64,000 nt of DNA, taken from assembly GCF_011174775.1 (NCBI RefSeq), contig NZ_JAANHS010000001.1:310001-374000 (forward strand), read 5' to 3'. Both the position numbers and the translations under genes were made by a program. This DNA comes from Rhodobacter calidifons (GTDB lineage: Bacteria; Pseudomonadota; Alphaproteobacteria; Rhodobacterales; Rhodobacteraceae). Below, piece after piece: positions 1-64,000 of the stretch. The notes beneath the pieces were generated by a model. It was not told the DNA's origin. It searched no databases and saw nothing but the letters and a program-made list of their open reading frames with translations. The first letter of the stretch is position 1, and each line of letters starts with the position of its first letter.

Positions 1-1
1 C

Positions 2-967
2 TCCGGCGCGCTGGCCAACCTCTACGGCTTCATGGCGCTGGCCAGACCGGGCGACAGTATCATCGCGCCCCCTGCCAGCATCGGCGGCCACGTCACCCAT
101 CACGCCGCCGGTTGCGCGGGGCTTTACGGGCTGACCACCCACCCCGCCCCCATCGACGCCGACGGCTACACGCTTGATCTTTCGGCCCTCCACGACCTCG
201 CCCACGCCGTCCGTCCGAAGGTCATCACCATCGGCGGCAGCCTGAACCTGTTCCCCCACCCGGTGGCCGAGGTCCGCAAGATCGCCGATCAGGTGGGCGC
301 CAAGGTCCTGTTCGACGCCGCCCATCAATGCGGCATCATCGCCGGGGGCGTCTGGGCCAACCCGCTCACCGAAGGCGCGCATCTGATGACCATGTCCACC
401 TACAAGAGCCTCGGCGGCCCTGCCGGAGGCCTGATCGTCACCAACGATGCCACCATCGCCGAACGCCTCGACGCCATCGCCTTCCCCGGCCTCACCGCCA
501 ACTTCGACGCCGCGAAATCGGCGGCGCTGGCCTATACCCTCCTCGACTGGCGCGACCACGGCGTAGCCTATGCCACGGCCATGGTGGAGCTCGCAAAGGC
601 CCTCGCCCGCGAACTCACCCAACTCGGCCTCCCCGTCTTCGCCGCCGACCGGGGCGCCACCACCTCGCACCAGTTCGCCATCGAGGCCGCCCCCTATGGC
701 GGCGGCCAGGCCGCCTCGAAAACCCTCAGGAAAGCCGGCTTCCTCGCCTGCGGCATCGGCCTGCCCCTCCCCGACGTGCCGGGCGACCTGAACGGCCTGC
801 GCCTCGGCACGCCGGAACTCGTCCGCCGCGGCGTCACCCCCGCCGACGCCCCCGCGCTGGCCAGCCTCATCGCCGAAGCCCTGCGCTCCAACGCCCCCGA
901 AACCCTCGCCCCCCGCACCAAGGCGCTGCGCGCCCGGTTTCAGGGCCTGCATTATGTTACGCCATGA
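2..967 (+). CDS. SHMT-like fold-type I PLP enzyme (5' end outside window)
   Basis: Open from the left edge in frame, starting with residues SGALANLYGF, so the N-terminus lies outside the window. The order of blocks follows serine hydroxymethyltransferase and relatives: a small-residue loop, HVTHHAAG, the cofactor Asp in LFDAAHQ, and the lysine motif STYKSLGGPAGG. Canonical SHMT has THKTLRGPRGG, so the His before the lysine is Tyr and the Arg residues are missing. I infer a divergent SHMT-like aldolase or hydroxymethyltransferase (an alpha-methylserine-type enzyme is possible) rather than housekeeping glyA. The stop overlaps the next start by ATGA, implying co-translation with the aldo/keto reductase. 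The substrate cannot be read from sequence. Confidence 0.75.
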   Translation, partial: SGALANLYGFMALARPGDSIIAPPASIGGHVTHHAAGCAGLYGLTTHPAPIDADGYTLDLSALHDLAHAVRPKVITIGGSLNLFPHPVAEVRKIADQVGAKVLFDAAHQCGIIAGGVWANPLTEGAHLMTMSTYKSLGGPAGGLIVTNDATIAERLDAIAFPGLTANFDAAKSAALAYTLLDWRDHGVAYATAMVELAKALARELTQLGLPVFAADRGATTSHQFAIEAAPYGGGQAASKTLRKAGFLACGIGLPLPDVPGDLNGLRLGTPELVRRGVTPADAPALASLIAEALRSNAPETLAPRTKALRARFQGLHYVTP

Positions 968-1947
968 GAACCCGCAAACTCGGCCGCTCCGGCCCCGACG
1001 TTTCCGCCCTCGGCCTTGGCTGCCTGTCCTTCGGCGGCATGTTCGGCCCTACGACCGAGGCCGAATCCCTGCGCACCCTCGACGCCGCCTGGGAGGCCGG
1101 GATCACCTTCCTCGACACCGCCAACGGCTATAGCAAGGGCGTCTCCGAGACCGTCATCGGCACCTGGCTGAAACGCTCCGGCCACCGCCCGCACATCGCC
1201 ACCAAGGCCGCCTTCACCGACGACCCCGCCCGCCGCATCGACAACCGGCCCGAACACCTGCGCGCCGAACTTGAAGGCTCGCTGAAACGCCTCGGCCTGG
1301 ACCACGTCACCCTCTTCTACGCCCACCGCCACGACCCCCGGATCCCGGCCGAGGACCTTGCAGGCACCATGCAACGCCTGCACGCGGAAGGGAAAATCCT
1401 CGGCTACGGCCTGTCGGAAGTCGGCCCCTATACGCTGGAACGCTGCCACGCCGTCCATCCGGTGATGGCTGTGCAAAGCGAATACTCGCTCTGGACCCGC
1501 ACGCCGGAACTTGGCCTGATCCAGCGTTGCGCGCAGTTGGGAGTGGCCTTCGTCCCCTTCTCCCCCCTCGCCCGCGGCGCCTTCGGAACGCCCATGGCCG
1601 ACCCCGCCAGCTTCGCCCCGAACGAATTCCGCAGCCGCATCCCCCGCTTTGCGCCCGAAAACTGGCCGCACAACAAGGCACGGCTCCACGCCTTCCACGC
1701 CTTCGCGCGGCAACGCGGCTTCACCCCCGCCGCGCTTGCCCTGGCCTGGCTTCTCGACCGCGCGCCCCACATCATCCCTATCCCCGGCACCCGCACGGCC
1801 GATCACCTGCGCGCCTGGGCCATGGCCCCCGAGATCGACCTGACCGACGACGACCGCCAGGAAATCGACCGCCTCCTGCCCATCGGCTGGGCCTGGGGCG
1901 ACCGCTACGACGACCACATGGCCGCGACGGTGGAACGCTATTCCTGA
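964..1947 (+). CDS. aldo/keto reductase
   Basis: A 327-residue NAD(P)H-dependent reductase of the AKR superfamily (TIM barrel, cytosolic). It opens with RKLGRSGPDVSALGLG, the usual first strand. The catalytic tetrad is visible: Asp in FLDTANGYSKG, the Tyr of the same motif, Lys in IATKAAF and His in YAHRHD. The C-terminal PIPGTRTADHLRAW matches the cofactor phosphate-binding loop. The start overlaps the upstream stop by ATGA, so it forms an operon with the SHMT-like enzyme. A small carbonyl substrate is likely, but I cannot name it. Confidence 0.88.
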   Translation: MRTRKLGRSGPDVSALGLGCLSFGGMFGPTTEAESLRTLDAAWEAGITFLDTANGYSKGVSETVIGTWLKRSGHRPHIATKAAFTDDPARRIDNRPEHLRAELEGSLKRLGLDHVTLFYAHRHDPRIPAEDLAGTMQRLHAEGKILGYGLSEVGPYTLERCHAVHPVMAVQSEYSLWTRTPELGLIQRCAQLGVAFVPFSPLARGAFGTPMADPASFAPNEFRSRIPRFAPENWPHNKARLHAFHAFARQRGFTPAALALAWLLDRAPHIIPIPGTRTADHLRAWAMAPEIDLTDDDRQEIDRLLPIGWAWGDRYDDHMAATVERYS

Positions 1948-1991
1948 CCCGGAGGCGCCGTCACCTCTTGCAGGGAAAGTGGAAACCAGTC

Positions 1992-2186
1992 CTACCGCCG
2001 CGCCCGCAGACACTCCCTCGGCTCTGCCCCCAGCGCCTCGGCCCCGCAGACCGCGCAGCGCCAGAAGTCCGGCGCCACGCGCCGGTCCAGCCGCCAGCGG
2101 CAGTCGCGCGTCAGCGTCGTCGTCCGCCACTGGTGCCAGAGGAACAGGTAAACCCCGACCCCCAGAACCAGCAGCAGGATCGGCAA
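1992..2186 (-). CDS. small single-pass membrane protein with CxxCG motif
   Basis: A 64-residue protein starting 3 bp after the sdhB stop, so probably the last gene of the sdh transcript. An N-terminal hydrophobic helix (about residues 2-16) is followed by a basic segment, TRDCRWR, and a CAVCG pair near residue 45 that could bind zinc or be redox active. The function is unknown. The tight spacing and the membrane helix plus Cys pattern argue that it is real rather than a shadow frame. It ends about 45 bp from the convergent aldo/keto reductase. Confidence 0.6.
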   Translation of the reverse strand: MPILLLVLGVGVYLFLWHQWRTTTLTRDCRWRLDRRVAPDFWRCAVCGAEALGAEPRECLRARR

Positions 2187-2189
2187 GGG

Positions 2190-2969
2190 CTACACCACCC
2201 GCTCGACCATCATCTTCTTGATCTCGGCGATCGCCTTCGCCGGGTTCAGCCCCTTGGGACAGGTCTTGGCGCAGTTCATGATCGTGTGGCAGCGATACAG
2301 CTTGAACGGATCCTCCAGCGCGTCCAGCCGTTCCCCCGTCGCCTCGTCCCGTGAGTCAATGATCCAGCGATAGGCATGCAAGAGCGCCGCCGGCCCCAGA
2401 TAGCGGTCCGAGTTCCACCAGTAGCTCGGGCAGGAGGTCGAGCACGACGCGCACATCACGCATTCGTAGAGGCCATCCAGCTTCTGCCGGTCCTCGATCG
2501 ACTGCCGCCACTCCTTGGCCGGGCGGTTGGTCTTCGTTTCCAGCCAGGGCATGATGCTGGCGTGCTGGGCGTAGAAATGCGTCAGGTCCGGGATCAGGTC
2601 CTTGATGACCGCCATATGCGGCAGCGGGTAGATCTTCACGTCCCCCTTGATCTCATCGAGGCCGTAGATGCAGGCCAGGGTGTTGATCCCGTCGATGTTC
2701 ATCGCGCAGGATCCGCAGATGCCTTCCCGGCAGGACCGCCGGAAGGTCAGCGTCGGGTCGATCTCGGTCTTGATCTTGATCAGCGCGTCCAGAACCATCG
2801 GGCCGCAGGTGTCCATATCGACGAAATAGGTATCGACCCGCGGGTTTTCGCCGTCGTCCGGGTTCCAGCGGTAGATCTGGAACTTGCGCAGGTTCTTCGC
2901 GCCTTCCGGCTTGGGCCATGTCTTCCCGGTACGGATCTTCGAATTCTTCGGCAGGGTAAGCTGGACCAT
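2190..2969 (-). CDS. sdhB: succinate dehydrogenase iron-sulfur subunit
   Basis: SdhB, 259 residues, the electron-transfer subunit of respiratory complex II on the inner face of the cytoplasmic membrane. The [2Fe-2S] cysteines are C80, C85, C88 and C100 ([10 protein letters not shown]...C). The [4Fe-4S] and [3Fe-4S] ligands are in [11 protein letters not shown] (C170, C173, C176, C180) and [11 protein letters not shown] (C227, C233, C237). It passes electrons from SdhA flavin to quinone at SdhCD. It is separated from sdhA by four other genes on the same strand, all overlapping or within a few bases, so co-transcription is likely. Confidence 0.98.
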
Positions 2970-2972
2970 GGA

Positions 2973-3266
2973 TCAACCTTTCCAGTCTGGTCTTGCATAA
3001 AGGGGTCGGCTCGGCGGTTCACCCGCCTTGGCCATCACGCAGCTCTCGTAGACGGCAGCGGGGTCGCGGCCAAGCAGGAAGTCGGAACTGACATTCACCT
3101 CCAGCCCCGCCGTCGCCCGGCCCGCGGAGGTGGCACCGACCGAGACCTCGCCCCGCGGCTGCTGGGCCAGGCGGGCGCGTTCGAAACACTGCCGTTCGGC
3201 CTCGGCCAGCGGGATCGGACCGCAGGCGGTCAGGGAAAGCAGGGCGGCGGGCAACAGTCGTTTCAT
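2973..3266 (-). CDS. putative small lipoprotein
   Basis: A 97-residue protein with a lipoprotein signal peptide: MKRLLPAALLSLTAC, with C15 as the lipidation site. Two further cysteines (C27 and C76) could form a disulfide in the periplasm. I do not recognise a domain. It sits 3 bp before sdhB and 4 bp after another lipoprotein. The start was chosen at the Met that gives a clean signal peptide; a longer in-frame extension would destroy it. Confidence 0.65.
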   Translation of the reverse strand: MKRLLPAALLSLTACGPIPLAEAERQCFERARLAQQPRGEVSVGATSAGRATAGLEVNVSSDFLLGRDPAAVYESCVMAKAGEPPSRPLYARPDWKG

Positions 3267-3270
3267 CGCA

Positions 3271-3621
3271 TCACCGGATCGGAGGAACGCCATTGGCGGC
3301 ATAGCAGGCCTGCGCCGCCGGGCGAAGCGCGATCGTCCTGATCGTGGCCTTGGTCGAGGTGCCGGCCTCCACCCCCACGTCGCGGGCCAGCAGGCGCAAT
3401 TCGTCCTCGCTGGCGGCATCCAGGATGCATTTCGTCGCCCTCCGCGCCGGTTCCGCCGGCATGTCGATGTTCACCACCGGGAACACCACCGTATGCGCCG
3501 TGCGCTTCAGCGTGTCCTGCACCAGTTCCGCCGGGTCGCAGGCGGCAAGGGAGAGAAGGGCTGCGGCGCCGACAACAAACGCAAGGTGCCGATGCCCGGA
3601 ATTCATGATTGCGAATCTCAT
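3271..3621 (-). CDS. putative lipoprotein
   Basis: A 116-residue protein with a hydrophobic N-terminus and lipobox LSLAAC at about residues 23-28. The start overlaps the glycosyltransferase stop by ATGA (3618-3621), which favours this Met over the one five codons later. The mature part has two more cysteines and no domain I recognise. With the following lipoprotein it forms a pair just before sdhB. A role in complex II assembly or in the envelope is possible, but nothing in the sequence proves either. Confidence 0.65.
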   Translation of the reverse strand: MRFAIMNSGHRHLAFVVGAAALLSLAACDPAELVQDTLKRTAHTVVFPVVNIDMPAEPARRATKCILDAASEDELRLLARDVGVEAGTSTKATIRTIALRPAAQACYAANGVPPIR

Positions 3622-4367
3622 TCCGATATCCTCGGGGGTGGAGCTCCGCGTCCGGGAACCTTGAAGGCATAAGTCCATATTTCCTCGGCGACATGCGCGG
3701 GGTTTCGCATCGTGAATGTCCTGTGAATAGACGCCCGACCATATCTGCCCGTCCCTATCCAATCGCGCTGACGCGGCAGGCAGACAGGTGTTATCCCCTG
3801 CTCATGACACCAGCGCGCCAGCCGCACGTCAACGAACTTCCGGCTGTCGCGCATGTAGGAATAGGGCGGGGCATCGGCGCCAAGGATGATCGCACACCCT
3901 GTTCCCAGCTGGTCAACGACGACAGCGCTTTCAAGCATCTGATCCAGAGAAAACACGCGGCGATAGCCCGCGATCCTGCGACGCGAAAAACGCAACAGGC
4001 GCAATGGCTGCCGGATAGACGGCTTCACATAGATCGAACCATGATAGCCACCAAGCCACCGGCCTGGACCCAGCGCGTGAAAGCGATCAACCGTCGTCGC
4101 CACAAAGTCGTTTGTGGGATAGATGTCGTCATCGACATAGAAGACGATGTCGTCCGGTGTCGGCTCGACATAGAACTTGCCCACATCCATCGTGTTCTCG
4201 TCCGGGATCACCGGATGGACATTGGCGAATGCGGCAAGCTCGGCCGGAATCTCCGTGTATTCGTTCAGCACCACGTTCATCCGATCGACCTGCGGCGCAA
4301 GGGCACGGACGACGTCCAGCATTCCATCCCGTCGTGGCGGATAGGTGGCCAGGTTGGCAACGATCAC
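3618..4367 (-). CDS. glycosyltransferase, GT-A-like, inserted in sdh operon
   Basis: A 249-residue soluble protein. YVDDDIYP at residues 78-84 is a DXD-type metal and nucleotide-sugar site preceded by the usual beta-strand (DDIVF). The start resembles family 2-like transferases that begin directly with a Rossmann strand (MIVANLATYPPR). Cysteines are few and there is no membrane segment. It overlaps the upstream methyltransferase by ATGA and the downstream lipoprotein by ATGA, so it is translationally coupled inside the sdh cluster. It probably modifies a surface glycan; donor and acceptor are unknown. Confidence 0.75.
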   Translation of the reverse strand: MIVANLATYPPRRDGMLDVVRALAPQVDRMNVVLNEYTEIPAELAAFANVHPVIPDENTMDVGKFYVEPTPDDIVFYVDDDIYPTNDFVATTVDRFHALGPGRWLGGYHGSIYVKPSIRQPLRLLRFSRRRIAGYRRVFSLDQMLESAVVVDQLGTGCAIILGADAPPYSYMRDSRKFVDVRLARWCHEQGITPVCLPRQRDWIGTGRYGRASIHRTFTMRNPAHVAEEIWTYAFKVPGRGAPPPRISE

Positions 4368-5038
4368 GACCTGCCCTCCTTCGGCTCCGGCCGGGTCCGG
4401 CCGAAGAGCTTGAAATGCGCGAACGAAGTCTGCCGCGGGTCGCTGCCCCGTCGCATCGGATAGGGTTGCTCATAGCTGCGCAGCAGGCCGAACTCCGGCG
4501 CGTGGGCGGCCACCCAGTCGGAATAGCGCCGGTGGCGCACATGCCGGGCCTTGCTGGGCATGGCATCATCCGAAATGTAGATCAGGACCAGGCGCGTCGC
4601 CGCCGCGAACAGCCGCTGCATGTAATCCTCGAACACCTCGTCCTCGGTCAGGTGGTAGATCACATCCAGCGACAGCGCGAGATCGGCCTGACGCGGCGCG
4701 GCCCTGAACTCCTCCAGCGTCATGAAGGACCAGTCGGGGCGGTCCCGGAACCGTAGCGCGCAGGCGGCGACCGCGGTCGGGCTCACGTCAACGCCCAGAT
4801 AGCGCGGGCAGCGCAACAGGGAACACTGGTTGCCATCGCCGCTGCCGAACTCGACGACCGAACGCACGTCAAGCTCCTCGACAAGACCATTGATCACCTG
4901 CGCCTTGTGTTCCGCAAGACGTCCGTAGGATCCCGCTCCCGAAGTGCCACCCTGATTGTATCGCGCGCGCCAATAGTCTTCCGACCGGAATTCCGCTCCG
5001 TCATCCTTCGATCCCAACAGACGCCGGAGCAGGCGCAT
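4364..5038 (-). CDS. class I SAM-dependent methyltransferase, inserted in sdh operon
   Basis: A 224-residue protein. The SAM-binding motif I is VVEFGSGDGNQ at residues 61-71, followed by YLGVDVS (acidic end of strand 2) and DLALSLDVIYHL (motif II region). YWRARYNQGGTSGAGSYGRLAEHKA near the N-terminus is typical of methyltransferases found with glycan and polysaccharide genes. The start shares one base with the sdhA stop (TGATG), a sign of coupled translation. It is paired with the next glycosyltransferase, which suggests methylation of a sugar or glycan. The acceptor is unknown. Confidence 0.8.
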   Translation of the reverse strand: MRLLRRLLGSKDDGAEFRSEDYWRARYNQGGTSGAGSYGRLAEHKAQVINGLVEELDVRSVVEFGSGDGNQCSLLRCPRYLGVDVSPTAVAACALRFRDRPDWSFMTLEEFRAAPRQADLALSLDVIYHLTEDEVFEDYMQRLFAAATRLVLIYISDDAMPSKARHVRHRRYSDWVAAHAPEFGLLRSYEQPYPMRRGSDPRQTSFAHFKLFGRTRPEPKEGRS

Positions 5039-6843
5039 CAGAACTTCCTTTCCGCCGGGGCGATCTTGGCCAGGGGGATGCCGCCCTCGGCCTCGCTGGT
5101 CAGAGGGTCCCCGTGCACCGGGCGGTAGTCAAGCACCACCTTGTTGCCATCCACCCAGGCCAGCGAATGTTTGCGCCAGTTGACATCGTCACGGGCCGGA
5201 TAGTCCTCGTGCGCATGGGCGCCGCGGCTTTCGGTCCGGGCATGCGCCGCGTAGATCGTGGCCAGCGCGTTCGGCATCAGGTTGGTCAGCTCCAGCGTCT
5301 CCATCAGGTCGCTGTTCCAGATCAGGCTGCGGTCCGTGACATGCAGGTCGTCCATCTTGCCCGCGATCGCCGTCATCTTCTTCTCGCCCGCCGCCAGGGT
5401 CTCCTCGGCCCGGAACACCGCCGCATCGGCCTGCATCGTGCGCTGCATCTCCAGCCGCAGCTCGGCCGTCGGCACCGCCCCGTTCGCATGGCGCAGCGCG
5501 TCGAACCGGGCCAGGGCCTTGTCCACCTCGGCCTTGTTCGTTGCCGGAACGCTGGCGGAACGGTCCACCACCTGCCCCGCCCGGATCGCCGCCGCCCGAC
5601 CGAACACCACCAGGTCGATCAGGGAATTCGACCCCAGCCGGTTCGCGCCATGCACGGATGCACAGCCCGCCTCGCCCACTGCCATCAGGCCCGGGAACAC
5701 CGCATCCGGGTTGTCCTTCGTGGGGTTCAGCACCTCGCCCCAATAGTTCGTGGGGATGCCGCCCATGTTGTAATGCACCGTGGGCAGCACCGGGATCGGC
5801 TCCTTGTGCAGGTCCACGCCCGCGAAGATGCGCGCGCTCTCGGTGATCCCCGGCAGGCGCAGTTCCAGCGATTCCTTCGGCAGGTGCGACAGGTTCAGGT
5901 GGATATGGTCCTTGTTCGGCCCCACCCCCCGACCTTCCCGGATCTCGATCGTCATGCAACGCGACACATAATCCCGCGGCGCCAGGTCCTTGTAATGCGG
6001 CGCATAGCGTTCCATGAACCGCTCGCCCTCGCTGTTGGTCAGATAGCCGCCCTCGCCGCGCGCGCCTTCGGTGATGAGGCACCCCGAGCCGTAAATCCCC
6101 GTCGGGTGGAACTGCACGAACTCCATGTCCTGCAAGGGCAGCCCCGCCCGCGCCACCATCCCGCCGCCATCCCCGGTGCAGGTATGCGCCGAGGTCGCGC
6201 TGAAATAGGCCCGGCCGTAGCCGCCGGTCGCCAGCACCACCATCTTCGCGTTGAAGACATGGATCGTGCCGTCATCCAGCTTCCACGCGACGACGCCGGT
6301 GCAGGCCCCATCGGTGATGATGAGGTCGATGGCGAAATACTCGATGTAGAACTCCGCGTTGTTCTTCAGGCTCTGCCCGTACAGAGTATGCAAGATCGCA
6401 TGCCCCGTCCGGTCCGCCGCCGCGCAGGTCCGCTGCACCGGAGGCCCGTTGCCGAACTCGGTCGTGTGCCCGCCGAAGGGACGCTGATAGATCTTGCCCT
6501 CTTCGGTGCGGCTGAAGGGCACCCCGTAATGCTCCAGCTCGTAAACCGCCTTCGGGGCCTCGCGCGCCAGATACTCCATCGCGTCCGTGTCACCCAGCCA
6601 GTCCGACCCCTTCACGGTGTCGTACATGTGCCACTGCCAGTGGTCCGGCCCCATGTTGCCAAGGCTCGCCGCAATCCCCCCCTGCGCCGCCACCGTATGG
6701 CTGCGGGTCGGGAACACCTTCGTTACGCAGGCTGTGCGCAGCCCCTGCTCGGCCATGCCCAGGGTCGCGCGCAGACCGGCCCCGCCGGCCCCCACCACGA
6801 CCACGTCATATTCATGCGTCTCATACGGATAGGCGGTCATCAT
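5038..6843 (-). CDS. sdhA: succinate dehydrogenase flavoprotein subunit
   Basis: SdhA, 601 residues, oxidises succinate to fumarate and carries covalent FAD. The dinucleotide-binding motif is [13 protein letters not shown] at about residues 14-26. The histidine in [11 protein letters not shown] (H49) is the expected FAD-linkage site. [21 protein letters not shown] and [11 protein letters not shown] are complex II fingerprints. The length is normal for the family. It sits 7 bp after sdhD and its stop overlaps the methyltransferase start. Confidence 0.98.
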
Positions 6844-6850
6844 CAGATCC

Positions 6851-7222
6851 TTACAGAGCCATGCGGGCCAGGGCGAACAGCCCCGTCGCGGCGATCACCC
6901 AGGCAAGACAGGTCACGAAGATGATCAGCATCTTCCGCGCCGAGCCCCTGGCATAATCCTCGATCATCGTGGTCGCCCCCATGGCGAAATGCCGCATCCC
7001 CACGACCAGCAGCAGCGCCGTCAGGATCGCCGGGAACGGGCTGCCGAAGGTGGCGACCACCGCCTCCCGGCTTTGGCCCAGCGCGCGCCCGAAGACATAC
7101 AGCCAGACCGGCACCAGGAAGGCGAGGCCGACCGAAGAGACCGTCATCGACCAGTGATGTTCGGTCCCGTAATGGGCAGCACCCCGGCCCTCGGCCCGCT
7201 TGCGGGGGGTGATATAGCGCAT
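6851..7222 (-). CDS. sdhD: succinate dehydrogenase membrane anchor subunit
   Basis: A 123-residue protein with three hydrophobic segments (about residues 29-46, 60-82 and 99-121). H78 lies in GMRHFAMG and the EDYARG motif at 88-93 is close to the quinone site of SdhD proteins. The start is ATG at 7222, 5 nt after a GGAGG ribosome site; a GTG 15 bp upstream overlapping the sdhC stop is a weaker alternative. With SdhC it anchors complex II and binds heme b and ubiquinone. Confidence 0.93.
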
Positions 7223-7233
7223 GGCGGCCTCCC

Positions 7234-7620
7234 TCACTGCACCAGAAGAATTGTGATCACAGTCAGCACGACCGACCCGATGATGCAGGCCCAGCCCAGC
7301 TTTTCCGCCGTCGGAATGTCGAGACCCCGGCCCGCATCATAGTAAAGATGCCGCAGCCCGGCCAGGTAATGGTACCACACCGCCCACAAGGACCCGCTGA
7401 ACACCAGATCGCCGAACCAGCTCGTCGCCACCGCGTTCGCCACCGCGAAATAGCTGTCCGATGTAGCTGCCGCCAGCAGCCACCAGACCCCCAGCACCAC
7501 GCCCGCGATCAGCGCGTGCCCGGTGATCCGCGTCAGGATCGAGGTCAGCATCGGCACTTGCCAGCGATAGATCTGCAAATGCGGCGACAAAGGGCGGGCG
7601 GCCTGCTTCACGTCTGCCAT
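7234..7620 (-). CDS. sdhC: succinate dehydrogenase cytochrome b556 subunit
   Basis: A 128-residue protein with the SdhC signatures RPLSPHLQIYRW (9-20) and SILTRITGHAL (27-37), three membrane helices and HYLAGLRHLYYD (84-95), in which H91 is the likely heme ligand. It is the first gene of the sdh cluster. Upstream lie a LacI-type element (7739-7750) and two GTGATCAC palindromes (7771-7801), indicating that the operon promoter is here. Confidence 0.96.
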   Translation of the reverse strand: MADVKQAARPLSPHLQIYRWQVPMLTSILTRITGHALIAGVVLGVWWLLAAATSDSYFAVANAVATSWFGDLVFSGSLWAVWYHYLAGLRHLYYDAGRGLDIPTAEKLGWACIIGSVVLTVITILLVQ

Positions 7621-7738
7621 GGTCGGTCCTCACGTCTGGCGGCGCGGCCCCCCCCGGGGCAGCACCTGGCTATCAATCACTCTTCTGAATAGCGCGGATT
7701 TCGCCCGTGTCACGCAGCGAATGCCGCGATTGCAGCAT

Positions 7739-7750
7739 GTTGCCGCTAGC
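7739..7750. promoter_or_regulatory. LacI/CceR-like operator upstream of sdhC
   Basis: GTTGCCGCTAGC, about 120 bp upstream of the sdhC start. It matches 10 of 12 bases of GTTACCGCTAAC upstream of mdh and resembles the general LacI-family palindrome TGnTAnCGnTAnCA. CceR is a LacI-type central carbon regulator known from Rhodobacter. Assignment to CceR is inference. Confidence 0.4.
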
Positions 7751-7770
7751 GGAGCACGATTTCTGCGCTT

Positions 7771-7801
7771 TGTGATCACGCCTAGAAAATCCGTGATCAC
7801 A
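7771..7801. promoter_or_regulatory. tandem GTGATCAC operator pair upstream of sdhC
   Basis: Two exact GTGATCAC palindromes at 7772-7779 and 7793-7800, centre to centre exactly 21 bp, that is two helical turns. The outer flanks make TGTGATCACG and CGTGATCACA. The same octamer at the same 21-bp period occurs upstream of sucC. This is the pattern of a dimeric regulator binding cooperatively on one DNA face. The protein is unknown to me. Confidence 0.65.
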
Positions 7802-7830
7802 GGAAACGCCGCGCGCCGCCGCTCCGCGAC

Positions 7831-8853
7831 TCAGCGCGGCACCAGCGCCCAGTAGTCCAGGTCCAGCAGCACTTCGGGCAGATACTTGCCCTCCGGCCCC
7901 CGCAAGGCTCCCGCCGCACCCTTCGTCGCCACCAGCCGCAGCCGCAAGGCCCCAACCGAGGGCACCGGGGTCTCGGCCTTGTCCAGCACCTCCGACCAGG
8001 CCCGCACCGTATCCCCGGCAAAACAGGGGTTCGCATGGGCGCCTGCGTTCAGCGCCACGATCATCTGCGCATTGGCCAGCCCGTTGAACGACAAGGCCCG
8101 CGCCAGGCTGATCACATGCCCGCCATAGATCAGCCGCCGCCCGTCCTCGCGCTGGCCCACGTCGAAATGCACCTTCGAGGTGTTCTGCCACAGCCGCGTC
8201 GCCAGCATGTGCTCGGCTTCCTCGACCGTCACCGCATCGACATGGTCGATGACCTCGCCTACCGCGTAATCCCCCCAGCGATGCGGCTCCCCCGCCAGGT
8301 CAAAGTCATAGCGGCTGAAGTCCAGCCCCTCCGGCACCACCAGCGCCCCCGGGTCCACCACCGGCGCCAGCTCCGGCACCGCGACCGGCACCACGACCTC
8401 GCGCCGCCGCTTCCGCACCATCACCCAGCGCACGTATTCCAGCACCACGTCCCCGTGCTGGTTCAACCCCTTCGTCCGCACCCAGACGACCCCCGTCGCG
8501 CCGCTGGAGGTCTCCTTCAGCCCGATCACCTCGGACTCCGACCGCAGCGTATCCCCGGGCCAGACCGGCTTCAGCCAGCGCCCTTCGGCATAGCCCAGGT
8601 TCGCCACCGCGTTCAGCGAAACATCCGGCACCGTCTTGCCGAACACCGTGTGAAACGCCACCAGATCGTCCAGCGGGCTGGCCTTCAGCCCCACCCCCCG
8701 CGCGAACTCGTCCGAGGAATACAGGGCCCCCCGCGCCGGATAGAGCGCATGATACAGCGCCCGCTCGCCCTGACCCACCGTTCGGGGCACCGCGTGCCGG
8801 ATCACCTCGCCCAGCCGGTAATCCTCGAAGAAACGCCCCGGATTGGTCTTCAT
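7831..8853 (-). CDS. mch: mesaconyl-CoA hydratase (beta-methylmalyl-CoA dehydratase)
   Basis: A 340-residue double hot-dog (MaoC-like) protein. The N-terminal half holds GRFFEDYRLGEV and SPLDDLVAFHTVFGKTVPDVS. The second half holds HVDAVTVEEAEHMLATRLWQNTSKVHFD and IYGGHVISLARAL, typical of mesaconyl-CoA hydratases. It interconverts mesaconyl-C1-CoA and beta-methylmalyl-CoA in the ethylmalonyl-CoA pathway of acetyl-CoA assimilation. Placement next to sdh and near a malyl-CoA thioesterase matches, as I recall it, the Rhodobacter sphaeroides arrangement. The stop of the upstream DUF1737 gene overlaps its start. Confidence 0.88.
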   Translation of the reverse strand: MKTNPGRFFEDYRLGEVIRHAVPRTVGQGERALYHALYPARGALYSSDEFARGVGLKASPLDDLVAFHTVFGKTVPDVSLNAVANLGYAEGRWLKPVWPGDTLRSESEVIGLKETSSGATGVVWVRTKGLNQHGDVVLEYVRWVMVRKRRREVVVPVAVPELAPVVDPGALVVPEGLDFSRYDFDLAGEPHRWGDYAVGEVIDHVDAVTVEEAEHMLATRLWQNTSKVHFDVGQREDGRRLIYGGHVISLARALSFNGLANAQMIVALNAGAHANPCFAGDTVRAWSEVLDKAETPVPSVGALRLRLVATKGAAGALRGPEGKYLPEVLLDLDYWALVPR

Positions 8854-9053
8854 AGCTCACCCAGCTTCAGTTCGGGGTGATAGTCTCCCGCCACCTCCTT
8901 CACCACCGCCTGCCCGCAGCGCATCACGCCGTGGGCCGCATCGAAGGCGTAAGCGGGCGACCCATGCAGCTCCCACCCCTTGTTCAGGGCCGCCGTCACC
9001 TTGTGACAGAAGGCCGCCGTGTCATCCGCACTCAGGAACCGATAGAGCTTCAT
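8850..9053 (-). CDS. DUF1737-like small protein
   Basis: A 67-residue protein, MKLYRFLSADDTAAFCHKV, with a middle GWELHGSPAYAFD segment characteristic of the short DUF1737 family (a compact alpha/beta fold of unknown role). It overlaps the start of mesaconyl-CoA hydratase by 4 bp, so the two are co-translated. No catalytic residues are evident. Confidence 0.75.
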   Translation of the reverse strand: MKLYRFLSADDTAAFCHKVTAALNKGWELHGSPAYAFDAAHGVMRCGQAVVKEVAGDYHPELKLGEL

Positions 9054-9089
9054 CTTCCCAAAACCTCAGACAATTCGACCAGGATTGTC

Positions 9090-9142
9090 TTTCATCTGTC
9101 CAAAAATATCCCACGGGGGTCCGGGGGTGTGAAACCCCCGGT
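9090..9142. repeat. dispersed intergenic repeat A, copy 1
   Basis: A 53-bp element starting TTTCATCTGTCC and ending in an 8-bp stem hairpin (CCGGGGGT / ACCCCCGG, 5-nt loop). It is identical at all but one position to 26660-26712; shorter diverged copies are at 41924 and 55864 in the other orientation. It lies in the gap between the NnrU gene and the DUF1737 gene. The hairpin may stop or stabilise transcripts. Confidence 0.85.
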
Positions 9143-9148
9143 CCGACC

Positions 9149-9718
9149 TCAGCCCCAGGGCGCCACACCCAGCCAGTTGTGGATCAGCATCACCGCCCCC
9201 ATCACCACGACAGCGCCCACGACGGCCCCGATCTCCTTGCCCATCGGCGCAGGCTCCGGCACCGGCCCGCGCGGCTCGGCCCGGTTGATCAGGATCACCT
9301 CGACCACCGCCCAGGCCAGCAGCCCGCCGAACAGCACGATCGCCGCCAGATCGCCGTTCACCAGAAGATGCGCCAGCGCCCAGGTCTTCACCGCCGTCAA
9401 CTGCGGATGCCGGATGACGCGGGTGATCCGCGTCTTCATGCCGCTGGCCGCATACAGATAGAAGGCGAACAGCATCAGCAGGTTGTTCACATGCACCAGG
9501 AACCGTGGCGGGTCCCAGACAAAGACGGTCTCCACCGGCTCGATCCCCAGCCAGGCGCTGCCGCGCCAGCCGATGACCATCAGCACCACGCCGGCCAGCA
9601 CCAGCACCGCGACCAGCCCCTTGCCCGGATCGCCCATCCGCGCCCGAGACGCCGGGGCCACCCGCTTCCACAGATGCGCGCCCCACCACAGCGCCAGTCC
9701 CAGAACGATCAGTGTCAT
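9149..9718 (-). CDS. NnrU family membrane protein
   Basis: A 189-residue polytopic protein with about five hydrophobic helices (starting at residues 1, 36, 79, 118 and 165). The order of WGAHLWKR, FLVHVNNLLML, RITRVIRHPQLTAVKTWALAHLLVNGD and the final helix is that of the NnrU family. Family members occur in denitrifiers and in many alphaproteobacteria lacking denitrification; R-H-P-Q and A-H-L-x-N-G residues could bind heme as in related isoprenylcysteine-methyltransferase-like membrane proteins. The role here is unknown. Confidence 0.85.
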   Translation of the reverse strand: MTLIVLGLALWWGAHLWKRVAPASRARMGDPGKGLVAVLVLAGVVLMVIGWRGSAWLGIEPVETVFVWDPPRFLVHVNNLLMLFAFYLYAASGMKTRITRVIRHPQLTAVKTWALAHLLVNGDLAAIVLFGGLLAWAVVEVILINRAEPRGPVPEPAPMGKEIGAVVGAVVVMGAVMLIHNWLGVAPWG

Positions 9719-9754
9719 TGCTGCCCTCCATCGGTTGCGGGCGCCACACTGCCG

Positions 9755-10615
9755 TCATTCCGCCGCCGCCGCAATCGATTGCGCCGCGATCGCCTCGGCC
9801 CTGGCGATCAGCGCCTCGGCGCTGGCCACATGCAGGTTCTCGACAATCCGCCCGTCCAGCACCGCCACCCCCTCGCCCCGCGCCCGCGCCTCGGCATGGG
9901 CCGCGATCATCCGCCGGGCCAGGGCCACCTCCTCCTCGGAGGGCGCAAAGACCTCGTTGGCGATGTCCAGCTGTGCGGGATGGATCAGCGTCTTGCCGTC
10001 GAACCCCATGTCGCGGCCCTGCTCGCATTCCGCCCGCAGGCCCGCCTCGTCCTTGAAGGCGTTGAACACCCCATCGACGATCACCCGCCCTTCCGCCCGC
10101 GCCGCCAGCACGCAGGCCCCCAGCGCCGCCAGCAGCGGCAGCCGGTCGGCGCGGTGCCGCGCGCCCAGCTCCTTCGCCAGGTCGTTGGTGCCCATCACCA
10201 TCCCCTCCAGCCGGGGATGCGCCGCAATCGCGCCCGCGTTCAGGCAGCCCTTCGCCGTCTCCATCATCGCCCAAAGAGGCGCCTGCACCCGACCCGCCAC
10301 CGCGTCCAGGTCGGCCGGACCATTCACCTTCGGCAGCAGCACCGCATCCACCCCCGGATGGGCGCCGAAGGCCGCCAGATCCCCCTCGACCCAAGGGGTC
10401 CCAAGCCCGTTGACCCGCACGATCCGCGCCCGCGCGCCATAGTCGGCCCGCCGCAGGACCGCGTCCAGAAGATCCCGCGCCCGAAGCTTCTCTTCGGGCG
10501 CCACCGCGTCCTCCAGATCGAAGATGATCGCATCGGCGGCCAGATCCCGCGCCTTCTCCAGCGCCCGTTCGCGCGCGGCCGGAATATACAGGACAGAGCG
10601 ATAGGGATGCATCAC
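9755..10615 (-). CDS. mcl2: (3S)-malyl-CoA thioesterase, CitE/Mcl family
   Basis: A 286-residue TIM-barrel protein. RSVLYIPAARERALEKA, IFDLEDAVAPEEK (metal and acid residues), LPKVNG, MMETAKG and GFDGKTLIHPAQ are the CitE/HpcH-family blocks. It is shorter than Mcl1-type lyases (about 318 residues) and lies in the position I recall for Rhodobacter sphaeroides mcl2, whose product hydrolyses (S)-malyl-CoA to malate and CoA in the ethylmalonyl-CoA pathway. A citrate-lyase or malyl-CoA-lyase activity is the alternative. Start M at 10615 or 10612. Confidence 0.82.
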   Translation of the reverse strand: MMHPYRSVLYIPAARERALEKARDLAADAIIFDLEDAVAPEEKLRARDLLDAVLRRADYGARARIVRVNGLGTPWVEGDLAAFGAHPGVDAVLLPKVNGPADLDAVAGRVQAPLWAMMETAKGCLNAGAIAAHPRLEGMVMGTNDLAKELGARHRADRLPLLAALGACVLAARAEGRVIVDGVFNAFKDEAGLRAECEQGRDMGFDGKTLIHPAQLDIANEVFAPSEEEVALARRMIAAHAEARARGEGVAVLDGRIVENLHVASAEALIARAEAIAAQSIAAAAE

Positions 10616-10793
10616 GACTCACCTCTGCGCAAGATTCTTGCGCTTGAAAGCACGGATCGGACACAAACGGCAAGCCCAAATTTGCCGCAGCGCAGAAAAC
10701 CCTTGGCGCCGCAGCGCCGGAACGCTCCGTTAACCGCGCGTCAGTCCGACCCCGGCAGCCTTTCAGCAGTCCGAACCCCAGAAAGGCCCGCCC

Positions 10794-11105
10794 ATGACGC
10801 AGCAGCTCTTCGCCCTCTCCTTCGGCCTTGCCGCCGTCCTTGCCGCCAGCCAGATCGCCCATTCCGCCCCGCACTGCGACACGCGCGAACGGGTCACTGC
10901 CCTGCTTGCCGAACGCTACGGCGAAACCCGCCGCGCCGTCGGGCTGGCCGGTCAGGCCGCCGTGATGGAGCTTTTTGCCGCCGAGGCCACCGGCACCTGG
11001 TCGATCACCCTGACCTTGCCGGACGGCCGGATGTGCCTGATGGCCTCTGGCTCTGACTACGAGACGCTGACCGAAGACCTCCCGGCCAGGGGCAACCCCG
11101 CCTGA
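10794..11105 (+). CDS. small exported hypothetical protein
   Basis: A 103-residue protein with a signal peptide (hydrophobic residues 5-20, cleavage near AHSA). The mature chain has two cysteines (PHCDTRERV and GRMCLMASG) that could form a disulfide, plus TWSITLTLPDGRMCL. I do not recognise a family by name, though this pattern is common in Rhodobacterales. Its 3' end overlaps the convergent Ada-domain gene by 49 bp. Confidence 0.65.
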   Translation: MTQQLFALSFGLAAVLAASQIAHSAPHCDTRERVTALLAERYGETRRAVGLAGQAAVMELFAAEATGTWSITLTLPDGRMCLMASGSDYETLTEDLPARGNPA

Positions 11106-11314
11106 GGCCGGCACCGTTTGCAGGCGCGAAAACCCGCCGCCTCGCACTCCGCAACCGTCGCGCGGAACGCCACGTTCTTCCGCAACGGCGTCCGTGCCGG
11201 GCAGGTCATCCGGCAGAAGATCCCGGTCGTCATGACGCAGACGAACGCCTGCCCGGCAAGGCGCCCGTCCCGGGCGGCAAGCAAGGCGTAAAGCACATCG
11301 GCATCGGGCAGCAT
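11057..11314 (-). CDS. stand-alone Ada-type metal-binding domain protein
   Basis: An 85-residue protein. GQAFVCVMTTGIFCRMTCPARTP and FRACKRCRPQ reproduce the zinc-binding module of E. coli Ada (four cysteines, TTGIFCR, C-x-R-C). In Ada the first Cys repairs methylphosphotriesters and then activates transcription. Here there is no AraC helix-turn-helix and no methyltransferase domain, so the function is uncertain. The start Met at 11314 has AGGAG 7 nt upstream. It converges with the exported protein gene. Confidence 0.7.
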   Translation of the reverse strand: MLPDADVLYALLAARDGRLAGQAFVCVMTTGIFCRMTCPARTPLRKNVAFRATVAECEAAGFRACKRCRPQAGLPLAGRSSVSVS

Positions 11315-11350
11315 CGGCAAACTCCTGACCGGGCCCCGGCGCATCTCGAT

Positions 11351-11400
11351 TCCCTCCCCCCTCCGTGGGGGAGGGAGAGGGTGGGGGGCGGGCCCTCCCC
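11351..11400. repeat. G/C-rich hairpin repeat C
   Basis: An inverted repeat CCCTCCCCC...GGGGGAGGG followed by a G-rich tract. Similar elements recur at about 13625-13660, 13852-13890, 31888-31920 and 35554-35595. It is located between the TauE and Ada-domain genes. Confidence 0.6.
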
Positions 11401-11463
11401 GGCAGCATTGCATGCCCGACGACCGGACACAGCCCGGCCAGCGCCGATCCCGCAGGATCCGGG

Positions 11464-12213
11464 TCAGATCAGGCCCAGAACCCCGTCCCGGATCAGCTTC
11501 AGCGAGATCAGCAAAAGCGCCCAGGTCACGGCCTGAAAGAACAGCTTTTCCGGCATCCGCCGGACCAGCCGCACGCCCGCCAGCACCGCAACCACCGCCG
11601 GTACCGCCAGCACCGCCGCCATCTTCAGATTGCCGGGGTTCAGCTGGCCCAGCGCGTAATAGGGCACCAGCTTCACCGCATTGATGATCGCGAAGGCAAT
11701 TGTCGAGGTCCCGGCAAACACCGCCTTCGGCATCCCCAAAGGCAGGGTGTAGACCTGATAGGGCGGCGCGCCCGCGTGGCTGACGAAACTCGTGAACCCC
11801 GTCACGCCGCCCCAGAACAGGCCCGGCACCACCTCCGCCCGCTTCCGCGCGCCCCCGACCGGACGGCGCAGCAGCAGGTTCAGCGCAAAGGCCAGCCCGA
11901 TCACGCCCACCAGCAACGTCACCGCCGCCTCCGACACCATCGAGGCCGTCGCCCAGCCGATCCCGATGCCCAGGATCGCCCCCGGCACCACGATCGCCAG
12001 CACCCGCCGGTCGAACTCCCGGCGATAGGCGTAAAGCCCGAAGGCGTCCGACACCACGAAGACCGGCAACAGCATCCCCGCCGCGACGATCGGGTTCATC
12101 ACCAGCGCCATCACCGGCACCGCCAGCATGCCGACGATCGGGATTCCACCCTTGCCCAACCCTACCATCGCCGCCGCAACCACCGCCGCCAGCCAGAACC
12201 AGATATCCGCCAT
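11464..12213 (-). CDS. TauE/SafE family sulfite/anion permease
   Basis: A 249-residue integral membrane protein with about eight hydrophobic helices. GLGKGGIPIVGMLAVPVMAL near the N-terminus and VTGFTSFVSHAGAPPYQVY in the middle are the two repeats typical of TauE/SafE (DUF81) exporters. The start Met at 12213 has a GGAGGG site just upstream. It is divergent from mdh, sharing a 154-bp intergenic region. Likely substrates are sulfite, sulfoacetate or other organic anions; none can be chosen from sequence. Confidence 0.85.
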   Translation of the reverse strand: MADIWFWLAAVVAAAMVGLGKGGIPIVGMLAVPVMALVMNPIVAAGMLLPVFVVSDAFGLYAYRREFDRRVLAIVVPGAILGIGIGWATASMVSEAAVTLLVGVIGLAFALNLLLRRPVGGARKRAEVVPGLFWGGVTGFTSFVSHAGAPPYQVYTLPLGMPKAVFAGTSTIAFAIINAVKLVPYYALGQLNPGNLKMAAVLAVPAVVAVLAGVRLVRRMPEKLFFQAVTWALLLISLKLIRDGVLGLI

Positions 12214-12229
12214 GCCGCCCTCCGCTGGC

Positions 12230-12241
12230 GTTACCGCTAAC
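12230..12241. promoter_or_regulatory. LacI/CceR-like operator in TauE-mdh divergent region
   Basis: GTTACCGCTAAC, a near-complete LacI-family palindrome (reverse complement GTTAGCGGTAAC fits TGnTAnCGnTAnCA at the core). It is 127 bp upstream of mdh. Closely related sequences lie upstream of sucC and sdhC. Regulator identity is inferred. Confidence 0.45.
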
Positions 12242-12358
12242 CCCTCCACCCGGCGACCGAAAGCCGCAAAATTTCGCATACCATTGTATACCGAACCCCA
12301 TTCCAGTGCTGGACTCACGCCCGATAAGCGGCTACCCAAACCCCGATTCACCCCATAG

Positions 12359-13330
<972 letters not shown>

Positions 13331-13492
13331 TCTGTAGGTCGGACTTCAGACCGGCTCCCAAGGGTGCGCCTCGGCGCGCCCGTTTTCATGCCCGGCATCC
13401 TCCGGCATCTCGACCAGCCGCCCCCGGATGCGCCGCGACCGGATCGACCCACCCGACCCGCAGATCCGGCCCTCATCGAAGACTTGCCCCAC

Positions 13493-13583
13493 AGGCCCGG
13501 TGCGGCTCCCGATGCCCTCGGAACACCCTGCTGCGCCCTGCCTGCCCTTGCCCTTTCCCAAATACTCCCGCCGGAGGCATCCC
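13493..13583. repeat. 90-bp module with repeat B, copy 1
   Basis: It begins GGCCCGGTGCGGC, contains GCCCTCGGAA and ends with CCAAATACTCCCGCCGGAGG at 13558-13577. It aligns along its length with 13703-13795. The repeat B tail alone recurs at 31806-31825 and 34270-34289. Confidence 0.75.
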
Positions 13584-13702
13584 TTCGACGCGCCAGGCGC
13601 ACCAGATGGCCGCCAGGAAGACCCGGACGGCAAATCCCCTCCCCCGGTGGGGAGGGGAAGCTCGCGGAGAGGCCGCAATGCGGGTCCGCTGATGCCCGGT
13701 GC

Positions 13703-13795
13703 AGGGCCCGGTGCGGCGCCCGGCGCCCTCGGAAAACCCTGGCGCGTCGTCCCCGCACTTGCTCTTTTCCCAAATACTCCCGCCGGAGGCATCCT
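13703..13795. repeat. 90-bp module with repeat B, copy 2
   Basis: Second copy of the module, with the same order of blocks (GGCCCGGTGCGGC, GCCCTCGGAA, repeat B at 13770-13789) and substitutions between them. It lies 210 bp from copy 1 in direct orientation. Confidence 0.75.
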
Positions 13796-14051
13796 CCCCC
13801 GGGGCCCAGGCGCACCCCCTGACCGCCGGAACCAACCGCACGGCAAGGCGCGTCCCCCCCCCCCCGGTGGGGAGGGGAGGGGGGTGGGAGGCGCCCGTCG
13901 AAATCCTAACAGCCGGTAAATGCCCTCGCCCAAACCCTTGATTTCCCTAGCCCCATTGACCGCGCCGCGCGCGGCGCGCGACAAGCCCTCTTGCCCCCCA
14001 CCGCCAAATCCGGCATCCCCAGGGGCCAGACCACCCCCGAAGGGACACCCC

Positions 14052-14222
14052 ATGGACTACTCGAAATCCGGCAACCCCAAGGGCGCCCGCAGCACCCTTC
14101 GCGGCCCCGACCACGGCCAGAAAGGCGCGCCCAGGCAGGTCAAACCCCCGCGCGAGACCCAGGAGCAGCTCCTCGCCCGCATGAAGGCCGCCGCCGCCGC
14201 GAAGAAGGACCCCAGGGCCTGA
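14052..14222 (+). CDS. small basic hydrophilic protein
   Basis: A 56-residue protein, MDYSKSGNPKGARS..., rich in Lys, Arg, Gly and Gln with a C-terminal helix (QEQLLARMKAAAAAKK). The opening DYSKxGNPK resembles short conserved proteins I associate with Rhodobacterales, of unknown function. Its TGA stop overlaps, as CTGA, the apparent start of the following methyltransferase. Confidence 0.6.
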   Translation: MDYSKSGNPKGARSTLRGPDHGQKGAPRQVKPPRETQEQLLARMKAAAAAKKDPRA

Positions 14223-14866
14223 GGCTCCCCTCCCCCTACCTCGCCCCCGGCTTCTATGACGAGGCCATCGCAAGGGGCCGCCACCGCGACATCGTCGGCG
14301 GCCGCTGGGACGAAACCGCCCGCGTCCAGATGCAGGCCCTCCTCAGCCAGGGCATGACCCCCGACGACCACCTCCTCGACATCGGCTGCGGCTGCCTGCG
14401 CCTCGGCCACAAGGCCGTGCCATACCTCAAACCCGGCCACTACTGGGGCACCGACGCCTCCCTCGCCCTGATGCGCCACGGGCGCCTCACCGAACTCCCC
14501 GACCCGTCGCGCCTCCCCGAAGACCACCTGATCGAGGACGCCCGTTTCGCCTTCCCCGGCATTCCCGACACGATCACACTGGCCATCGCCTTCGGCGTCT
14601 TCACCCACCTCCCCCACACCGCCCTGCAAACCGCGCTCCAGAACCTCCGCCCCTTCCCGAACCTCCGCGCGACCCTCTTCACCACCTTCCTCTCCGACGC
14701 CCCCGGCCCGACGCGCCAGCCCGACGGCGTCGTCACCCACCCCGACCGACCGCCCTACCACCTCCCCGAAGCCGCTGTCCGCGACACCATCGCCGCCGCA
14801 GGCTTCACCCCGATCCGCCTGCCCACGCTCCTCCCCCGCGGCCAGGTCCTCTGGTCCGCCACCTGA
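14219..14866 (+). CDS. class I SAM-dependent methyltransferase, apparent CTG start
   Basis: About 215 residues. Conserved blocks are GFYDEAIARGRHRDIVGGRWDETARVQMQALL, then LLDIGCGCLRLGHKAVPYL (SAM motif I) and HYWGTDAS (acidic strand-2 end). There is no ATG, GTG or TTG in frame between 13994 and the conserved GFYDEA block. The CTG at 14219 overlaps the preceding TGA stop exactly as ATGA overlaps do elsewhere in this window. The alternative start is ATG at 13991, which would read out of frame through the whole small gene and give a non-homologous basic extension. Substrate unknown. Confidence 0.72.
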   Translation: MRLPSPYLAPGFYDEAIARGRHRDIVGGRWDETARVQMQALLSQGMTPDDHLLDIGCGCLRLGHKAVPYLKPGHYWGTDASLALMRHGRLTELPDPSRLPEDHLIEDARFAFPGIPDTITLAIAFGVFTHLPHTALQTALQNLRPFPNLRATLFTTFLSDAPGPTRQPDGVVTHPDRPPYHLPEAAVRDTIAAAGFTPIRLPTLLPRGQVLWSAT

Positions 14867-14931
14867 GGGCTTTCCCCACCTTGCGCCCCGCCCCGTGCAG
14901 CCCCACACTCCCCCGAAAAGGAGCCCGCCCC

Positions 14932-16119
14932 ATGCGCACCCTCGCCCTCGCCCTCGCCCTCCTCCTCGCCACGCCCGCGACAGCCGAGACACTCAGCCAG
15001 GAAATCGCCCGCACCGGCCTTGCCGCGACGGAATCCCGCCTCGCCGCCCTCGCCTCGCCCACCAGAGAGGACCTCTTTGCGCTGGCAGGCCTCCATTTCC
15101 TCGGCGGCATCGAACAGGCGCTGCAACTGCGCTGGCAGACCGGCGTCAAGGCCGACTGGTCGGAACTGCCCATCCTCCGCCTGCCGATCCCGGAAAACCC
15201 CAACGCCATCCCCTTCCAGGCCGCCGATTTCACCGCGCTGATCCGCAACCTCGACGCCGACATGGAGGCCTCCCGCGCGGCGCTCGAAAGACTCGGCGAC
15301 AAGCCCTTCGCGCTGGACATCCGCATCTCTGACCTCTGGTTCGACATCAATTCGAACGGCACCCGCGAACCCGGCGAAAGCCTGGCCGAGGTCACCGGCA
15401 TGGCGCTTGGCGGCGGGCGCGGCATGGGTGTCGCGGTCGAGGACCCCGTCATCACCTTCGACACCGCCGATGCCGCCTGGCTGGCCGCCTATACCCATTT
15501 CCTCTCCGGCTTCGCCTCCACCGCGCTCGCCTACGACCCCGAACCCGCGATCCAGCGCGTCATTGACTCGTCGAAGCAGATCTACGCCCTGTGGGGCACC
15601 ACGCCCCCGAACAACGCGATGGACATGATGTTCGGCCGCCAGGTCGACCGCGCCGCGATGGTTCTGAACGCCCTCTCGAACACCCCGGACAAGGCCCTCG
15701 CCCGGGACGCCTACGACCACTTCCTGTCGATGATCCGGGAGAACCGCCGCTTCTGGTCGCTCGTCACGCTGGAAACCGACAACACCGGCGAATGGGTCCC
15801 GAACGATGCCCAGACCTCCGGCCTTGGCCTGAGGATGCCCCCCGGCACCGGCGCGCGCTGGCAGGCCGTGCTGGCCGACGCCGAAAAGGCTCTGAAGGGT
15901 GAACTTCTGATCCCGCACTGGCGCTTCGGGGCCGAGGCCGGGATCAACCTGAAAAAGGCTTTCGAGAACCCGCCCGCCGTGGACCTGATCACCTGGATCC
16001 AGGGCGAGGGCCTGCTGCCCTATGCCGAGAAAGGCCCGCTGATGTCCGGCCAGGCCTGGCGCGACTTCCAGGACATCGTCCAGGGCGATGCGATGCTGTT
16101 TGCCGTCTTCCTGAACTGA
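14932..16119 (+). CDS. exported conserved hypothetical protein with EF-hand-like loop
   Basis: A 395-residue protein with a signal peptide (MRTLALALALLLATPATAE, cleavage after about residue 18). The mature chain is alpha-helical and acidic. WFDINSNGTREPGESL near residue 142 has a Dx[DN]xNGxxxxGE pattern that could bind calcium. Full length continues through a conserved-looking C-terminus (LITWIQGEGLLPY...WRDFQDIVQGDA). A GGAG site precedes the chosen start. The function is unknown. Confidence 0.75.
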   Translation: MRTLALALALLLATPATAETLSQEIARTGLAATESRLAALASPTREDLFALAGLHFLGGIEQALQLRWQTGVKADWSELPILRLPIPENPNAIPFQAADFTALIRNLDADMEASRAALERLGDKPFALDIRISDLWFDINSNGTREPGESLAEVTGMALGGGRGMGVAVEDPVITFDTADAAWLAAYTHFLSGFASTALAYDPEPAIQRVIDSSKQIYALWGTTPPNNAMDMMFGRQVDRAAMVLNALSNTPDKALARDAYDHFLSMIRENRRFWSLVTLETDNTGEWVPNDAQTSGLGLRMPPGTGARWQAVLADAEKALKGELLIPHWRFGAEAGINLKKAFENPPAVDLITWIQGEGLLPYAEKGPLMSGQAWRDFQDIVQGDAMLFAVFLN

Positions 16120-16126
16120 TCGACCG

Positions 16127-16178
16127 GGCGCCGATTTCCTGCGGAAATCGGACCGGAATTCGCACGAATTCCGGCGCC
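16127..16178. terminator. nested double hairpin between convergent genes
   Basis: Two perfect 9-bp hairpins (16131-16151 with a 3-nt loop; 16153-16174 with a 4-nt loop) enclosed by GGCGCC at 16127-16132 and 16173-16178. It lies exactly between the convergent exported-protein and aminotransferase genes, so it is probably a bidirectional terminator, without a clear U tract. Confidence 0.6.
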
Positions 16179-17503
16179 TAGGCCACCCCGTTCAGCACCG
16201 TCTCCAGCGTAGCGACCAGCTTGTCCGCGATCTCGTCCAGCTCGCCATCCGTAGCATTGAACGGCGGCGCCAGGATCACCGTATCCCCCGCCACCCCGTC
16301 CGCATTCCCGCCCGAGGGATAGCAGATCAGCCCCCGCCGCAGGCCTTCCGCCCGGATGCGCCCGTTCACCCCCAGGCTTGCCTCGAACGGAGCCTTCGTC
16401 GCCGGGTCCGCCACCACTTCCACCCCGATGAAATACCCCCGGCCCCGCACGTCGCCCACCTGCGGCAGATGCCCCAGCCGCGCCCGCAATTCCGCCTGCC
16501 AGCGCGGCCCCTTGTCGCGTATGCGCGCAAGAAGCCCCTCTTCCGCCACGATCTTCTGCACCGCCACTCCGGCCGCAAGACAGGCGGTATGCCCGGTATA
16601 GGTGTGCCCGGTCAGCGGGCCCCCATGCCCCGCCGCCATCACCTCCGCGATCTCGCGGCTGTAGATTGCAGCCCCCAGCGGCAGGTATCCCCCCGACAGC
16701 GACTTCGCCACGGTGATGATGTCCGCCGTGATCCCGTCCTCTTCCGACGCCCGCCAGACCCCGGTCCGGCCCGATCCGCACATCACCTCGTCGCAGATCA
16801 CCAGCACCCCGTGCCGGCGGCAGACCTCGGCCACCGCCTTCGCGTAACCCTCGGGCGCAGGCAAGGCCCCGCCCGCAGCCCCCACCACCGGCTCGAAGAT
16901 GAAGCCCGCCACCGTCTCCGGCCCAAGGCGCAGGATCTCTGCCTCCAGCTCGGCCGCCAGATGGGCAACCAGTCCCTCGCGGCTCACCCCCTCGGGCAGC
17001 CGGTAGGCATTAGCCGCACTCACCCGCCCGACCACCGGCAAGGCCCCGGCAAAGGCGCGCTGCCGCTCCTCGAACCCCGACAGCGCCGTCGCCATCAGCG
17101 TATTGCCGTGCCAGGACCGCTTGCGCGCAATGAACTTCACCCGCGCCGGATCGCCCCGGTCATAATGGTATTGCAGCGCGATCTTCACGGCACTTTCCAC
17201 CGCCTCGGACCCCGAGGTCGTGTAGACCATCTCCGCCAGCCCGGTAGAGCGGCGCAGCATGTCGCTCATCTCCTCCAGCGGATCGCTAGAGAACAGATAG
17301 CGGTAGCCATAGGCCACCTTCTCCATCTGCGCCGCCACCGCCGCGTTCACGCGCGGGTCGCCATGCCCGATGGAAAACACCGCCGGCCCGCCCGAGCCGT
17401 CGACGTACTGCCGCCCCTCCACATCCCACAGATAGACCCCGCGGCCGTGGCTGATCTTCGGCAACCGGTCTTGCGTGATGTCGTTGGCGCTTGGGCGTGG
17501 CAT
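16178..17503 (-). CDS. class III PLP-dependent aminotransferase
   Basis: A 441-residue fold-type I enzyme. GRGVYLWDVEGRQYVDGSGGPAV, TTSGSEAVESAVKIAL, KRSWHGNTL, the cofactor Asp in VLVICDEVMCGSGRTG and the Schiff-base Lys in ITVAKSLSGGYLPLGA are all present. The start at 17503 follows GGAGG by 5 nt; Met at 17515 is an alternative. The family transfers omega-amino groups (beta-alanine, GABA, diamines, taurine) to pyruvate or 2-oxoglutarate; the specific donor cannot be read. It stands alone, divergent from sucC. Confidence 0.9.
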   Translation of the reverse strand: MPRPSANDITQDRLPKISHGRGVYLWDVEGRQYVDGSGGPAVFSIGHGDPRVNAAVAAQMEKVAYGYRYLFSSDPLEEMSDMLRRSTGLAEMVYTTSGSEAVESAVKIALQYHYDRGDPARVKFIARKRSWHGNTLMATALSGFEERQRAFAGALPVVGRVSAANAYRLPEGVSREGLVAHLAAELEAEILRLGPETVAGFIFEPVVGAAGGALPAPEGYAKAVAEVCRRHGVLVICDEVMCGSGRTGVWRASEEDGITADIITVAKSLSGGYLPLGAAIYSREIAEVMAAGHGGPLTGHTYTGHTACLAAGVAVQKIVAEEGLLARIRDKGPRWQAELRARLGHLPQVGDVRGRGYFIGVEVVADPATKAPFEASLGVNGRIRAEGLRRGLICYPSGGNADGVAGDTVILAPPFNATDGELDEIADKLVATLETVLNGVA

Positions 17504-17594
17504 GTGGGCCTCCATCTCTCGGCCCCAGCCTTCGCAAGCGCCCCGATCCTTGTCAATCTGACCAGAGCCAGGGTGATTCGCGGCCGCTTCTGGC

Positions 17595-17606
17595 GTTACC
17601 GCCACC
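17595..17606. promoter_or_regulatory. LacI/CceR-like element upstream of sucC
   Basis: GTTACCGCCACC, preceded by TGGC as at the mdh site (both read GGCGTTACCGC). It lies 2 bp from the first GTGATCAC palindrome. It is probably a weaker half-conserved site for the same LacI-type protein. Confidence 0.35.
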
Positions 17607-17607
17607 A

Positions 17608-17659
17608 TGTGATCACAGCTTTCCATCCTGTGATCACGCATTTCAGGCCCGTGATCACA
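17608..17659. promoter_or_regulatory. triple GTGATCAC operator array upstream of sucC
   Basis: Exact GTGATCAC octamers at 17609-17616, 17630-17637 and 17651-17658, each centre exactly 21 bp from the next. The spacers are unrelated, so this is not simple tandem duplication. The array ends 110 bp before the sucC ATG. The same octamer and period occur upstream of sdhC, implying a common regulator. Confidence 0.7.
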
Positions 17660-17768
17660 TCCATCATTTTCCCGGCATTTCCCCCGCATTACAGGCATTT
17701 GCCGTTTGGAACCGGCCCCGACCCGTGCCAGAACGCCGCTGACACTCCAGGCCGAGAAGAGGCGCCCG

Positions 17769-18962
17769 ATGAACATCCACGAATACCAGGCCAAGGACCT
17801 TCTGCGCAGCTACGGCATCCCGGTCTCTGACGGCCGCGTCGTCCTGAAGGCCGAAGACGCCAAGACCGCCGCGGGCGAACTGGACGGCCCGCTCTGGGTG
17901 GTGAAGGCCCAGATCCACGCGGGCGGCCGCGGCAAGGGCCATTTCAAGGAACCCGAGGCCGGGGAAAAGGGCGGCGTCCGCCTTGCCCGCTCGGTCGGCG
18001 AGGCCGCCGAATTCGCCCGTCAGATGCTGGGCCGCACGCTTGTCACCGTCCAGACCGGCCCCGCCGGCAAGCAGGTCAACCGCATTTACATCGAGGACGG
18101 CTCGGACATCGAGCGCGAATTCTACCTCGCCCTCCTGATCGACCGTCAGACCAGCCGCATCTCCATCGTCGCCTCGACCGAAGGCGGGATGAGCATCGAG
18201 GACGTCGCCCACGACACGCCGGAAAAGATCCACACCTTCACCATCGACCCCGCCACGGGCATCCAGGACTTCCACGGCCGCCGCGTGGCCTTTGCGCTGG
18301 GGCTGACCGGAGCGCAGGTCAAGCAATGCGTCCAGATCGTGAAGAAACTCTACCAGCTGTTCCTCGACAAGGACATGGACATGCTGGAGATCAACCCCTT
18401 CTGCGTGCTGAAGGACGGCACCCTGCGCCTTCTTGACGCCAAGATGGGCTTTGATGGCAACGCGATCTACCGCCACCCCGACATCGCCGCGCTCCGCGAC
18501 GAGACCGAGGAGGACCCCAAGGAGCTCGCCGCCTCGAAGTTCGACCTGAACTACATCGCGCTGGATGGCGAGATCGGCTGCATGGTCAACGGCGCGGGCC
18601 TCGCGATGGCCACGATGGACATCATCAAGCTTTACGGCGCCGAGCCCGCCAACTTCCTCGACGTCGGCGGTGGCGCGACCAAGGAAAAGGTGACCGAGGC
18701 CTTCAAGATCATCACCTCGGACCCGAACGTCAAAGGCATCCTCGTCAACATCTTCGGCGGCATCATGCGCTGCGACATCATCGCCGAGGGCGTGATCGCG
18801 GCGGTGAAGGAGGTGGGCCTCACGGTCCCGCTGGTCGTCCGGCTGGAGGGCACCAACGTCGAGCTTGGCAAGAAGATCATCAACGACTCCGGTCTGAACG
18901 TCATCGCCGCCGACGACCTGTCGGATGCGGCCCAGAAGATCGTCAAAGCGGTGAAAGGCTGA
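17769..18962 (+). CDS. sucC: succinyl-CoA synthetase beta subunit (ADP-forming type)
   Basis: A 397-residue ATP-grasp protein starting [19 protein letters not shown]. It carries [14 protein letters not shown] (nucleotide binding), EINPFCV and [11 protein letters not shown], and the C-terminal CoA-ligase domain [15 protein letters not shown] and [11 protein letters not shown]. With SucD it converts succinyl-CoA to succinate with formation of ATP. It is the first gene of the suc cluster, 5 bp before sucD. Confidence 0.98.
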
Positions 18963-18967
18963 AGCCC

Positions 18968-19852
18968 ATGTCCGTCCTCGTGAACAAATCCACCCGCGTC
19001 ATCTGCCAGGGCTTCACCGGCTCGCAGGGCACCTTCCACTCCGAACAGGCCATCGCCTATGGCACACAGATGGTCGGCGGCGTGACCCCCGGCAAGGGCG
19101 GCACCGAACACCTCGGCCTGCCCGTCTTCGACAGCGTGCACGAAGCCGTCGCCAGGACCGGGGCCAACGCCACCGCGATCTACGTCCCGCCGCCCTTCGC
19201 CGCCGACTCGATCCTCGAGGCCATCGACGCCGAAATCCCGCTGATCGTCTGCATCACCGAAGGCATCCCGGTCCTCGACATGATGAAGGTCAAGCGCGCC
19301 CTCATCAACTCGAAGTCCCGCCTGATCGGCCCGAACTGCCCCGGCGTCCTGACCCCCGGCGAATGCAAGATCGGCATCATGCCCGGTTCCATCTTCTCCA
19401 AGGGCTCGGTCGGCGTCGTCTCCCGCTCGGGCACGCTCACCTATGAGGCCGTGAAGCAGACCACCGACGTGGGCCTCGGCCAGACCACGGCCGTCGGCAT
19501 CGGCGGCGACCCGATCAAGGGGACCGAGCACATCGACGTGCTGGAGATGTTCCTCGCCGACCCCGACACCCATTCGATCATCATGATCGGCGAGATCGGC
19601 GGCTCGGCGGAAGAAGACGCCGCCCAGTTCCTCGCCGACGAAAGGAAGAAGGGCCGCTGGAAGCCCACCGCCGGTTTCATCGCCGGCCGCACCGCCCCCC
19701 CCGGCCGCCGCATGGGCCATGCGGGCGCCATCGTCGCGGGTGGCAAGGGCGACGCGGGGTCCAAGATCGAGGCGATGAAATCCGCCGGGATCGTGGTGGC
19801 CGACAGCCCGGCGGGCCTCGGTGAGGCCGTGCTGAAGGCGATCAAGGGCTGA
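18968..19852 (+). CDS. sucD: succinyl-CoA synthetase alpha subunit
   Basis: A 294-residue protein. [12 protein letters not shown] (CoA-binding Rossmann), [29 protein letters not shown] and the active-site loop [17 protein letters not shown], with H251 as the phosphorylated histidine, are all present. It pairs with SucC. The next gene is not sucA but a glycosyltransferase starting 2 bp after the stop. Confidence 0.98.
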
Positions 19853-19854
19853 CC

Positions 19855-21024
19855 ATGGGCCAGGGCGCAGACATCGGCGCGCGACCGTCCGAACGCCTGA
19901 CCTGGGCGCTCTGCGTCTCGACCTGCGACCGGCCCGACATGCTGGAACTCTGCGTTCGCCACGCGCTGGGCTCCACCCGGATGCCGTCCGAGATCGTGAT
20001 CTGCGATGCCAGCGCCGGCTGGGAAGGGCACCACGCCAGGATCGCCCCGTTGGCCGAAGCGGCCGGCGTGCCGCTGCATTACCTTCCCGCGCCGAAGAAA
20101 TCGCTGCCCGCCCAGCGCAACCACGCGATCGGCGCGGCGCGGGCGGATATCCTGTTCCTGATCGACGACGACGCCTTCCTGCACCCGGACTGCGCCGAGG
20201 TGATCATGCAGGTCTACGAAACCGACCGCGACCGGCGGATCGCGGCCGTGTCGGCCTCTGACGGCCCGCTGCCCGAGGCGACGCCTCTTGCCGGGGGCAA
20301 GGGCGGCGCGTCCAGGGCGCCCCTGACCGAACGGCTGCTCAGGTCGTCGTTCCTGATGCGGTTCCTCTGGACCGAGGTCCTTCTGATGTCGGCCGAACGC
20401 ATGTTCATCCCCTATGACGGCACATGGCACAAGCCGACCGAGGAAGAGGTCGCGGCCTATTCCTCCAGCGCCTTGTTCCCGGTCTCCCTGATCTCGGGGT
20501 ATCGCCTGACTGTCCGCCGTTCAATCGCGCTGGACGAACCCTTCGACGGCGACCTGCTGGCCTATGCCTCTGCCGAGGATCTGGACGCGACCTACCGCTT
20601 TTCGCGCCACGGCTGGAACGTGGTGGCGGTCGAGGGCCGGATCTACCATCACGAGGCCCTGCCGGGCCGTCTCAAGCGGCAGCAGTCCTCACGGCTTTCG
20701 GTGCTGAACATCGCCTTCTTCCTGCGCAAGCACGCAGGCAGGCCGCTGCGGCGGTCGGTTGACTTCGGCGTGATGGTGGCGCGGCGCCTCCTTGCCGAAG
20801 TGCTGAAGGACGGGCTCTCGCGGCGCTGGCTGTTTCCGCAGCTGCGCGGGGTTGCCGCGGCGATCCCGGACAGCATCCGCATCCTGCTCCATGACCGGGC
20901 GACGCTTGCCCCCTTCTACGACAGCATCCAGCGCAAGGTGCTGGGCCTGCCGCCCGCTGCGGCCACCCTGACGGCCAGGGCACGATCCGTGCCGCCCCGA
21001 TCCGATTTCACTCCTCGCGCATGA
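19855..21024 (+). CDS. family 2-like glycosyltransferase inserted in suc operon
   Basis: A 389-residue protein. The GT-A core starts WALCVSTCDRPDMLELCVRHAL, with LPAQRNHAIGAARADILFLIDDDAFLHPD giving the DXD site at D104-D106, and a later EDLDATYRFSRHGWNVV block of the acceptor domain. The C-terminus is basic and may contact the membrane. It sits 2 bp after sucD and its TGA overlaps an ATG 12 bp before the sucA start, so it is embedded in the TCA transcript. The sugar and acceptor are unknown; a surface polysaccharide role is likely. Confidence 0.8.
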   Translation: MGQGADIGARPSERLTWALCVSTCDRPDMLELCVRHALGSTRMPSEIVICDASAGWEGHHARIAPLAEAAGVPLHYLPAPKKSLPAQRNHAIGAARADILFLIDDDAFLHPDCAEVIMQVYETDRDRRIAAVSASDGPLPEATPLAGGKGGASRAPLTERLLRSSFLMRFLWTEVLLMSAERMFIPYDGTWHKPTEEEVAAYSSSALFPVSLISGYRLTVRRSIALDEPFDGDLLAYASAEDLDATYRFSRHGWNVVAVEGRIYHHEALPGRLKRQQSSRLSVLNIAFFLRKHAGRPLRRSVDFGVMVARRLLAEVLKDGLSRRWLFPQLRGVAAAIPDSIRILLHDRATLAPFYDSIQRKVLGLPPAAATLTARARSVPPRSDFTPRA

Positions 21025-21032
21025 GGCCCAAG

Positions 21033-24005
21033 ATGACCGACCAGTCCCCCACCGCCGCCTTCACCGCCTCGTCCTTCCTGGACGGGGCCAATGCCGAATA
21101 TGTCGACCAGCTGGCCGCCCGCCATGCCGCCGACCCGAACTCGGTCGATCCGCAATGGGCCGAATTCTTCCGCGCGCTCGGCGACAGCGAGCTTGACACC
21201 AAGCGCGCCGCGCAAGGCCCCTCCTGGGCGCGCGCCGACTGGCCGCCCCAGCCCGCCGACGAGCTGACCGCCGCGCTGACCGGCGAATGGGCCGCGCCCC
21301 CGCCCGCGCGTGACGCCAAGGCCGCCGGACAAAAGATCGCCGCCAAGGCTGCCGAGGCCGGTGTCCAGCTGTCCGAGGACCAGATCCAGCGCGCCGTGCT
21401 CGATTCCATCCGCGCGCTGATGATCATCCGCGCCTACCGGATTCGCGGCCATCTCGCCGCCGACCTCGACCCGCTGGGGATGCGCGACACCGCCCACCAG
21501 CCCGAGCTTGACCCGAAATCCTACGGCTTCTCCGAAGCCGACATGGACCGCCCGATCTTCATCGACAACGTGCTGGGCCTGACCCATGCCTCGATGCGCG
21601 AGATCATCGACATCCTCAGGCGCACCTATTGCGGCACCTTCGCGCTGCAATACATGCACATTTCCGACCCCGAACAATCCGCCTGGCTGAAGGAACGGAT
21701 CGAAGGCTACGGCAAGGAGATCCAGTTCACCCGCGAGGGGCGCAAGGCGATCCTGAACAAGCTGGTCGAGGCCGAAGGCTACGAGAAGTTCCTCCATGTC
21801 AAGTACATGGGCACCAAGCGCTTCGGCCTTGACGGGGGCGAGGCGCTGATCCCGGCGATGGAGCAGATCATCAAGCGCGGCGGCGCGCTGGGGGTGAAGG
21901 AAATCATCATCGGCATGCCGCACCGCGGGCGTCTGAACATCCTGGCCAACGTGATGCAGAAACCCTACCGGGCGATCTTCCACGAATTCCAGGGCGGCTC
22001 CTACAAGCCCGAGGACGTGGATGGCTCGGGCGACGTGAAATACCACCTCGGCGCCTCGTCCGACCGCGAGTTCGACGGCAACAAGGTCCACCTCAGCCTG
22101 ACCGCGAACCCCTCGCACCTCGAGGCCGTGAACCCCGTGGTCCTTGGCAAGGCGCGGGCCAAACAGGACCAGCTCAACGACACGGCCGAACGCATCGCCG
22201 TGCTGCCGATCCTGCTGCATGGCGACGCGGCCTTTGCCGGGCAGGGCGTCGTGGCGGAATGTCTGCAACTGTCCGGCATCAAGGGCCACCGTACGGGCGG
22301 CTGCATCCACATCATCGTCAACAACCAGATCGGCTTCACCACGGCGCCGCATTTCAGCCGCACCTCGCCCTATCCGACCGACATCGCGCTGATGGTCGAG
22401 GCGCCGATCTTCCACGTCAACGGCGACGACCCCGAGGCCGTGGTCCACGCCGCCAAGGTGGCGACCGAATTCCGCCAGAAGTTCCACAAGGACGTGGTCA
22501 TCGACATCTTCTGCTACCGCCGCTTCGGTCACAACGAAGGCGACGAGCCGATGTTCACCAACCCGGCGATGTACACCCGCATCCGCAAGCAGAAGACCAC
22601 GCTTCAGCTTTACACCGAACGTCTGGTGGCCGACGGGCTGATTTCGGCCGGCGAGATCGAGGACATGAAGGCCGCCTTCCAGGCCCGCCTCAACGAGGAG
22701 TTCGAGGCCGGCAAGGCCTTCCTGCCGAACAAGGCCGACTGGCTGGACGGGCGCTGGAAGAACCTTCAGACCAAGGACCTGAACACCTACCAGCGCGGCG
22801 AGACCTGGATCAAGGCCGAGACCCTGGCCGAGATCGGCGCGGCCCTGACCCGCGTGCCCGAAGGCTTCGATCTGCACAAGACCGTGGCCCGCCAGCTGGA
22901 GGCGAAGAAGGAAATGTTCGCCACCGGCAAGGGCTTCGACTGGGCCACAGCCGAAGCGCTGGCCTTCGGTTCGCTGCAACTGGAAGGCTTCCCCGTCCGC
23001 CTGTCGGGCCAGGACTGCACCCGCGGCACCTTCTCGCAGCGCCATTCCGGCTGGATCGACCAGACGACCGAGGAACGCCATTATCCCCTGAACCACATCC
23101 GCCCCGGCCAGGCGCGGTATGAGGTGATCGATTCGATGCTGTCCGAATATGCCGTCCTCGGCTTCGAATACGGCTATTCGCTCTCCGAACCCAACGCGCT
23201 GACCCTGTGGGAGGCCCAGTTCGGCGATTTCGCCAACGGCGCGCAGATCATGTTCGACCAGTTCATCAACTCGGGCGAATCGAAATGGCTGCGGATGTCG
23301 GGCCTCGTCGTCCTTCTGCCGCACGGCTTCGAGGGCCAGGGCCCGGAGCATTCCTCCGCCCGGCTCGAACGCTTCCTGCAACTCTCGGCCGAGGACAACT
23401 GGATCGTCGCCAACTGCTCGACGCCGGCGAACTACTTCCACATCCTGCGCCGCCAGCTGCATCGGACCTACCGCAAACCGCTGATCCTGATGACGCCCAA
23501 GTCGCTCCTGCGCCATCCGATGTGCGTCAGCCGGGCCGAGGATTTCACCGACGGCTCCACCTTCCACCGCGTCCTCTGGGACGATGCGCAGAAGGGAAAT
23601 TCGAAGCTGAAGCTGAAGGCCGACGACAAGATCCGGCGCGTCATCCTGTGTTCGGGCAAGGTCTACTACGACCTTCTCGCCGAACGCGACGCTCAGGGCC
23701 TCGACGACATCTATCTCCTCCGCGTCGAACAGCTTTACCCGGTGCCCAGCATGTCGCTCTCTCAGGAACTTGGCCGCTTCCCGAAGGCCGATTTCGTCTG
23801 GTGCCAGGAGGAACCGAAGAACCAGGGCGCCTGGTCCTTCATCGAGCCCGAGATGGAAGCGATCCTCACCAGGGTCCGCGGCAAGCCCACCCGCATGTCC
23901 TATGCGGGCCGCAAGGCCAGCGCGTCGCCCGCCACGGGCCTCGCCTCCCGCCACAAGCATGAACAAGAAACCCTCGTCGCCCAGGCCCTTGGCCTGTCCG
24001 CCTGA
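21033..24005 (+). CDS. sucA: 2-oxoglutarate dehydrogenase E1 component
   Basis: A 990-residue thiamine-diphosphate enzyme that decarboxylates 2-oxoglutarate and transfers succinyl to SucB lipoate. [25 protein letters not shown] is the E1 N-terminal arm. [20 protein letters not shown] and VNNQIGFTT are catalytic-core motifs, and GTFSQRH plus [22 protein letters not shown] lie in the transketolase-like C-domain. ATG 21033 (MTDQSP) follows GAGG at 8 nt; ATG 21021 overlaps the glycosyltransferase stop and is an alternative. Confidence 0.98.
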
Positions 24006-24021
24006 AGACCGGAGAAGACAA

Positions 24022-25239
24022 ATGACTGACGTGATGGTGCCCGCCCTTGGCGAATCCGTGTCCGAGGCCACCGTATCCACCTGGTTCAAGAAACCCGGCG
24101 ATGCGGTGAAGCAGGACGAAATGCTGTGCGAGCTGGAAACCGACAAGGTCTCGGTCGAGGTCCCGTCGCCCGTCTCCGGCGTCCTGGCCGAGATCCTGGC
24201 GCCCGAAGGCACGACCGTGGCGGCAAACGCCCGCCTCGCCATCGTGACCGAGGGTGCCGCCGCGACGACGGCAGCGAAGACCGAAGCACCCGCGCCGAAG
24301 GAGGAGCGGAAGGAGGAGCCCGCCGCGAAATCCGTGGAGGACGCCCCCGCCGCGAAGAAGGCGATGGCCGAGGCGGGCCTCACGCCGGATCAGGTGCAGG
24401 GCACCGGCCGCGACGGCCGCATCATGAAGGAAGACGTGGCCCGCACCGTCGCGGGCGCCGCCGGCGCGCAAGCTGCCACTGCGGCACCCGCCCCGGCCCC
24501 CGCCGCCCTCCCCCGCGCCCCCGTCCCCGCCGACGACGCCGCGCGTGAGGAACGGGTGAAGATGACCCGCCTCCGCGCCACCATCGCCCGGCGGCTCAAG
24601 GACGCGCAGAACACCGCCGCGATGCTGACGACCTACAACGAGGTCGACATGTCCGGAATCATGGACCTGCGCAACGCCTACAAGGACGCCTTCGAGAAGA
24701 AGCACGGCGTGAAGATGGGATTCATGTCCTTCTTCGTGAAGGCCTGCTGCCACGCCCTGAAAGAGGTGCCCGAGGTCAACGCCGAGATCGACGGCCAGGA
24801 CATCGTCTACAAGAACTACGTCCACATGGGCGTCGCCGTCGGCACGCCTTCGGGCCTCGTTGTTCCGGTGGTGCGCGACGCCGACCAGATGGGCTTCGCC
24901 GCCATCGAGAAGAAGATCGCCGAACTGGGCGCCCGCGCCCGCGACGGGAAACTGTCGATGGCCGAGATGCAGGGCGGCTCCTTCACCATCTCCAACGGCG
25001 GCGTCTACGGCAGCCTGATGTCGTCGCCCATCCTCAACCCCCCGCAGTCCGGCATCCTCGGCATGCACAAGATCCAGGACCGCCCGGTGGTGGTGAACGG
25101 CCAGATCGTCATCCGCCCGATGATGTATCTGGCGCTCAGCTACGACCACCGGATCGTGGACGGCAAGGGCGCGGTGACCTTCCTCGTGCGGGTGAAGGAG
25201 GCGCTGGAGGATCCGCGGCGGCTCTTGATGGACTTGTGA
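24022..25239 (+). CDS. sucB: 2-oxoglutarate dehydrogenase E2 (dihydrolipoyl succinyltransferase)
   Basis: A 405-residue protein. One lipoyl domain ([14 protein letters not shown]..., lipoyl Lys in [11 protein letters not shown]), an Ala/Pro/Glu-rich linker, a peripheral subunit-binding domain ([28 protein letters not shown]), a second Ala/Pro linker, and a catalytic domain ending in [16 protein letters not shown] with the active-site His. It transfers succinyl to CoA. It lies 16 bp after sucA and 1 bp before the UDG-like gene. Confidence 0.97.
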
Positions 25240-25240
25240 G

Positions 25241-25825
25241 ATGGCGATTTCGCCGGAACGGTATCAGGCTGCAATCAGGGCGAGACAAGGCCTGACGGTT
25301 GCAGAGTGTCCCGCTGCAGCGTCCGCGGATATGCGGTCATTGGTTGACGAGGGATGGGACGGTGATTTTGTTGTTCCAAATCAACTATCCTCCCGTTCCC
25401 TTAATGGTCCTGTAATTCTGCTGAATAACTGGTATGGCTGGCGCGCGCTGAGGGAGCTGGAGCACCACTCCAAGGTTGCACTCAGACAACTGGGATATCT
25501 CGAAGGAATAAAGACCAATACTTGCCTTGATCGCGCGCTGAGCATTCTACGGCTGCGCCGAAGCGAAGTGTACATCACCCAAGCCTGCGTTTTCTTGCCT
25601 GCCGAAGTCACGGGAAAGAACATTCCGGATGAGGTGTATCAACTGTCGATAAGCCGGGTATTGCGTTTGGAACTTGCTTCGCGGGTGCCCGTGGCATTGG
25701 GGAATTCCGCCCAGCGAGCATGCAGGTTGAATGGAATTCCGTTCGTCGGCGCTGCTCACCCGTCATTCCAAGCGGGTGAACGCCGAGCGCAAGAGATTGC
25801 CGACGCAATCAAACAGGTTCTTTAG
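25241..25825 (+). CDS. low-GC hypothetical protein, possible uracil-DNA-glycosylase fold
   Basis: A 194-residue protein starting 1 bp after sucB. Base composition is visibly AT-richer than every neighbour (codons such as ATT, TTA, AAT and TTG are frequent). I recognise no family with certainty. The order of NGPVILLNNWYGW, EVYITQACVFLP, VALGNSAQRA and GAAHPSFQAG resembles motifs of the UDG superfamily (strand-1 loop, TNxVxC-like strand, LGxxA and the HPS loop). The catalytic acid or Asn of motif 1 is not obvious. It looks like a recent arrival placed at an operon junction. Confidence 0.6.
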   Translation: MAISPERYQAAIRARQGLTVAECPAAASADMRSLVDEGWDGDFVVPNQLSSRSLNGPVILLNNWYGWRALRELEHHSKVALRQLGYLEGIKTNTCLDRALSILRLRRSEVYITQACVFLPAEVTGKNIPDEVYQLSISRVLRLELASRVPVALGNSAQRACRLNGIPFVGAAHPSFQAGERRAQEIADAIKQVL

Positions 25826-25838
25826 CAATGGTGTCAGA

Positions 25839-26264
25839 ATGCACCGCGCTCGCATGACCCTCCCCCTCTGGGGCCTCGCCGCCGCCGCCCTCCTCGCCCT
25901 GATCCATGTCGGCGCGCAGTCGATGGCGCTCAAGGCCTCGGTGGGCAACCGCTGGACCATCGGCCCGCGCGACACGCCCGCCGCCCCCGGCCCGCTCGCC
26001 GCGCGGCTCGACCAGGCCCTGCGCAACGACACCGAAACCGCGACCGCCTTCGTCGCCTACGCCGCCGCCCTTGCGCTGTCGGGCCGCGAGGGGCGCCTGG
26101 CGGATGCCGGCATCCTCGCGTGGATCGCCGGGCGGGCGGTCTACCTGCCTGCCTATGCCCTCGCCATTCCCTACGCCCGCACCGCCGCCTGGCTGGTGGC
26201 CACCACCGGGATCGCCGCGATGCTGGCAGGCCTTATCCTCGCCCCGACCGGAGCCGCGCTATGA
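25839..26264 (+). CDS. MAPEG family membrane protein
   Basis: A 141-residue protein with four hydrophobic helices (about 7-27, 66-82, 90-107 and 114-135). VGNRWTIGPRDTPAAPGPLAARLDQALRNDTET is the MAPEG signature region (loop and second-helix start). MAPEG proteins are small membrane enzymes of glutathione and eicosanoid-type chemistry; bacterial members are mostly uncharacterised. The start may instead be ATG 25854. It overlaps the next MAPEG gene by ATGA. Confidence 0.82.
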   Translation: MHRARMTLPLWGLAAAALLALIHVGAQSMALKASVGNRWTIGPRDTPAAPGPLAARLDQALRNDTETATAFVAYAAALALSGREGRLADAGILAWIAGRAVYLPAYALAIPYARTAAWLVATTGIAAMLAGLILAPTGAAL

Positions 26265-26656
26265 CCCCCGAACTCACCGCCCTCGCTCTCGCCGGCCTTC
26301 TCCAGGCCGTGCAGTTCCACCTCTTCGCCATCCCCGCGAACCTGGAACTCGGCACCGGCTACACCAGCGGCCCCCGCGACCGCCCGCCCTCCCGCGAACT
26401 CTCCACCCTGACCGGCCGCCTGCAACGCGCGATGAACAACCATTTCGAGGGGCTGATCCTCTTCACCCTCGCCGTCGTCGTCGTCACGCTCGGCAACCAG
26501 TCCACCCAGGTCACCCAATCCGCCGCCTGGGCCTACCTTGCGGCCCGCATCCTCTACATCCCCGCCTACGCTTTCGGCTGGCGCCCTTGGCGCTCTGTCA
26601 TCTGGGCGGTAGGCTTCTTCGCAACCCTGACGATGATCCTGGCCAGCCTCATCTGA
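26261..26656 (+). CDS. MAPEG family membrane protein (paralogue)
   Basis: A 131-residue protein. TSGPRDRPPSRELSTLTGRLQRAMNNHFEGLILFTLAV is the canonical MAPEG core (GPRD, RxxRAxxNxxE). Four helices are predicted. It is related to the preceding gene, suggesting tandem duplication and perhaps a hetero-oligomer, since MAPEG proteins are usually trimers. It lies between sucB and lpd. Confidence 0.85.
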   Translation: MTPELTALALAGLLQAVQFHLFAIPANLELGTGYTSGPRDRPPSRELSTLTGRLQRAMNNHFEGLILFTLAVVVVTLGNQSTQVTQSAAWAYLAARILYIPAYAFGWRPWRSVIWAVGFFATLTMILASLI

Positions 26657-26659
26657 CTG

Positions 26660-26712
26660 TTTCATCTGTCCGAAAATATCCCACGGGGGTCCGGGGGTGT
26701 GAAACCCCCGGT
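26660..26712. repeat. dispersed intergenic repeat A, copy 2
   Basis: Same 53-bp sequence as 9090-9142 with a single A/G difference, in the same orientation. It lies between the second MAPEG gene and lpd, so its hairpin could attenuate read-through from suc genes into lpd. Confidence 0.85.
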
Positions 26713-26741
26713 TCCCCGGCCAGACCAAAGGAACCGACCAA

Positions 26742-28130
26742 ATGGCAGATTTCGACACCATCATCATCGGCGCCGGCCCCGGAGGCTATGTCGCCGCGAT
26801 CCGTGCCGCCCAGCTCGGACAGAAGGTCGCCTGCGTCGAAGGGCGCGAGACGCTGGGCGGCACCTGCCTGAACGTCGGTTGCATCCCGTCCAAGGCGCTC
26901 CTGCACGCCACCCACATGCTGCACGAGACGCACGAGAACTTCGAGAAGATGGGGCTGATCGGCGCCGCGCCCAAGGTCGACTGGGCGAAGATGCAGGCCT
27001 ACAAGGACGATGTCGTCTCCGGCAACACCAAGGGGATCGAGTTCCTGTTCAAGAAGAACAAGGTCACCTGGCTGAAGGGCTGGGGCACCATCCCGGCGCC
27101 GGGTCAGGTCAAGGTCGGCGACGACATCCACACCGCAAGGAACATCGTCATCGCCACGGGGTCCGAAGCCTCCTCCCTCCCCGGCGTCGAAATCGACGAA
27201 CAGACCGTCGTCACCTCCACCGGAGCCCTCACGCTCGCCAAGCCGCCGAAGACCATGGTGGTCATCGGCGCGGGCGTCATCGGGCTGGAGTTGGGCAGCG
27301 TCTACGCCCGCCTCGGGACCGAGGTCACCGTGGTCGAATACCTTGACGCCATCACCCCCGGCATGGACGCCGAGATCGCCAAGACCTTCCAGCGCATCCT
27401 GACGAAACAGGGCCTGAAATTCGTCCTCGGCGCCGCGGTCCAGTCCGTGACCAAGGGCAAGAAGGGCGCGACCGTGACCTGGAAGCTGAGGAAGGACGAC
27501 AGCGAGGCCAGCCTCGACGCCGAGATCGTCCTCGTCGCCACCGGCCGCAAACCCTATACCGCAGGCCTCGGGCTCGAGGCGCTGGGGGTCGAGATGGGCC
27601 CGCGTGGCACCATCAAGACCGATGCGCACTGGCAGACCAACATCCCCGGCCTCTACGCCATCGGTGACGCCATCGCGGGCCCCATGCTGGCCCATAAGGC
27701 GGAAGACGAAGGCATGGCCGTGGCCGAGGTCCTTGCGGGCAAGCACGGCCATGTGAACTATGGCGTGATCCCCGGCGTGATCTACACCACGCCCGAGGTG
27801 GCCAACGTCGGCCTCACCGAAGAGCAGCTGAAAGCCGAAGGTCGCGCCTACAAGGTCGGCAAGTTCCCCTTCATGGGCAACGCCCGCGCCAAGGCCGTCT
27901 TCCAGGCCGAAGGCTTCGTGAAGCTGATCGCCGACGCCACCACCGACCGCATCCTCGGGGCCCACATCATCGGCCCCGCCGCGGGCGACCTGATCCACGA
28001 GATCTGCGTGGCGATGGAATTCGGCGCCTCGGCCCAGGACCTCGCGCTGACCTGCCACGCGCATCCCACCTGGTCCGAAGCCGTCCGCGAAGCCGCGCTC
28101 GCCTGCGGCGACGGCGCGATCCACGCCTGA
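26742..28130 (+). CDS. lpd: dihydrolipoyl dehydrogenase (E3)
   Basis: A 462-residue flavoprotein. FAD motif [13 protein letters not shown], redox disulfide C42/C47 in [20 protein letters not shown] motif [13 protein letters not shown], the second FAD motif GLYAIGDAI, and the C-terminal acid-base HAHPTWSE are present. It reoxidises dihydrolipoamide of SucB and possibly of other 2-oxoacid dehydrogenases. It is separated from the MAPEG genes by repeat A and followed by a long hairpin. Confidence 0.97.
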
Positions 28131-28137
28131 CGCCAGG

Positions 28138-28203
28138 GCTCGTCGTTCGCCTTCGTCTCCTCCTCGCCACCCGCAGCGAGGAGGGACGAAGCCCCCGACG
28201 AGC
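28138..28203. terminator. long imperfect hairpin after lpd
   Basis: GCTCGTCG...CTCCTCG pairs with CGAGGAGG...CGACGAGC around a 10-nt loop, with a few bulges in the middle. It occupies the whole gap between lpd and the convergent kinase-like gene and is probably a bidirectional terminator, without a U tract. Confidence 0.5.
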
Positions 28204-28207
28204 AAGC

Positions 28208-28957
28208 CTACCGCCGCAGCCGCGCCAGCGTCAGCCCCACCGCCCGCAACTCCCGGCTTCCCGGCTTCAGCCGCGCCAGCCCCGCCGCCAGCCAGCGCAG
28301 CGGCCGCAGCCACAGCGCCAGCCGCCGGGCGGCCGCCATCGCCCCCTCGGGCGCCGACACCGCATATTCCGCCAGCGCCGCGTCCAGCCAGCGCGGCTCC
28401 TCCGGCCACAGCGTGAAGGCCGTCTGCGCGAACATCACCACATCCGCCGCTTGCCAGACCCCGGCGCGGCGCGCATGCCGGAACCGTTCCAGGTCGATGA
28501 ACCGCGCCTCCTGCCCGTCCCAGCACACGTCGCGCACAGCCGGCCGCCCATGCGCCATCCCGGCCCAGTGCAACAGGCCCAGAGCCCGCCCCGCCCGGGC
28601 AAAGGCGCGCAGCTTCTCGGCCTCGGCCCGGCCCGCATCGGCCACCACTTCCGGCAGGACCGGCCCCGCATCGGGCATAAGCATCCAGTCCGCCCCCTCG
28701 GCCGCGACCCCCGCCACCGGCAGACCCGCCGCGGCCATGGCCCGCAGCCCCGCGCGTTCCACCGCGAAGGCCCGCGCCGGATCGCCCTTCTGCACCCGCA
28801 ACCGCCCCGACAGCCGCTCGACCCGTTTCAGCCAGAACCGCCGCCCATCCGGCAGATCCAGCCGCCGCACCCGCCGGGCCGGCTCGGCCAGGGCGCGCTT
28901 CAGGGTCTTGTCAAGTTGCGGATCGGGCAAGGCAGGCTCCGGGCTCTTTGCGCCCAT
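28208..28957 (-). CDS. lipopolysaccharide-kinase-like / protein-kinase-fold protein
   Basis: A 249-residue protein. FWLKRVERLSGRLRVQKGDPARAFAVERAGLRAMAAAGLPVAGV looks like the N-lobe with the conserved Lys and Glu. GLLHWAGMAHGRPAVRDVCWDG...FIDLERF is a modified catalytic loop and metal-binding segment (HGDxxxxN..IDFG in WaaP/Rio-like kinases, here HGRPAVRD and IDLE). The core Asp residues are only partly kept, so it may be a divergent Kdo/LPS kinase or a pseudokinase. It is monocistronic. Confidence 0.65.
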   Translation of the reverse strand: MGAKSPEPALPDPQLDKTLKRALAEPARRVRRLDLPDGRRFWLKRVERLSGRLRVQKGDPARAFAVERAGLRAMAAAGLPVAGVAAEGADWMLMPDAGPVLPEVVADAGRAEAEKLRAFARAGRALGLLHWAGMAHGRPAVRDVCWDGQEARFIDLERFRHARRAGVWQAADVVMFAQTAFTLWPEEPRWLDAALAEYAVSAPEGAMAAARRLALWLRPLRWLAAGLARLKPGSRELRAVGLTLARLRR

Positions 28958-29014
28958 GTAACGTCTGCATGTCGGATTTGCAAAACCCCGGCCGCAACCG
29001 GCGGCCTCTGCCGC

Positions 29015-30043
29015 TCAGGTCCCGCGCACCGTGTCGATCATCAGCTGCACATGGTCCGGGTTCGCATCCGGCGTGATCCCGTGGCCAAGGTTGAAGATAT
29101 GCGGCCCCCTGGAAAACGCCTTCACCACATGCCGCGTGGCCGCCACCAGCGCCTGCCCGCCCGTCACCATGTGCTCGGGCGCAAGGTTGCCCTGCACGCA
29201 GCCGTCGATCTGCACATTGGCCGCCGCCCATTCCGGGCTGACCGAATTGTCGATCGCCACGCAATCCGCCCCCGTGCGGTGCGCAAAGCCGATATAGCCC
29301 TGCCCCGCCTCGCGCGGGAAGGCGATCACCGGCACCCCCGGATGCCGCGCCTTCAGCGCGGCGATGATCCGCGCCACCGGAGCTTCGGCGAAGTCCCTGA
29401 AATCCTGCCCCTTCAGCGACCCGGCCCAGCTGTCGAACAGCTTCACCACCTCGGCCCCCGCATCGATCTGGGCCGACAGATATTCCACCGTCGCCTCCGT
29501 GATCCTGTCGATCAGCGCCTGGAACGTCGCCCGGTCCTCGGCCTTCAGCGCATGCGCCGCCGCCTGATCCTTCGATCCCTTCCCCGCGATCATGTAGGTC
29601 GCCACCGTCCAGGGCGCGCCCGCAAACCCGATCAGAGTGGTCTTCTTCGGCAGTTCCTGCGCCAGGATCCGCACCGTTTCGTAGACCGGCGACAAGGTGT
29701 CATGGATCGCCTCGACGGGTTTCAGATTGGCGACCTGGGCGGCTGTGGTGACGGTCTCCATCCGGGGCCCTTCGCCCGTCTCGAACCACAGCTTCGGTCC
29801 CAGCGCCTGCGGCAGCAGCAGGATGTCGGCAAACAGGATCGCTGCGTCGAACCCGTAGCGGCGGATCGGCTGCAAGGTCACTTCTGCGGCCAGCACCGGG
29901 TTGTAGCACAGGGACAGGAAATCTCCCGCCTTCGCCCGCGTTTCCCGATACTCCGGCAGATACCGCCCCGCCTGGCGCATCATCCAGATCGGCGGGGTCG
30001 GCAGCACCTCGCCCTTCAGCGCGCGCAGGATCGTCTTGGTCAT
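29015..30043 (-). CDS. hemE: uroporphyrinogen decarboxylase
   Basis: A 342-residue TIM-barrel enzyme converting uroporphyrinogen III to coproporphyrinogen III in heme (and possibly bacteriochlorophyll) synthesis. [41 protein letters not shown] and [13 protein letters not shown] are family signatures, and [16 protein letters not shown] closes the barrel. The start is Met 30043. It is divergent from hemC, sharing a 93-bp promoter region. Confidence 0.97.
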
Positions 30044-30136
30044 CTTCGGCCCTTTCGTGTCGGGACCATGCGTCCGACGCCCTGCCCGGCTTGTCAAGAG
30101 TTGTCAGCCGCGCCTGACACCGCTAAGCCTTCCGCC

Positions 30137-31075
30137 ATGAGCGTAGATCTGCCCACCCCCGCGCAGCCCCTCAGGATCGGCACCCGAGGCTCCCCCCTCG
30201 CCCTCTGGCAGGCGCACGAGACGCGCCGCAGCCTGATGGCGGCCTTCGACCTGCCCGAAACGGCCTTCCAGATCGTGGTCATCAAGGTCACCGGCGACCA
30301 GATCCAGGACAAGGCCCTGCGCGAGATCGGCGGCAAGGGCCTTTTCACCCGCGAAATCGAAGAGGCGCTCCTCGACGGCAGCATCGACATCGCCGTCCAT
30401 TCGATGAAGGACATGCCGACCCGGCAGCCCGAGGGCCTGATCCTCGACTGCTACCTGCCCCGCGCCGACGTGCGCGATGCCTTCGTCTCCCCCCGCTACG
30501 CCAGCATCAACGACCTCCCCCAAGGCGCCACGGTCGGCTCCTCCTCGCTCCGCCGCCGCGCCCAGCTTGCCCTCCGCCGCCCCGACCTGCATCTCGTCGA
30601 ATTCCGCGGCAATGTGCAGACGCGCATGCGCAAGCTCGACGAAGGCGTCGCCCAGGCCACATTCCTCGCCATGGCCGGTCTCACCCGCCTCGGCATGCTG
30701 GACGTCGCCCGCTCCGCCATCGAGCCGCAGGAAATGCTCCCCGCTGTCGCCCAAGGCGCCATCGGGATTGAGCGTCGCAGCGACGACCCCCGCACCGCCG
30801 CCCTCCTGTCCCGCATCCACGACCGGGCGACCGGCCTGTGCCTTGCCGCCGAACGCAGCTTCCTCGCCACGCTCGACGGCTCCTGCGAAACCCCCATCGC
30901 GGGCCTTGCGATCCTCGACGGCGACCAACTCTGGCTCCGCGGAGAGATCCTGCGCCCCGACGGCTCGGCCTCCGTCACCGGCGAACGACGCGGCGCGGCC
31001 GCGCAAGGTGCCGGGATCGGCGAGGCCCTGGGCGAAGAGCTTCTCTCCCGGGCCGGACCGGGGTTCTTCGACTGA
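30137..31075 (+). CDS. hemC: porphobilinogen deaminase (hydroxymethylbilane synthase)
   Basis: A 312-residue enzyme assembling four porphobilinogens into hydroxymethylbilane. RIGTRGSPLALWQA, GGKGLFTREIE, VHSMKDMPT (catalytic D92), SSSLRRRAQL and the dipyrromethane-cofactor Cys C250 in LDGSCETPIAG are present. It is divergent from hemE, a usual pairing in Rhodobacterales. A 10-bp stem hairpin follows about 100 bp after the stop. Confidence 0.97.
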   Translation: MSVDLPTPAQPLRIGTRGSPLALWQAHETRRSLMAAFDLPETAFQIVVIKVTGDQIQDKALREIGGKGLFTREIEEALLDGSIDIAVHSMKDMPTRQPEGLILDCYLPRADVRDAFVSPRYASINDLPQGATVGSSSLRRRAQLALRRPDLHLVEFRGNVQTRMRKLDEGVAQATFLAMAGLTRLGMLDVARSAIEPQEMLPAVAQGAIGIERRSDDPRTAALLSRIHDRATGLCLAAERSFLATLDGSCETPIAGLAILDGDQLWLRGEILRPDGSASVTGERRGAAAQGAGIGEALGEELLSRAGPGFFD

Positions 31076-31171
31076 CCGACAGGCCGAACGCGTCACCGGA
31101 ACCCGCTCCAGGGCAATCCCCGCACCGCGGCCCGCAGCCGACGCTCCGTTTGCCCCGCTCGGGAAACTCCC

Positions 31172-31198
31172 GCCACCGGCGCCCTTGTCGCCGGTGGC
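31172..31198 (+). terminator. hairpin downstream of hemC
   Basis: GCCACCGGCG and CGCCGGTGGC form a perfect 10-bp stem with a 7-nt loop, 97 bp after the hemC stop. A plausible terminator without a T tract. Confidence 0.45.
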
Positions 31199-31222
31199 AG
31201 CCAGACCGCTCCCCTTCCGGAA

Positions 31223-31462
31223 GTGACGCGCCGCCGTTGCCCGGAAGGGTCCGATGCCCTGCGCCGTCTCTCGCTTGCTCTCGCCCTTCCTGTCCCCGCC
31301 TTCGCCCTGTCCCATGCCGCGCAGGCTCGCGACGTTCCGATCCTCGGAATGGCGACGTTCGCGGCCGGACCTGCGGCGGAAATCGAAACCGCCCGCCTCC
31401 TCCGGGCGCCGTTCTTCTTCATGAGCCTCCGCGTTGCCGCTGAAATCCTGGCGGAAGGCTGA
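31223..31462 (+). CDS. doubtful short open frame
   Basis: A 79-codon frame whose residues 14-36 look like a signal peptide (RRLSLALALPVPAFALSHAAQA). The remaining 40 residues show no recognisable domain. There is no strong ribosome site and the neighbourhood is repeat-rich and non-coding. I keep it only because the hydrophobic stretch is unusual for shadow frames here. Confidence 0.2.
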   Translation: MTRRRCPEGSDALRRLSLALALPVPAFALSHAAQARDVPILGMATFAAGPAAEIETARLLRAPFFFMSLRVAAEILAEG

Positions 31463-32024
31463 CCCATGGTCTCCCGGGTTCCCGAGGCCAGGGCGAAGGC
31501 AGATCCCGAAAGCCGGTGCAGAACGGCGCGTGACCGCCTGCGCGCCACCGGCGGACCCTTCAAATCCCGCTATGCCAAAGAAACGCGCAGGAACGGGTAT
31601 CGCCACACCGCCCTCCCTTGCCCTCGCGAAGGTTCCGACCACCTGCGCAAGAGGCCACTCCCCACGTCCCGCACCGCGCAGCCCGGGCCAGCCTCCCGCC
31701 ACCCGCGCCCGCGCGATCAGCCGCCGACCCGCACCGGGCAAGCAGCGGGCACGCAGCCGGACCGCGGCGCACGTCACCCCGACCCTCCCTGCCCTTGCCC
31801 ATGTCCCAAATACTCCCGCCGGAGGCCCTTCCCTCACCACCCGGAACAGCGTCTCCCGCCAGGCGCAAGGGCATCCGCAGGCCCCTTGCTTCCCCCTCCG
31901 AGGGAAGGGACCAGGGGTCGGGGCGGCCGCCAGGGTACGCGCGGCAATCCTTGCCAATCCGTAAATGCCCGCAGCCAACCCCTTGAAATTCCTCACCCCG
32001 AAAACCGCGCCGCGCGCGGCGATC
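31463..32024. other. intergenic region with repeat B and C elements
   Basis: No gene seen. It contains repeat B (31806-31825) preceded by CCTTGCCCATGTC, as at other copies, and a G/C-rich hairpin at about 31888-31920. Translations in all frames are low-complexity. Confidence 0.6.
31806..31825. repeat. repeat B, copy 3
   Basis: CCAAATACTCCCGCCGGAGG, identical to the tails of the two modules after mdh. A CTCC/GGAG mini-stem is at its centre. Confidence 0.75.
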
Positions 32025-33548
32025 TCACACGACCTCCCCCCGGTCCAGCCGCGCCAGCACCGCCTCCGCCCCGGCCAGCACCGCCTCCCGGTGCCCCGCC
32101 TCCATCCCGTCCCAGACCCGGTACATCTGTCCCATCCGCGGGTTGCCCCGAAACCGCTCCCGATGCCGGTCCAGGAAGTGCCAGTACAGCAGGTTGAACG
32201 GACAGGCCCGCTCCCCCACCTTCTCCTTCACCCGATACCGGCACCCCCCGCAATGATCCGACATCCGGTCGATATAGGCCCCGGACGAGACATAGGGCTT
32301 CGACCCCAGCACCCCCCCATCGGCAAACTGGCTCATCCCCAGCGTATTCGGCGCCTCCACCCATTCGAAGGCATCGACATAGACCGACAGATACCACTCA
32401 TGCACCGCCGCCGGGTGCACCCCCGCCAGCAAGGCGAAATTCCCCGTCACCATCAGCCGCTGGATATGGTGGGCATAGCCCAGGTCGCGCGTCTGCCCGA
32501 CCGCCGCCTCCATGCAGGCCATCCCCGTCTCACCTCCCCAATAGACCCCCGGCAAAGCCCGGACATGCCCCAAGGCATTCCCCTCCAGATAGGCAGGTCC
32601 CTTCAGCGCCCAGATGCCCCGCACATATTCCCGCCAGCCGATCACCTGCCGGATGAACCCCTCCGCCGCCGCGATGGGCACGCGGCCTGCCTTCCACGCC
32701 GCCTCCACCGCAAGGCACACCTCCATCGGCCCCAGAAGCCCGATGTTGAGATACGGAGAAATCACCGCATGGGACAGGAACGCCTCCCCCGCCAGCATCG
32801 CATCCTGCTCTTCGCCGAACCGGGGCAGGCGCTCTTCGACAAACTCCCGCAAGGCCGCCAAGGCCCCCACCCGATCCGTCGCCCAGCGAAACGGCCGAAG
32901 CCGCCCGAAGTGCGAAAACCGCGCCTCCACCAGGGAAAGCACCTCCTTAACCACCGCATCCGGCGCGAAGTCCCGGGGCCGGGGCCGCAACAGGTCCGCC
33001 TTCGCCGCCTTCCGGTTGTCGTGGTCAAAGTTCCACTGCCCCCCCGCCGGCTGGTCCCCCTCCATCATCAGCCCCGTCTTCCGCCGCATCTCGCGGTAGA
33101 ACCACTCCATCCGCAGCTGCTTGCGGCCCTCGGCCCAGGCGAAGAACTTCGCCTCGGAACAGAGGAACCGGTCGTCCTCCAGCACCCGCACCGGCAGCGG
33201 CAGCTCCTGCAAATCCCGCAGCACCCGCCACTCCCCCGGCTTCGTCGCCAGCACTTCCGCCGCCCCGAACTCCGCCGCCCGCCGCAGAAGCTCCCCCGAA
33301 ATCGTCTGGCTGTTCGCCGGATCGTCCAGCCGCGAATAGGCGACCCGCCAGCCCTCGGACTCCAGCGCGACGGCAAACTTCCGCATCGCCGCCAGGATCA
33401 GCGCGATCTTCTGCGGATGGTGGGGCACACTCGTCCCCTCCGCCATCACCTCGGCCATCACCACCACGTCGCGCGCCCGGTCCGCCGCCCGCAGGGCCGC
33501 AACGTCCCGCGTCAGCTGATCCCCCAGCACCAGGACCAGCCTCACCAC
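32025..33548 (-). CDS. cryB: FeS-containing bacterial cryptochrome / (6-4) photolyase
   Basis: A 507-residue flavoprotein of the FeS-BCP group (CryB of Rhodobacter sphaeroides, PhrB of Agrobacterium). The N-terminal Rossmann domain starts VRLVLVLGDQLT, and GWREYVRG and NTLGMSQFADGG fall in the FAD domain. The four [4Fe-4S] cysteines C345, C433, C436 and C449 are all present, each shifted by five from the PhrB ligands as I recall them. It repairs (6-4) photoproducts or acts as a blue-light sensor affecting photosynthesis genes. It overlaps the SDR gene by 7 bp. Confidence 0.92.
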   Translation of the reverse strand: MVRLVLVLGDQLTRDVAALRAADRARDVVVMAEVMAEGTSVPHHPQKIALILAAMRKFAVALESEGWRVAYSRLDDPANSQTISGELLRRAAEFGAAEVLATKPGEWRVLRDLQELPLPVRVLEDDRFLCSEAKFFAWAEGRKQLRMEWFYREMRRKTGLMMEGDQPAGGQWNFDHDNRKAAKADLLRPRPRDFAPDAVVKEVLSLVEARFSHFGRLRPFRWATDRVGALAALREFVEERLPRFGEEQDAMLAGEAFLSHAVISPYLNIGLLGPMEVCLAVEAAWKAGRVPIAAAEGFIRQVIGWREYVRGIWALKGPAYLEGNALGHVRALPGVYWGGETGMACMEAAVGQTRDLGYAHHIQRLMVTGNFALLAGVHPAAVHEWYLSVYVDAFEWVEAPNTLGMSQFADGGVLGSKPYVSSGAYIDRMSDHCGGCRYRVKEKVGERACPFNLLYWHFLDRHRERFRGNPRMGQMYRVWDGMEAGHREAVLAGAEAVLARLDRGEVV

Positions 33549-34204
33549 GGCACCACCTCGCCCTGCCAGTCGTAGAACCCGCCGGACTGCTCCGGCCCCA
33601 AGCCCTCCAGCACCCGCAACAGGTTGCCCGCCGCCACCGCGGGCGGCACGGCCGGATGCCCCGCGCGCAAGGCAGGCGCGAGGCCCGTTTCCACCGTCCC
33701 GGGATGCAGGGCCACGAAGACCGACTGCGGATGCGTCCGCTTCGCCTCCACCGCCGCCGTCCGCAGCAACTGGTTCAGCGCCGCCTTCGCCGCCCGATAG
33801 CCATACCAGCCGCCCAGCGCATTATCCCCGATCGACCCCACCCGAGCCGACAGGACCGCCAGCCGCGCCACCCGGTCCCGGGGCATCAGCCGCAGCGCAT
33901 GCTTCATCACCAGCGCAGGCCCGATGGCATTGACCGCGAACTGCGCCGCCAGCCCCTCGGCCGTCACCGCACGCAGCGTCTTCTCCGGCCCGACCCCGCC
34001 GATGACCAGCGCCCCCGTCGCCACCACCACCAGATCGAACCACGGCTCCAGGGCCCCCAGCGCCGCCGCGACCGACGCCTCGTCCGTCACCTCCAGCCCG
34101 TCGCCCGACCGCGACAGCCCGACAACCTCGTCCCCCCGCGCGCGCAGCTCCGCCACCAGCGCCGCCCCGATCCCGCCCGAAGCCCCGATCACCAATGCCC
34201 GCAT
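33542..34204 (-). CDS. short-chain dehydrogenase/reductase
   Basis: A 220-residue Rossmann protein. ALVIGASGGIGAAL (cofactor), NAIGPALVMKHAL, SARVGSIGDNALGGWYGYRAAKAALN with Ser, Tyr and Lys of the catalytic triad, and HPGTVETGLAPALRAG are present. It resembles the SDRs commonly found beside cryB-type genes. The Met at 34204 gives the canonical start; longer frames add nothing conserved. It overlaps the cryptochrome start, so the two are an operon. Confidence 0.88.
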   Translation of the reverse strand: MRALVIGASGGIGAALVAELRARGDEVVGLSRSGDGLEVTDEASVAAALGALEPWFDLVVVATGALVIGGVGPEKTLRAVTAEGLAAQFAVNAIGPALVMKHALRLMPRDRVARLAVLSARVGSIGDNALGGWYGYRAAKAALNQLLRTAAVEAKRTHPQSVFVALHPGTVETGLAPALRAGHPAVPPAVAAGNLLRVLEGLGPEQSGGFYDWQGEVVPW

Positions 34205-34269
34205 GGTCCCTCCGTCACTGCGACGGAAGCTAGCGCCCGGCCCGCGGCCGACCATGGCTTGCCCATGTG

Positions 34270-34289
34270 CCAAATACTCCCGCCGGAGG
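34270..34289. repeat. repeat B, copy 4
   Basis: CCAAATACTCCCGCCGGAGG again, preceded by TTGCCCATGTG as at copy 3. It lies in the 175-bp gap between the SDR and SixA genes. Confidence 0.75.
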
Positions 34290-34379
34290 CAGCCCCCGCC
34301 CCGCAGGCGCGCAAGGTCACCCGCTTTCCCGCGGATGCGCCGCCGCGGGGCCCTCGATGGGCGCCGCGGCGGCTCTCCG

Positions 34380-34883
34380 TCAGACCACGATCTCGCGCGG
34401 GACGATGAAATCCACCGTGACGCCCGAGCCGAACGTCACCTGCCCCCAGTCCGCCACGTCGAAATCCGCGACCAGCGTCGCCCCGGTCGGATAGCGGGCG
34501 AACTCCGGGTTCGACGGCGGATGCGCCACCAGCCGCGCGGCGAACTCGGCGATGCCGGGGTTGTGGCCGATCATCATCACCACATCGGCCTTCGCATGGC
34601 GCAGCACCGCCATCATCACATCCGGCCCGGCATGATACAGCGCCGGCTTCAGCTCCAGCACCGGCGCCCCCGGCAGCGCAGGCGCGATCCCGGAAAAGGT
34701 CTTGCGCGTGCGCAGCGCGTCGGAACACAGAACCTCTCCCGGCACATAGTCGCGGCTGGCCAGCCATTGCCCCAGGTCCGCCGCCGCCGCCTTGCCGCGC
34801 TCGTTCAGCGGGCGGTCATGGTCGGGGGTCGCCGGATCGTCCCACGAGGATTTCGCGTGCCGCGTCAGGATCAACCGCTTCAT
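34380..34883 (-). CDS. SixA-like histidine phosphatase
   Basis: A 167-residue protein of the phosphoglycerate-mutase-like superfamily. LTRHAKSSWD (catalytic H9), RPLNERGKAAA, CSDALRTRKT and MMIGHNPGIAEFA (second His) are the four family blocks. SixA removes phosphate from HPt domains of histidine kinases; this short group may instead act on other phosphohistidines. The start overlaps the upstream Fe-S protein stop by ATGA. Confidence 0.88.
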   Translation of the reverse strand: MKRLILTRHAKSSWDDPATPDHDRPLNERGKAAAADLGQWLASRDYVPGEVLCSDALRTRKTFSGIAPALPGAPVLELKPALYHAGPDVMMAVLRHAKADVVMMIGHNPGIAEFAARLVAHPPSNPEFARYPTGATLVADFDVADWGQVTFGSGVTVDFIVPREIVV

Positions 34884-35605
34884 CTGTGGAACTGCCTCAT
34901 GTGATAGGCCGACTGTTCGGGCAGTCTTGCATAGCTTTGCGACACCGGGCAAGCGCGGCGCACAAGGCAGCCGCCGCCCATGCACTTCGCCCCCTCCGCC
35001 CGGTCCAGCCAGGCGTGACAGGCCGGCACGTCATAACCCGACCCGCTCAACGCCCCCGCCGGGCAGGCCGTGAGACAGGGGGCCGGGCAGGCGTCGCAGG
35101 GCCGGGGAGCCGCCGCAGGCACCTCGACCGCCTCCCGCAACGCCAGCGCGCCGCGAAAGCTGACCATCAGCCCCTGCCCGGCATGGACCAGCAGCCGCAC
35201 CGGGCTGTCCCAGATCCGTCCCGTCCGCATCGCCCATTGATAGAACGGATGATGGGGCGGCCCGCCGAAGGGAAACAGCGCCTTTGCCCCCAGATCGCAG
35301 GCGATCCGCCCGATCACCCGGCGCGACCAGCGATCCACCGGGTCCGGTCCGCCATCCCATTCCGGCTGCGCCGTCAGATGCACCCAGAACCCCGGCTCCT
35401 TCGGCCCCAGCAGCAAGAGCGTCCGCGTCCCCGCCGGAAAGCCCGCCTCGCCCTCGGCGACCGGGAATCCGCCCAGAATCTCCAGCTGCGCCTCGGCCAG
35501 CCGGTCCTCCAGCCGCGCCGGACCGGCAGAGCGCAGGGCCGGACCCGGTGCGCTTCCCTCCCCCCGCGTGGGGGAGGGAGAGGGAGGGGGGGCGCCTCGG
35601 GTCAT
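34880..35605 (-). CDS. ferredoxin-like (epoxyqueuosine-reductase-related) Fe-S protein
   Basis: About 241 residues. CDACPAPCLTACPAGALSG (CxxCxxxCxxxCP) near residue 165 and GGGCLVRRACPVSQSY provide cysteines for one or two [4Fe-4S] clusters, in the arrangement of QueG-type reductases and their short relatives. The N-terminal 30 residues are encoded by repeat C, so the true start may lie downstream at a non-ATG codon near 35530. It is coupled to SixA by ATGA. Real QueG is longer and also binds cobalamin, so the role is uncertain. Confidence 0.7.
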   Translation of the reverse strand: MTRGAPPPSPSPTRGEGSAPGPALRSAGPARLEDRLAEAQLEILGGFPVAEGEAGFPAGTRTLLLLGPKEPGFWVHLTAQPEWDGGPDPVDRWSRRVIGRIACDLGAKALFPFGGPPHHPFYQWAMRTGRIWDSPVRLLVHAGQGLMVSFRGALALREAVEVPAAAPRPCDACPAPCLTACPAGALSGSGYDVPACHAWLDRAEGAKCMGGGCLVRRACPVSQSYARLPEQSAYHMRQFHR

Positions 35606-36036
35606 GCCATGTCCCTTGCGGCGCGCAGGCGCCTTCCGGCACCCGGCCGCCGGCCCCCCGCCCCCCTCCCCTCCCCGCAAGGGGGACGGGAGGCGCCCCC
35701 AGGCCCCCCTTGGATCAGCGCCGGAAAGGTAGCCCCAGGCTCCATCCCAGCCTCGCCGGCCTTTCGTCCTGCCATTCCAGCCCCACGGTCATCGCGACAT
35801 GCCCTGCCTTCGGTTCCGGCACACGGGTGCGGAAAATCCGGTCCCGGAGCGACAGGCAGAAGCCGTATCCGCTGTCATGCTCCATGCGCCGACCCCGCAC
35901 CGATTCGCCAGGCAAGGTCAACCCGTCTCGCCGCCGGTTGCCGCCAGACCGGATGGCAGACACATGCCGGACGGAAAGCCGACGCAAGCCCGACCCGTAA
36001 AATCGCCGGGTTTCAGCGTGTCAACGCGCCGAACGC
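35606..36036. other. intergenic region, possible outer-membrane-protein remnant
   Basis: It holds a G/C-rich hairpin and, on the minus strand at 35715-35987, a 90-codon frame. That frame ends HVAMTVGLEWQDERPARLGWSLGLPFRR, alternating hydrophobic residues like a terminal beta-barrel strand. There is no start signal or signal peptide. It may be the decayed end of an outer-membrane protein gene or chance. Confidence 0.3.
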
Positions 36037-36936
36037 CTACCGGCGGACATGCGGCTTCACCCGCGGCTCCGTGCTTCGGATCTGGCTGCCCGCGCCATGG
36101 TCGGTGAACAGCTCCAGCAGGCAGGCGTTCGGAACCTTGCCGTCCAGGATCGTCACCGCCCGCGTCCCCTGCTCGATGGCCATCAGCGCGGTCTCGGTCT
36201 TGGGGATCATGCCCCCCGAGATCACCCCCTCGGCGATCATCCGCCGGATCTCCTCCGGGGTGATCTGGGTCATCACCTGCCCGTTCGCGTCCTTCACCCC
36301 CGGCACATCGGTCAGAAGCAGCAGCCGGTCCGCCTTCAAAGCCCCCGCGATCGCGCCTGCCGCCGTGTCGCCGTTCACGTTGAAGGTCTCGTTGTCCTTC
36401 ATCCCCGTCGCCACGGGGGCAACGACGGGAATGATGCCGGCCTTGTAAAGGTCGCGCAGGACCTGGACGTTCATCTCGACCGGGCGGCCGACATAGCCCA
36501 GTTCGGGGTCGTCCGCCTCGCAGACCATCAGGTCGTCATCCTTGCCGGAAATGCCCACGGCCCGCCCGCCCGCATCCATGATCGCCTGCACGATCCGCTT
36601 GTTCACCAGGCCCGACAGGATCATCTCCACCACCTGAACCGTGGCCTTGTCCGTCACCCGCTTGCCGCGGACGAACTCGGACTTGATCCCGAGTTTTTCC
36701 AGCATTTCGTTGATCATCGGTCCGCCGCCGTGCACCACGACGGGATGCACGCCGACCTGCTTCATCAGCACGATGTCGCGGGCGAACTCGGCCATCGCCG
36801 CATCGTCGCCCATGGCATTGCCGCCGAACTTGACGACCACCACCGCGTCCTCGAACCGTTGCAGATAGGGCAGCGCCTCGGACAGCATCTTCGCCGTGGC
36901 CTTGGCGTTCTCGGCGGTCAGGGTCTGCTCTCTCAT
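36037..36936 (-). CDS. argB: acetylglutamate kinase
   Basis: A 299-residue amino-acid-kinase-fold enzyme, second step of arginine synthesis (N-acetylglutamate to its phosphate). [66 protein letters not shown] and ISGGMIPK are the family motifs. The N-terminal extension [22 protein letters not shown] is the arginine-feedback helix of hexameric enzymes. ATG 36936 follows GGAGG by 5 nt. Confidence 0.97.
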
Positions 36937-37053
36937 CGGGACCTCCATGCTTGCGCGCCGCATAAGCCTTTTCCGCCCCCCCGCCAAGTCCTCTTGGCCA
37001 AGCCTTGCCTTCCTCGCAGGCCAGCGTAGCTTGGCACGGAAAGGAGATCGCAG

Positions 37054-37800
37054 ATGTCCGAGCATACGCCCCCCGAACAGAAGACGCTTGTCCTGACCGG
37101 CGCCAGTCGCGGGATCGGCCATGCCACCGTCAAGCGCTTTTCGGCCGAGGGATGGCGGGTCCTCACCTGCTCGCGCCAGCCCTTCGACCCGCGCTGCCCC
37201 TGGCCGGGGGGCGAGGAGAACCATATCGAGATCGACCTGGCCGACCCGAACAAGACCATCGCCGCGATCGAGACGATCAAGGCCAAGGTCGGCGGCCACA
37301 TCCATGCCCTGGTGAACAATGCCGGAATCAGCCCCAAGGGCCCCGGCGGCGCGCGGCTGAACACCATGACGACCGACCTGCGCACCTGGGGCCATGTGTT
37401 CCACGTCAACTTCTTCGCTCCGGTCATCCTGGCCCGGGGATTGAAGGACGAATTGACCGCCGCGAAGGGCAGCATCGTCAACGTGACCTCCATCGCCGGC
37501 TCGCGCGTGCATCCCTTCGCCGGGGCGGCCTATGCCACGTCCAAGGCCGCGCTGGCCGCGCTGACACGGGAAATGGCGCATGATTTCGGGCCCTTGGGCG
37601 TGCGGGTGAACGCCATCGCGCCCGGCGAGGTGGAGACGGCGATCCTTTCACCCGGCACCGAGAAGATCGTGGAAAAGCTGCCGCTGCAACGGCTCGGCCA
37701 GCCGAAGGAAGTGGCCGACGTGATCTGGTTCCTCTGCTCCGACGAGGCCAGCTACATCTCCGGCGCCGAGATCGAGGTCAACGGCGCCCAGCACGTCTGA
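37054..37800 (+). CDS. short-chain dehydrogenase/reductase
   Basis: A 248-residue Rossmann enzyme. [18 protein letters not shown] (cofactor), [34 protein letters not shown] (Ser, Tyr, Lys triad), [14 protein letters not shown] and [16 protein letters not shown] are all canonical. Start GGAGATCGCAG then ATG at 37054. It is divergent from argB. The substrate is unknown. A perfect 29-bp hairpin follows 7 bp after the stop. Confidence 0.92.
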
Positions 37801-37807
37801 CCGGGCG

Positions 37808-37876
37808 GCTCATCGCTTCCTGCGGTCGCTCTTCGCGTGCGGACCCGGCGAAGAGCGACCGCAGGAAGCGATGAGC
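37808..37876. terminator. perfect 29-bp stem hairpin after SDR gene
   Basis: Arms 37808-37836 and 37848-37876 are exact reverse complements with an 11-nt loop. It starts 7 bp after the SDR stop and ends 65 bp before ttcA. No T tract follows. Probably a terminator or an RNA processing/stability hairpin. Confidence 0.7.
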
Positions 37877-37941
37877 GCCGCCCCGGACCTTTGCCTTCCG
37901 CCCGTCCTCTGGCATAAGGGCGCATCCCGGCGAGGCCCAAG

Positions 37942-38808
37942 ATGCTTGACGACACCGACGACATCCACCCGCTGTTCCACGGCGCCCCGAAGGCGCTGGA
38001 GTTCCGCAAGCTGCGCAAGCGTCTGGTGCAACAGGTGCGCGAGGCGATCGACACCTACGGCATGGCGCGCGCGGGCGACCGCTGGCTGGTCTGCCTTTCG
38101 GGCGGCAAGGACAGCTACACGCTGCTCGCCATCCTGACCGAGCTGAAATGGCGCGGCCTGCTGCCGGTGGACCTTCTGGCCTGCAACCTGGACCAGGGGC
38201 AGCCAGGGTTTCCGGCAACCGTCCTGCCCGAGTTCCTGACCCGGATGGGCGTCCCGCACCGGATCGAATACCAGGACACCTATTCCGTGGTCATCGACAA
38301 GATCAAGCCGGGCGGGACGATGTGCTCGCTCTGCTCGCGGCTAAGGCGCGGCAATCTTTACCGGATCGCGCGGGAAGAAGGCTGCTCGACCGTCGTCCTC
38401 GGCCACCACCGTGACGACATCCTGGAAACCTTCTTCATGAACCTCTTCCACGGCGGACGTCTCGCCTCGATGCCGCCGCGGCTTCTGAACGAGGATGGCG
38501 ATCTCTTCGTCGCCCGCCCCCTGGCCTTCGTCTCGGAAGAGGATTGCGGCAAATTCTCCGGCGCGATGGGCTATCCGATCATCCCCTGCGACCTCTGCGG
38601 CAGCCAGGAGGGGTTGCAGCGCGCCCAGGTGAAGAAGCTTCTGGACGAATGGGAGGCCCGCAGCCCCGGCCGCAGGCAGATCATGTTCCGCGCGCTGATG
38701 AATGTGCGCCCCTCGCATCTGGCGGACCCCGGGCTGTTCGACTTCGCCGCGCTGGTCGCCGCTGCGGCCGATATGGAAAATTCGACGCAACTTCCGCGCG
38801 AGCGTTAA
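37942..38808 (+). CDS. ttcA: tRNA 2-thiocytidine(32) synthetase
   Basis: A 288-residue PP-loop ATPase. SGGKDS at residues 53-58, the TtcA [4Fe-4S] cysteines C128 and C131 ([11 protein letters not shown]) and C216 (IPCDLCGSQ), and [19 protein letters not shown] are family signatures. It thiolates C32 of certain tRNAs in the cytosol. Normal length and start. It lies downstream of the long hairpin and is likely its own transcription unit. Confidence 0.95.
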
Positions 38809-38883
38809 GGAACTGATCATGAACATCCGCCTAGCCTGACCAGGATCGCGGGCATCCGGCCCGCCTGAACGGAGGCGATGGGC

Positions 38884-40371
38884 ATGACCTTGGCGCTGCA
38901 ACGGCTGGCAACGCTTTCCTGGCAGTTTCTTGCCCTGACGCCCCTGCTGGCGCTGGCGGCCTACTGGACGGGGGGCGAACCGGCCCTGGCGGCGCTGGCG
39001 GCCACGGTTCCCCTGGCGGTGCTTGCCTTCGGCCGCCTCGCCCCGCCCGAGCGTCCCGGTGCCGTTTCCGATCAGGTGATCGCCCGGCTGGACGCCATAC
39101 TTTCCGAAACGGCGGTCCGTGGCGGGGCGACGGGTTGCCTCGTGATCCAGTTCGACGGCGCCGCCCATCTCTGCGACCGGCTTGGCCGCGCCCGGCAGAG
39201 CGAGGTTCTGGCGACCCTGGTTGCCCGGTTGCGCGGGGCCTTGCGCCCGGGCGATCTGCTTTACCCGCTCGAGGATGGCGGCCTTGCCGTCGTGCTGTCG
39301 GCTTCCCCTCGGCTCGACGCCGAGATCATGGTCCGCATCGCGGCGCGCATGCAGCTTGTGGTGCAGCAGCCGGTGATCCTCGCCTCCGGTCCGGTTCAGG
39401 TGATCTGCTCCATCGGGTTCTGCCATTCGCCGCAACTGGCCCAGCCAGACGGGCGGGCGCTGCTGGACGCCGCACAGATCGCCGGGGACGAGGCCAGGGC
39501 CTGCCGTCCGGGCGCGATCCGCGGCTTTACCGCGGAACTGGCGCGCGCGCGCGCCGAACGCGATGCCCTGCGGACCGGGTTCGCTGACGGGGTGGGCCGG
39601 GGCGAGGTGCGGGCCTGGTTCCAGCCCCAGGTCTCGACCGACAGCGGCGAGGTCACGGGGATCGAGGCCCTGGTGCGCTGGCACCACCCGGAGCGCGGCT
39701 GCCTTGCCCCCGGTGCCTTCCTGCCGGCCATCGAAGGGTCCGACCTGATGGAGCTGCTGGGCCACACCATGCTGACCCAGTCGCTGGCGACCCTGGCCGA
39801 TCTCGACCGCCAGGGGCTGCGCATCCCCACGGTTGCAGTCAACCTGTCGCAGCAGGAATTGCGCGATCCCCATCTGCCCGACCGGCTGGCCTGGACGCTG
39901 GACCGCTTCGGCCTCACGCCCTCGCGCCTGACCGTCGAAGTGCTGGAATCCGTTGTCGCCGGGGATGGCGAGGACATCGTCGCGGCAAACATCGCGCGGA
40001 TCGCCGCCCTGGGCTGCGGCGTCGATCTGGACGATTTCGGCACCGGACATGCCTCGATCACCGCGATCCGCCGCTTTGCTCTGCACCGGCTGAAGATCGA
40101 CCGTAGCTTCGTCCAGCACATCGACCAGAACCGCGACCAGCAGAACCTGGTCACTGCGATCCTCTCGCTGGCCGAACGCCTGGGGCTGGATACCGTGGCC
40201 GAAGGCGTCGAGACCCCGGCAGAACATGCCCTGCTTGCCCAGCTTGGCTGTGGCCATGTGCAGGGCTTTGTCGTCGCCCGTCCGATGCCGGCCGAGGATC
40301 TGGCCGAGTGGCTGGCTGCCTATCGCGACCGACAGTCGAGGGAAATCCGGATCGGCGTTCGCGCAAAGTGA
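38884..40371 (+). CDS. membrane EAL-domain c-di-GMP phosphodiesterase with degenerate GGDEF
   Basis: A 495-residue protein. Two N-terminal membrane helices (about 11-27 and 31-48), a GGDEF-like domain whose signature is EDGGLAVV instead of GGDEF, so no cyclase activity is expected, then an EAL domain. The EAL domain is intact: EALVRW (261-266), VNLSQQEL, VEVLES, DDFGTGHAS, KIDRSFV and AEGVET. It hydrolyses c-di-GMP; the degenerate domain may bind GTP or mediate dimerisation. ATG 38884 has GGAGG at 8 nt; ATG 38878 is too close to that site. Confidence 0.9.
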   Translation: MTLALQRLATLSWQFLALTPLLALAAYWTGGEPALAALAATVPLAVLAFGRLAPPERPGAVSDQVIARLDAILSETAVRGGATGCLVIQFDGAAHLCDRLGRARQSEVLATLVARLRGALRPGDLLYPLEDGGLAVVLSASPRLDAEIMVRIAARMQLVVQQPVILASGPVQVICSIGFCHSPQLAQPDGRALLDAAQIAGDEARACRPGAIRGFTAELARARAERDALRTGFADGVGRGEVRAWFQPQVSTDSGEVTGIEALVRWHHPERGCLAPGAFLPAIEGSDLMELLGHTMLTQSLATLADLDRQGLRIPTVAVNLSQQELRDPHLPDRLAWTLDRFGLTPSRLTVEVLESVVAGDGEDIVAANIARIAALGCGVDLDDFGTGHASITAIRRFALHRLKIDRSFVQHIDQNRDQQNLVTAILSLAERLGLDTVAEGVETPAEHALLAQLGCGHVQGFVVARPMPAEDLAEWLAAYRDRQSREIRIGVRAK

Positions 40372-40936
40372 TCCCGGGCGCACGCGGATCGCGCCCGCAA
40401 GGGGGCTCCGCAGCGGGCCTGCATCGGAAATCCCGGGAAAGGACAGTCCGGCCGAACGCGACGGGTCGTCCGTCCATTCGGGTAGGCCTGTCCCGGCAGG
40501 TCGCACCCGGGGTCAGGGGATCAGGGTCAGGCGCGTCCGTGCGAGGGTGAGGGCTTTTGCCGGGCCGGCATTTGCTGCCTCGGCTGCCCGGTCGGACCGG
40601 GGCGGCTCGCGCAGCTGGATCGGACCCGGACCTTCGCCCGAACGCCCGATTCCCGGTGCGGCATGACGCGTACGGCAAGGATCCCCCTGCCGGACAAGGC
40701 CGGACAAGTGTCATCGCTCCAGTATGACACCGAACAAGGGCGCTGGCCGAGGCCATGACCTCGCCCTGGCGCAAACGCCGGCCGCCCCCCGCAGGCACGG
40801 GCCTCGATCGGACCTCTGCGCCATTTCTTGACCCGTTCCCCGCGACCAGGCCAAGGGATCGCCGCGATCCGTTGCCCGTCGCGCTCCGGACCCGGGTTGC
40901 AGCGTCCCTGATCGTGCCAAGCTGCGCACCGAAGTC
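40372..40936. other. 565-bp intergenic region without clear features
   Basis: Between the convergent EAL gene and bhcD. No frame has a plausible start plus protein-like composition, and no strong hairpin or repeat was noticed. It may hold the 3' end of the bhc transcript. Confidence 0.5.
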
Positions 40937-41896
40937 TCAGATCCCGACTTCGATCCCGAGACCCCGCTCGCTGGCCCGCGCGGCCGCTACTGCGGCCACC
41001 GCAAGATCCTGAAGGCCGACGCCGGTGCCGTCGAAGAGGGTGATCTCTTGCGCAGACCGCCGGCCCGGATGGCGACCGACCAAAACCTCGCCGATGGGCA
41101 CGATGGCGGAGGCATCCAGCATGCCCGCCGCCACCGCATGCTGCGCCTCGCCGATCGAAACCGACTGCGCCACTTCGTCGGCAAACACGGTCGCGGCGGC
41201 CACCAGCGCCGGCTCCACCTCCTGCTTGCCCCGCGTGTCGGTGCCCATGCAGGACAGATGCGTGCCAGGGGCGACATGTTCGGCCATCAGGCTTGCCGCG
41301 GGCGAAGAGGTGATGGTGACGATCACCTCGGCCTCGCGCATCCGCGGCAGTGCCACCGCCTCGAACGGCAGGCCCAGTTCGGCGGCGACAGCCCCGAGCC
41401 GGGGCAGCATTTCGGGGTGCAGGTTCCAGGCAAGCACCCGACGAAACCGCCGCACCCGCGCGGCAGCGCGCAGCTGGAAGCCGGCCTGGTGTCCGGCACC
41501 GACGATCCCCAGCACCTCGGCCTCGGGTCGGGCAAGCCGGTCGATGGCGAGCGCCGAGGCCGCCGCCGTCCGCAGAGCCGTCAGCAGGTTTCCCCCGACC
41601 ATCGCAAGGGGCCGCCCTGTCTCCGGGTCGAAGAGGAAGACCGAGGACTGGTGGTTGATCAACCCCCTGGCCGCGTTACCGGGAAAGTAGCCCCCCGCCT
41701 TCACGCCCAGCTGCCCCGCCGCCCGATCCAGACCCGACTTGAAACCATACTGCCGTCCCTCGCCCAGGGCCTCGCGCACGACGGGGAAATTGTATGCCTC
41801 TCCCCGCGCCATGGAGGAGAAGCAGGCCTCGACCGCGTGGAAGGCGTCTTCGGGAGTGACAAGCGAGGCGATCAGTGTCTCGGGAACGATGAGCAT
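40937..41896 (-). CDS. bhcD: iminosuccinate reductase (ornithine-cyclodeaminase family)
   Basis: A 319-residue NAD(P)-binding protein of the OCD/mu-crystallin family. VKAGGYFPGNAARGL, LTALRTAAASALA and the nucleotide motif GIVGAGHQAGFQ (130-140) are present, then DEVAQSVSIGEAQHAV. In the beta-hydroxyaspartate cycle BhcD reduces iminosuccinate with NADH to L-aspartate. Alone the family call would be broad; the three adjacent bhc genes and divergent regulator make the assignment strong. Last gene of the cluster, 81 bp after bhcC with repeat A in the gap. Confidence 0.93.
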   Translation of the reverse strand: MLIVPETLIASLVTPEDAFHAVEACFSSMARGEAYNFPVVREALGEGRQYGFKSGLDRAAGQLGVKAGGYFPGNAARGLINHQSSVFLFDPETGRPLAMVGGNLLTALRTAAASALAIDRLARPEAEVLGIVGAGHQAGFQLRAAARVRRFRRVLAWNLHPEMLPRLGAVAAELGLPFEAVALPRMREAEVIVTITSSPAASLMAEHVAPGTHLSCMGTDTRGKQEVEPALVAAATVFADEVAQSVSIGEAQHAVAAGMLDASAIVPIGEVLVGRHPGRRSAQEITLFDGTGVGLQDLAVAAVAAARASERGLGIEVGI

Positions 41897-41923
41897 GGGA
41901 CGGTCCTTTGCGGCAGGCGTCGG

Positions 41924-41965
41924 ACCGGGGGTTTCACACCCCCGGACCCTCGTGGGATGTTCGAG
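41924..41965. repeat. dispersed repeat A, copy 3 (inverted, diverged)
   Basis: The hairpin part is conserved (ACCGGGGGTTTCACACCCCC) followed by CGTGGGAT. The distal CTGTCC part is lost. It lies in the bhcC-bhcD gap, where its hairpin could lower bhcD expression relative to bhcC. Confidence 0.75.
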
Positions 41966-41977
41966 GAAGGGAACGTG

Positions 41978-43141
41978 CTAGTAGGCCTTGCCTCTGGCAG
42001 AGACCGGCCAGACCACCTCGACGCGGCCAGCCCGGACGCCGACATACCAGTCGTGCACGTTGCAGGTCGGGTCACAGTGACCGGGGACCAGTTTCAACTT
42101 TTCGTTGACCTTCAGCACGCCTGCCGGGTCTTCGACAACGCCATGTTCGTCGCTGCACTTGACATATTTCACATCCGTGCGGCCAAATACCACCGGCAGC
42201 CCGCTGTCGACCGACTGGGCCTTGAGGCCCGCATCGACGATGGCCTTGTCGGGCTTGGCGTGGCTCATCACCGAAGTCAGGATGAACAGCGCATTCTCCC
42301 ATTCGCCCTGGTCGATCCGGCGGCCGTCCTTGTCCAGGATGCGGCCATAGTCGGCGTCCATGAAGGCGTAACTGCCGCACTGAAGTTCGTTGTAAACCCC
42401 TGAATTGCTTTCGAAATAGTAGCTGCCGGTGCCACCGCCGCCCACGATGTCGCAGGCCAGCCCCTCGGTCTCCAGCGCCTCGACGGCCTCCTTCACCTGG
42501 GCCACGGCGAGGTCGATCTTGGCCTTGCGGTCGGTGTAGCTGTCCAGGTGCTGCATCGCGCCCTGATAGGCCTGGATGCCCGAGAAGGTCAGACCCGGCG
42601 CCGCGTCGATGGCCTTGGCCAGCGCCACCACCTCCGGCGTGGTCTTCACGCCGCAGCGGCCAGCGCCGCAGTCGATCTCGACCAGGCACTCGATGGTGGT
42701 CCCGTGCTTCACCGCCGCTGCCGACAGATCGGCCACGTTGTCCAGCATGTCGACGCAGACGATGGTCCGGGCCCCCAGCTTCGGCAGCCGCGCCAGACGG
42801 TCGATCTTGGCCGGATCGCGCACCTGGTTCGACACCAGCACGTCCTTGATGCCGCCGCGGACGAAGACCTCGGCTTCGCTGACCTTCTGGCAGCAGACGC
42901 CGACCGCGCCGCCGAGCCTCTCTTGCAGTCTGGCAACATCGACCGACTTGTGCATCTTGCCGTGCACCCGGTGCCGCATCCCGTGCGCCTTCGCATAGTT
43001 GCCCATCTTGACGATGTTGCGCTCCAGCGCGTCGAGGTCGAGGATCAGGCAGGGTGTCTGGATGTCCTTCTCGTCCATGCCCGGCAGAGCCGGGATGTCG
43101 TAGCCGACCTCGTAGCCTTCGAATTCCGCATGCTTGTTCAT
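41978..43141 (-). CDS. bhcC: beta-hydroxyaspartate aldolase (D-threonine aldolase family)
   Basis: A 387-residue alanine-racemase-like barrel enzyme. The PLP lysine is K62 in RVHGKMHKS. The C-terminal metal site is H355 and D357 in VPGHCDPTCN. It condenses glycine with glyoxylate to (2R,3S)-beta-hydroxyaspartate, the carbon-carbon bond step of the cycle. It follows bhcB by 4 bp. D-threonine or 3-hydroxy-D-aspartate aldolase would be the family alternatives outside this context. Confidence 0.94.
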   Translation of the reverse strand: MNKHAEFEGYEVGYDIPALPGMDEKDIQTPCLILDLDALERNIVKMGNYAKAHGMRHRVHGKMHKSVDVARLQERLGGAVGVCCQKVSEAEVFVRGGIKDVLVSNQVRDPAKIDRLARLPKLGARTIVCVDMLDNVADLSAAAVKHGTTIECLVEIDCGAGRCGVKTTPEVVALAKAIDAAPGLTFSGIQAYQGAMQHLDSYTDRKAKIDLAVAQVKEAVEALETEGLACDIVGGGGTGSYYFESNSGVYNELQCGSYAFMDADYGRILDKDGRRIDQGEWENALFILTSVMSHAKPDKAIVDAGLKAQSVDSGLPVVFGRTDVKYVKCSDEHGVVEDPAGVLKVNEKLKLVPGHCDPTCNVHDWYVGVRAGRVEVVWPVSARGKAY

Positions 43142-43145
43142 GGCC

Positions 43146-44117
43146 TCAGCCTTTCATCCAGGGAAGTTTGTCCAGATCGACGTTGCCGCCGGTGATGATG
43201 ATGCCCACCCGCTTGCCCCGGAAGGCCGCGCGGTTCTTCAGGACCACGGCCAGGGGCACCGCGCTGGAAGGTTCCATCACCACCCGCAGGTGTTTCCAGG
43301 TCAGCTTCATCGCATCGATGATCTCCTGCTCGGAGGCCGTGAAGATCTCGCTCACATGGTTCGACACGAAATGCCAGGTCAGGTCCTTCAGGGGCACCAG
43401 CAGCCCGTCGGCGATGGTTTTCGGCGCGTCGTCGGCAATGATGTGGCCCGCCTTGAAGCTGCGGTACGCGTCATCGGCCTGCTCGGGTTCCGCCGCGATC
43501 ACCCTGGTTTCGGGCGCAAGCGTCGCCAGCGTGAGACAAGTGCCCGAGATCATGCCGCCCCCGCCGATGGGGGCCACGACGATATCGAGACCCCCGGTCT
43601 GCTGCATGAACTCGGCCGAGCAGGTGCCCTGCCCGGCGATGACGCGCGGGTCGTTGTAGGGGTGCACGAAATCGCCACCCGTCCGCGCCTGCACCTCGGC
43701 AAAGGTGGCCTCGCGGCTGGTGGTCGAAGGTTCGCATTCGGTGATGACCCCACCATAGCGTCGCACCGTATCCTTCTTCGCCTGCGGCGCGGTGCGCGGC
43801 ATGACCACGTTGCAGGGAATGCCCCGCAACATAGCCGCGTAAGACAGGCACGAGGCGTGATTACCCGAGGAATGGGTGGCGACACCGCGTTTCGCCTGCT
43901 CTTCAGTCAGGCCGAAGACGGCATTCGTCGCCCCCCGCACCTTGAAGGCCCCCGGCTCCTGGAAGTTCTCGCATTTGAAGAATAGCTCGCAGCCGGCAAG
44001 CTCGTTCAGATAGTCCGAGGTTCGCACCGGGGTCAGCCGGACATGCGGGCGGATGCGCTCATGCGCGGCCAGCATGTCGTCGTAGGTGGGGATCACAAGT
44101 CCGTTCATGTCCTTCAT
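43146..44117 (-). CDS. bhcB: beta-hydroxyaspartate dehydratase
   Basis: A 323-residue fold-type II PLP enzyme related to serine/threonine dehydratases. Schiff-base lysine K59 in PGAFKVRGATNA, ATHSSGNHASCLS, the phosphate loop IGGGGMISG and ITGGNVDLDKL are present. It removes water from beta-hydroxyaspartate to give iminosuccinate. Much of the chain closely matches, from memory, the Paracoccus denitrificans protein. Start MKDMNG at 44117 was chosen because a GG-rich site lies upstream; the Met three codons on is too close to its own AAGGA. Confidence 0.94.
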   Translation of the reverse strand: MKDMNGLVIPTYDDMLAAHERIRPHVRLTPVRTSDYLNELAGCELFFKCENFQEPGAFKVRGATNAVFGLTEEQAKRGVATHSSGNHASCLSYAAMLRGIPCNVVMPRTAPQAKKDTVRRYGGVITECEPSTTSREATFAEVQARTGGDFVHPYNDPRVIAGQGTCSAEFMQQTGGLDIVVAPIGGGGMISGTCLTLATLAPETRVIAAEPEQADDAYRSFKAGHIIADDAPKTIADGLLVPLKDLTWHFVSNHVSEIFTASEQEIIDAMKLTWKHLRVVMEPSSAVPLAVVLKNRAAFRGKRVGIIITGGNVDLDKLPWMKG

Positions 44118-44135
44118 TTTCCTGACCTTTCCACT

Positions 44136-44191
44136 GGGGGCCAAAATCCTTCGAAGGATTTTGCAAGACTTTTCGAAAAGTCCTGGCCCCC
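44136..44191 (-). promoter_or_regulatory. three-stem RNA-like element between bhcA and bhcB
   Basis: An outer 7-bp stem (44136-44142 with 44185-44191) encloses two perfect palindromes: AAAATCCTTCGAAGGATTTT at 44143-44162 and GACTTTTCGAAAAGTC at 44167-44182. It fills most of the gap directly after the bhcA stop. It could be a partial terminator or processing site setting the bhcA:bhcB ratio. Confidence 0.65.
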
Positions 44192-45382
44192 TTATTCCGC
44201 CGCAAGCGCCACGGCCTCGATCGTGCCGCGATAGTACTCCTGCGCCGCCGCCACGCCGGACCCCAGCGTCACCGGCCAGCCCAGATCGGCCATGCACATT
44301 TCGGCCACGGCCAGCCCGGACAGCACCATCGCCTCGGTCAGCATCCCCAGATGCCCGATGCGGAACACCTTGCCCGCGACCTCGCCCAGGCCCACGCCGA
44401 AGGCCATGCCGTATTTGGAGGCTGCAAGCTGGACCAAGGCCGTGCCGTCGCACCCCGGCGGCACTTTCACCGCCGTCACCGTATCGGAATAGAGGTCGGG
44501 AGAGGCCGCAAAGGGCGCCATCCCCCAGGCAAAGACCGCCCGGCGGACCCCTTCTGCCAGCCGGTGATGTCGGGCATAGACGTTGTCCAGCCCCTCGCTC
44601 TCCAGCAAGTCGATGGCGTGCGCCAGACCCGCGATCAGGCCCACGGCGGGCGTGTAGGGGTAGCCGCCCTTTGCGTAAGAGGCCAGCATGTCCTTGAAAT
44701 CGAAGAAGGTTCGCGGCAACCGCGCCGTTTCCATTGCTGCAATGGCCTTCGGGCTGACGCCCAGGATCGCCAGTCCCGCCGGCAGCATGAAGCCCTTCTG
44801 GCTCCCGGCCACGGCGATATCGACGCCCCAGCCCGCGAAATCGAAGGGCATCGAGGCAATCGACGACACGCCATCGACGAACAGCATCGCCGGATGCCCC
44901 GCCGCGTCCATCGCGGCCCGGATGCCCGCGATGTCGGACTTCACGCCCGTCGCCGTCTCGTTGTGCGTGGCCAGCACCGCCTTGATGTGGTGCCCCTTGT
45001 CGGCCCGCAGCGCCTTCTCGATCGCCGCCAGCGGCGCGCCCTCGCCCCAGGGGGTCTCGATGATCTCGACATCCAGCTTGTGGCGCTGGCACAGGTCGAT
45101 CCAGCGGTGGCTGAACATCCCGAACCGCGCCGCCAGCACGGTATCACCCGGCGAGAGGGTGTTCGTCACCGCCGCCTCCCAGCCGCCAGTCCCGGTCGAG
45201 GGGATCAGGATGACCTCGCCCTCATCCATCTTCAGGACCCGCCGCACCCCTTCCACCGCAGGCTTGAACAGCCGTGCGAAGGCGGGCGAGCGGTGGTCCA
45301 GCGTGCCCATGTCGCAGGCCTTGCGCACCGAATCCGGGATGTTCGTCGGACCGGGGATGAAAACCGGGTTCTGCATCGACAT
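44192..45382 (-). CDS. bhcA: L-aspartate:glyoxylate aminotransferase
   Basis: A 396-residue class V (fold-type I) aminotransferase of the alanine-glyoxylate/serine-glyoxylate group. FIPGPTNIPDSVRKACD, STGTGGWEAAVTN, FVDGVSSIASMP (cofactor Asp) and the PLP lysine K196 in VAGSQKGFML are present. In the beta-hydroxyaspartate cycle it uses aspartate to aminate glyoxylate, giving glycine and oxaloacetate. First gene of the bhc operon; ATG 45382 follows AGGGAG at 7-8 nt. It is divergent from bhcR. Confidence 0.94.
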   Translation of the reverse strand: MSMQNPVFIPGPTNIPDSVRKACDMGTLDHRSPAFARLFKPAVEGVRRVLKMDEGEVILIPSTGTGGWEAAVTNTLSPGDTVLAARFGMFSHRWIDLCQRHKLDVEIIETPWGEGAPLAAIEKALRADKGHHIKAVLATHNETATGVKSDIAGIRAAMDAAGHPAMLFVDGVSSIASMPFDFAGWGVDIAVAGSQKGFMLPAGLAILGVSPKAIAAMETARLPRTFFDFKDMLASYAKGGYPYTPAVGLIAGLAHAIDLLESEGLDNVYARHHRLAEGVRRAVFAWGMAPFAASPDLYSDTVTAVKVPPGCDGTALVQLAASKYGMAFGVGLGEVAGKVFRIGHLGMLTEAMVLSGLAVAEMCMADLGWPVTLGSGVAAAQEYYRGTIEAVALAAE

Positions 45383-45411
45383 CGGGCAACTCCCTGAAAG
45401 ATCGCCCACAA

Positions 45412-45452
45412 AATCTACGCCCTGCGACCAATCCGCACAATTTTTTCGAAAA
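45412..45452 (-). promoter_or_regulatory. predicted bhcA promoter and TTTTCGAAAA operator
   Basis: On the minus strand TTGTGC (45435-45440) and TAGATT (45412-45417) are 17 bp apart, a fair sigma-70-like pair 30 bp before the bhcA start. The palindrome TTTTCGAAAA (45443-45452) lies immediately upstream of the -35, where an activator would bind. BhcR, the IclR-type regulator encoded divergently, is the obvious candidate. Confidence 0.45.
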
Positions 45453-45531
45453 GATTTTTCATTGTCACAGGCCCGTGCTATTCCCTCGTCCGTTCAATGC
45501 CTTGCGATTTTTCATGAATGGGAGGCCCCTG

Positions 45532-46344
45532 ATGGCCCAGAAACCCCGCGGCCGGCCGAAGGCGTTCAACGACAAGACCGACCAGAACACGGTGCAGGCC
45601 CTGGACCGCGGGCTCGACATCCTGACCCATGTCGCGCAGAACCCCGGCCGCACGCTCTCGGAAATCGCCGAGGAGACGGGCGAGGCCATCGCCACCGTCT
45701 TCCGCGCCCTTGTCACCCTGCAAGGCCACGGCATGGTCGAGGTGGATGAGCCCGGCCAGTTCTGGCACATCGGTCCCGGCGCCTTCCGCGTCGGCTCGGC
45801 CTTCCTGCGCCGCACCAAGGTGGTCGAACGCGCCCGCCAGCCGATGGACCAGCTCATGCGCGAAACCGGGGAAACCGCGAATCTTGGCATCGAGGTCCGG
45901 GACGAAGTGCTGTTCGTCGCCCAGGTCGAAACCTACGAGGCGATCCGCGCCTTCTTCCCCCCCGGCACCCGCGCGCCGATGCACTCCAGCGGGATCGGCA
46001 AGGCGCTTCTGGCCTGGTATCCCGAGGAAAAGACACGCGGAATCCTCGCCCGCAAGGGGCTGGAGAAGTTCACCTCCCTGACGCTCACCAGCGAAAGCGC
46101 CCTGCTGCGCGACCTGTCCCGCACCCGCGACCGGGGCTTTGCCATCGACGATCAGGAACGCGCCGAGGGGATGCGCTGCGTCGCCGCGCCCATCTTCAAC
46201 GCGCATGGCGAGCCGGTGGCGGGCCTCTCTGTCTCTGGCCCCGCCTTCCGCATGGGCCTGTCGGACGCGACAAGGATCGGCGCGCTGGTCCGGGCGGCGG
46301 CGGATCAGGTGACCGAGGCCACAGGCGGCACCCGGCCCGCGTGA
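45532..46344 (+). CDS. bhcR: IclR-type regulator of the beta-hydroxyaspartate cycle
   Basis: A 270-residue protein. The N-terminal winged helix (ALDRGLDILTHVAQNPGRTLSEIAEETGEAIATVFRALVTLQGHGMVE) is followed by the IclR effector domain (FFPPGTRAPMHSSGIGKALLAWYP...GFAIDDQERAEGMRCVAAPIFN). In Paracoccus, BhcR senses glyoxylate and controls bhcABCD. ATG 45532 is preceded by GGGAGG at 7 nt; upstream in-frame Met residues lack a ribosome site. It is divergent from bhcA with a 149-bp AT-rich region. Confidence 0.92.
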   Translation: MAQKPRGRPKAFNDKTDQNTVQALDRGLDILTHVAQNPGRTLSEIAEETGEAIATVFRALVTLQGHGMVEVDEPGQFWHIGPGAFRVGSAFLRRTKVVERARQPMDQLMRETGETANLGIEVRDEVLFVAQVETYEAIRAFFPPGTRAPMHSSGIGKALLAWYPEEKTRGILARKGLEKFTSLTLTSESALLRDLSRTRDRGFAIDDQERAEGMRCVAAPIFNAHGEPVAGLSVSGPAFRMGLSDATRIGALVRAAADQVTEATGGTRPA

Positions 46345-46433
46345 CGCTTTCGACAGGGGCCTGTCGGTCGGGGGCCAGACCCGGCCCCACGACCGGCTAG
46401 ACAGGCAGGCGACTGCACGGAAGGACTGCCGCC

Positions 46434-47936
46434 ATGACCAAGCCCAACCTCCTGATCTTCATGGTCGATCAGCTGAACGGGACTCTGTTTCCCGACGGCC
46501 CGGCGGACTTTCTGCACACCCCGAACCTGAAGACGCTCGCCACGCGGTCGGCCCGGTTCGCCAACTGCTACACCGCCTCGCCCCTTTGCGCGCCGGCGCG
46601 CGCCAGCTTCATGTCCGGCCAGTTGCCCTCGCGCACCCGCGTTTACGACAACGCCGCCGAGTTCGCCTCCGACATCCCGACCTACGCCCACCACCTGCGC
46701 CGGGCAGGCTATCAGACCACGCTCTCGGGCAAGATGCATTTCGTCGGCCCCGACCAGCTGCATGGCTTCGAACAACGCCTCACCACCGACATCTACCCCG
46801 CCGATTTCGGCTGGACCCCGGACTACCGCAAACCGGGGGAACGGATCGACTGGTGGTATCACAACCTCGGCTCGGTCACGGGTGCCGGCGTGGCCGAGAT
46901 CACCAACCAGTACGAATACGACGACGACGTGGCCTTCCAGGCGGTGCAGAAACTCTACGACCTCTCGCGCGGGGCCGACCCCCGCCCCTGGGCGCTGACC
47001 GTCAGCTTCACCCATCCGCACGACCCCTTCGTCGCCCGCCGCAAGTACTGGGACCTCTACGAAGGCGCCCCCGAATGCGAACCGCCAAAGCCCGTCGACT
47101 ACGACGACATGGACCCCCATTCCCGACGCCTGATGGACGCCTGCGACTGGCGCAACTTCGCCATCACGCCCGACCATATCCGCCGCGCCCGCCGCGGCTA
47201 TTTCGCCAACATCAGCTATATCGACGACAAGATCGGCGAGATCCTTGCGGTCCTGGAAGCCACCCGGCAGGAGGCGCATATCGTCTTCCTGTCGGACCAT
47301 GGCGAGATGCTGGGCGAGAGGGGTCTGTGGTTCAAGATGAACTTCTTCGAGGGCTCGGCCCGCGTGCCGCTGATGATCGCGGCGCCCGACCTGCCCGCGG
47401 GACGCATCGACACGCCGGTCAGCACCATCGACCTAGCGCCGACGCTTGCGGCGCTGGCCGGCATCTCGATGGAAGAGGTCATGCCCTGGACCGAGGGCGT
47501 CAACCTGATCCCCGTCGCGCAAGGCCAGCCCCGCGGACCTGTGGCGATGGAATATGCTGCCGAGGGCAGCATCACCCCCATGGTCGCGCTGCGGGAAGGC
47601 GCGTGGAAATACATCCGCTGCCCCGCCGACCCGGACCTGCTGTTCGATGTGGCCAATGACCCGGGCGAGACGGTGAACCTGGCCGACGATCGCCGCGCCG
47701 CGCCGATTCTGGCCCATTTCCGCGCCCTTGCCGACGCGCGCTGGGATCTTTCCGCCTACGACGCCCAGGTCCGCGAAAGCCAGGCCCGCCGCTGGGTGGT
47801 CTATGAGGCGCTGCGCCAGGGTGGCTATTACCCCTGGGATTACCAGCCGCTGCGCGCGGCCAGCGAACGCTACATGCGCAACCACATGGACCTGAACGTG
47901 CTGGAAGAGCAGAAGCGCTTTCCGCGCGGGGAATGA
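46434..47936 (+). CDS. betC: choline-sulfatase
   Basis: A 500-residue alkaline-phosphatase-fold sulfatase. C52-A-P-A-R56 (SPLCAPARASFMSG) is the CxPxR motif whose Cys becomes formylglycine. NLLIFMVDQLNGT supplies metal Asp residues, and HIVFLSDHGEMLGERGLW the second metal site. The C-terminal YYPWDYQPLRAASERYMRNHMDLN is the choline-sulfatase tail. There is no signal peptide, as expected for the cytoplasmic enzyme. It hydrolyses choline-O-sulfate to choline and sulfate. It lies 89 bp after bhcR and converges with a GMC oxidoreductase. Confidence 0.93.
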   Translation: MTKPNLLIFMVDQLNGTLFPDGPADFLHTPNLKTLATRSARFANCYTASPLCAPARASFMSGQLPSRTRVYDNAAEFASDIPTYAHHLRRAGYQTTLSGKMHFVGPDQLHGFEQRLTTDIYPADFGWTPDYRKPGERIDWWYHNLGSVTGAGVAEITNQYEYDDDVAFQAVQKLYDLSRGADPRPWALTVSFTHPHDPFVARRKYWDLYEGAPECEPPKPVDYDDMDPHSRRLMDACDWRNFAITPDHIRRARRGYFANISYIDDKIGEILAVLEATRQEAHIVFLSDHGEMLGERGLWFKMNFFEGSARVPLMIAAPDLPAGRIDTPVSTIDLAPTLAALAGISMEEVMPWTEGVNLIPVAQGQPRGPVAMEYAAEGSITPMVALREGAWKYIRCPADPDLLFDVANDPGETVNLADDRRAAPILAHFRALADARWDLSAYDAQVRESQARRWVVYEALRQGGYYPWDYQPLRAASERYMRNHMDLNVLEEQKRFPRGE

Positions 47937-47943
47937 CCCCCGT

Positions 47944-47967
47944 GCCGGGCGGGCGGCGCAGCCCGGC
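47944..47967. terminator. hairpin between convergent betC and GMC genes
   Basis: GCCGGGC and GCCCGGC form a 7-bp stem with a 10-nt loop in the 31-bp gap, serving both genes. Confidence 0.5.
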
Positions 47968-49581
47968 TTACCTTGCGTCGCGCAGGACCGCCTCGGCGCC
48001 CATCCAGCCCATCAGGATGGCAGGGGCATTGGTGTTGCCGGAGGTGATGTTCGGAAAGGCCGAGGCGTCGATCACCCGCAGCCCGCCGATGCCGTGCAGC
48101 CTGAGCCCGGGGTCCACAACCGAAGTCGCCAGATCCTGCCCCATCCGGCAGGTGCAGCTTGGGTGGTAGACCGTGCCCGACCGCGCGCGGAAATCGGCGA
48201 TCAGTTCCTCGTCCGTCACCACCTGCGGGCCCGGACGCAGCTCCTCCAGGATCAGCGCCGCCAGGGCGGGCTGCGCGGCGATCCGGCGCAACTGCTTGAC
48301 GCCGGCCAGCATTTCCTCGACGTCGTGGTTCGTCGAAAGGGCGTTGGCGGTGATGACCGGATGGTCCTCGGGTCGTGGCGTCCGCAGCCGGATATGTCCG
48401 CGGCTGGTGGGCCGGCAGTTCGACAGACCGATCGACATGCCCGACCATGGGTCCGGCGTCAGCAGCGGCCTTTCGCCGCTGCGCGGGATCAGGGTGGAGA
48501 AAGCCTGAAAGTACAGCTGCATGTTCGGCCGGTCGAGGTCCGGCCGCGTCCGGAAGAACCCGCCGCCGTGGTTGATCGACTTGGCAAGCGGCCCGCCGCC
48601 GCCAAGGACATATTGCAGTCCGGCACGAAGCTTGCCCCACCAGGGACGCAGCTCGTCGTTGTAGGTGGGGACCTTCATCGACCAGGTGTAGTTCAGGCCC
48701 TGATGGTCGCTGAGATGGTCGCCCACATTGGGATTGTCCAGCACGACCGGAATCCCAAGGTCCTGCAACAGCGCGCCCGGCCCGATGCCCGACAGTTGCA
48801 GCAGCTGCGGCGAGTTGATGGCGCCGCCGGCCAGGATGACTTCGGCCCGGGCGCGCAAGGTCCGCGTCGCGCCCCTCTGGCGGTATTCGACCCCGACCGC
48901 CCGGCCCTGCTCGATCAGCACCCGGGTCACCAGCGCCCGCGTCATCACGCGCAGGTTCGCCCGCTTCATCGCCGGGCGCAGGAAGGCCCGCGCGGTGGAA
49001 TTGCGCCGGGCGCCCTTGATCGTCATCTGGTAGACGCCCGCACCTTCCTGCCGTGCGCCGTTGAAATCCGGGATCTCGGGCAGGCCGGCCTCGGCGCAGG
49101 CGTCAAGATAGCTGCGGACCAGGGGATGCAGGCCCGAGCGGTTGGCCGAGATGAACAAAGGCCCCCCGGTCCCGCGATATTCGTCCGCGCCGGCCTCGTT
49201 GTCCTCAAGCGCGCGATAGGCGGCAAGGCAGGACTCCCATCCCCAGCCCGGGGCCGCGCGCCCCCAGTCCTCGTAGTCCTCTCGCTGACCGCGGATCCAG
49301 ACCATGGCATTTATGCTGGAAGAGCCGCCGAGGATCTTGCCGCGCGGCCAGTGGTCCTGCGCCCCGTTCAGTCCCGGGTCGGGCTCGGTCCGGTACATCC
49401 AGTTCACCGCCGGATCGTAGAACAGCTTGCCATAGCCGAGCGGCAGGTGGACATAGAAGCGCCGGTCGGATCCCCCGGCCTCCAGCAGGGTCACCTTGTG
49501 GCGACCGCTGGCCGTCAGCCGGTCGGCAAGCACACAGCCCGCGCTGCCCGCGCCGACAATGATGTAATCCGTCTCGTCCAT
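47968..49581 (-). CDS. GMC-family FAD oxidoreductase (choline-dehydrogenase-like)
   Basis: A 537-residue flavoprotein. FAD motif YIIVGAGSAGCVLADRL, WPRGKILGGSSSINAMVWIRGQ (GMC signature 1), GAINSPQLLQLSGIGP (signature 2), catalytic His in TVYHPSCTCRMG and C-terminal VIDASAFPNITSGNTNAPAILMGW. True BetA has HPVGTCRMG; here it is HPSCTCRMG, so choline is not certain and another primary alcohol or polyol is possible. The neighbouring betC makes choline oxidation to betaine aldehyde attractive. Start Met 49581. Confidence 0.85.
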   Translation of the reverse strand: MDETDYIIVGAGSAGCVLADRLTASGRHKVTLLEAGGSDRRFYVHLPLGYGKLFYDPAVNWMYRTEPDPGLNGAQDHWPRGKILGGSSSINAMVWIRGQREDYEDWGRAAPGWGWESCLAAYRALEDNEAGADEYRGTGGPLFISANRSGLHPLVRSYLDACAEAGLPEIPDFNGARQEGAGVYQMTIKGARRNSTARAFLRPAMKRANLRVMTRALVTRVLIEQGRAVGVEYRQRGATRTLRARAEVILAGGAINSPQLLQLSGIGPGALLQDLGIPVVLDNPNVGDHLSDHQGLNYTWSMKVPTYNDELRPWWGKLRAGLQYVLGGGGPLAKSINHGGGFFRTRPDLDRPNMQLYFQAFSTLIPRSGERPLLTPDPWSGMSIGLSNCRPTSRGHIRLRTPRPEDHPVITANALSTNHDVEEMLAGVKQLRRIAAQPALAALILEELRPGPQVVTDEELIADFRARSGTVYHPSCTCRMGQDLATSVVDPGLRLHGIGGLRVIDASAFPNITSGNTNAPAILMGWMGAEAVLRDAR

Positions 49582-49743
49582 GTCGCCCCCAGACCGTCGG
49601 GGTGACCCTATCGGCGGCAAAGGCGGCGAACCGTCCGGTTTGCGACACCGTATGTCGCACCTGACATCACTCCTCTTGCGCCTGCGGCTTCTCGTCATGG
49701 GGCCCTGCGAGGAGAAGCCGAAGGCGCAGGACGAGCGGATGCG

Positions 49744-50214
49744 TCAGCCCGAAACCGCGAAGGTCGGGGCATGGTCCACGGGAAAATTCACCGACCGCGC
49801 AATGAAGCAGACCTCGTGAATCCGGTGGTGAATGGCCTCGGCCGCGGCGAGGTCGGTGCCCGGCTGCACCACCACATGCGGCCGCAATGTCACCTTGACA
49901 AAGCGGCCCGCCCCGCCGCGCCCGACCTCGCCGACGCCCAGCGGCACGTCGGAATAGGATGTCACCACAATTCCCGCCTCTGCCGCATAGTGCAGGTACC
50001 ACAGCATGTGGCAGGCTGCGAGCGCCGAAAGCAGCAGGTCCTCCGGGTTCATCTTGCCGGGATCGCCGCCCAGAAGCGGGTCGTTCGAGCAATGGACCGG
50101 CGCCTTGCCCGGCACGGCGATGTCCCAGGTCCGGTCATAGGCGCGGTAATGCGCCGTCCCCTCGCCGCGGTTGCCGGTCCAGAGGATGCGCGTCGTATAG
50201 TCGTGGCTGGGCAT
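49744..50214 (-). CDS. OsmC family peroxiredoxin-like protein
   Basis: A 156-residue protein. GGDPGKMNPEDLLLSALAACHMLWYLHYAAEAGIVVTSY has the OsmC core with a peroxidatic Cys in SALAACHM. The second expected Cys is in HEVCFIARSVNFPV. The subgroup reduces organic hydroperoxides. It ends 33 bp before the uvrB stop region on the same strand side and starts alone; its own promoter is not obvious. Confidence 0.87.
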   Translation of the reverse strand: MPSHDYTTRILWTGNRGEGTAHYRAYDRTWDIAVPGKAPVHCSNDPLLGGDPGKMNPEDLLLSALAACHMLWYLHYAAEAGIVVTSYSDVPLGVGEVGRGGAGRFVKVTLRPHVVVQPGTDLAAAEAIHHRIHEVCFIARSVNFPVDHAPTFAVSG

Positions 50215-50247
50215 GGGCCGGCTCCTCGGTCTTTTCGGCGGGCCGGG

Positions 50248-52431
50248 TCAGCCGCGCCCGCGCGACCGTTTGCCGCCACGCTGCCCGGCACGGCCGGCGG
50301 TGGACCTGCCGGTCCGCTTCACGGCTTCGGTCACGGCTTCCTCGATCACCTCCTGCCGGGCGAACGGGTCGTCGGCGATGGCGAGTTCCACGGCCTCCAG
50401 CCGCCTGATCTCGTCGCGCAGGCGGGCGGCTTCCTCGAATTCCAGGTTTTCGGCCGCCTTGCGCATCTGCGTGCGCAGCGCGTCGAGATGGGCCGCAAGA
50501 TTGGACCCGACCATCGGCTTTTCGACCTGGGTGGTGATCCGCGACTGGTCCGTGTCGCCCTGCCAGAGGCCCGCCAGCACGTCCTCGACATTCTTCTTCA
50601 CGGTTTCGGGGGTGATCCCGTGCTTCAGGTTGTAGGCCATCTGCTTCTCGCGCCGGCGGTTGGTCTCGGCCAGAGCGCGTTCCATCGATCCGGTGATCCG
50701 GTCGGCATACATGATGACCCGACCTTCGCTGTTGCGCGCCGCGCGGCCGATGGTCTGGATCAGGCTGGTTTCAGACCGCAGGAAACCTTCCTTGTCGGCA
50801 TCGAGGATCGCCACCAGGCCACATTCGGGGATGTCGAGCCCTTCGCGCAAGAGGTTGATGCCCACCAGCGCGTCGAAGGCCCCCAGCCGCAGATCGCGCA
50901 GGATTTCAATGCGTTCGATGGTGTCGATGTCCGAATGCATGTAACGCACCCGGATGCCCTGTTCGTGCAGGTAATCGGTCAGATCCTCGGCCATGCGCTT
51001 GGTCAGCACGGTGACGAGGGTGCGCAGACCCTTGGCCGAGACCTTGCGAATCTCGTCCAGAAGGTCGTCCACCTGCATCTCCACCGGGCGGATTTCCACC
51101 TCGGGGTCGAGAAGGCCGGTGGGGCGGATCACCTGTTCGGTGAAGACGCCGCCGGTCTGCTCCAGCTCCCAGGCCGCCGGGGTGGCCGAGACAAAGATGG
51201 ATTGCGGGCGCATCGCGTCCCATTCCTCGAACTTGAGGGGCCGGTTGTCCATGCAGCTGGGCAGGCGGAAGCCGTGTTCGGCCAGGGTGAACTTGCGCCG
51301 GAAGTCCCCGCGATACATGCCGCCGATCTGCGGCACGCTGACATGGCTTTCGTCCGCAAAGACGATGGCATTGTCGGGGATGAATTCGAACAGCGTGGGC
51401 GGCGGTTCGCCCGGCGCGCGGCCGGTCAGGTAGCGGGAATAATTCTCGATCCCGGCGCAACTGCCCGTCGCCTCCAGCATTTCGAGATCGAAGTTGGTGC
51501 GTTGTTCCAGACGTTGGGCTTCGAGGAGTTTTCCTTCCGAGGTAAGTTGTTTCAGACGGTGGAAAAGCTCTTCCCGGATGCCCTTGATCGCCTGTTGCAG
51601 GGTTGGCCGGGGGGTGACGTAGTGGCTGTTCGCATAGATGCGGATCTGCTTGAAACTGTCGGTCTTTGCCCCGGTCAGCGGGTCGAATTCGGTGATCGCC
51701 TCCAGTTCCTCGCCAAAGAAGCTGAACCGCCAGGCGCGGTCTTCCAGGTGGGCGGGCCAGACTTCCAGGCTGTCGCCGCGCACGCGGAAGGCGCCGCGCT
51801 GGAAGGCGGTGTCGAGGCGGCGGTACTGCTGGGCCACCAGATCGGCCATCACCTTGCGCTGGTCGTATAGCTGGCCGACGACCAGATCCTGCGTCATCGC
51901 CGAATAGGTCTCGACCGAGCCGATGCCATAGATGCAGGAGACGGAGGCGACGATGATCACATCGTCGCGTTCCAGAAGCGCCCGGGTGGCCGAGTGGCGC
52001 ATCCGGTCGATCTGTTCGTTGATCTGGGATTCCTTCTCGATATAGGTGTCGGTGCGGGGGACATAGGCTTCGGGCTGGTAGTAGTCGTAGTAGCTGACGA
52101 AGTATTCCACCGCGTTGTCGGGGAAGAAGCCCTTGAATTCGCCGTACAATTGCGCGGCCAGCGTCTTGTTGGGCGCCAGGATGATCGCGGGGCGCTGGGT
52201 TTCCTCGATGATCTTGGCCATGGTGAAGGTCTTGCCGGTGCCGGTCGCGCCAAGCAGCACCTGGTTGCGTTCGCCGGCCAGAACGCCGGCCGTCAACTCG
52301 GCGATCGCGGTCGGCTGGTCGCCCGCAGGCTGAAACGGCGTCGAGAGCACAAAGCGCCGCCCGCCTTCCAGCTTGGGCTTGGTCAGCACCTCCGGGCGTT
52401 CGGTCAGGGCATTGGCGTTGTTGTGCGGCAT
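50248..52431 (-). CDS. uvrB: excinuclease ABC subunit B
   Basis: A 727-residue DNA-damage helicase-like subunit. Walker A GATGTGKT (61-68), the beta-hairpin region [26 protein letters not shown], helicase motifs ([19 protein letters not shown]) and the C-terminal UVR domain ([28 protein letters not shown]) are present. A basic Arg/Gly/Lys tail of about 25 residues extends beyond the UVR domain. It loads onto lesions with UvrA and recruits UvrC. Met 52431 gives the usual length. Confidence 0.98.
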
Positions 52432-52556
52432 CGGGCGGGCTTTCGCGACTCGGGGGCAGGACAGAGTTGATCCGTTTTTGTTCCCGTTCAAGCGCCAATC
52501 CGCAGGCCATGGTTGCCGCGGCGGGGCCAAGCCGGTAATCGGACGCCAAGAGGTGC

Positions 52557-53420
52557 ATGATGGCAGACAAGATCGATACGCGCGCGGTGGGGCTGGATGT
52601 GGGGCTGGCCTTCATCCGCTGGCTGACCGGGGCCGAGAACCTGCATTACGGGCTTTGGACCGGGCTGGAGGTCACCGCGGGCAACCTGCGGGCCGCGCAG
52701 GACAACTATTCCACCAGGCTGTTCGGCTACCTGCCCGAAGGGCGCCTGCGCATCCTCGACATCGGCGGCGGCGCGGGCGAGACGGCGAAAAAGCTTCTGG
52801 CCCTTGGCCATGCGGTCGAGATCGTCGTGCCGTCGGCCTTCCTGGCCGCGCGCTGCCGCGAGACGGCGCGCGGCGCGGTGGTGCACGAGACCACCTTCGA
52901 GGCCTTTGCCGGGACCGGCCCCTTCGACCTGTGCCTCTTTTCGGAAAGCTTCCAGTATATCCCGCTGGCCGAAAGCCTGCCGAAATGCGCCCGGCTTCTG
53001 GCGCCCGGCGGGCAGGTGCTGATTGCCGACTGTTTCCGCACCGAGGCCTACCGCGGCCGCGCCGTGCATGGCCCGCAGCCCGGCGGCGGACACCAGATCG
53101 CGGCGTTCCGCGCCGCGGTGCCGCAGGCGGGCTTTGCCGTGGTCGCCGAAGAGGACATCACCGATGCCGTCGCGCCCTCGATCGATCTGGAACAGCGGCT
53201 GTTCAACGTGCTCGGCCATGGCGTTGTCCGCGTGTCGGACGAACTCCGCGGCAAACGGCCCTGGGCGCATTGGGCCTTGGCGCGCATGATCGGCCTTTTC
53301 CTGTCGGCCAGGCGCCGCGAGAACCTGATGCAGCGGCTGATGGGGACCGCGCGGACCTCTCAGGCGTTCCGGACCTACAACCGCTATCTCATCACCCGGC
53401 TGGCCCGCGCCGGGGCATGA
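52557..53420 (+). CDS. class I SAM-dependent methyltransferase
   Basis: A 287-residue protein. [16 protein letters not shown] is motif I, EIVVPSAF replaces the usual acidic end of strand 2 (weak ribose contact), and [13 protein letters not shown] and [13 protein letters not shown] are motifs II and III. The helical cap after residue 200 is basic. Similar proteins methylate small molecules or quinones; the substrate is unknown. It begins MM, so 52560 is an equally likely start. It is divergent from uvrB. Confidence 0.78.
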
Positions 53421-53645
53421 CAAGGGCAGACGAACTTCTGCCGCACAGCGCACAACTTGGGGTTGCTTTCGGCGCCTGTCTCGGCCAAGGTATCGGGGCA
53501 AGCAGCAACTGAAACTGCCGGCGGCCTCGGACCCCACCCCACCCGCACTCACCGATGCCGGCCGGCAGTCCTTTCCCGAACAGCTCGCCCTTGCGCTTTC
53601 CGCAAAGCTTCGGAATAACACGGGACACGTCGGAAGGAGCCTGCC

Positions 53646-53957
53646 ATGCGCGCCCGCATCTATCAGCCCGCCAAGACCGCGATGCAGTCGGGAACCGCCA
53701 AGACCCATCTCTGGGTGCTGGAATTCGCCCCCGCCTCCACGCGCGAGATCGACCCGCTGATGGGCTGGACCTCCTCGGCCGACACCCAGAGCCAGGTGCG
53801 CCTGCGCTTCGAGACCCGCGCGGCGGCCGAGGCCTATGCGGCCGAAAAGGGCATCGAATATGACGTGATCGAGCCCAAGCCGCGCAAGCCGGTGATCCGG
53901 CCGCGCGGCTATGGCGAGAACTTCGCCACCGACCGCAAGGGCGCCTGGACGCATTGA
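53646..53957 (+). CDS. NADH dehydrogenase accessory subunit (NDUFS4-like)
   Basis: A 103-residue protein. [63 protein letters not shown] and the basic C-terminus [18 protein letters not shown] follow the ETC complex I conserved region seen in mitochondrial NDUFS4 and alphaproteobacteria. It is an accessory subunit near the NADH-oxidising module. It abuts the GNAT gene with no spacer. Confidence 0.93.
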
Positions 53958-54422
53958 ATGGCGGTTTCGATTGCCGAGGAACATCCGCTGACCCCGGATC
54001 TGGCGTTGCTGTTCCAGCGGCACACGGCCGACATGCACGCCGACACGCCGCCCGAATCGATCCACATGATGGACAGGGCCGCCCTTGCCGCGCCGGGCAT
54101 CCGTTTCTTCGTGCTGCGCGAGGACGGGGTGCCGCTGGCCATGGGTGCGTTCAAGCGGATCGACGCGACCCATGCCGAGATCAAGTCGATGCATGTCCTT
54201 GCCGAAGCGCGCGGCCGCGGATTGTCGAAGGCGATGCTGGATCACCTTCTGGCTGCGGCAGCGGCGGACGGCTTTTCGCGGCTCAGCCTCGAGACCGGGG
54301 TACAGCCGACCTTCACCGCCGCGCGGGCGCTTTACGCGCGTGCCGGGTTCACCGAATGCCCGCCGTTCGAGGGATATGGCCCCGACCCGAATTCGGTTTT
54401 CATGACAAAGATGCTTGCCTGA
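53958..54422 (+). CDS. GNAT family N-acetyltransferase
   Basis: A 154-residue protein. AEIKSMHVLAEARGRGLSKAMLDHLL is the acetyl-CoA pyrophosphate loop (RGxGxA-like: RGRGLSKA), followed by LSLETGVQPTFTAARALYARAGF, the acceptor-side helix. No specific substrate is evident. It starts on the base after the NDUFS4-like stop and probably uses coupled translation. It ends 31 bp before tRNA-Arg. Confidence 0.87.
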   Translation: MAVSIAEEHPLTPDLALLFQRHTADMHADTPPESIHMMDRAALAAPGIRFFVLREDGVPLAMGAFKRIDATHAEIKSMHVLAEARGRGLSKAMLDHLLAAAAADGFSRLSLETGVQPTFTAARALYARAGFTECPPFEGYGPDPNSVFMTKMLA

Positions 54423-54453
54423 CCCTTGCGCTTGGCCCAAAAGGGCGTCGCGC

Positions 54454-54530
54454 GGGCTCGTAGCTCAACTGGATAGAGCAAGGACCTTCTAAGTCCGAGG
54501 TTGAGGGTTCAAGTCCTTCCGGGCCCGCCA
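54454..54530 (+). tRNA. tRNA-Arg (anticodon TCT)
   Basis: A 77-nt cloverleaf with encoded CCA. Acceptor GGGCTCG pairs CGGGCCC, D arm GCTC/GAGC, anticodon loop CTTCTAA, T arm GAGGG/CCTTC with TTCAAGT loop, and discriminator G. The first base pair of the anticodon stem is an A-G mismatch (54481 with 54496); otherwise it is canonical. It decodes AGA, a rare codon in this GC-rich genome. Confidence 0.96.
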
Positions 54531-54546
54531 TTTTCCGCAACAGAAA

Positions 54547-54579
54547 GCCGTCCTCGTGGCATCGAGCCACTCGGACGGC
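54547..54579. terminator. hairpin between tRNA-Arg and enolase-superfamily gene
   Basis: GCCGTCC pairs GGACGGC and TGGC pairs GCCA inside, with a 3-nt mismatched step and 5-nt loop. It lies between the tRNA and the convergent enolase-superfamily gene. Probable bidirectional terminator. Confidence 0.5.
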
Positions 54580-54596
54580 GTTGCCACGGTAGGTGG

Positions 54597-55835
54597 TCAG
54601 GTCTTGGTGCCCGGTGCGCCGCCCTCGAAGCGGTTGCCGTTGCGATAGTCGCAGGGGGCCTCCTGCATCTGAAGGTGCAGGCCGGTGCCGGTGAAGGGAT
54701 GGGCGCGGGCGACGTCCTCGTCGAAGTCGATGCCAAGACCGGGGGCTTCGGGAGGCAGGATGTAGCCGTCCTCCCACTTGATCGAGTTCCGGATCAGCTT
54801 CTGGTGGAAGGCGCCGCCGGTTTCGATCGTCTCGGCGATCAGCAGGTTGGGGATCGAGGCGGCGAAATGGACGTTGGCGGCCCATTCGACGGGCCCGGCG
54901 TAGAGGTGCGGGGCCATCTCGGCGTTGAAGACCTCGGCCATGGCTGCGATCTTCTTTGCCTCCCAGATCCCCCCGACACGGCCAAGAGCGGGTTGCAGGA
55001 TCTTGACGCCCCCGGCGCGCAAAAGGGTGCCGAATTCGGCCTTGGTGGTCAGGCGTTCGCCGGTGGCGAGGGGGACGCGGACGGATTTCGCGACTTCGGC
55101 GAATTCCAGAAGGTTGTCGGGCGGGATCGGTTCTTCGTACCAGAGCGGGTTCCAGGGTTCGAGCTCGCGTCCCATGCGGATCGCACCGGGGGTGGTGAAC
55201 TGGCCGTGGGTGCCGAAGAGAAGGTCGACACGGTCGCCGACGGCATCACGGATCGCCTTGCAGAAGGCGACGGAGCGGGTGATGTCGGACAGGGCCGGTT
55301 CATGGCCACCCCGGATGGTATAGGGGCCGGCGGGATCGAATTTGACGGCGGTGAACCCCTGGTTCATGAAGCGCACCGCCGCCTCGGCGGCGGCGTCGGG
55401 GCTCACCCAGAACTCGGGCGACTCCCTGCCGGGTTCAGGGTAGAGGTAGGTGTAGCTGCGGATGCGGTCGTTCATGCGGCCACCCAGAAGGGCGTAGACC
55501 GGGCGGTTCCGCGCCTTGCCGAGGATGTCCCAGCAGGCGATCTCGAGCCCCGAGAAGGCCCCCATGACCGTGGGGTCGGGGCGCTGGGTGAAGCCCGAGG
55601 AGTAGGCACGGCGGAACATCAGTTCGATATTCTCGGGGCTTTCGCCCTGCATGTGGCGTTCGAAGACATCCTCGATCACCGCCCGCATCGCCTTGGGGCC
55701 AACGGTCGAGGCGTAGCATTCGCCGTAGCCCGTGATGCCGTCGTCCGTGGTCAGTTTCGGGAAGATCCAGTAGCGGCCGCCCCAGCCCGGAAATGGCGGG
55801 GCGACGACAAAGATCTCCAGGTCCTTGAGCTTCAT
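54597..55835 (-). CDS. mandelate racemase/muconate lactonizing enzyme family protein
   Basis: A 412-residue enolase-superfamily enzyme. N-terminal cap EIFVVAPPFPGWGGRYWIFPKLTTDDGITGYGE; barrel motifs AVKFDPAGP (K165), EEPIPPDN (E234/E235), ATGER (E260) and APHLYAGPV. The third-strand region reads LLFGTHGQFT where many members have an Asp metal ligand; here G208 occupies the aligned place. Family members dehydrate or racemise sugar acids; the substrate is not known. It is monocistronic with repeat A at its 5' side. Confidence 0.85.
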   Translation of the reverse strand: MKLKDLEIFVVAPPFPGWGGRYWIFPKLTTDDGITGYGECYASTVGPKAMRAVIEDVFERHMQGESPENIELMFRRAYSSGFTQRPDPTVMGAFSGLEIACWDILGKARNRPVYALLGGRMNDRIRSYTYLYPEPGRESPEFWVSPDAAAEAAVRFMNQGFTAVKFDPAGPYTIRGGHEPALSDITRSVAFCKAIRDAVGDRVDLLFGTHGQFTTPGAIRMGRELEPWNPLWYEEPIPPDNLLEFAEVAKSVRVPLATGERLTTKAEFGTLLRAGGVKILQPALGRVGGIWEAKKIAAMAEVFNAEMAPHLYAGPVEWAANVHFAASIPNLLIAETIETGGAFHQKLIRNSIKWEDGYILPPEAPGLGIDFDEDVARAHPFTGTGLHLQMQEAPCDYRNGNRFEGGAPGTKT

Positions 55836-55863
55836 GCGCCGATCTCCCTGGCTGCCGGTGCAG

Positions 55864-55905
55864 CGGGGGTTTCACACCCCCGCACCCCCGTGGAGTATTT
55901 CTGCA
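55864..55905. repeat. dispersed repeat A, copy 4 (inverted, diverged)
   Basis: CGGGGGTTTCACACCCCCG followed by CCCCCGTGGAGTATTTCTGCAT. The hairpin core is kept and the flank diverged. It is located just upstream of the enolase-superfamily start. Confidence 0.7.
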
Positions 55906-56080
55906 TGGGCAAGCTAGACCGGAAGCCCCGGGGCCAACCCTTCATCCGCGACAGGGCGTGACGCAGACAGGACAGTGGCCGGGCTGGCGGAGCCAGGGGG
56001 GTGAAGACCCCGCAGATGTTCGAAATAATCAAGTCGATCATGTCGTCAGAAAGCAGCATCCAGGGAAATGAACGGTTATC

Positions 56081-56866
56081 TCAAGTCTGGAGATGGCCGA
56101 TGGCGGACAGGAAGTCGCGCAGCGGTGGCAGGAACCCGTCGGCATGGGTCAGCATGGGCAGGTGGCTGCCGCCCCGGATCAGACGGAACGTGGATCCCGC
56201 GACAAGATCGGCCAGTTCGCGTTGCAGGTCGGGCGGGGTTCTGCGGTCATCGGCGCCGGCCAGGACCAGGGTCGGCAGGCGCAGCGTGGCAGTGGTCCGG
56301 TAGAAATCGGCGCTGGCGATGGCCGAGGCAAAGCCAGCCCAGCCCGCGCGGCGGGTGGTCTCCAGCATGGCCCGGACTTCGGCCTGGGCCGGAGAGGTGC
56401 GCCAGCGCGGACCAAGCAGGGCGGCGCATTCGGCGTCGAGATCGGGGCCCGCATCGTGCAGCCGGGCAAGGCGCACTTGCCAGACCGAAGGATTTGCAAA
56501 GCGGGTGGCCGCGCCGGTCAGCACCAGGCCCCGCACCAGGTCCAGCCGCTTGACGGCAAGACCCTGGGCGATCAGCCCGCCTTCTCCGGCGCCGAGGACG
56601 ATCGCCTCTTTCAGCGCAAAATGGTCCATCAGCCGTTCGACATCGCGGATCATCGCGCCCATCGCGTAGGGCGGAGCCGGCGCGTCGGATGCGCCGTGTC
56701 CGCGCAGGTCCAGCCGCAGGACGCGGTGGCCGGTCAGGCCTGGCAGAAGCGACTGCCACAGGCGGCCGTCCAGGCCAAGGCCATGAACAAGGACGATCGG
56801 GGGTGCCGAGGGCGGGCCCGCCACTTCGGCGTCCAGGCGCAGGTCGTCCAGCCAGACCAGAGTCAT
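56081..56866 (-). CDS. alpha/beta-hydrolase-fold protein lacking nucleophile Ser
   Basis: A 261-residue protein. PIVLVHGLGLDGRLW (oxyanion HG), RLDLRGHGASDAP, and the elbow IVLGAGEGGLIAQG at residues 89-102. The G-x-S-x-G serine position is G94. Downstream, LVLAGADDRRTPPDL (acid) and RLIRGGSHLPMLTH (His) are kept. Closest in layout to 3-oxoadipate enol-lactonase/haloperoxidase-like hydrolases. With Gly as nucleophile it should not act as a normal esterase. Last gene of a three-gene overlapping operon. Confidence 0.8.
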   Translation of the reverse strand: MTLVWLDDLRLDAEVAGPPSAPPIVLVHGLGLDGRLWQSLLPGLTGHRVLRLDLRGHGASDAPAPPYAMGAMIRDVERLMDHFALKEAIVLGAGEGGLIAQGLAVKRLDLVRGLVLTGAATRFANPSVWQVRLARLHDAGPDLDAECAALLGPRWRTSPAQAEVRAMLETTRRAGWAGFASAIASADFYRTTATLRLPTLVLAGADDRRTPPDLQRELADLVAGSTFRLIRGGSHLPMLTHADGFLPPLRDFLSAIGHLQT

Positions 56867-57831
56867 GCGAAGCGATCCAGCGCTGTGGCAAAAGTGGCGG
56901 GGTCGATATTGCCGCCGGTGGCGACCGCAATCACGGTTTCGGGCAGATCCGCGCCGAACAGCGCGGCGGCAAGCGCGGCGGCGCCGCCGGGTTCCAGCAC
57001 GATCCTCAGATGCGTGAAGGCCAGCGCGACGGCGCGCAGGGCCTCGTCGTCGGTGACCACGGCACCCGGTCCGGCAAGCTTGCGCAGGATCGGCAAGGTC
57101 AGGTCGCCCGGCGTGGGGGTCAGGATCGCGTCGCAGACCGATCCGCCGAGGGCGGCATTGCGTTCCCGCCGCCCCGAGGCCAGCGAGCGGGCCATGTCGT
57201 CGAAGCCGGCCGGTTCGGCGGTGCGGACCTGAAGGCCGGGCGCCCGCGCCTTCAGGGCCAGCGCAATCCCGGACGCCAGCCCACCCCCGCCGCAGCAGGT
57301 GAGAACCGGGGCCTCGGTCAACCCGGCCTCGGCAGCCTGCTCGGCCAGTTCCAGGCCAACCGTTCCCTGGCCAGCGATCACCTGGGGGTCGTCATAGGGC
57401 TTGATCAGGGTCAGGCCGCGTTCGCCCGCAAGACGCGCGCCGATGGCGTCTCGGTCCTCGGTCCGGCGGTCGTAGAGGACGACCTCGGCCCCGTAGGCGC
57501 GGGTGTTGGCGATCTTCACCTGCGGCGCGTCGTCGGGCATCAGGATGACGCAGGGCGCGCCATGCCGTGCGGCGGCATGGGCGACACCCTGGGCATGGTT
57601 GCCCGAGGAATAGGCGATGACCCCCTGCGCGCGCGCCTCGGGCGGCAGGGCCGAGACGGCGGACCAGCCGCCGCGCGCCTTGAAGCTGCCGGTCAGTTGC
57701 AGGGATTCGGCCTTGACGAAGATGCGCCGTCCCGCCACCCGGTCGAGAAGCGGCGCATGCAGGAGGGGCGTGCGGCGGATCCGGCCCTGCATGCGCCGCG
57801 CGGCGGCCTCGATCAGGGCGATGTCGGTCAT
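56863..57831 (-). CDS. serine/threonine dehydratase-like PLP enzyme
   Basis: A 322-residue fold-type II protein. RIRRTPLLHAPLLD, PLP lysine K51 in GSFKARGG, YSSGNHAQGVAHAA, CCGGGGLASGIALAL and VATGGNIDP are present. There is no regulatory ACT domain, so it is closer to serine racemase, hydroxyaspartate ammonia-lyase or catabolic dehydratases. It is a paralogue of bhcB (about 14 kb away) but in different company: two alpha/beta hydrolases overlapping it by ATGA on both sides. Confidence 0.88.
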   Translation of the reverse strand: MTDIALIEAAARRMQGRIRRTPLLHAPLLDRVAGRRIFVKAESLQLTGSFKARGGWSAVSALPPEARAQGVIAYSSGNHAQGVAHAAARHGAPCVILMPDDAPQVKIANTRAYGAEVVLYDRRTEDRDAIGARLAGERGLTLIKPYDDPQVIAGQGTVGLELAEQAAEAGLTEAPVLTCCGGGGLASGIALALKARAPGLQVRTAEPAGFDDMARSLASGRRERNAALGGSVCDAILTPTPGDLTLPILRKLAGPGAVVTDDEALRAVALAFTHLRIVLEPGGAAALAAALFGADLPETVIAVATGGNIDPATFATALDRFA

Positions 57832-58655
57832 CCCAGCCCCGCAAGGAAGCGGCGGATCAGGTCCACTGCCGGGGGTTCGTCGAGAAAGGGGATATGGGCG
57901 CGGTCCGGCACCTCGGCGAAGGCCATGTCCGGCCGGCGGGCGCGCATCTGTGCCACGGTCTCGGGTGCCAGAAGGTCGGAATTCGCGCCCCGGATCAGCG
58001 CCAGGGGCAGGCCCGCCAGCGCGTCGAACAGCGGCCAGAGATCGACCGGCGGGCCCTCGAAGGCGGCCAGGAACGCCTCGCGCAGGGCCGGGTCATAGGG
58101 TATGCGCAGGCCCTGCGGGGTTTCCACGGCATGCTTGCGCGCCTCGTCCAGCCAGCGCGACATCGGCACGCCAGAAAAGCCCGGAGTGCGGGACAGCAGT
58201 TCGGCAAAGCCCTCGTGGGTCTTGCCGGCAGGGTTGCGGCCCACATAATCGAAGATGCGGGTCAATCCGTCCCGGGCGATCTCGGGCCCGACATCGTTCA
58301 GGATCAGCCCCGACAGCCGGTCGCGCGCCGTGGCGCCGAGAACCATCCCGATCAGCCCCCCGCGCGAGGTGCCAAGGATCGCGGCCCTGGCCACACCCAG
58401 GTGATCGAGGAGCGCCAGCGCGTCCTGCGCCTCTTGCGCGACGGTATAGGTCGCGGCCCCGGTCCAGTCGCTGGCGCCGCGGCCGCGATAGTCCATCCGG
58501 ATCAGGCGCAGGGGCGGCAGATGGGGGATGAGATAGTCGAAATCGGCCATGGTCCGGGTCAGGCCGGGCAGGCAGAGCAGCGGCAGCCCCGCGCCTTCGT
58601 CGCGATAGGCCAGGCGGGCGCCGTCGGCGGCGGGGAAATGCAGGGGCTGGGTCAT
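57828..58655 (-). CDS. alpha/beta hydrolase
   Basis: A 275-residue protein. PLLCLPGLTRTMADFDYLIPHL, RMDYRGRGASDW, nucleophile S97 in ILGTSRGGLIGM, acid in ALIRGANSDLLAPE and His in VPDRAHIPFLDEP. All catalytic elements are intact, unlike the third gene of the operon. Likely an esterase or enol-lactonase-like enzyme; the substrate is unknown. First gene of the operon, overlapping the dehydratase. Confidence 0.88.
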   Translation of the reverse strand: MTQPLHFPAADGARLAYRDEGAGLPLLCLPGLTRTMADFDYLIPHLPPLRLIRMDYRGRGASDWTGAATYTVAQEAQDALALLDHLGVARAAILGTSRGGLIGMVLGATARDRLSGLILNDVGPEIARDGLTRIFDYVGRNPAGKTHEGFAELLSRTPGFSGVPMSRWLDEARKHAVETPQGLRIPYDPALREAFLAAFEGPPVDLWPLFDALAGLPLALIRGANSDLLAPETVAQMRARRPDMAFAEVPDRAHIPFLDEPPAVDLIRRFLAGLG

Positions 58656-58781
58656 GGGCGGCAGGGTGGCATGCGGCGGCGGCGGGGAAAAGGGGGCGAT
58701 GCGCCTTTGGTCGCGGGGAAGCGCGCTTGTGGGGCGGGCCGTGGCACACTAAACCCTTGGCCGAACCGGAAGGGGCAGGGC

Positions 58782-60563
58782 ATGACGGATACATCCAGCG
58801 TCGAGGATCGGCCGAAGTCGAAGCGGGTGGGCGCCCTGCGCGGGCTGATCCCGTTCCTCTGGCCCTATCGCGGCCTGGGCGCGCTTGCGCTGCTTGCCCT
58901 GATCCTGACTGCGACCGTCAGTCTGGTCCTGCCTCTGGCCGTGCGCCGGGTTGTCGACGGGTTCAACGATGCCAACGCGCAGCTGCTGGACCAGTATTTC
59001 GCTGCGGCGCTGGGGATTGCGGCGCTGCTGGCCGTCGGGACGGGCCTGCGCTACTACCTTGTGACCCGGCTGGGCGAACGGGTGGTGGCCGATATCCGCA
59101 AGGCGCTGTTCGACCGGGTGCTGGGCATGTCCCCCGCCTTCTTCGAGCGCATCCTGACCGGCGAAGTGCTGAGCCGGATCACCACCGACACCACGCTGAT
59201 CCTGTCGGTCATCGGCTCGTCGGTATCCGTCGCGCTGCGCAACGTGCTGATCCTGATTGGCGGGCTGCTGCTGCTGTTCCTGACCTCGGCCAAGCTGACC
59301 GGCCTGGTCCTGTTGATCGTTCCGGCGATCATCGTGCCGATCGTGGTGCTGGGGCGGCGTCTGCGGGCCCTGTCGCGCGAAAACCAGGACTGGATCGCCT
59401 CGTCCTCGGGTGCGGCCTCCGAAGCGCTGACCTCGGTCCAGACGGTGCAGGCCTTCACGCATGAGGGCGCCACGCGTGGCCAGTTCGCCGAGGTGACCGA
59501 AAAGAGCTTTGTCTCGGCCAAGGCGCGGATCCGCACGCGGGCGGTGATGACGGTGATTGTGATCTTCCTGACCTTCGCAGGGATCGTGGGCGTGCTGTGG
59601 GTCGGCGCGCGCGACGTGCGGGCCGGAGAGATGTCGGTCGGCGCGCTGATCCAGTTCGTGATCTATGCGGTGATGGTGGCGGGGGCCGTGGGCGCGCTGT
59701 CGGAGATCTGGGGCGAGTTGCAGCGGGCCGCCGGCGCGACCGAGCGGCTGGTGGAACTGCTGGGGACCGAGGATTCGGTGCAGGATCCGGTGCGCCCGGT
59801 CCCCCTGCCCCGCCCGGTGCGCGGCGAGATTGCCTTCGAGGATGTGACCTTCCGCTATCCCGCCCGGCCCGAGGCCTCGGCGCTGAACGGCGTGTCGCTG
59901 CATGTGCGCCCGGGCGAGACGGTGGCCATGGTCGGCCCTTCGGGCGCGGGCAAGACCACGATCCTGCAACTGCTGATGCGGTTCTACGACCCGCAATCGG
60001 GCCGGATCACGCTGGACGGGATCGCTCTGCCCGACATGGCGCGCAGCGATTTCCGCCAGGCCATCGCGCTGGTGCCGCAGGACCCGGTGATCTTCGCCAC
60101 TTCGGCGCGCGAGAACATCCGCTTCGGCCGCCTCGATGCGACCGATGCCGAGGTCGAGGCCGCCGCGAAGGCCGCCGCTGCGCATGATTTCCTGACCGCG
60201 CTGCCGCAGGGCTATGACAGCTATCTGGGCGAGCGCGGGGTGATGCTGTCGGGCGGGCAGAAGCAGCGGGTGGCCATCGCCCGCGCCATCCTGCGCGATG
60301 CGCCGATCCTGCTGCTGGACGAGGCGACCAGCGCCCTGGACGCGGAAAGCGAACGCGCGGTGCAGGCGGCGGTGGAAAGGCTGGCCGAGGGGCGGACGAC
60401 GCTGGTCGTGGCGCACCGGCTGGCCACGGTGAAGCGCGCGGACCGGATCGTGGTCTTCGAAAAGGGCCGGATCGTCGCTCAGGGCACGCATGACCAGCTG
60501 GTCGCCGAGGACGGGCTTTATGCCCGCCTTGCCCGGTTGCAATTCACCGACGGATCGGTCTGA
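58782..60563 (+). CDS. ABC exporter (fused membrane and ATPase domains, MsbA/LmrA-like)
   Basis: A 593-residue half-transporter. Six membrane helices between about 22 and 300 (LIPFLWPYRGLGALALLALILTATV and others), then the ATPase: Walker A VGPSGAGKTTI, Q-loop VPQDPVIF, signature LSGGQKQRVAIARA, Walker B PILLLDEATSALDAES and the switch His in VVAHRLATV. It works as a homodimer exporting lipids or drugs. The start has AGGGGCAGGGC just upstream; the longer open frame is antisense to the hydrolase gene. Confidence 0.92.
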   Translation: MTDTSSVEDRPKSKRVGALRGLIPFLWPYRGLGALALLALILTATVSLVLPLAVRRVVDGFNDANAQLLDQYFAAALGIAALLAVGTGLRYYLVTRLGERVVADIRKALFDRVLGMSPAFFERILTGEVLSRITTDTTLILSVIGSSVSVALRNVLILIGGLLLLFLTSAKLTGLVLLIVPAIIVPIVVLGRRLRALSRENQDWIASSSGAASEALTSVQTVQAFTHEGATRGQFAEVTEKSFVSAKARIRTRAVMTVIVIFLTFAGIVGVLWVGARDVRAGEMSVGALIQFVIYAVMVAGAVGALSEIWGELQRAAGATERLVELLGTEDSVQDPVRPVPLPRPVRGEIAFEDVTFRYPARPEASALNGVSLHVRPGETVAMVGPSGAGKTTILQLLMRFYDPQSGRITLDGIALPDMARSDFRQAIALVPQDPVIFATSARENIRFGRLDATDAEVEAAAKAAAAHDFLTALPQGYDSYLGERGVMLSGGQKQRVAIARAILRDAPILLLDEATSALDAESERAVQAAVERLAEGRTTLVVAHRLATVKRADRIVVFEKGRIVAQGTHDQLVAEDGLYARLARLQFTDGSV

Positions 60564-60569
60564 CGTGGC

Positions 60570-60592
60570 GTCCCGACCTTCCGGGTCGGGAC
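60570..60592 (+). terminator. hairpin after ABC exporter
   Basis: GTCCCGACC and GGTCGGGAC form a perfect 9-bp stem with a 5-nt loop, 6 bp after the stop and 81 bp before the acyl-CoA synthetase. No T tract. Confidence 0.6.
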
Positions 60593-60673
60593 AAACGGAC
60601 TTCACAAAACCGCCTGACGCCCCCATGTTCGTCTGAAGCCTGCGGATACAGCGGGCATGACGGGGAGGAAGCC

Positions 60674-62566
60674 ATGACCACATTCGCCACCGCAGCGGAC
60701 CTGCGCGCCATCGAGGCCGAAATGCCCTGGTCCGAGAGGGGCCAGGCGCGGTCGATCTACGAATATCTCAGCCGCGCCAAGGCCGCCCATGGCGCACGAC
60801 CTGCGGTCAGCTTCCAGCTGCTGTCCGGGCCGGAGACGAAGAAGGTCACGCTGACCTGGGCCGAGCTGCACGCCCAGGTCACCCAGGCCGCGAACCTGTT
60901 CCGCAGTCTTGGTGTCGGCGAAAAGGACGTTGTCGCCTTCGTCCTGCCGAACGCGATGGAGACTGTCGTCACGCTTCTGGGCGGGGCCGTCGCCGGGATC
61001 GTCAACCCGATCAACCCGCTTCTGGAACCCGAGAAGATCAGCGCCATCCTGCGCGAGACCAATGCCAGGGTCGTGGTCACGCTGAAGGCCTTCCCCAAGA
61101 CCGACCTGCCACAGAAGGTGTCCGAGGCGGTGCAGTTCGCGCCCTCGGTCAAGACGGTGCTGGAGGTGGACCTCGTGCCCTATCTCTCGGGGCTGAAGAA
61201 GGTCATCGTGCCCTGGATCCGGCCGAAGAACCCGATCCAGCACACCGCGAATGTCAAGGACTTCCGCACGGAACTGGCCCGGATGCCGTCCGACAGTCTG
61301 ACCTTTGCCGACCGCACCGAAGACCATGTCGCCGCCTATTTCCACACCGGCGGAACCACCGGCATGCCCAAGGTGGCGCAGCACAAGGCCAGCGGCATGA
61401 TCTACAATGGCTGGCTGGGCTCCACGCTGCTGTTCCAGCCGACCGACGTGGTGATGTGCCCGCTGCCGCTGTTCCACGTCTTTGCCTGCTATCCGATCCT
61501 GATGTCGATGATCGGCTCGGGCGCGCATGTCGTCTTCCCCACCCCGCAGGGCTATCGCGGCGAGGGCGTGTTCGACAACCTGTGGAAGCTGATCGAACGC
61601 TATAAGGTCACCTATCTTATCACCGTGCCCACCGCCCTTGCCGCGCTGATGCAGCGGCCGGTCAATGCCGACATCTCCAGCCTGAAGAGCGCCTTCTCGG
61701 GCTCCTCGCCCCTGCCGGTAGAGCTGTACAACCGCTTCAAGAAGGAAACCGGCATCGAGATCGTCGAGGGCTACGGGCTGACCGAAGCCACCTGCCTGGT
61801 TTCAGTCAACCCGCCGGACGGGGTGAAGAAGATCGGCTCGGTCGGCCTGCCCTTCCCCTATACCCAGGTCCGGATCCTGACCAGTCAGGGGGCGATCGGG
61901 TTCCGCGAATGTGCGGTGGACGAGGTGGGCGAGATCTGCATCTCGAACCCCGGGGTCTACGAGGGCTCGACCTATACCGAGGCGGACAAGAACAGGGAAC
62001 TGTTCGCCGATGGCCGGTTCCTGCGCACCGGCGACCTTGGCCGGATCGACGCGGACGGCTATCTGTTCATCACCGGCCGCGCCAAGGACCTGATCATCCG
62101 CGGCGGCCACAACATCGATCCGGCGATCATCGAAGAGGCCCTGATGGGGCACGAGGCGGTGGGTTTCGTCGGTGCCATCGGCCAGCCCGATGCCCATGCC
62201 GGAGAGCTGCCCTGCGCCTATGTGGAACTGGTAAAGGGCAAGTCGGCCACGGTGGATGAGCTGATGGATTATGCCGCCAAGCATATCCATGAACGCGCCG
62301 CCCTGCCCAAGTACATCGAGATCCTGCCGGAATTGCCCAAGACCGCGGTCGGCAAGGTCTTCAAGCCCGACCTGCGGCGGCTGGCGATCACCCGGACCTT
62401 CGACGCGGCCCTGGCCGAGGCCGGCCTGCCCGCGCGGGTGGATTCGGTGATCGAGGACAAGAAGCGTGGCCTTGTCGCGCAACTGCGCAAGTCCGCCCCG
62501 GTCGAGGATGCCGCCGTCGCCAGCGTGCTGGGCCAGTTCTCGAACCCCTGGGAATGGGCGGCCTGA
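60674..62566 (+). CDS. acyl-CoA synthetase (AMP-forming)
   Basis: A 630-residue ANL-superfamily enzyme. P-loop-like AYFHTGGTTGMPK (221-233), GYGLTEATC, TGDLGRIDADGYLFITGRAKDLIIRGGHNIDP and the C-terminal Lys in LPKTAVGKVFKPDLR are present. It has an N-terminal extension of about 50 residues relative to short-chain ligases. It activates a carboxylic acid, probably a medium or branched fatty acid, to its CoA ester. Separated from the ABC gene by a hairpin. Confidence 0.92.
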   Translation: MTTFATAADLRAIEAEMPWSERGQARSIYEYLSRAKAAHGARPAVSFQLLSGPETKKVTLTWAELHAQVTQAANLFRSLGVGEKDVVAFVLPNAMETVVTLLGGAVAGIVNPINPLLEPEKISAILRETNARVVVTLKAFPKTDLPQKVSEAVQFAPSVKTVLEVDLVPYLSGLKKVIVPWIRPKNPIQHTANVKDFRTELARMPSDSLTFADRTEDHVAAYFHTGGTTGMPKVAQHKASGMIYNGWLGSTLLFQPTDVVMCPLPLFHVFACYPILMSMIGSGAHVVFPTPQGYRGEGVFDNLWKLIERYKVTYLITVPTALAALMQRPVNADISSLKSAFSGSSPLPVELYNRFKKETGIEIVEGYGLTEATCLVSVNPPDGVKKIGSVGLPFPYTQVRILTSQGAIGFRECAVDEVGEICISNPGVYEGSTYTEADKNRELFADGRFLRTGDLGRIDADGYLFITGRAKDLIIRGGHNIDPAIIEEALMGHEAVGFVGAIGQPDAHAGELPCAYVELVKGKSATVDELMDYAAKHIHERAALPKYIEILPELPKTAVGKVFKPDLRRLAITRTFDAALAEAGLPARVDSVIEDKKRGLVAQLRKSAPVEDAAVASVLGQFSNPWEWAA

Positions 62567-62656
62567 CGGCCTGGGTCGGACCGCCCGTTGCCCGCAACCT
62601 TGCATGTTTCATTTGCCTGAATCGGCCTTCGCGGCGAGACAGGGGGAAACGGCAGG

Positions 62657-63199
62657 ATGGACGGGACGGTGAAGATGATCGGAAGGTCGGGATGTGCTGC
62701 GGCCCTGGTGGTCGCGTCGCTGGCGGGGGCCGAGGCGCAGCAAAGCGAGGTGCTGTTCTCGCACAAGCACTGGCAGGTCTCTGTCGTCGGCTGGGATGAC
62801 GGGACAGTCGGCTGCGTGGCCGAGGTGACGGCGCCGGGCGAGAGCTTCTCGATCTGGACCTTTCCGAATGGCGCGGTGCAGTTGCAGTTCTACTCGACCG
62901 CCTGGGAATTCGGCGAGGGCAAGACCGCCGATCTGGGCGTGCAGATCGACCGCCGCACACCATGGAGCCTGACCGGCGCCGAACTCTACAGGAACTCGGT
63001 CCTGTTCTATCTACCCGACGACAGGGCCGGGGTGAACTTCATCACCGAGGTCGCCCGCGGCAACCGCCTGTATCTCAGGGCAAAGGACGGGTCGGACGTG
63101 CAGAACTATTCGCTTGCCGGATCCAGCGCCTCGATCTCGGCACTGGTGGAATGCGGAGAGGCGATCGCCGCGAAGACCCCGGGCAATCCGTTCAACTAA
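62657..63199 (+). CDS. exported hypothetical protein
   Basis: A 180-residue protein with a signal peptide (basic [12 protein letters not shown], hydrophobic [14 protein letters not shown], cleavage near AEAQ). The mature chain has a beta-rich pattern ([40 protein letters not shown]) and two cysteines. I recognise no domain; a distant likeness to invasion-associated-locus-B-type periplasmic proteins is possible. The stop overlaps the convergent dtd stop. Confidence 0.7.
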
Positions 63200-63639
63200 A
63201 GCGCGTCGGTGTCCATCCAGATGGTCACCGGCCCGTCATTGACAAGGCTGACGGCCATATCCGCCCCGAACTGGCCCTTGGCGACCGGAACGCCTTCGTT
63301 TTCAAGTGCCTGGGCGAAGTGAAGGTAAAGCCGCTCGCCCTCGGCCGGGGGGGCCGCCGTGGAAAAGCCCGGCCGGTTGCCGCGCAGGTCGGCGGCCAGG
63401 GTGAACTGGCTGACCACCAGAGCGCCGCCGCCGATGTCGCGGATCGACAGGTTCATCTTGCCCTGATCGTCCCTGAAGACCCGCAGCTTGGCCACCTTGG
63501 CGGCCAGCCGTTCGGCCTGGGCCTCGGTATCGCCAGCCATCGCGCAGACCAGGATCAGAAAGCCCTTTCCGGTCTCGCCCACCAGTTCGCCGTCAACGTG
63601 GACAGCGGCGCGGGTGACGCGCTGAAGGACGACCCTCAC
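63196..63639 (-). CDS. dtd: D-aminoacyl-tRNA deacylase
   Basis: A 147-residue protein. [61 protein letters not shown] (SQFTLxA catalytic Thr) and [14 protein letters not shown] (NxGPVT cross-subunit Gly-cisPro region) are diagnostic. It cleaves D-amino acids, and glycine, from mischarged tRNAs. The start is GTG at 63639 overlapping the upstream kinase stop as GTGA. Confidence 0.96.
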
Positions 63640-64000
63640 AGCTCGTGCGCCCAGGGCGGGTTGGCCCCGGCGCGAGAGACGGTGACCGCAGCGGCACGGG
63701 TGCCGAGGGTCAGGGCGGCGGTGAGGGTGGCGTCCGACAGGCCGGCGACGGCCGCCTTGCTCAACGCCCCGGCCTGATGCAGCGCACAAAGGACACCGGC
63801 GTTGAACGTATCCCCCGCGCCGACGGTATCGACGACGGTAACTCTTTGCGATGCAACGAAAATATCCTGCGTTGCCGTCACGGCGCGGGCACCTTTGGCG
63901 CCTTCGGTGATGAAGGCGACCTTCGGCCCCCTGGCCAGAATGCTCCGCGCCAGCGCGGTCAGATCGCCCTGCCCTTCCAGCCAGTGCAGGTCCTCGTCCG
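63636..64000 (-). CDS. PfkB-family carbohydrate kinase (5' end outside window)
   Basis: About 121 C-terminal residues, open to the right edge. [18 protein letters not shown] is PfkB signature 2, with the anion-hole GAGD and catalytic Asp. [15 protein letters not shown] is the preceding strand. Ribokinase, fructokinase or 2-keto-3-deoxygluconate kinase are all possible. Its stop overlaps dtd GTG, so the two are co-translated. Confidence 0.88.

Follow-up and report, generated by a model that had tools for sequence, protein, structure and literature searches.

What reads the octamer GTGATCAC that is repeated in front of the sdh and suc operons of Rhodobacter calidifons, and how would it reach RNA polymerase from there? 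In the window, by which we mean the whole analysed stretch of 64,000 nucleotides, exact copies start at 7253, 7772, 7793, 17609, 17630 and 17651, six in all, where 100 dinucleotide shuffles gave a mean of 0.93 per window and five at most. The copy at 7253 is single and lies within sdhC (Sdh_cyt; 7234..7620, minus strand). The other five form two arrays with a centre spacing of 21 bp in both; at sdhC, a putative promoter-proximal site (7772..7779) and a putative distal site 21 bp from it (7793..7800), and at sucC, a putative promoter-proximal (17651..17658), a middle (17630..17637) and a third, most distal site (17609..17616). The three spacers are mutually unrelated, and in relatives the middle of the spacer is enriched in A/T, weakly at sdhC and more strongly at sucC. 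All six positions, the single copy inside sdhC and the 21-bp period with unrelated spacers are as an earlier note on this DNA had described them.

In the whole genome (3,623,430 bases), the sole matches to GTGATCAC-N13-GTGATCAC are the three adjacent pairs within the sdhC and sucC arrays, and the reversed control of this pattern gave 0 matches. The octamer itself is found 46 times genome-wide, the 41 copies outside the arrays being not above the prediction from the window shuffles; since single copies are no commoner than shuffles predict, the signal is the pairing. Methylation at the GATC contained in the octamer was set aside, as it would leave the pairing unexplained. A CRP- or FNR-type site was rejected on the sole ground that the half-sites of TGTGATCACA abut without a spacer, unlike those of the CRP and FNR consensuses, which do not directly abut.

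On the minus strand, sdhC is accompanied by sdhD (6851..7237, with tblastn matches adjoining sdhC in relatives), sdhA (5038..6843) and sdhB (2190..2969). On the plus strand, sucC (17769..18962) and sucD (18968..19852) are followed by sucAB-lpd, namely sucA (2-oxoglutarate dehydrogenase E1; 21021..24005), sucB (24022..25239) and lpd (26742..28130), the last two named by eye and synteny. The octamer operator is thus found upstream of both sdhC and sucC, and the putative targets sdhCDA, sucCD and sucAB-lpd are those expected of an AkgR regulon. In fact, we consider it very probable that AkgR, a GntR/FCD activator of TCA-cycle operons, has its operators in these arrays and acts from one helix face at whole-turn distances. 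The AkgR regulon of Rhodobacter sphaeroides, in which we take RSP_0981 to be AkgR, was reportedly described by Imam et al. in 2015. In the accessible portions of the literature, GTGATCAC is reported among AkgR binding sites (PMC6365646), a prediction puts sucCD, sdh and 2-oxoglutarate dehydrogenase under RSP_0981 (PMC4344238), and AkgR is called an activator. The available parts of PMC11323563, PMC4419725 and PMC7471390, the last being the source of a TSS map for R. sphaeroides, treat AkgR with no mention of the motif that PMC6365646 gives, and GTGATCAC is absent from the main text of PMC4494728. Among the matches listed, literature searches returned no title on this regulon for GTGATCAC and no paper for the 21-bp spacing. 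The identity of the array regulator would be ordinary, an already described AkgR; what may be new here is that the gap between array and -35 at sdhC is quantised in whole turns.

A pair of octamers within 0-30 bp is present in 267 of 295 genomes of the family (239 of the 260 of good quality), against 1 of 295 for a reversed-octamer control pair. By the earlier note, the site would have been contradicted had close relatives lacked pairs in front of sdh and suc; the result favours the site. All 70 arrays in the 40 fetched regions and the window precede sdhC (33), sucC (36) or sucA (1). Among the matches listed, at least 75 pairs in 37 genomes, the spacing is 21 bp in 65, 20 bp in five and elsewhere in five; 68 pairs were fetched as regions and seven others looked at one by one. 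A pair outside the fetched set, in G033, stands at sucC, and one on G042:C16 precedes fumC, the same pair as at sdh and suc (one genome). Pairs on G044:C27 and G044:C57 (18 bp) lie apparently within coding sequence, and none of the query genes was found at the pair on G092:C23 (27 bp). Two further pairs are seen, one at akgR in G187 and one at 31 bp on G042:C12. This conservation indicates that in most of the bacterial family a single switch would govern complex II together with succinyl-CoA synthetase/2-oxoglutarate dehydrogenase.

At sdhC, a -35-like GTGACA (7708..7713, minus strand) is placed 58 bp beyond the proximal site, with a -10-like TATTCA (7686..7691, minus strand) 16 bp after it. 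In relatives, the gap from the sdhC array to a -35-like GTGAC[AT] has its main cluster at 57-61 bp. Such a fixed distance may simply go back to a common ancestor, with no requirement for the same helix face, and the main class could indeed be inherited. We find this unlikely, however. Between -35 and the start codon the distance ranges over 55-108 bp; meanwhile, each of the 19 exceptions that were checked belongs to a different genus, and their gaps are without exception whole turns (48, 68-71 or 78 bp) and never half turns (naive p 2e-10, for gaps searched from 48 to 78 bp with the phase centre and period set after the main cluster was seen). The 19 omit five sucC-side matches and G192 (71 bp, no gene call). 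Comparatively, and for sdhC, the presumed activator site thus keeps to one helical face upstream of -35, and the whole-turn gaps would fit activation from such a face.

For the sucC promoter, one of four sampler runs gave a motif containing CgTTT whose offset agrees (31-32) in 27 of 36 promoters, with no clear -10; its copy here, CGTTT (17703..17707, plus strand), is a tentative part of the core promoter, which would perhaps put the array one turn closer than at sdhC. Matches to GTGAC[AT] behind sucC arrays, at 55, 66, 66, 77 and 77 bp, do not come within the 2-bp tolerance and probably arose by chance.

The AkgR ortholog, FCD_L012, is encoded outside the window, on another contig of this genome (G000 contig C33:16051-16695, minus strand), and carries a GntR HTH and an FCD domain, as an AkgR regulon calls for. 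It shares 81-82% identity with the GntR protein that adjoins sdhB in G051, a genome that is probably R. sphaeroides, judging by its gene order, sucBADC-mdh-mch-sdhCDAB-GntR, which the RSP numbers in PMC4344238 imply; 21-bp pairs are found there at both the suc and sdh operons. With no R. sphaeroides record among the 80 named akgR loci, G051 stands in for RSP_0981, and from its ortholog we infer that AkgR itself would carry an FCD domain.

Another GntR/FCD regulator, or one of a different family, might bind GTGATCAC with AkgR as a mere neighbour; this we regard as improbable, slightly more so than common descent. In its favour, the genome has 10 FCD matches, and PS417_07240 of P. simiae, which shares 32% identity with AkgR, is likewise proposed to bind GTGATCAC in the accessible part of PMC6365646, so AkgR has no exclusive claim to the motif. 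Moreover, six genomes have pairs and no clear AkgR, five of them 73-93% complete (G096, G256, G264, G019 and G273) and one rated 100% (G114). Yet, when the 10 FCD proteins of this genome were compared with the fetched regions, only FCD_L012 had close relatives (63-70%), which in three regions lie some 9 kb away from the arrays. In 16 of the 80 named akgR loci the octamer also precedes the first aligned AkgR residue, by 16-51 bp, and in G187 two copies separated by 13 bp occupy this position. In this genome, no copy was found in the 1.5-kb flanks fetched around the 10 FCD genes, akgR included, and any autoregulation by AkgR would have its evidence in relatives only.

AkgR, called present at E < 1e-50, and the pair are both present in 261 of the 295 genomes and both missing from 21, with 13 discordant (odds ratio 130). 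The unrelated GntR control FCD_L009 is also correlated with the pair (odds ratio 16); thus presence and absence are confounded by phylogeny. Nevertheless, AkgR co-occurs with the pair more tightly than this single control compared, being missing from 6 of the 267 pair-bearing genomes where FCD_L009 is missing from 49. In a test on the SucC tree, well-supported branches supplied 3 independent contrasts and the outcome was not significant, the control regulator behaving alike and the bootstrap being unsettled. Seven AkgR-positive genomes have no exact pair; in two of them (G040 and G291) a pair with one mismatch is found at sucC, and in G281 no pair was found at sucC despite an AkgR relative at 50% identity.

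Least likely is that AkgR represses, or that the sucC array is chiefly there for the divergent class III aminotransferase gene, which starts at 17503 on the opposite strand, 105 bp from the array; the octamers at akgR in relatives would suit self-repression, but AkgR is an activator in the accessible literature, the sdhC arrays stand about 48-78 bp upstream of -35 in helical phase, like activator sites, and at two loci (L144 and L148) mdh lies across the sucC array and reads towards sucC, so a divergent promoter is unneeded there.

With AkgR as an activator, dimers would bind the palindromic GTGATCAC, two at sdhC and three at sucC, 21 bp apart on the same helix face. At sdhC, those at about -97 and -118 (with the start assumed 7 bp after the -10) would aid RNA polymerase at a weak promoter of -35 (GTGAC[AT]) and -10 (TANNNN). 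The contact, perhaps made with the alpha C-terminal domain in a class I-type activation, would tolerate changes of distance by whole turns and not by half turns. Sites, pitch, targets, conservation, ortholog and quantised distance were computed here, and the link between AkgR and GTGATCAC and the activator role come from the literature; from these we infer dimer binding, cooperativity and polymerase contact, the conserved 20-21 bp pitch making cooperativity of the dimers plausible. With more reserve, we lean towards a pair of rigid 20-21 bp pitch that acts on polymerase at sdhC across a gap to -35 of 48, about 59, about 69 or 78 bp, always by whole turns. Under this reading, AkgR would be a GntR activator that works remotely and from the same face, with its proximal site centred at about -87 to -117, and would function as a two-dimer unit, with operators and gene lost together.

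The earlier note could name no known factor, and this can now be amended to AkgR, reported for the same octamer with the same target operons. Its idea of sites on one DNA face gains support, as does that of one regulator common to complex II and the 2-oxoglutarate branch. That the regulator is dedicated holds in part; only two arrays exist in this genome, yet a relative has the fumC pair, some akgR starts carry the octamer as described above, and sdh in R. sphaeroides is also assigned to the CceR regulon in the accessible literature, so AkgR need not act alone.

What was an unnamed motif would thereby be assigned to a named activator as its operator, and the fumC pair in one genome suggests a route of regulon growth. 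The reach of activators to RNA polymerase has mostly been studied with CRP, and the whole-turn steps between array and promoter offer natural spacing variants for how a GntR activator does so.

Among known proteins, FCD_L012 has E. coli McbR (PDB 4p9f), a different regulator, as its best match with a solved structure (E 5e-22), and scores 88.8 bits against the closest NCBIfam model, PRK11414 (GntR regulator), whose cut-off is 225. The gntR-like PS417_07240 shares the proposed octamer, but the available text proposes for it the control of a deoxyribonate catabolic cluster and describes one site. The R. sphaeroides AkgR regulon, known to us second hand, is alike in its motif GTGATCAC, its GntR-type activator and its targets sucCD, sdh and 2-oxoglutarate dehydrogenase; it differs from the present case, where the sucC array is triple and akgR lies away from sdh and suc. 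Finally, E. coli NanR on (GGTATA)3 likewise occupies a repeated operator as several adjacent GntR-type dimers, and cooperatively so; according to the accessible part of the same source (PMC8012715), NanR is a repressor whose cooperativity needs an N-terminal extension, whereas AkgR would be an activator on palindromes two turns apart.

We identified the palindromic octamer GTGATCAC by exact search at 7253, 7772, 7793, 17609, 17630 and 17651 of the window, where chance would give a mean of 0.93 copies, and all six positions, together with the 21-bp arrays that the earlier note had claimed, proved exact. Genome-wide, exact pairs with a 13-base spacer are just the three adjacent pairs of these two arrays (reversed control 0), and lone copies are at background level (46 in 3.62 Mb). 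The start codon lies ~151 bp past the end of the sdhC array and ~110 bp past the end of the sucC array; SdhC, SdhA, SdhB, SucC, SucD and SucA were confirmed by Pfam. Two sites are the rule; the window's sucC, like two named relatives (L175 and L180), has an exact third 21 bp upstream. Judged by eye, genes resembling a methyltransferase and a glycosyltransferase lie between sdhA and sdhB (3618-5038), and another glycosyltransferase-like gene is inserted between sucD and sucA (19855-21024). In two other regions (L144 and L148) mdh adjoins the sucC array directly; in the window ~4 kb of other sequence intervenes (13331-17608), with a divergent class III aminotransferase gene (16178-17503) whose start at 17503 is 105 bp from the array.

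The arrays are a real and strongly conserved operator system. The scan of related genomes that the earlier note had proposed detected pairs, defined as two octamers within 0-30 bp, in 267 of 295 family genomes (294 genera), while the reversed control gave one genome. Centres are 21 bp apart in 65 and 20 bp apart in 5 of the 75 pairs listed (37 genomes). Forty regions, selected for holding such pairs and covering 68 of those 75, were fetched, and all 70 arrays in these and the window lie upstream of sdhC (33), sucC (36) or sucA (1). In G177 the array (L062:6933-6961) is followed directly by sucA, with no SucC match in between, and the 2.6-Mb genome of G265 has ten pairs within 30 bp, two being usual. 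Across the class, 29 of 385 genomes carried a pair, five of them within the window's own family; spacing in the other 24 is scattered, with a 13-base spacer in G440 and G495 (G/C-rich in the latter) and a 14-base spacer in G308, G597 and G669. Since pairs outside the family are few and their spacing scattered, the paired arrangement is largely a family trait.

The earlier note could not name a known factor for this site. AkgR, the GntR-type activator described in R. sphaeroides, fits, as the arrays stand at sdh and suc, targets predicted for RSP_0981, which Imam et al. 2015 reportedly describe as AkgR; CceR is RSP_1663. PMC6365646 reports the motif among the binding sites of AkgR. PMC4344238 lists sucCD (RSP_0967-6), sdh (RSP_0974-6) and 2-oxoglutarate dehydrogenase (RSP_0965-62) as predicted targets of the GntR regulator RSP_0981; the same paper, by the locus tag RSP_1663, and PMC11323563 place R. 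sphaeroides sdh under CceR as well. Among ten FCD-domain matches in the window's genome, the AkgR ortholog is FCD_L012 (C33:16051-16695, minus strand; 215 aa, GntR + FCD), relatives of which, 63-70% identical, lie ~9 kb from arrays in three fetched regions. In G051, which looks like R. sphaeroides, the order is sucB-sucA-sucD-sucC-pair-mdh-mch-pair-sdhC-sdhD-sdhA-sdhB-FCD_L012 ortholog (82%), in agreement with that implied by the RSP numbers. Among 80 named akgR loci, the best 80 of 462 confirmed, the flank includes lpd of the suc operon in 35, sdhB in five and neither in 40, and GTGATCAC stands 16-51 bp ahead of the first aligned AkgR residue in 16. The window adds one more member to the regulon of AkgR, a factor already known. 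An apparent extension of this regulon is a 21-bp pair in G042 (L286:2294-2322), which lies 124 bp ahead of the fumC start codon (fumC assigned by TIGR00979, equivalog); the product of fumC is the next enzyme of the cycle.

Presence lists for AkgR (E below 1e-50) and the pair, compared by eye over the 295 genomes, gave both in 261, neither in 21, the regulator alone in 7 and the pair alone in 6 (odds ratio 130). Because the control FCD_L009, another FCD protein, correlates with the pair too (counts 22/6/49/218, odds ratio 16), this correlation is due in part to outlying lineages having lost genes; a further caution is that a SucC tree of 66 rows gives only three well-supported independent contrasts for the co-occurrence. 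As for AkgR-positive genomes without an exact pair, a pair with one mismatch stands at sucC in G040 and G291 but not in G281 (50% AkgR); G147 has a 52% SucC relative alone, G166 a partial 53% SucC match, and G122 and G155 no SucC match. Five of the six genomes with a pair and no clear AkgR are 73-93% complete, and G114 is rated 100%. An array remnant seems to persist at sucC where akgR-like genes are broken: G109, with AkgR-like pieces (58-59%, 42%) in different frames (C56:33057-33643), retains GTGATCAA 107 bp before sucC, and G157, with a 43% AkgR-like stretch holding five stops (C5:11685-12301), retains GTGATAAC 130 bp before it, each being a decayed octamer close to where the array would be expected.

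A -35-like GTGAC[AT] lies downstream of the array in 28 of 33 sdhC promoters, and its gap from the proximal octamer is 57-60 bp in 24 of these, the others being 48, 69 (L068, with a further copy at 15), 78 and 79. Searching all 295 family genomes at gaps of 48-78, we found the pattern in 171; 125 of the 150 matches listed have gaps of 57-61, the gene being checked in a minority of these. The 25 listed matches outside this range (20 newly fetched, five fetched earlier) comprise 19 at sdhC with gaps of 48 (7), 68-71 (10) and 78 (2), five at sucC (55, 66, 66, 77, 77) and one without a gene call (G192, 71). Counting whole turns from 58.7, all 19 sdhC exceptions are at most 2 bp off, where 31% of positions would be expected to qualify (p 2e-10 in a naive test, with rows taken as independent and the centre set from the main cluster), and the gap of 79 in L046, beyond the searched range, fits as well. 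The hexamer 16 bp after GTGAC[AT] starts with TA in 15 of 16 newly fetched sdhC promoters; in contrast to the array-to--35 gap, the spacing of -35 and start codon is loose, ranging from 55 to 108 bp. This comparative evidence for whole-turn spacing would be the new part, although it may already have been mentioned in print. Behind the sucC array, sampling picked out a motif containing CgTTT, ~45 bp away in 27 of 36 promoters and with an indistinct -10; this would put the array roughly one turn nearer its promoter motif than that of sdhC. The stretch from the sdhC array to -35 holds, by eye, a second motif resembling TGCGCCAAAAAACCGCGC in ~13 of 40 promoters (11.1 bits vs ~7 in shuffles), often 19 bp before -35; carriers include L047, L055, L060, L268 and L283, and the corresponding stretch of the window (7714-7771) has no clear copy. 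This second motif might be bound by a different regulator, or it might be a bend formed by an A-tract.

The most economical reading of the arrays is an upstream activator, whose dimers would sit on the same DNA face as one another and keep a constant angle relative to RNA polymerase, the sdhC sites being centred near -97 and -118 if transcription starts 7 bp after -10. A hypothetical cooperative binding of these dimers would account for the rigid 20-21 bp pitch. Cooperative assembly of GntR-type dimers on a repeated operator is described for E. coli NanR in PMC8012715, but its operator geometry is unlike that of the GTGATCAC arrays.
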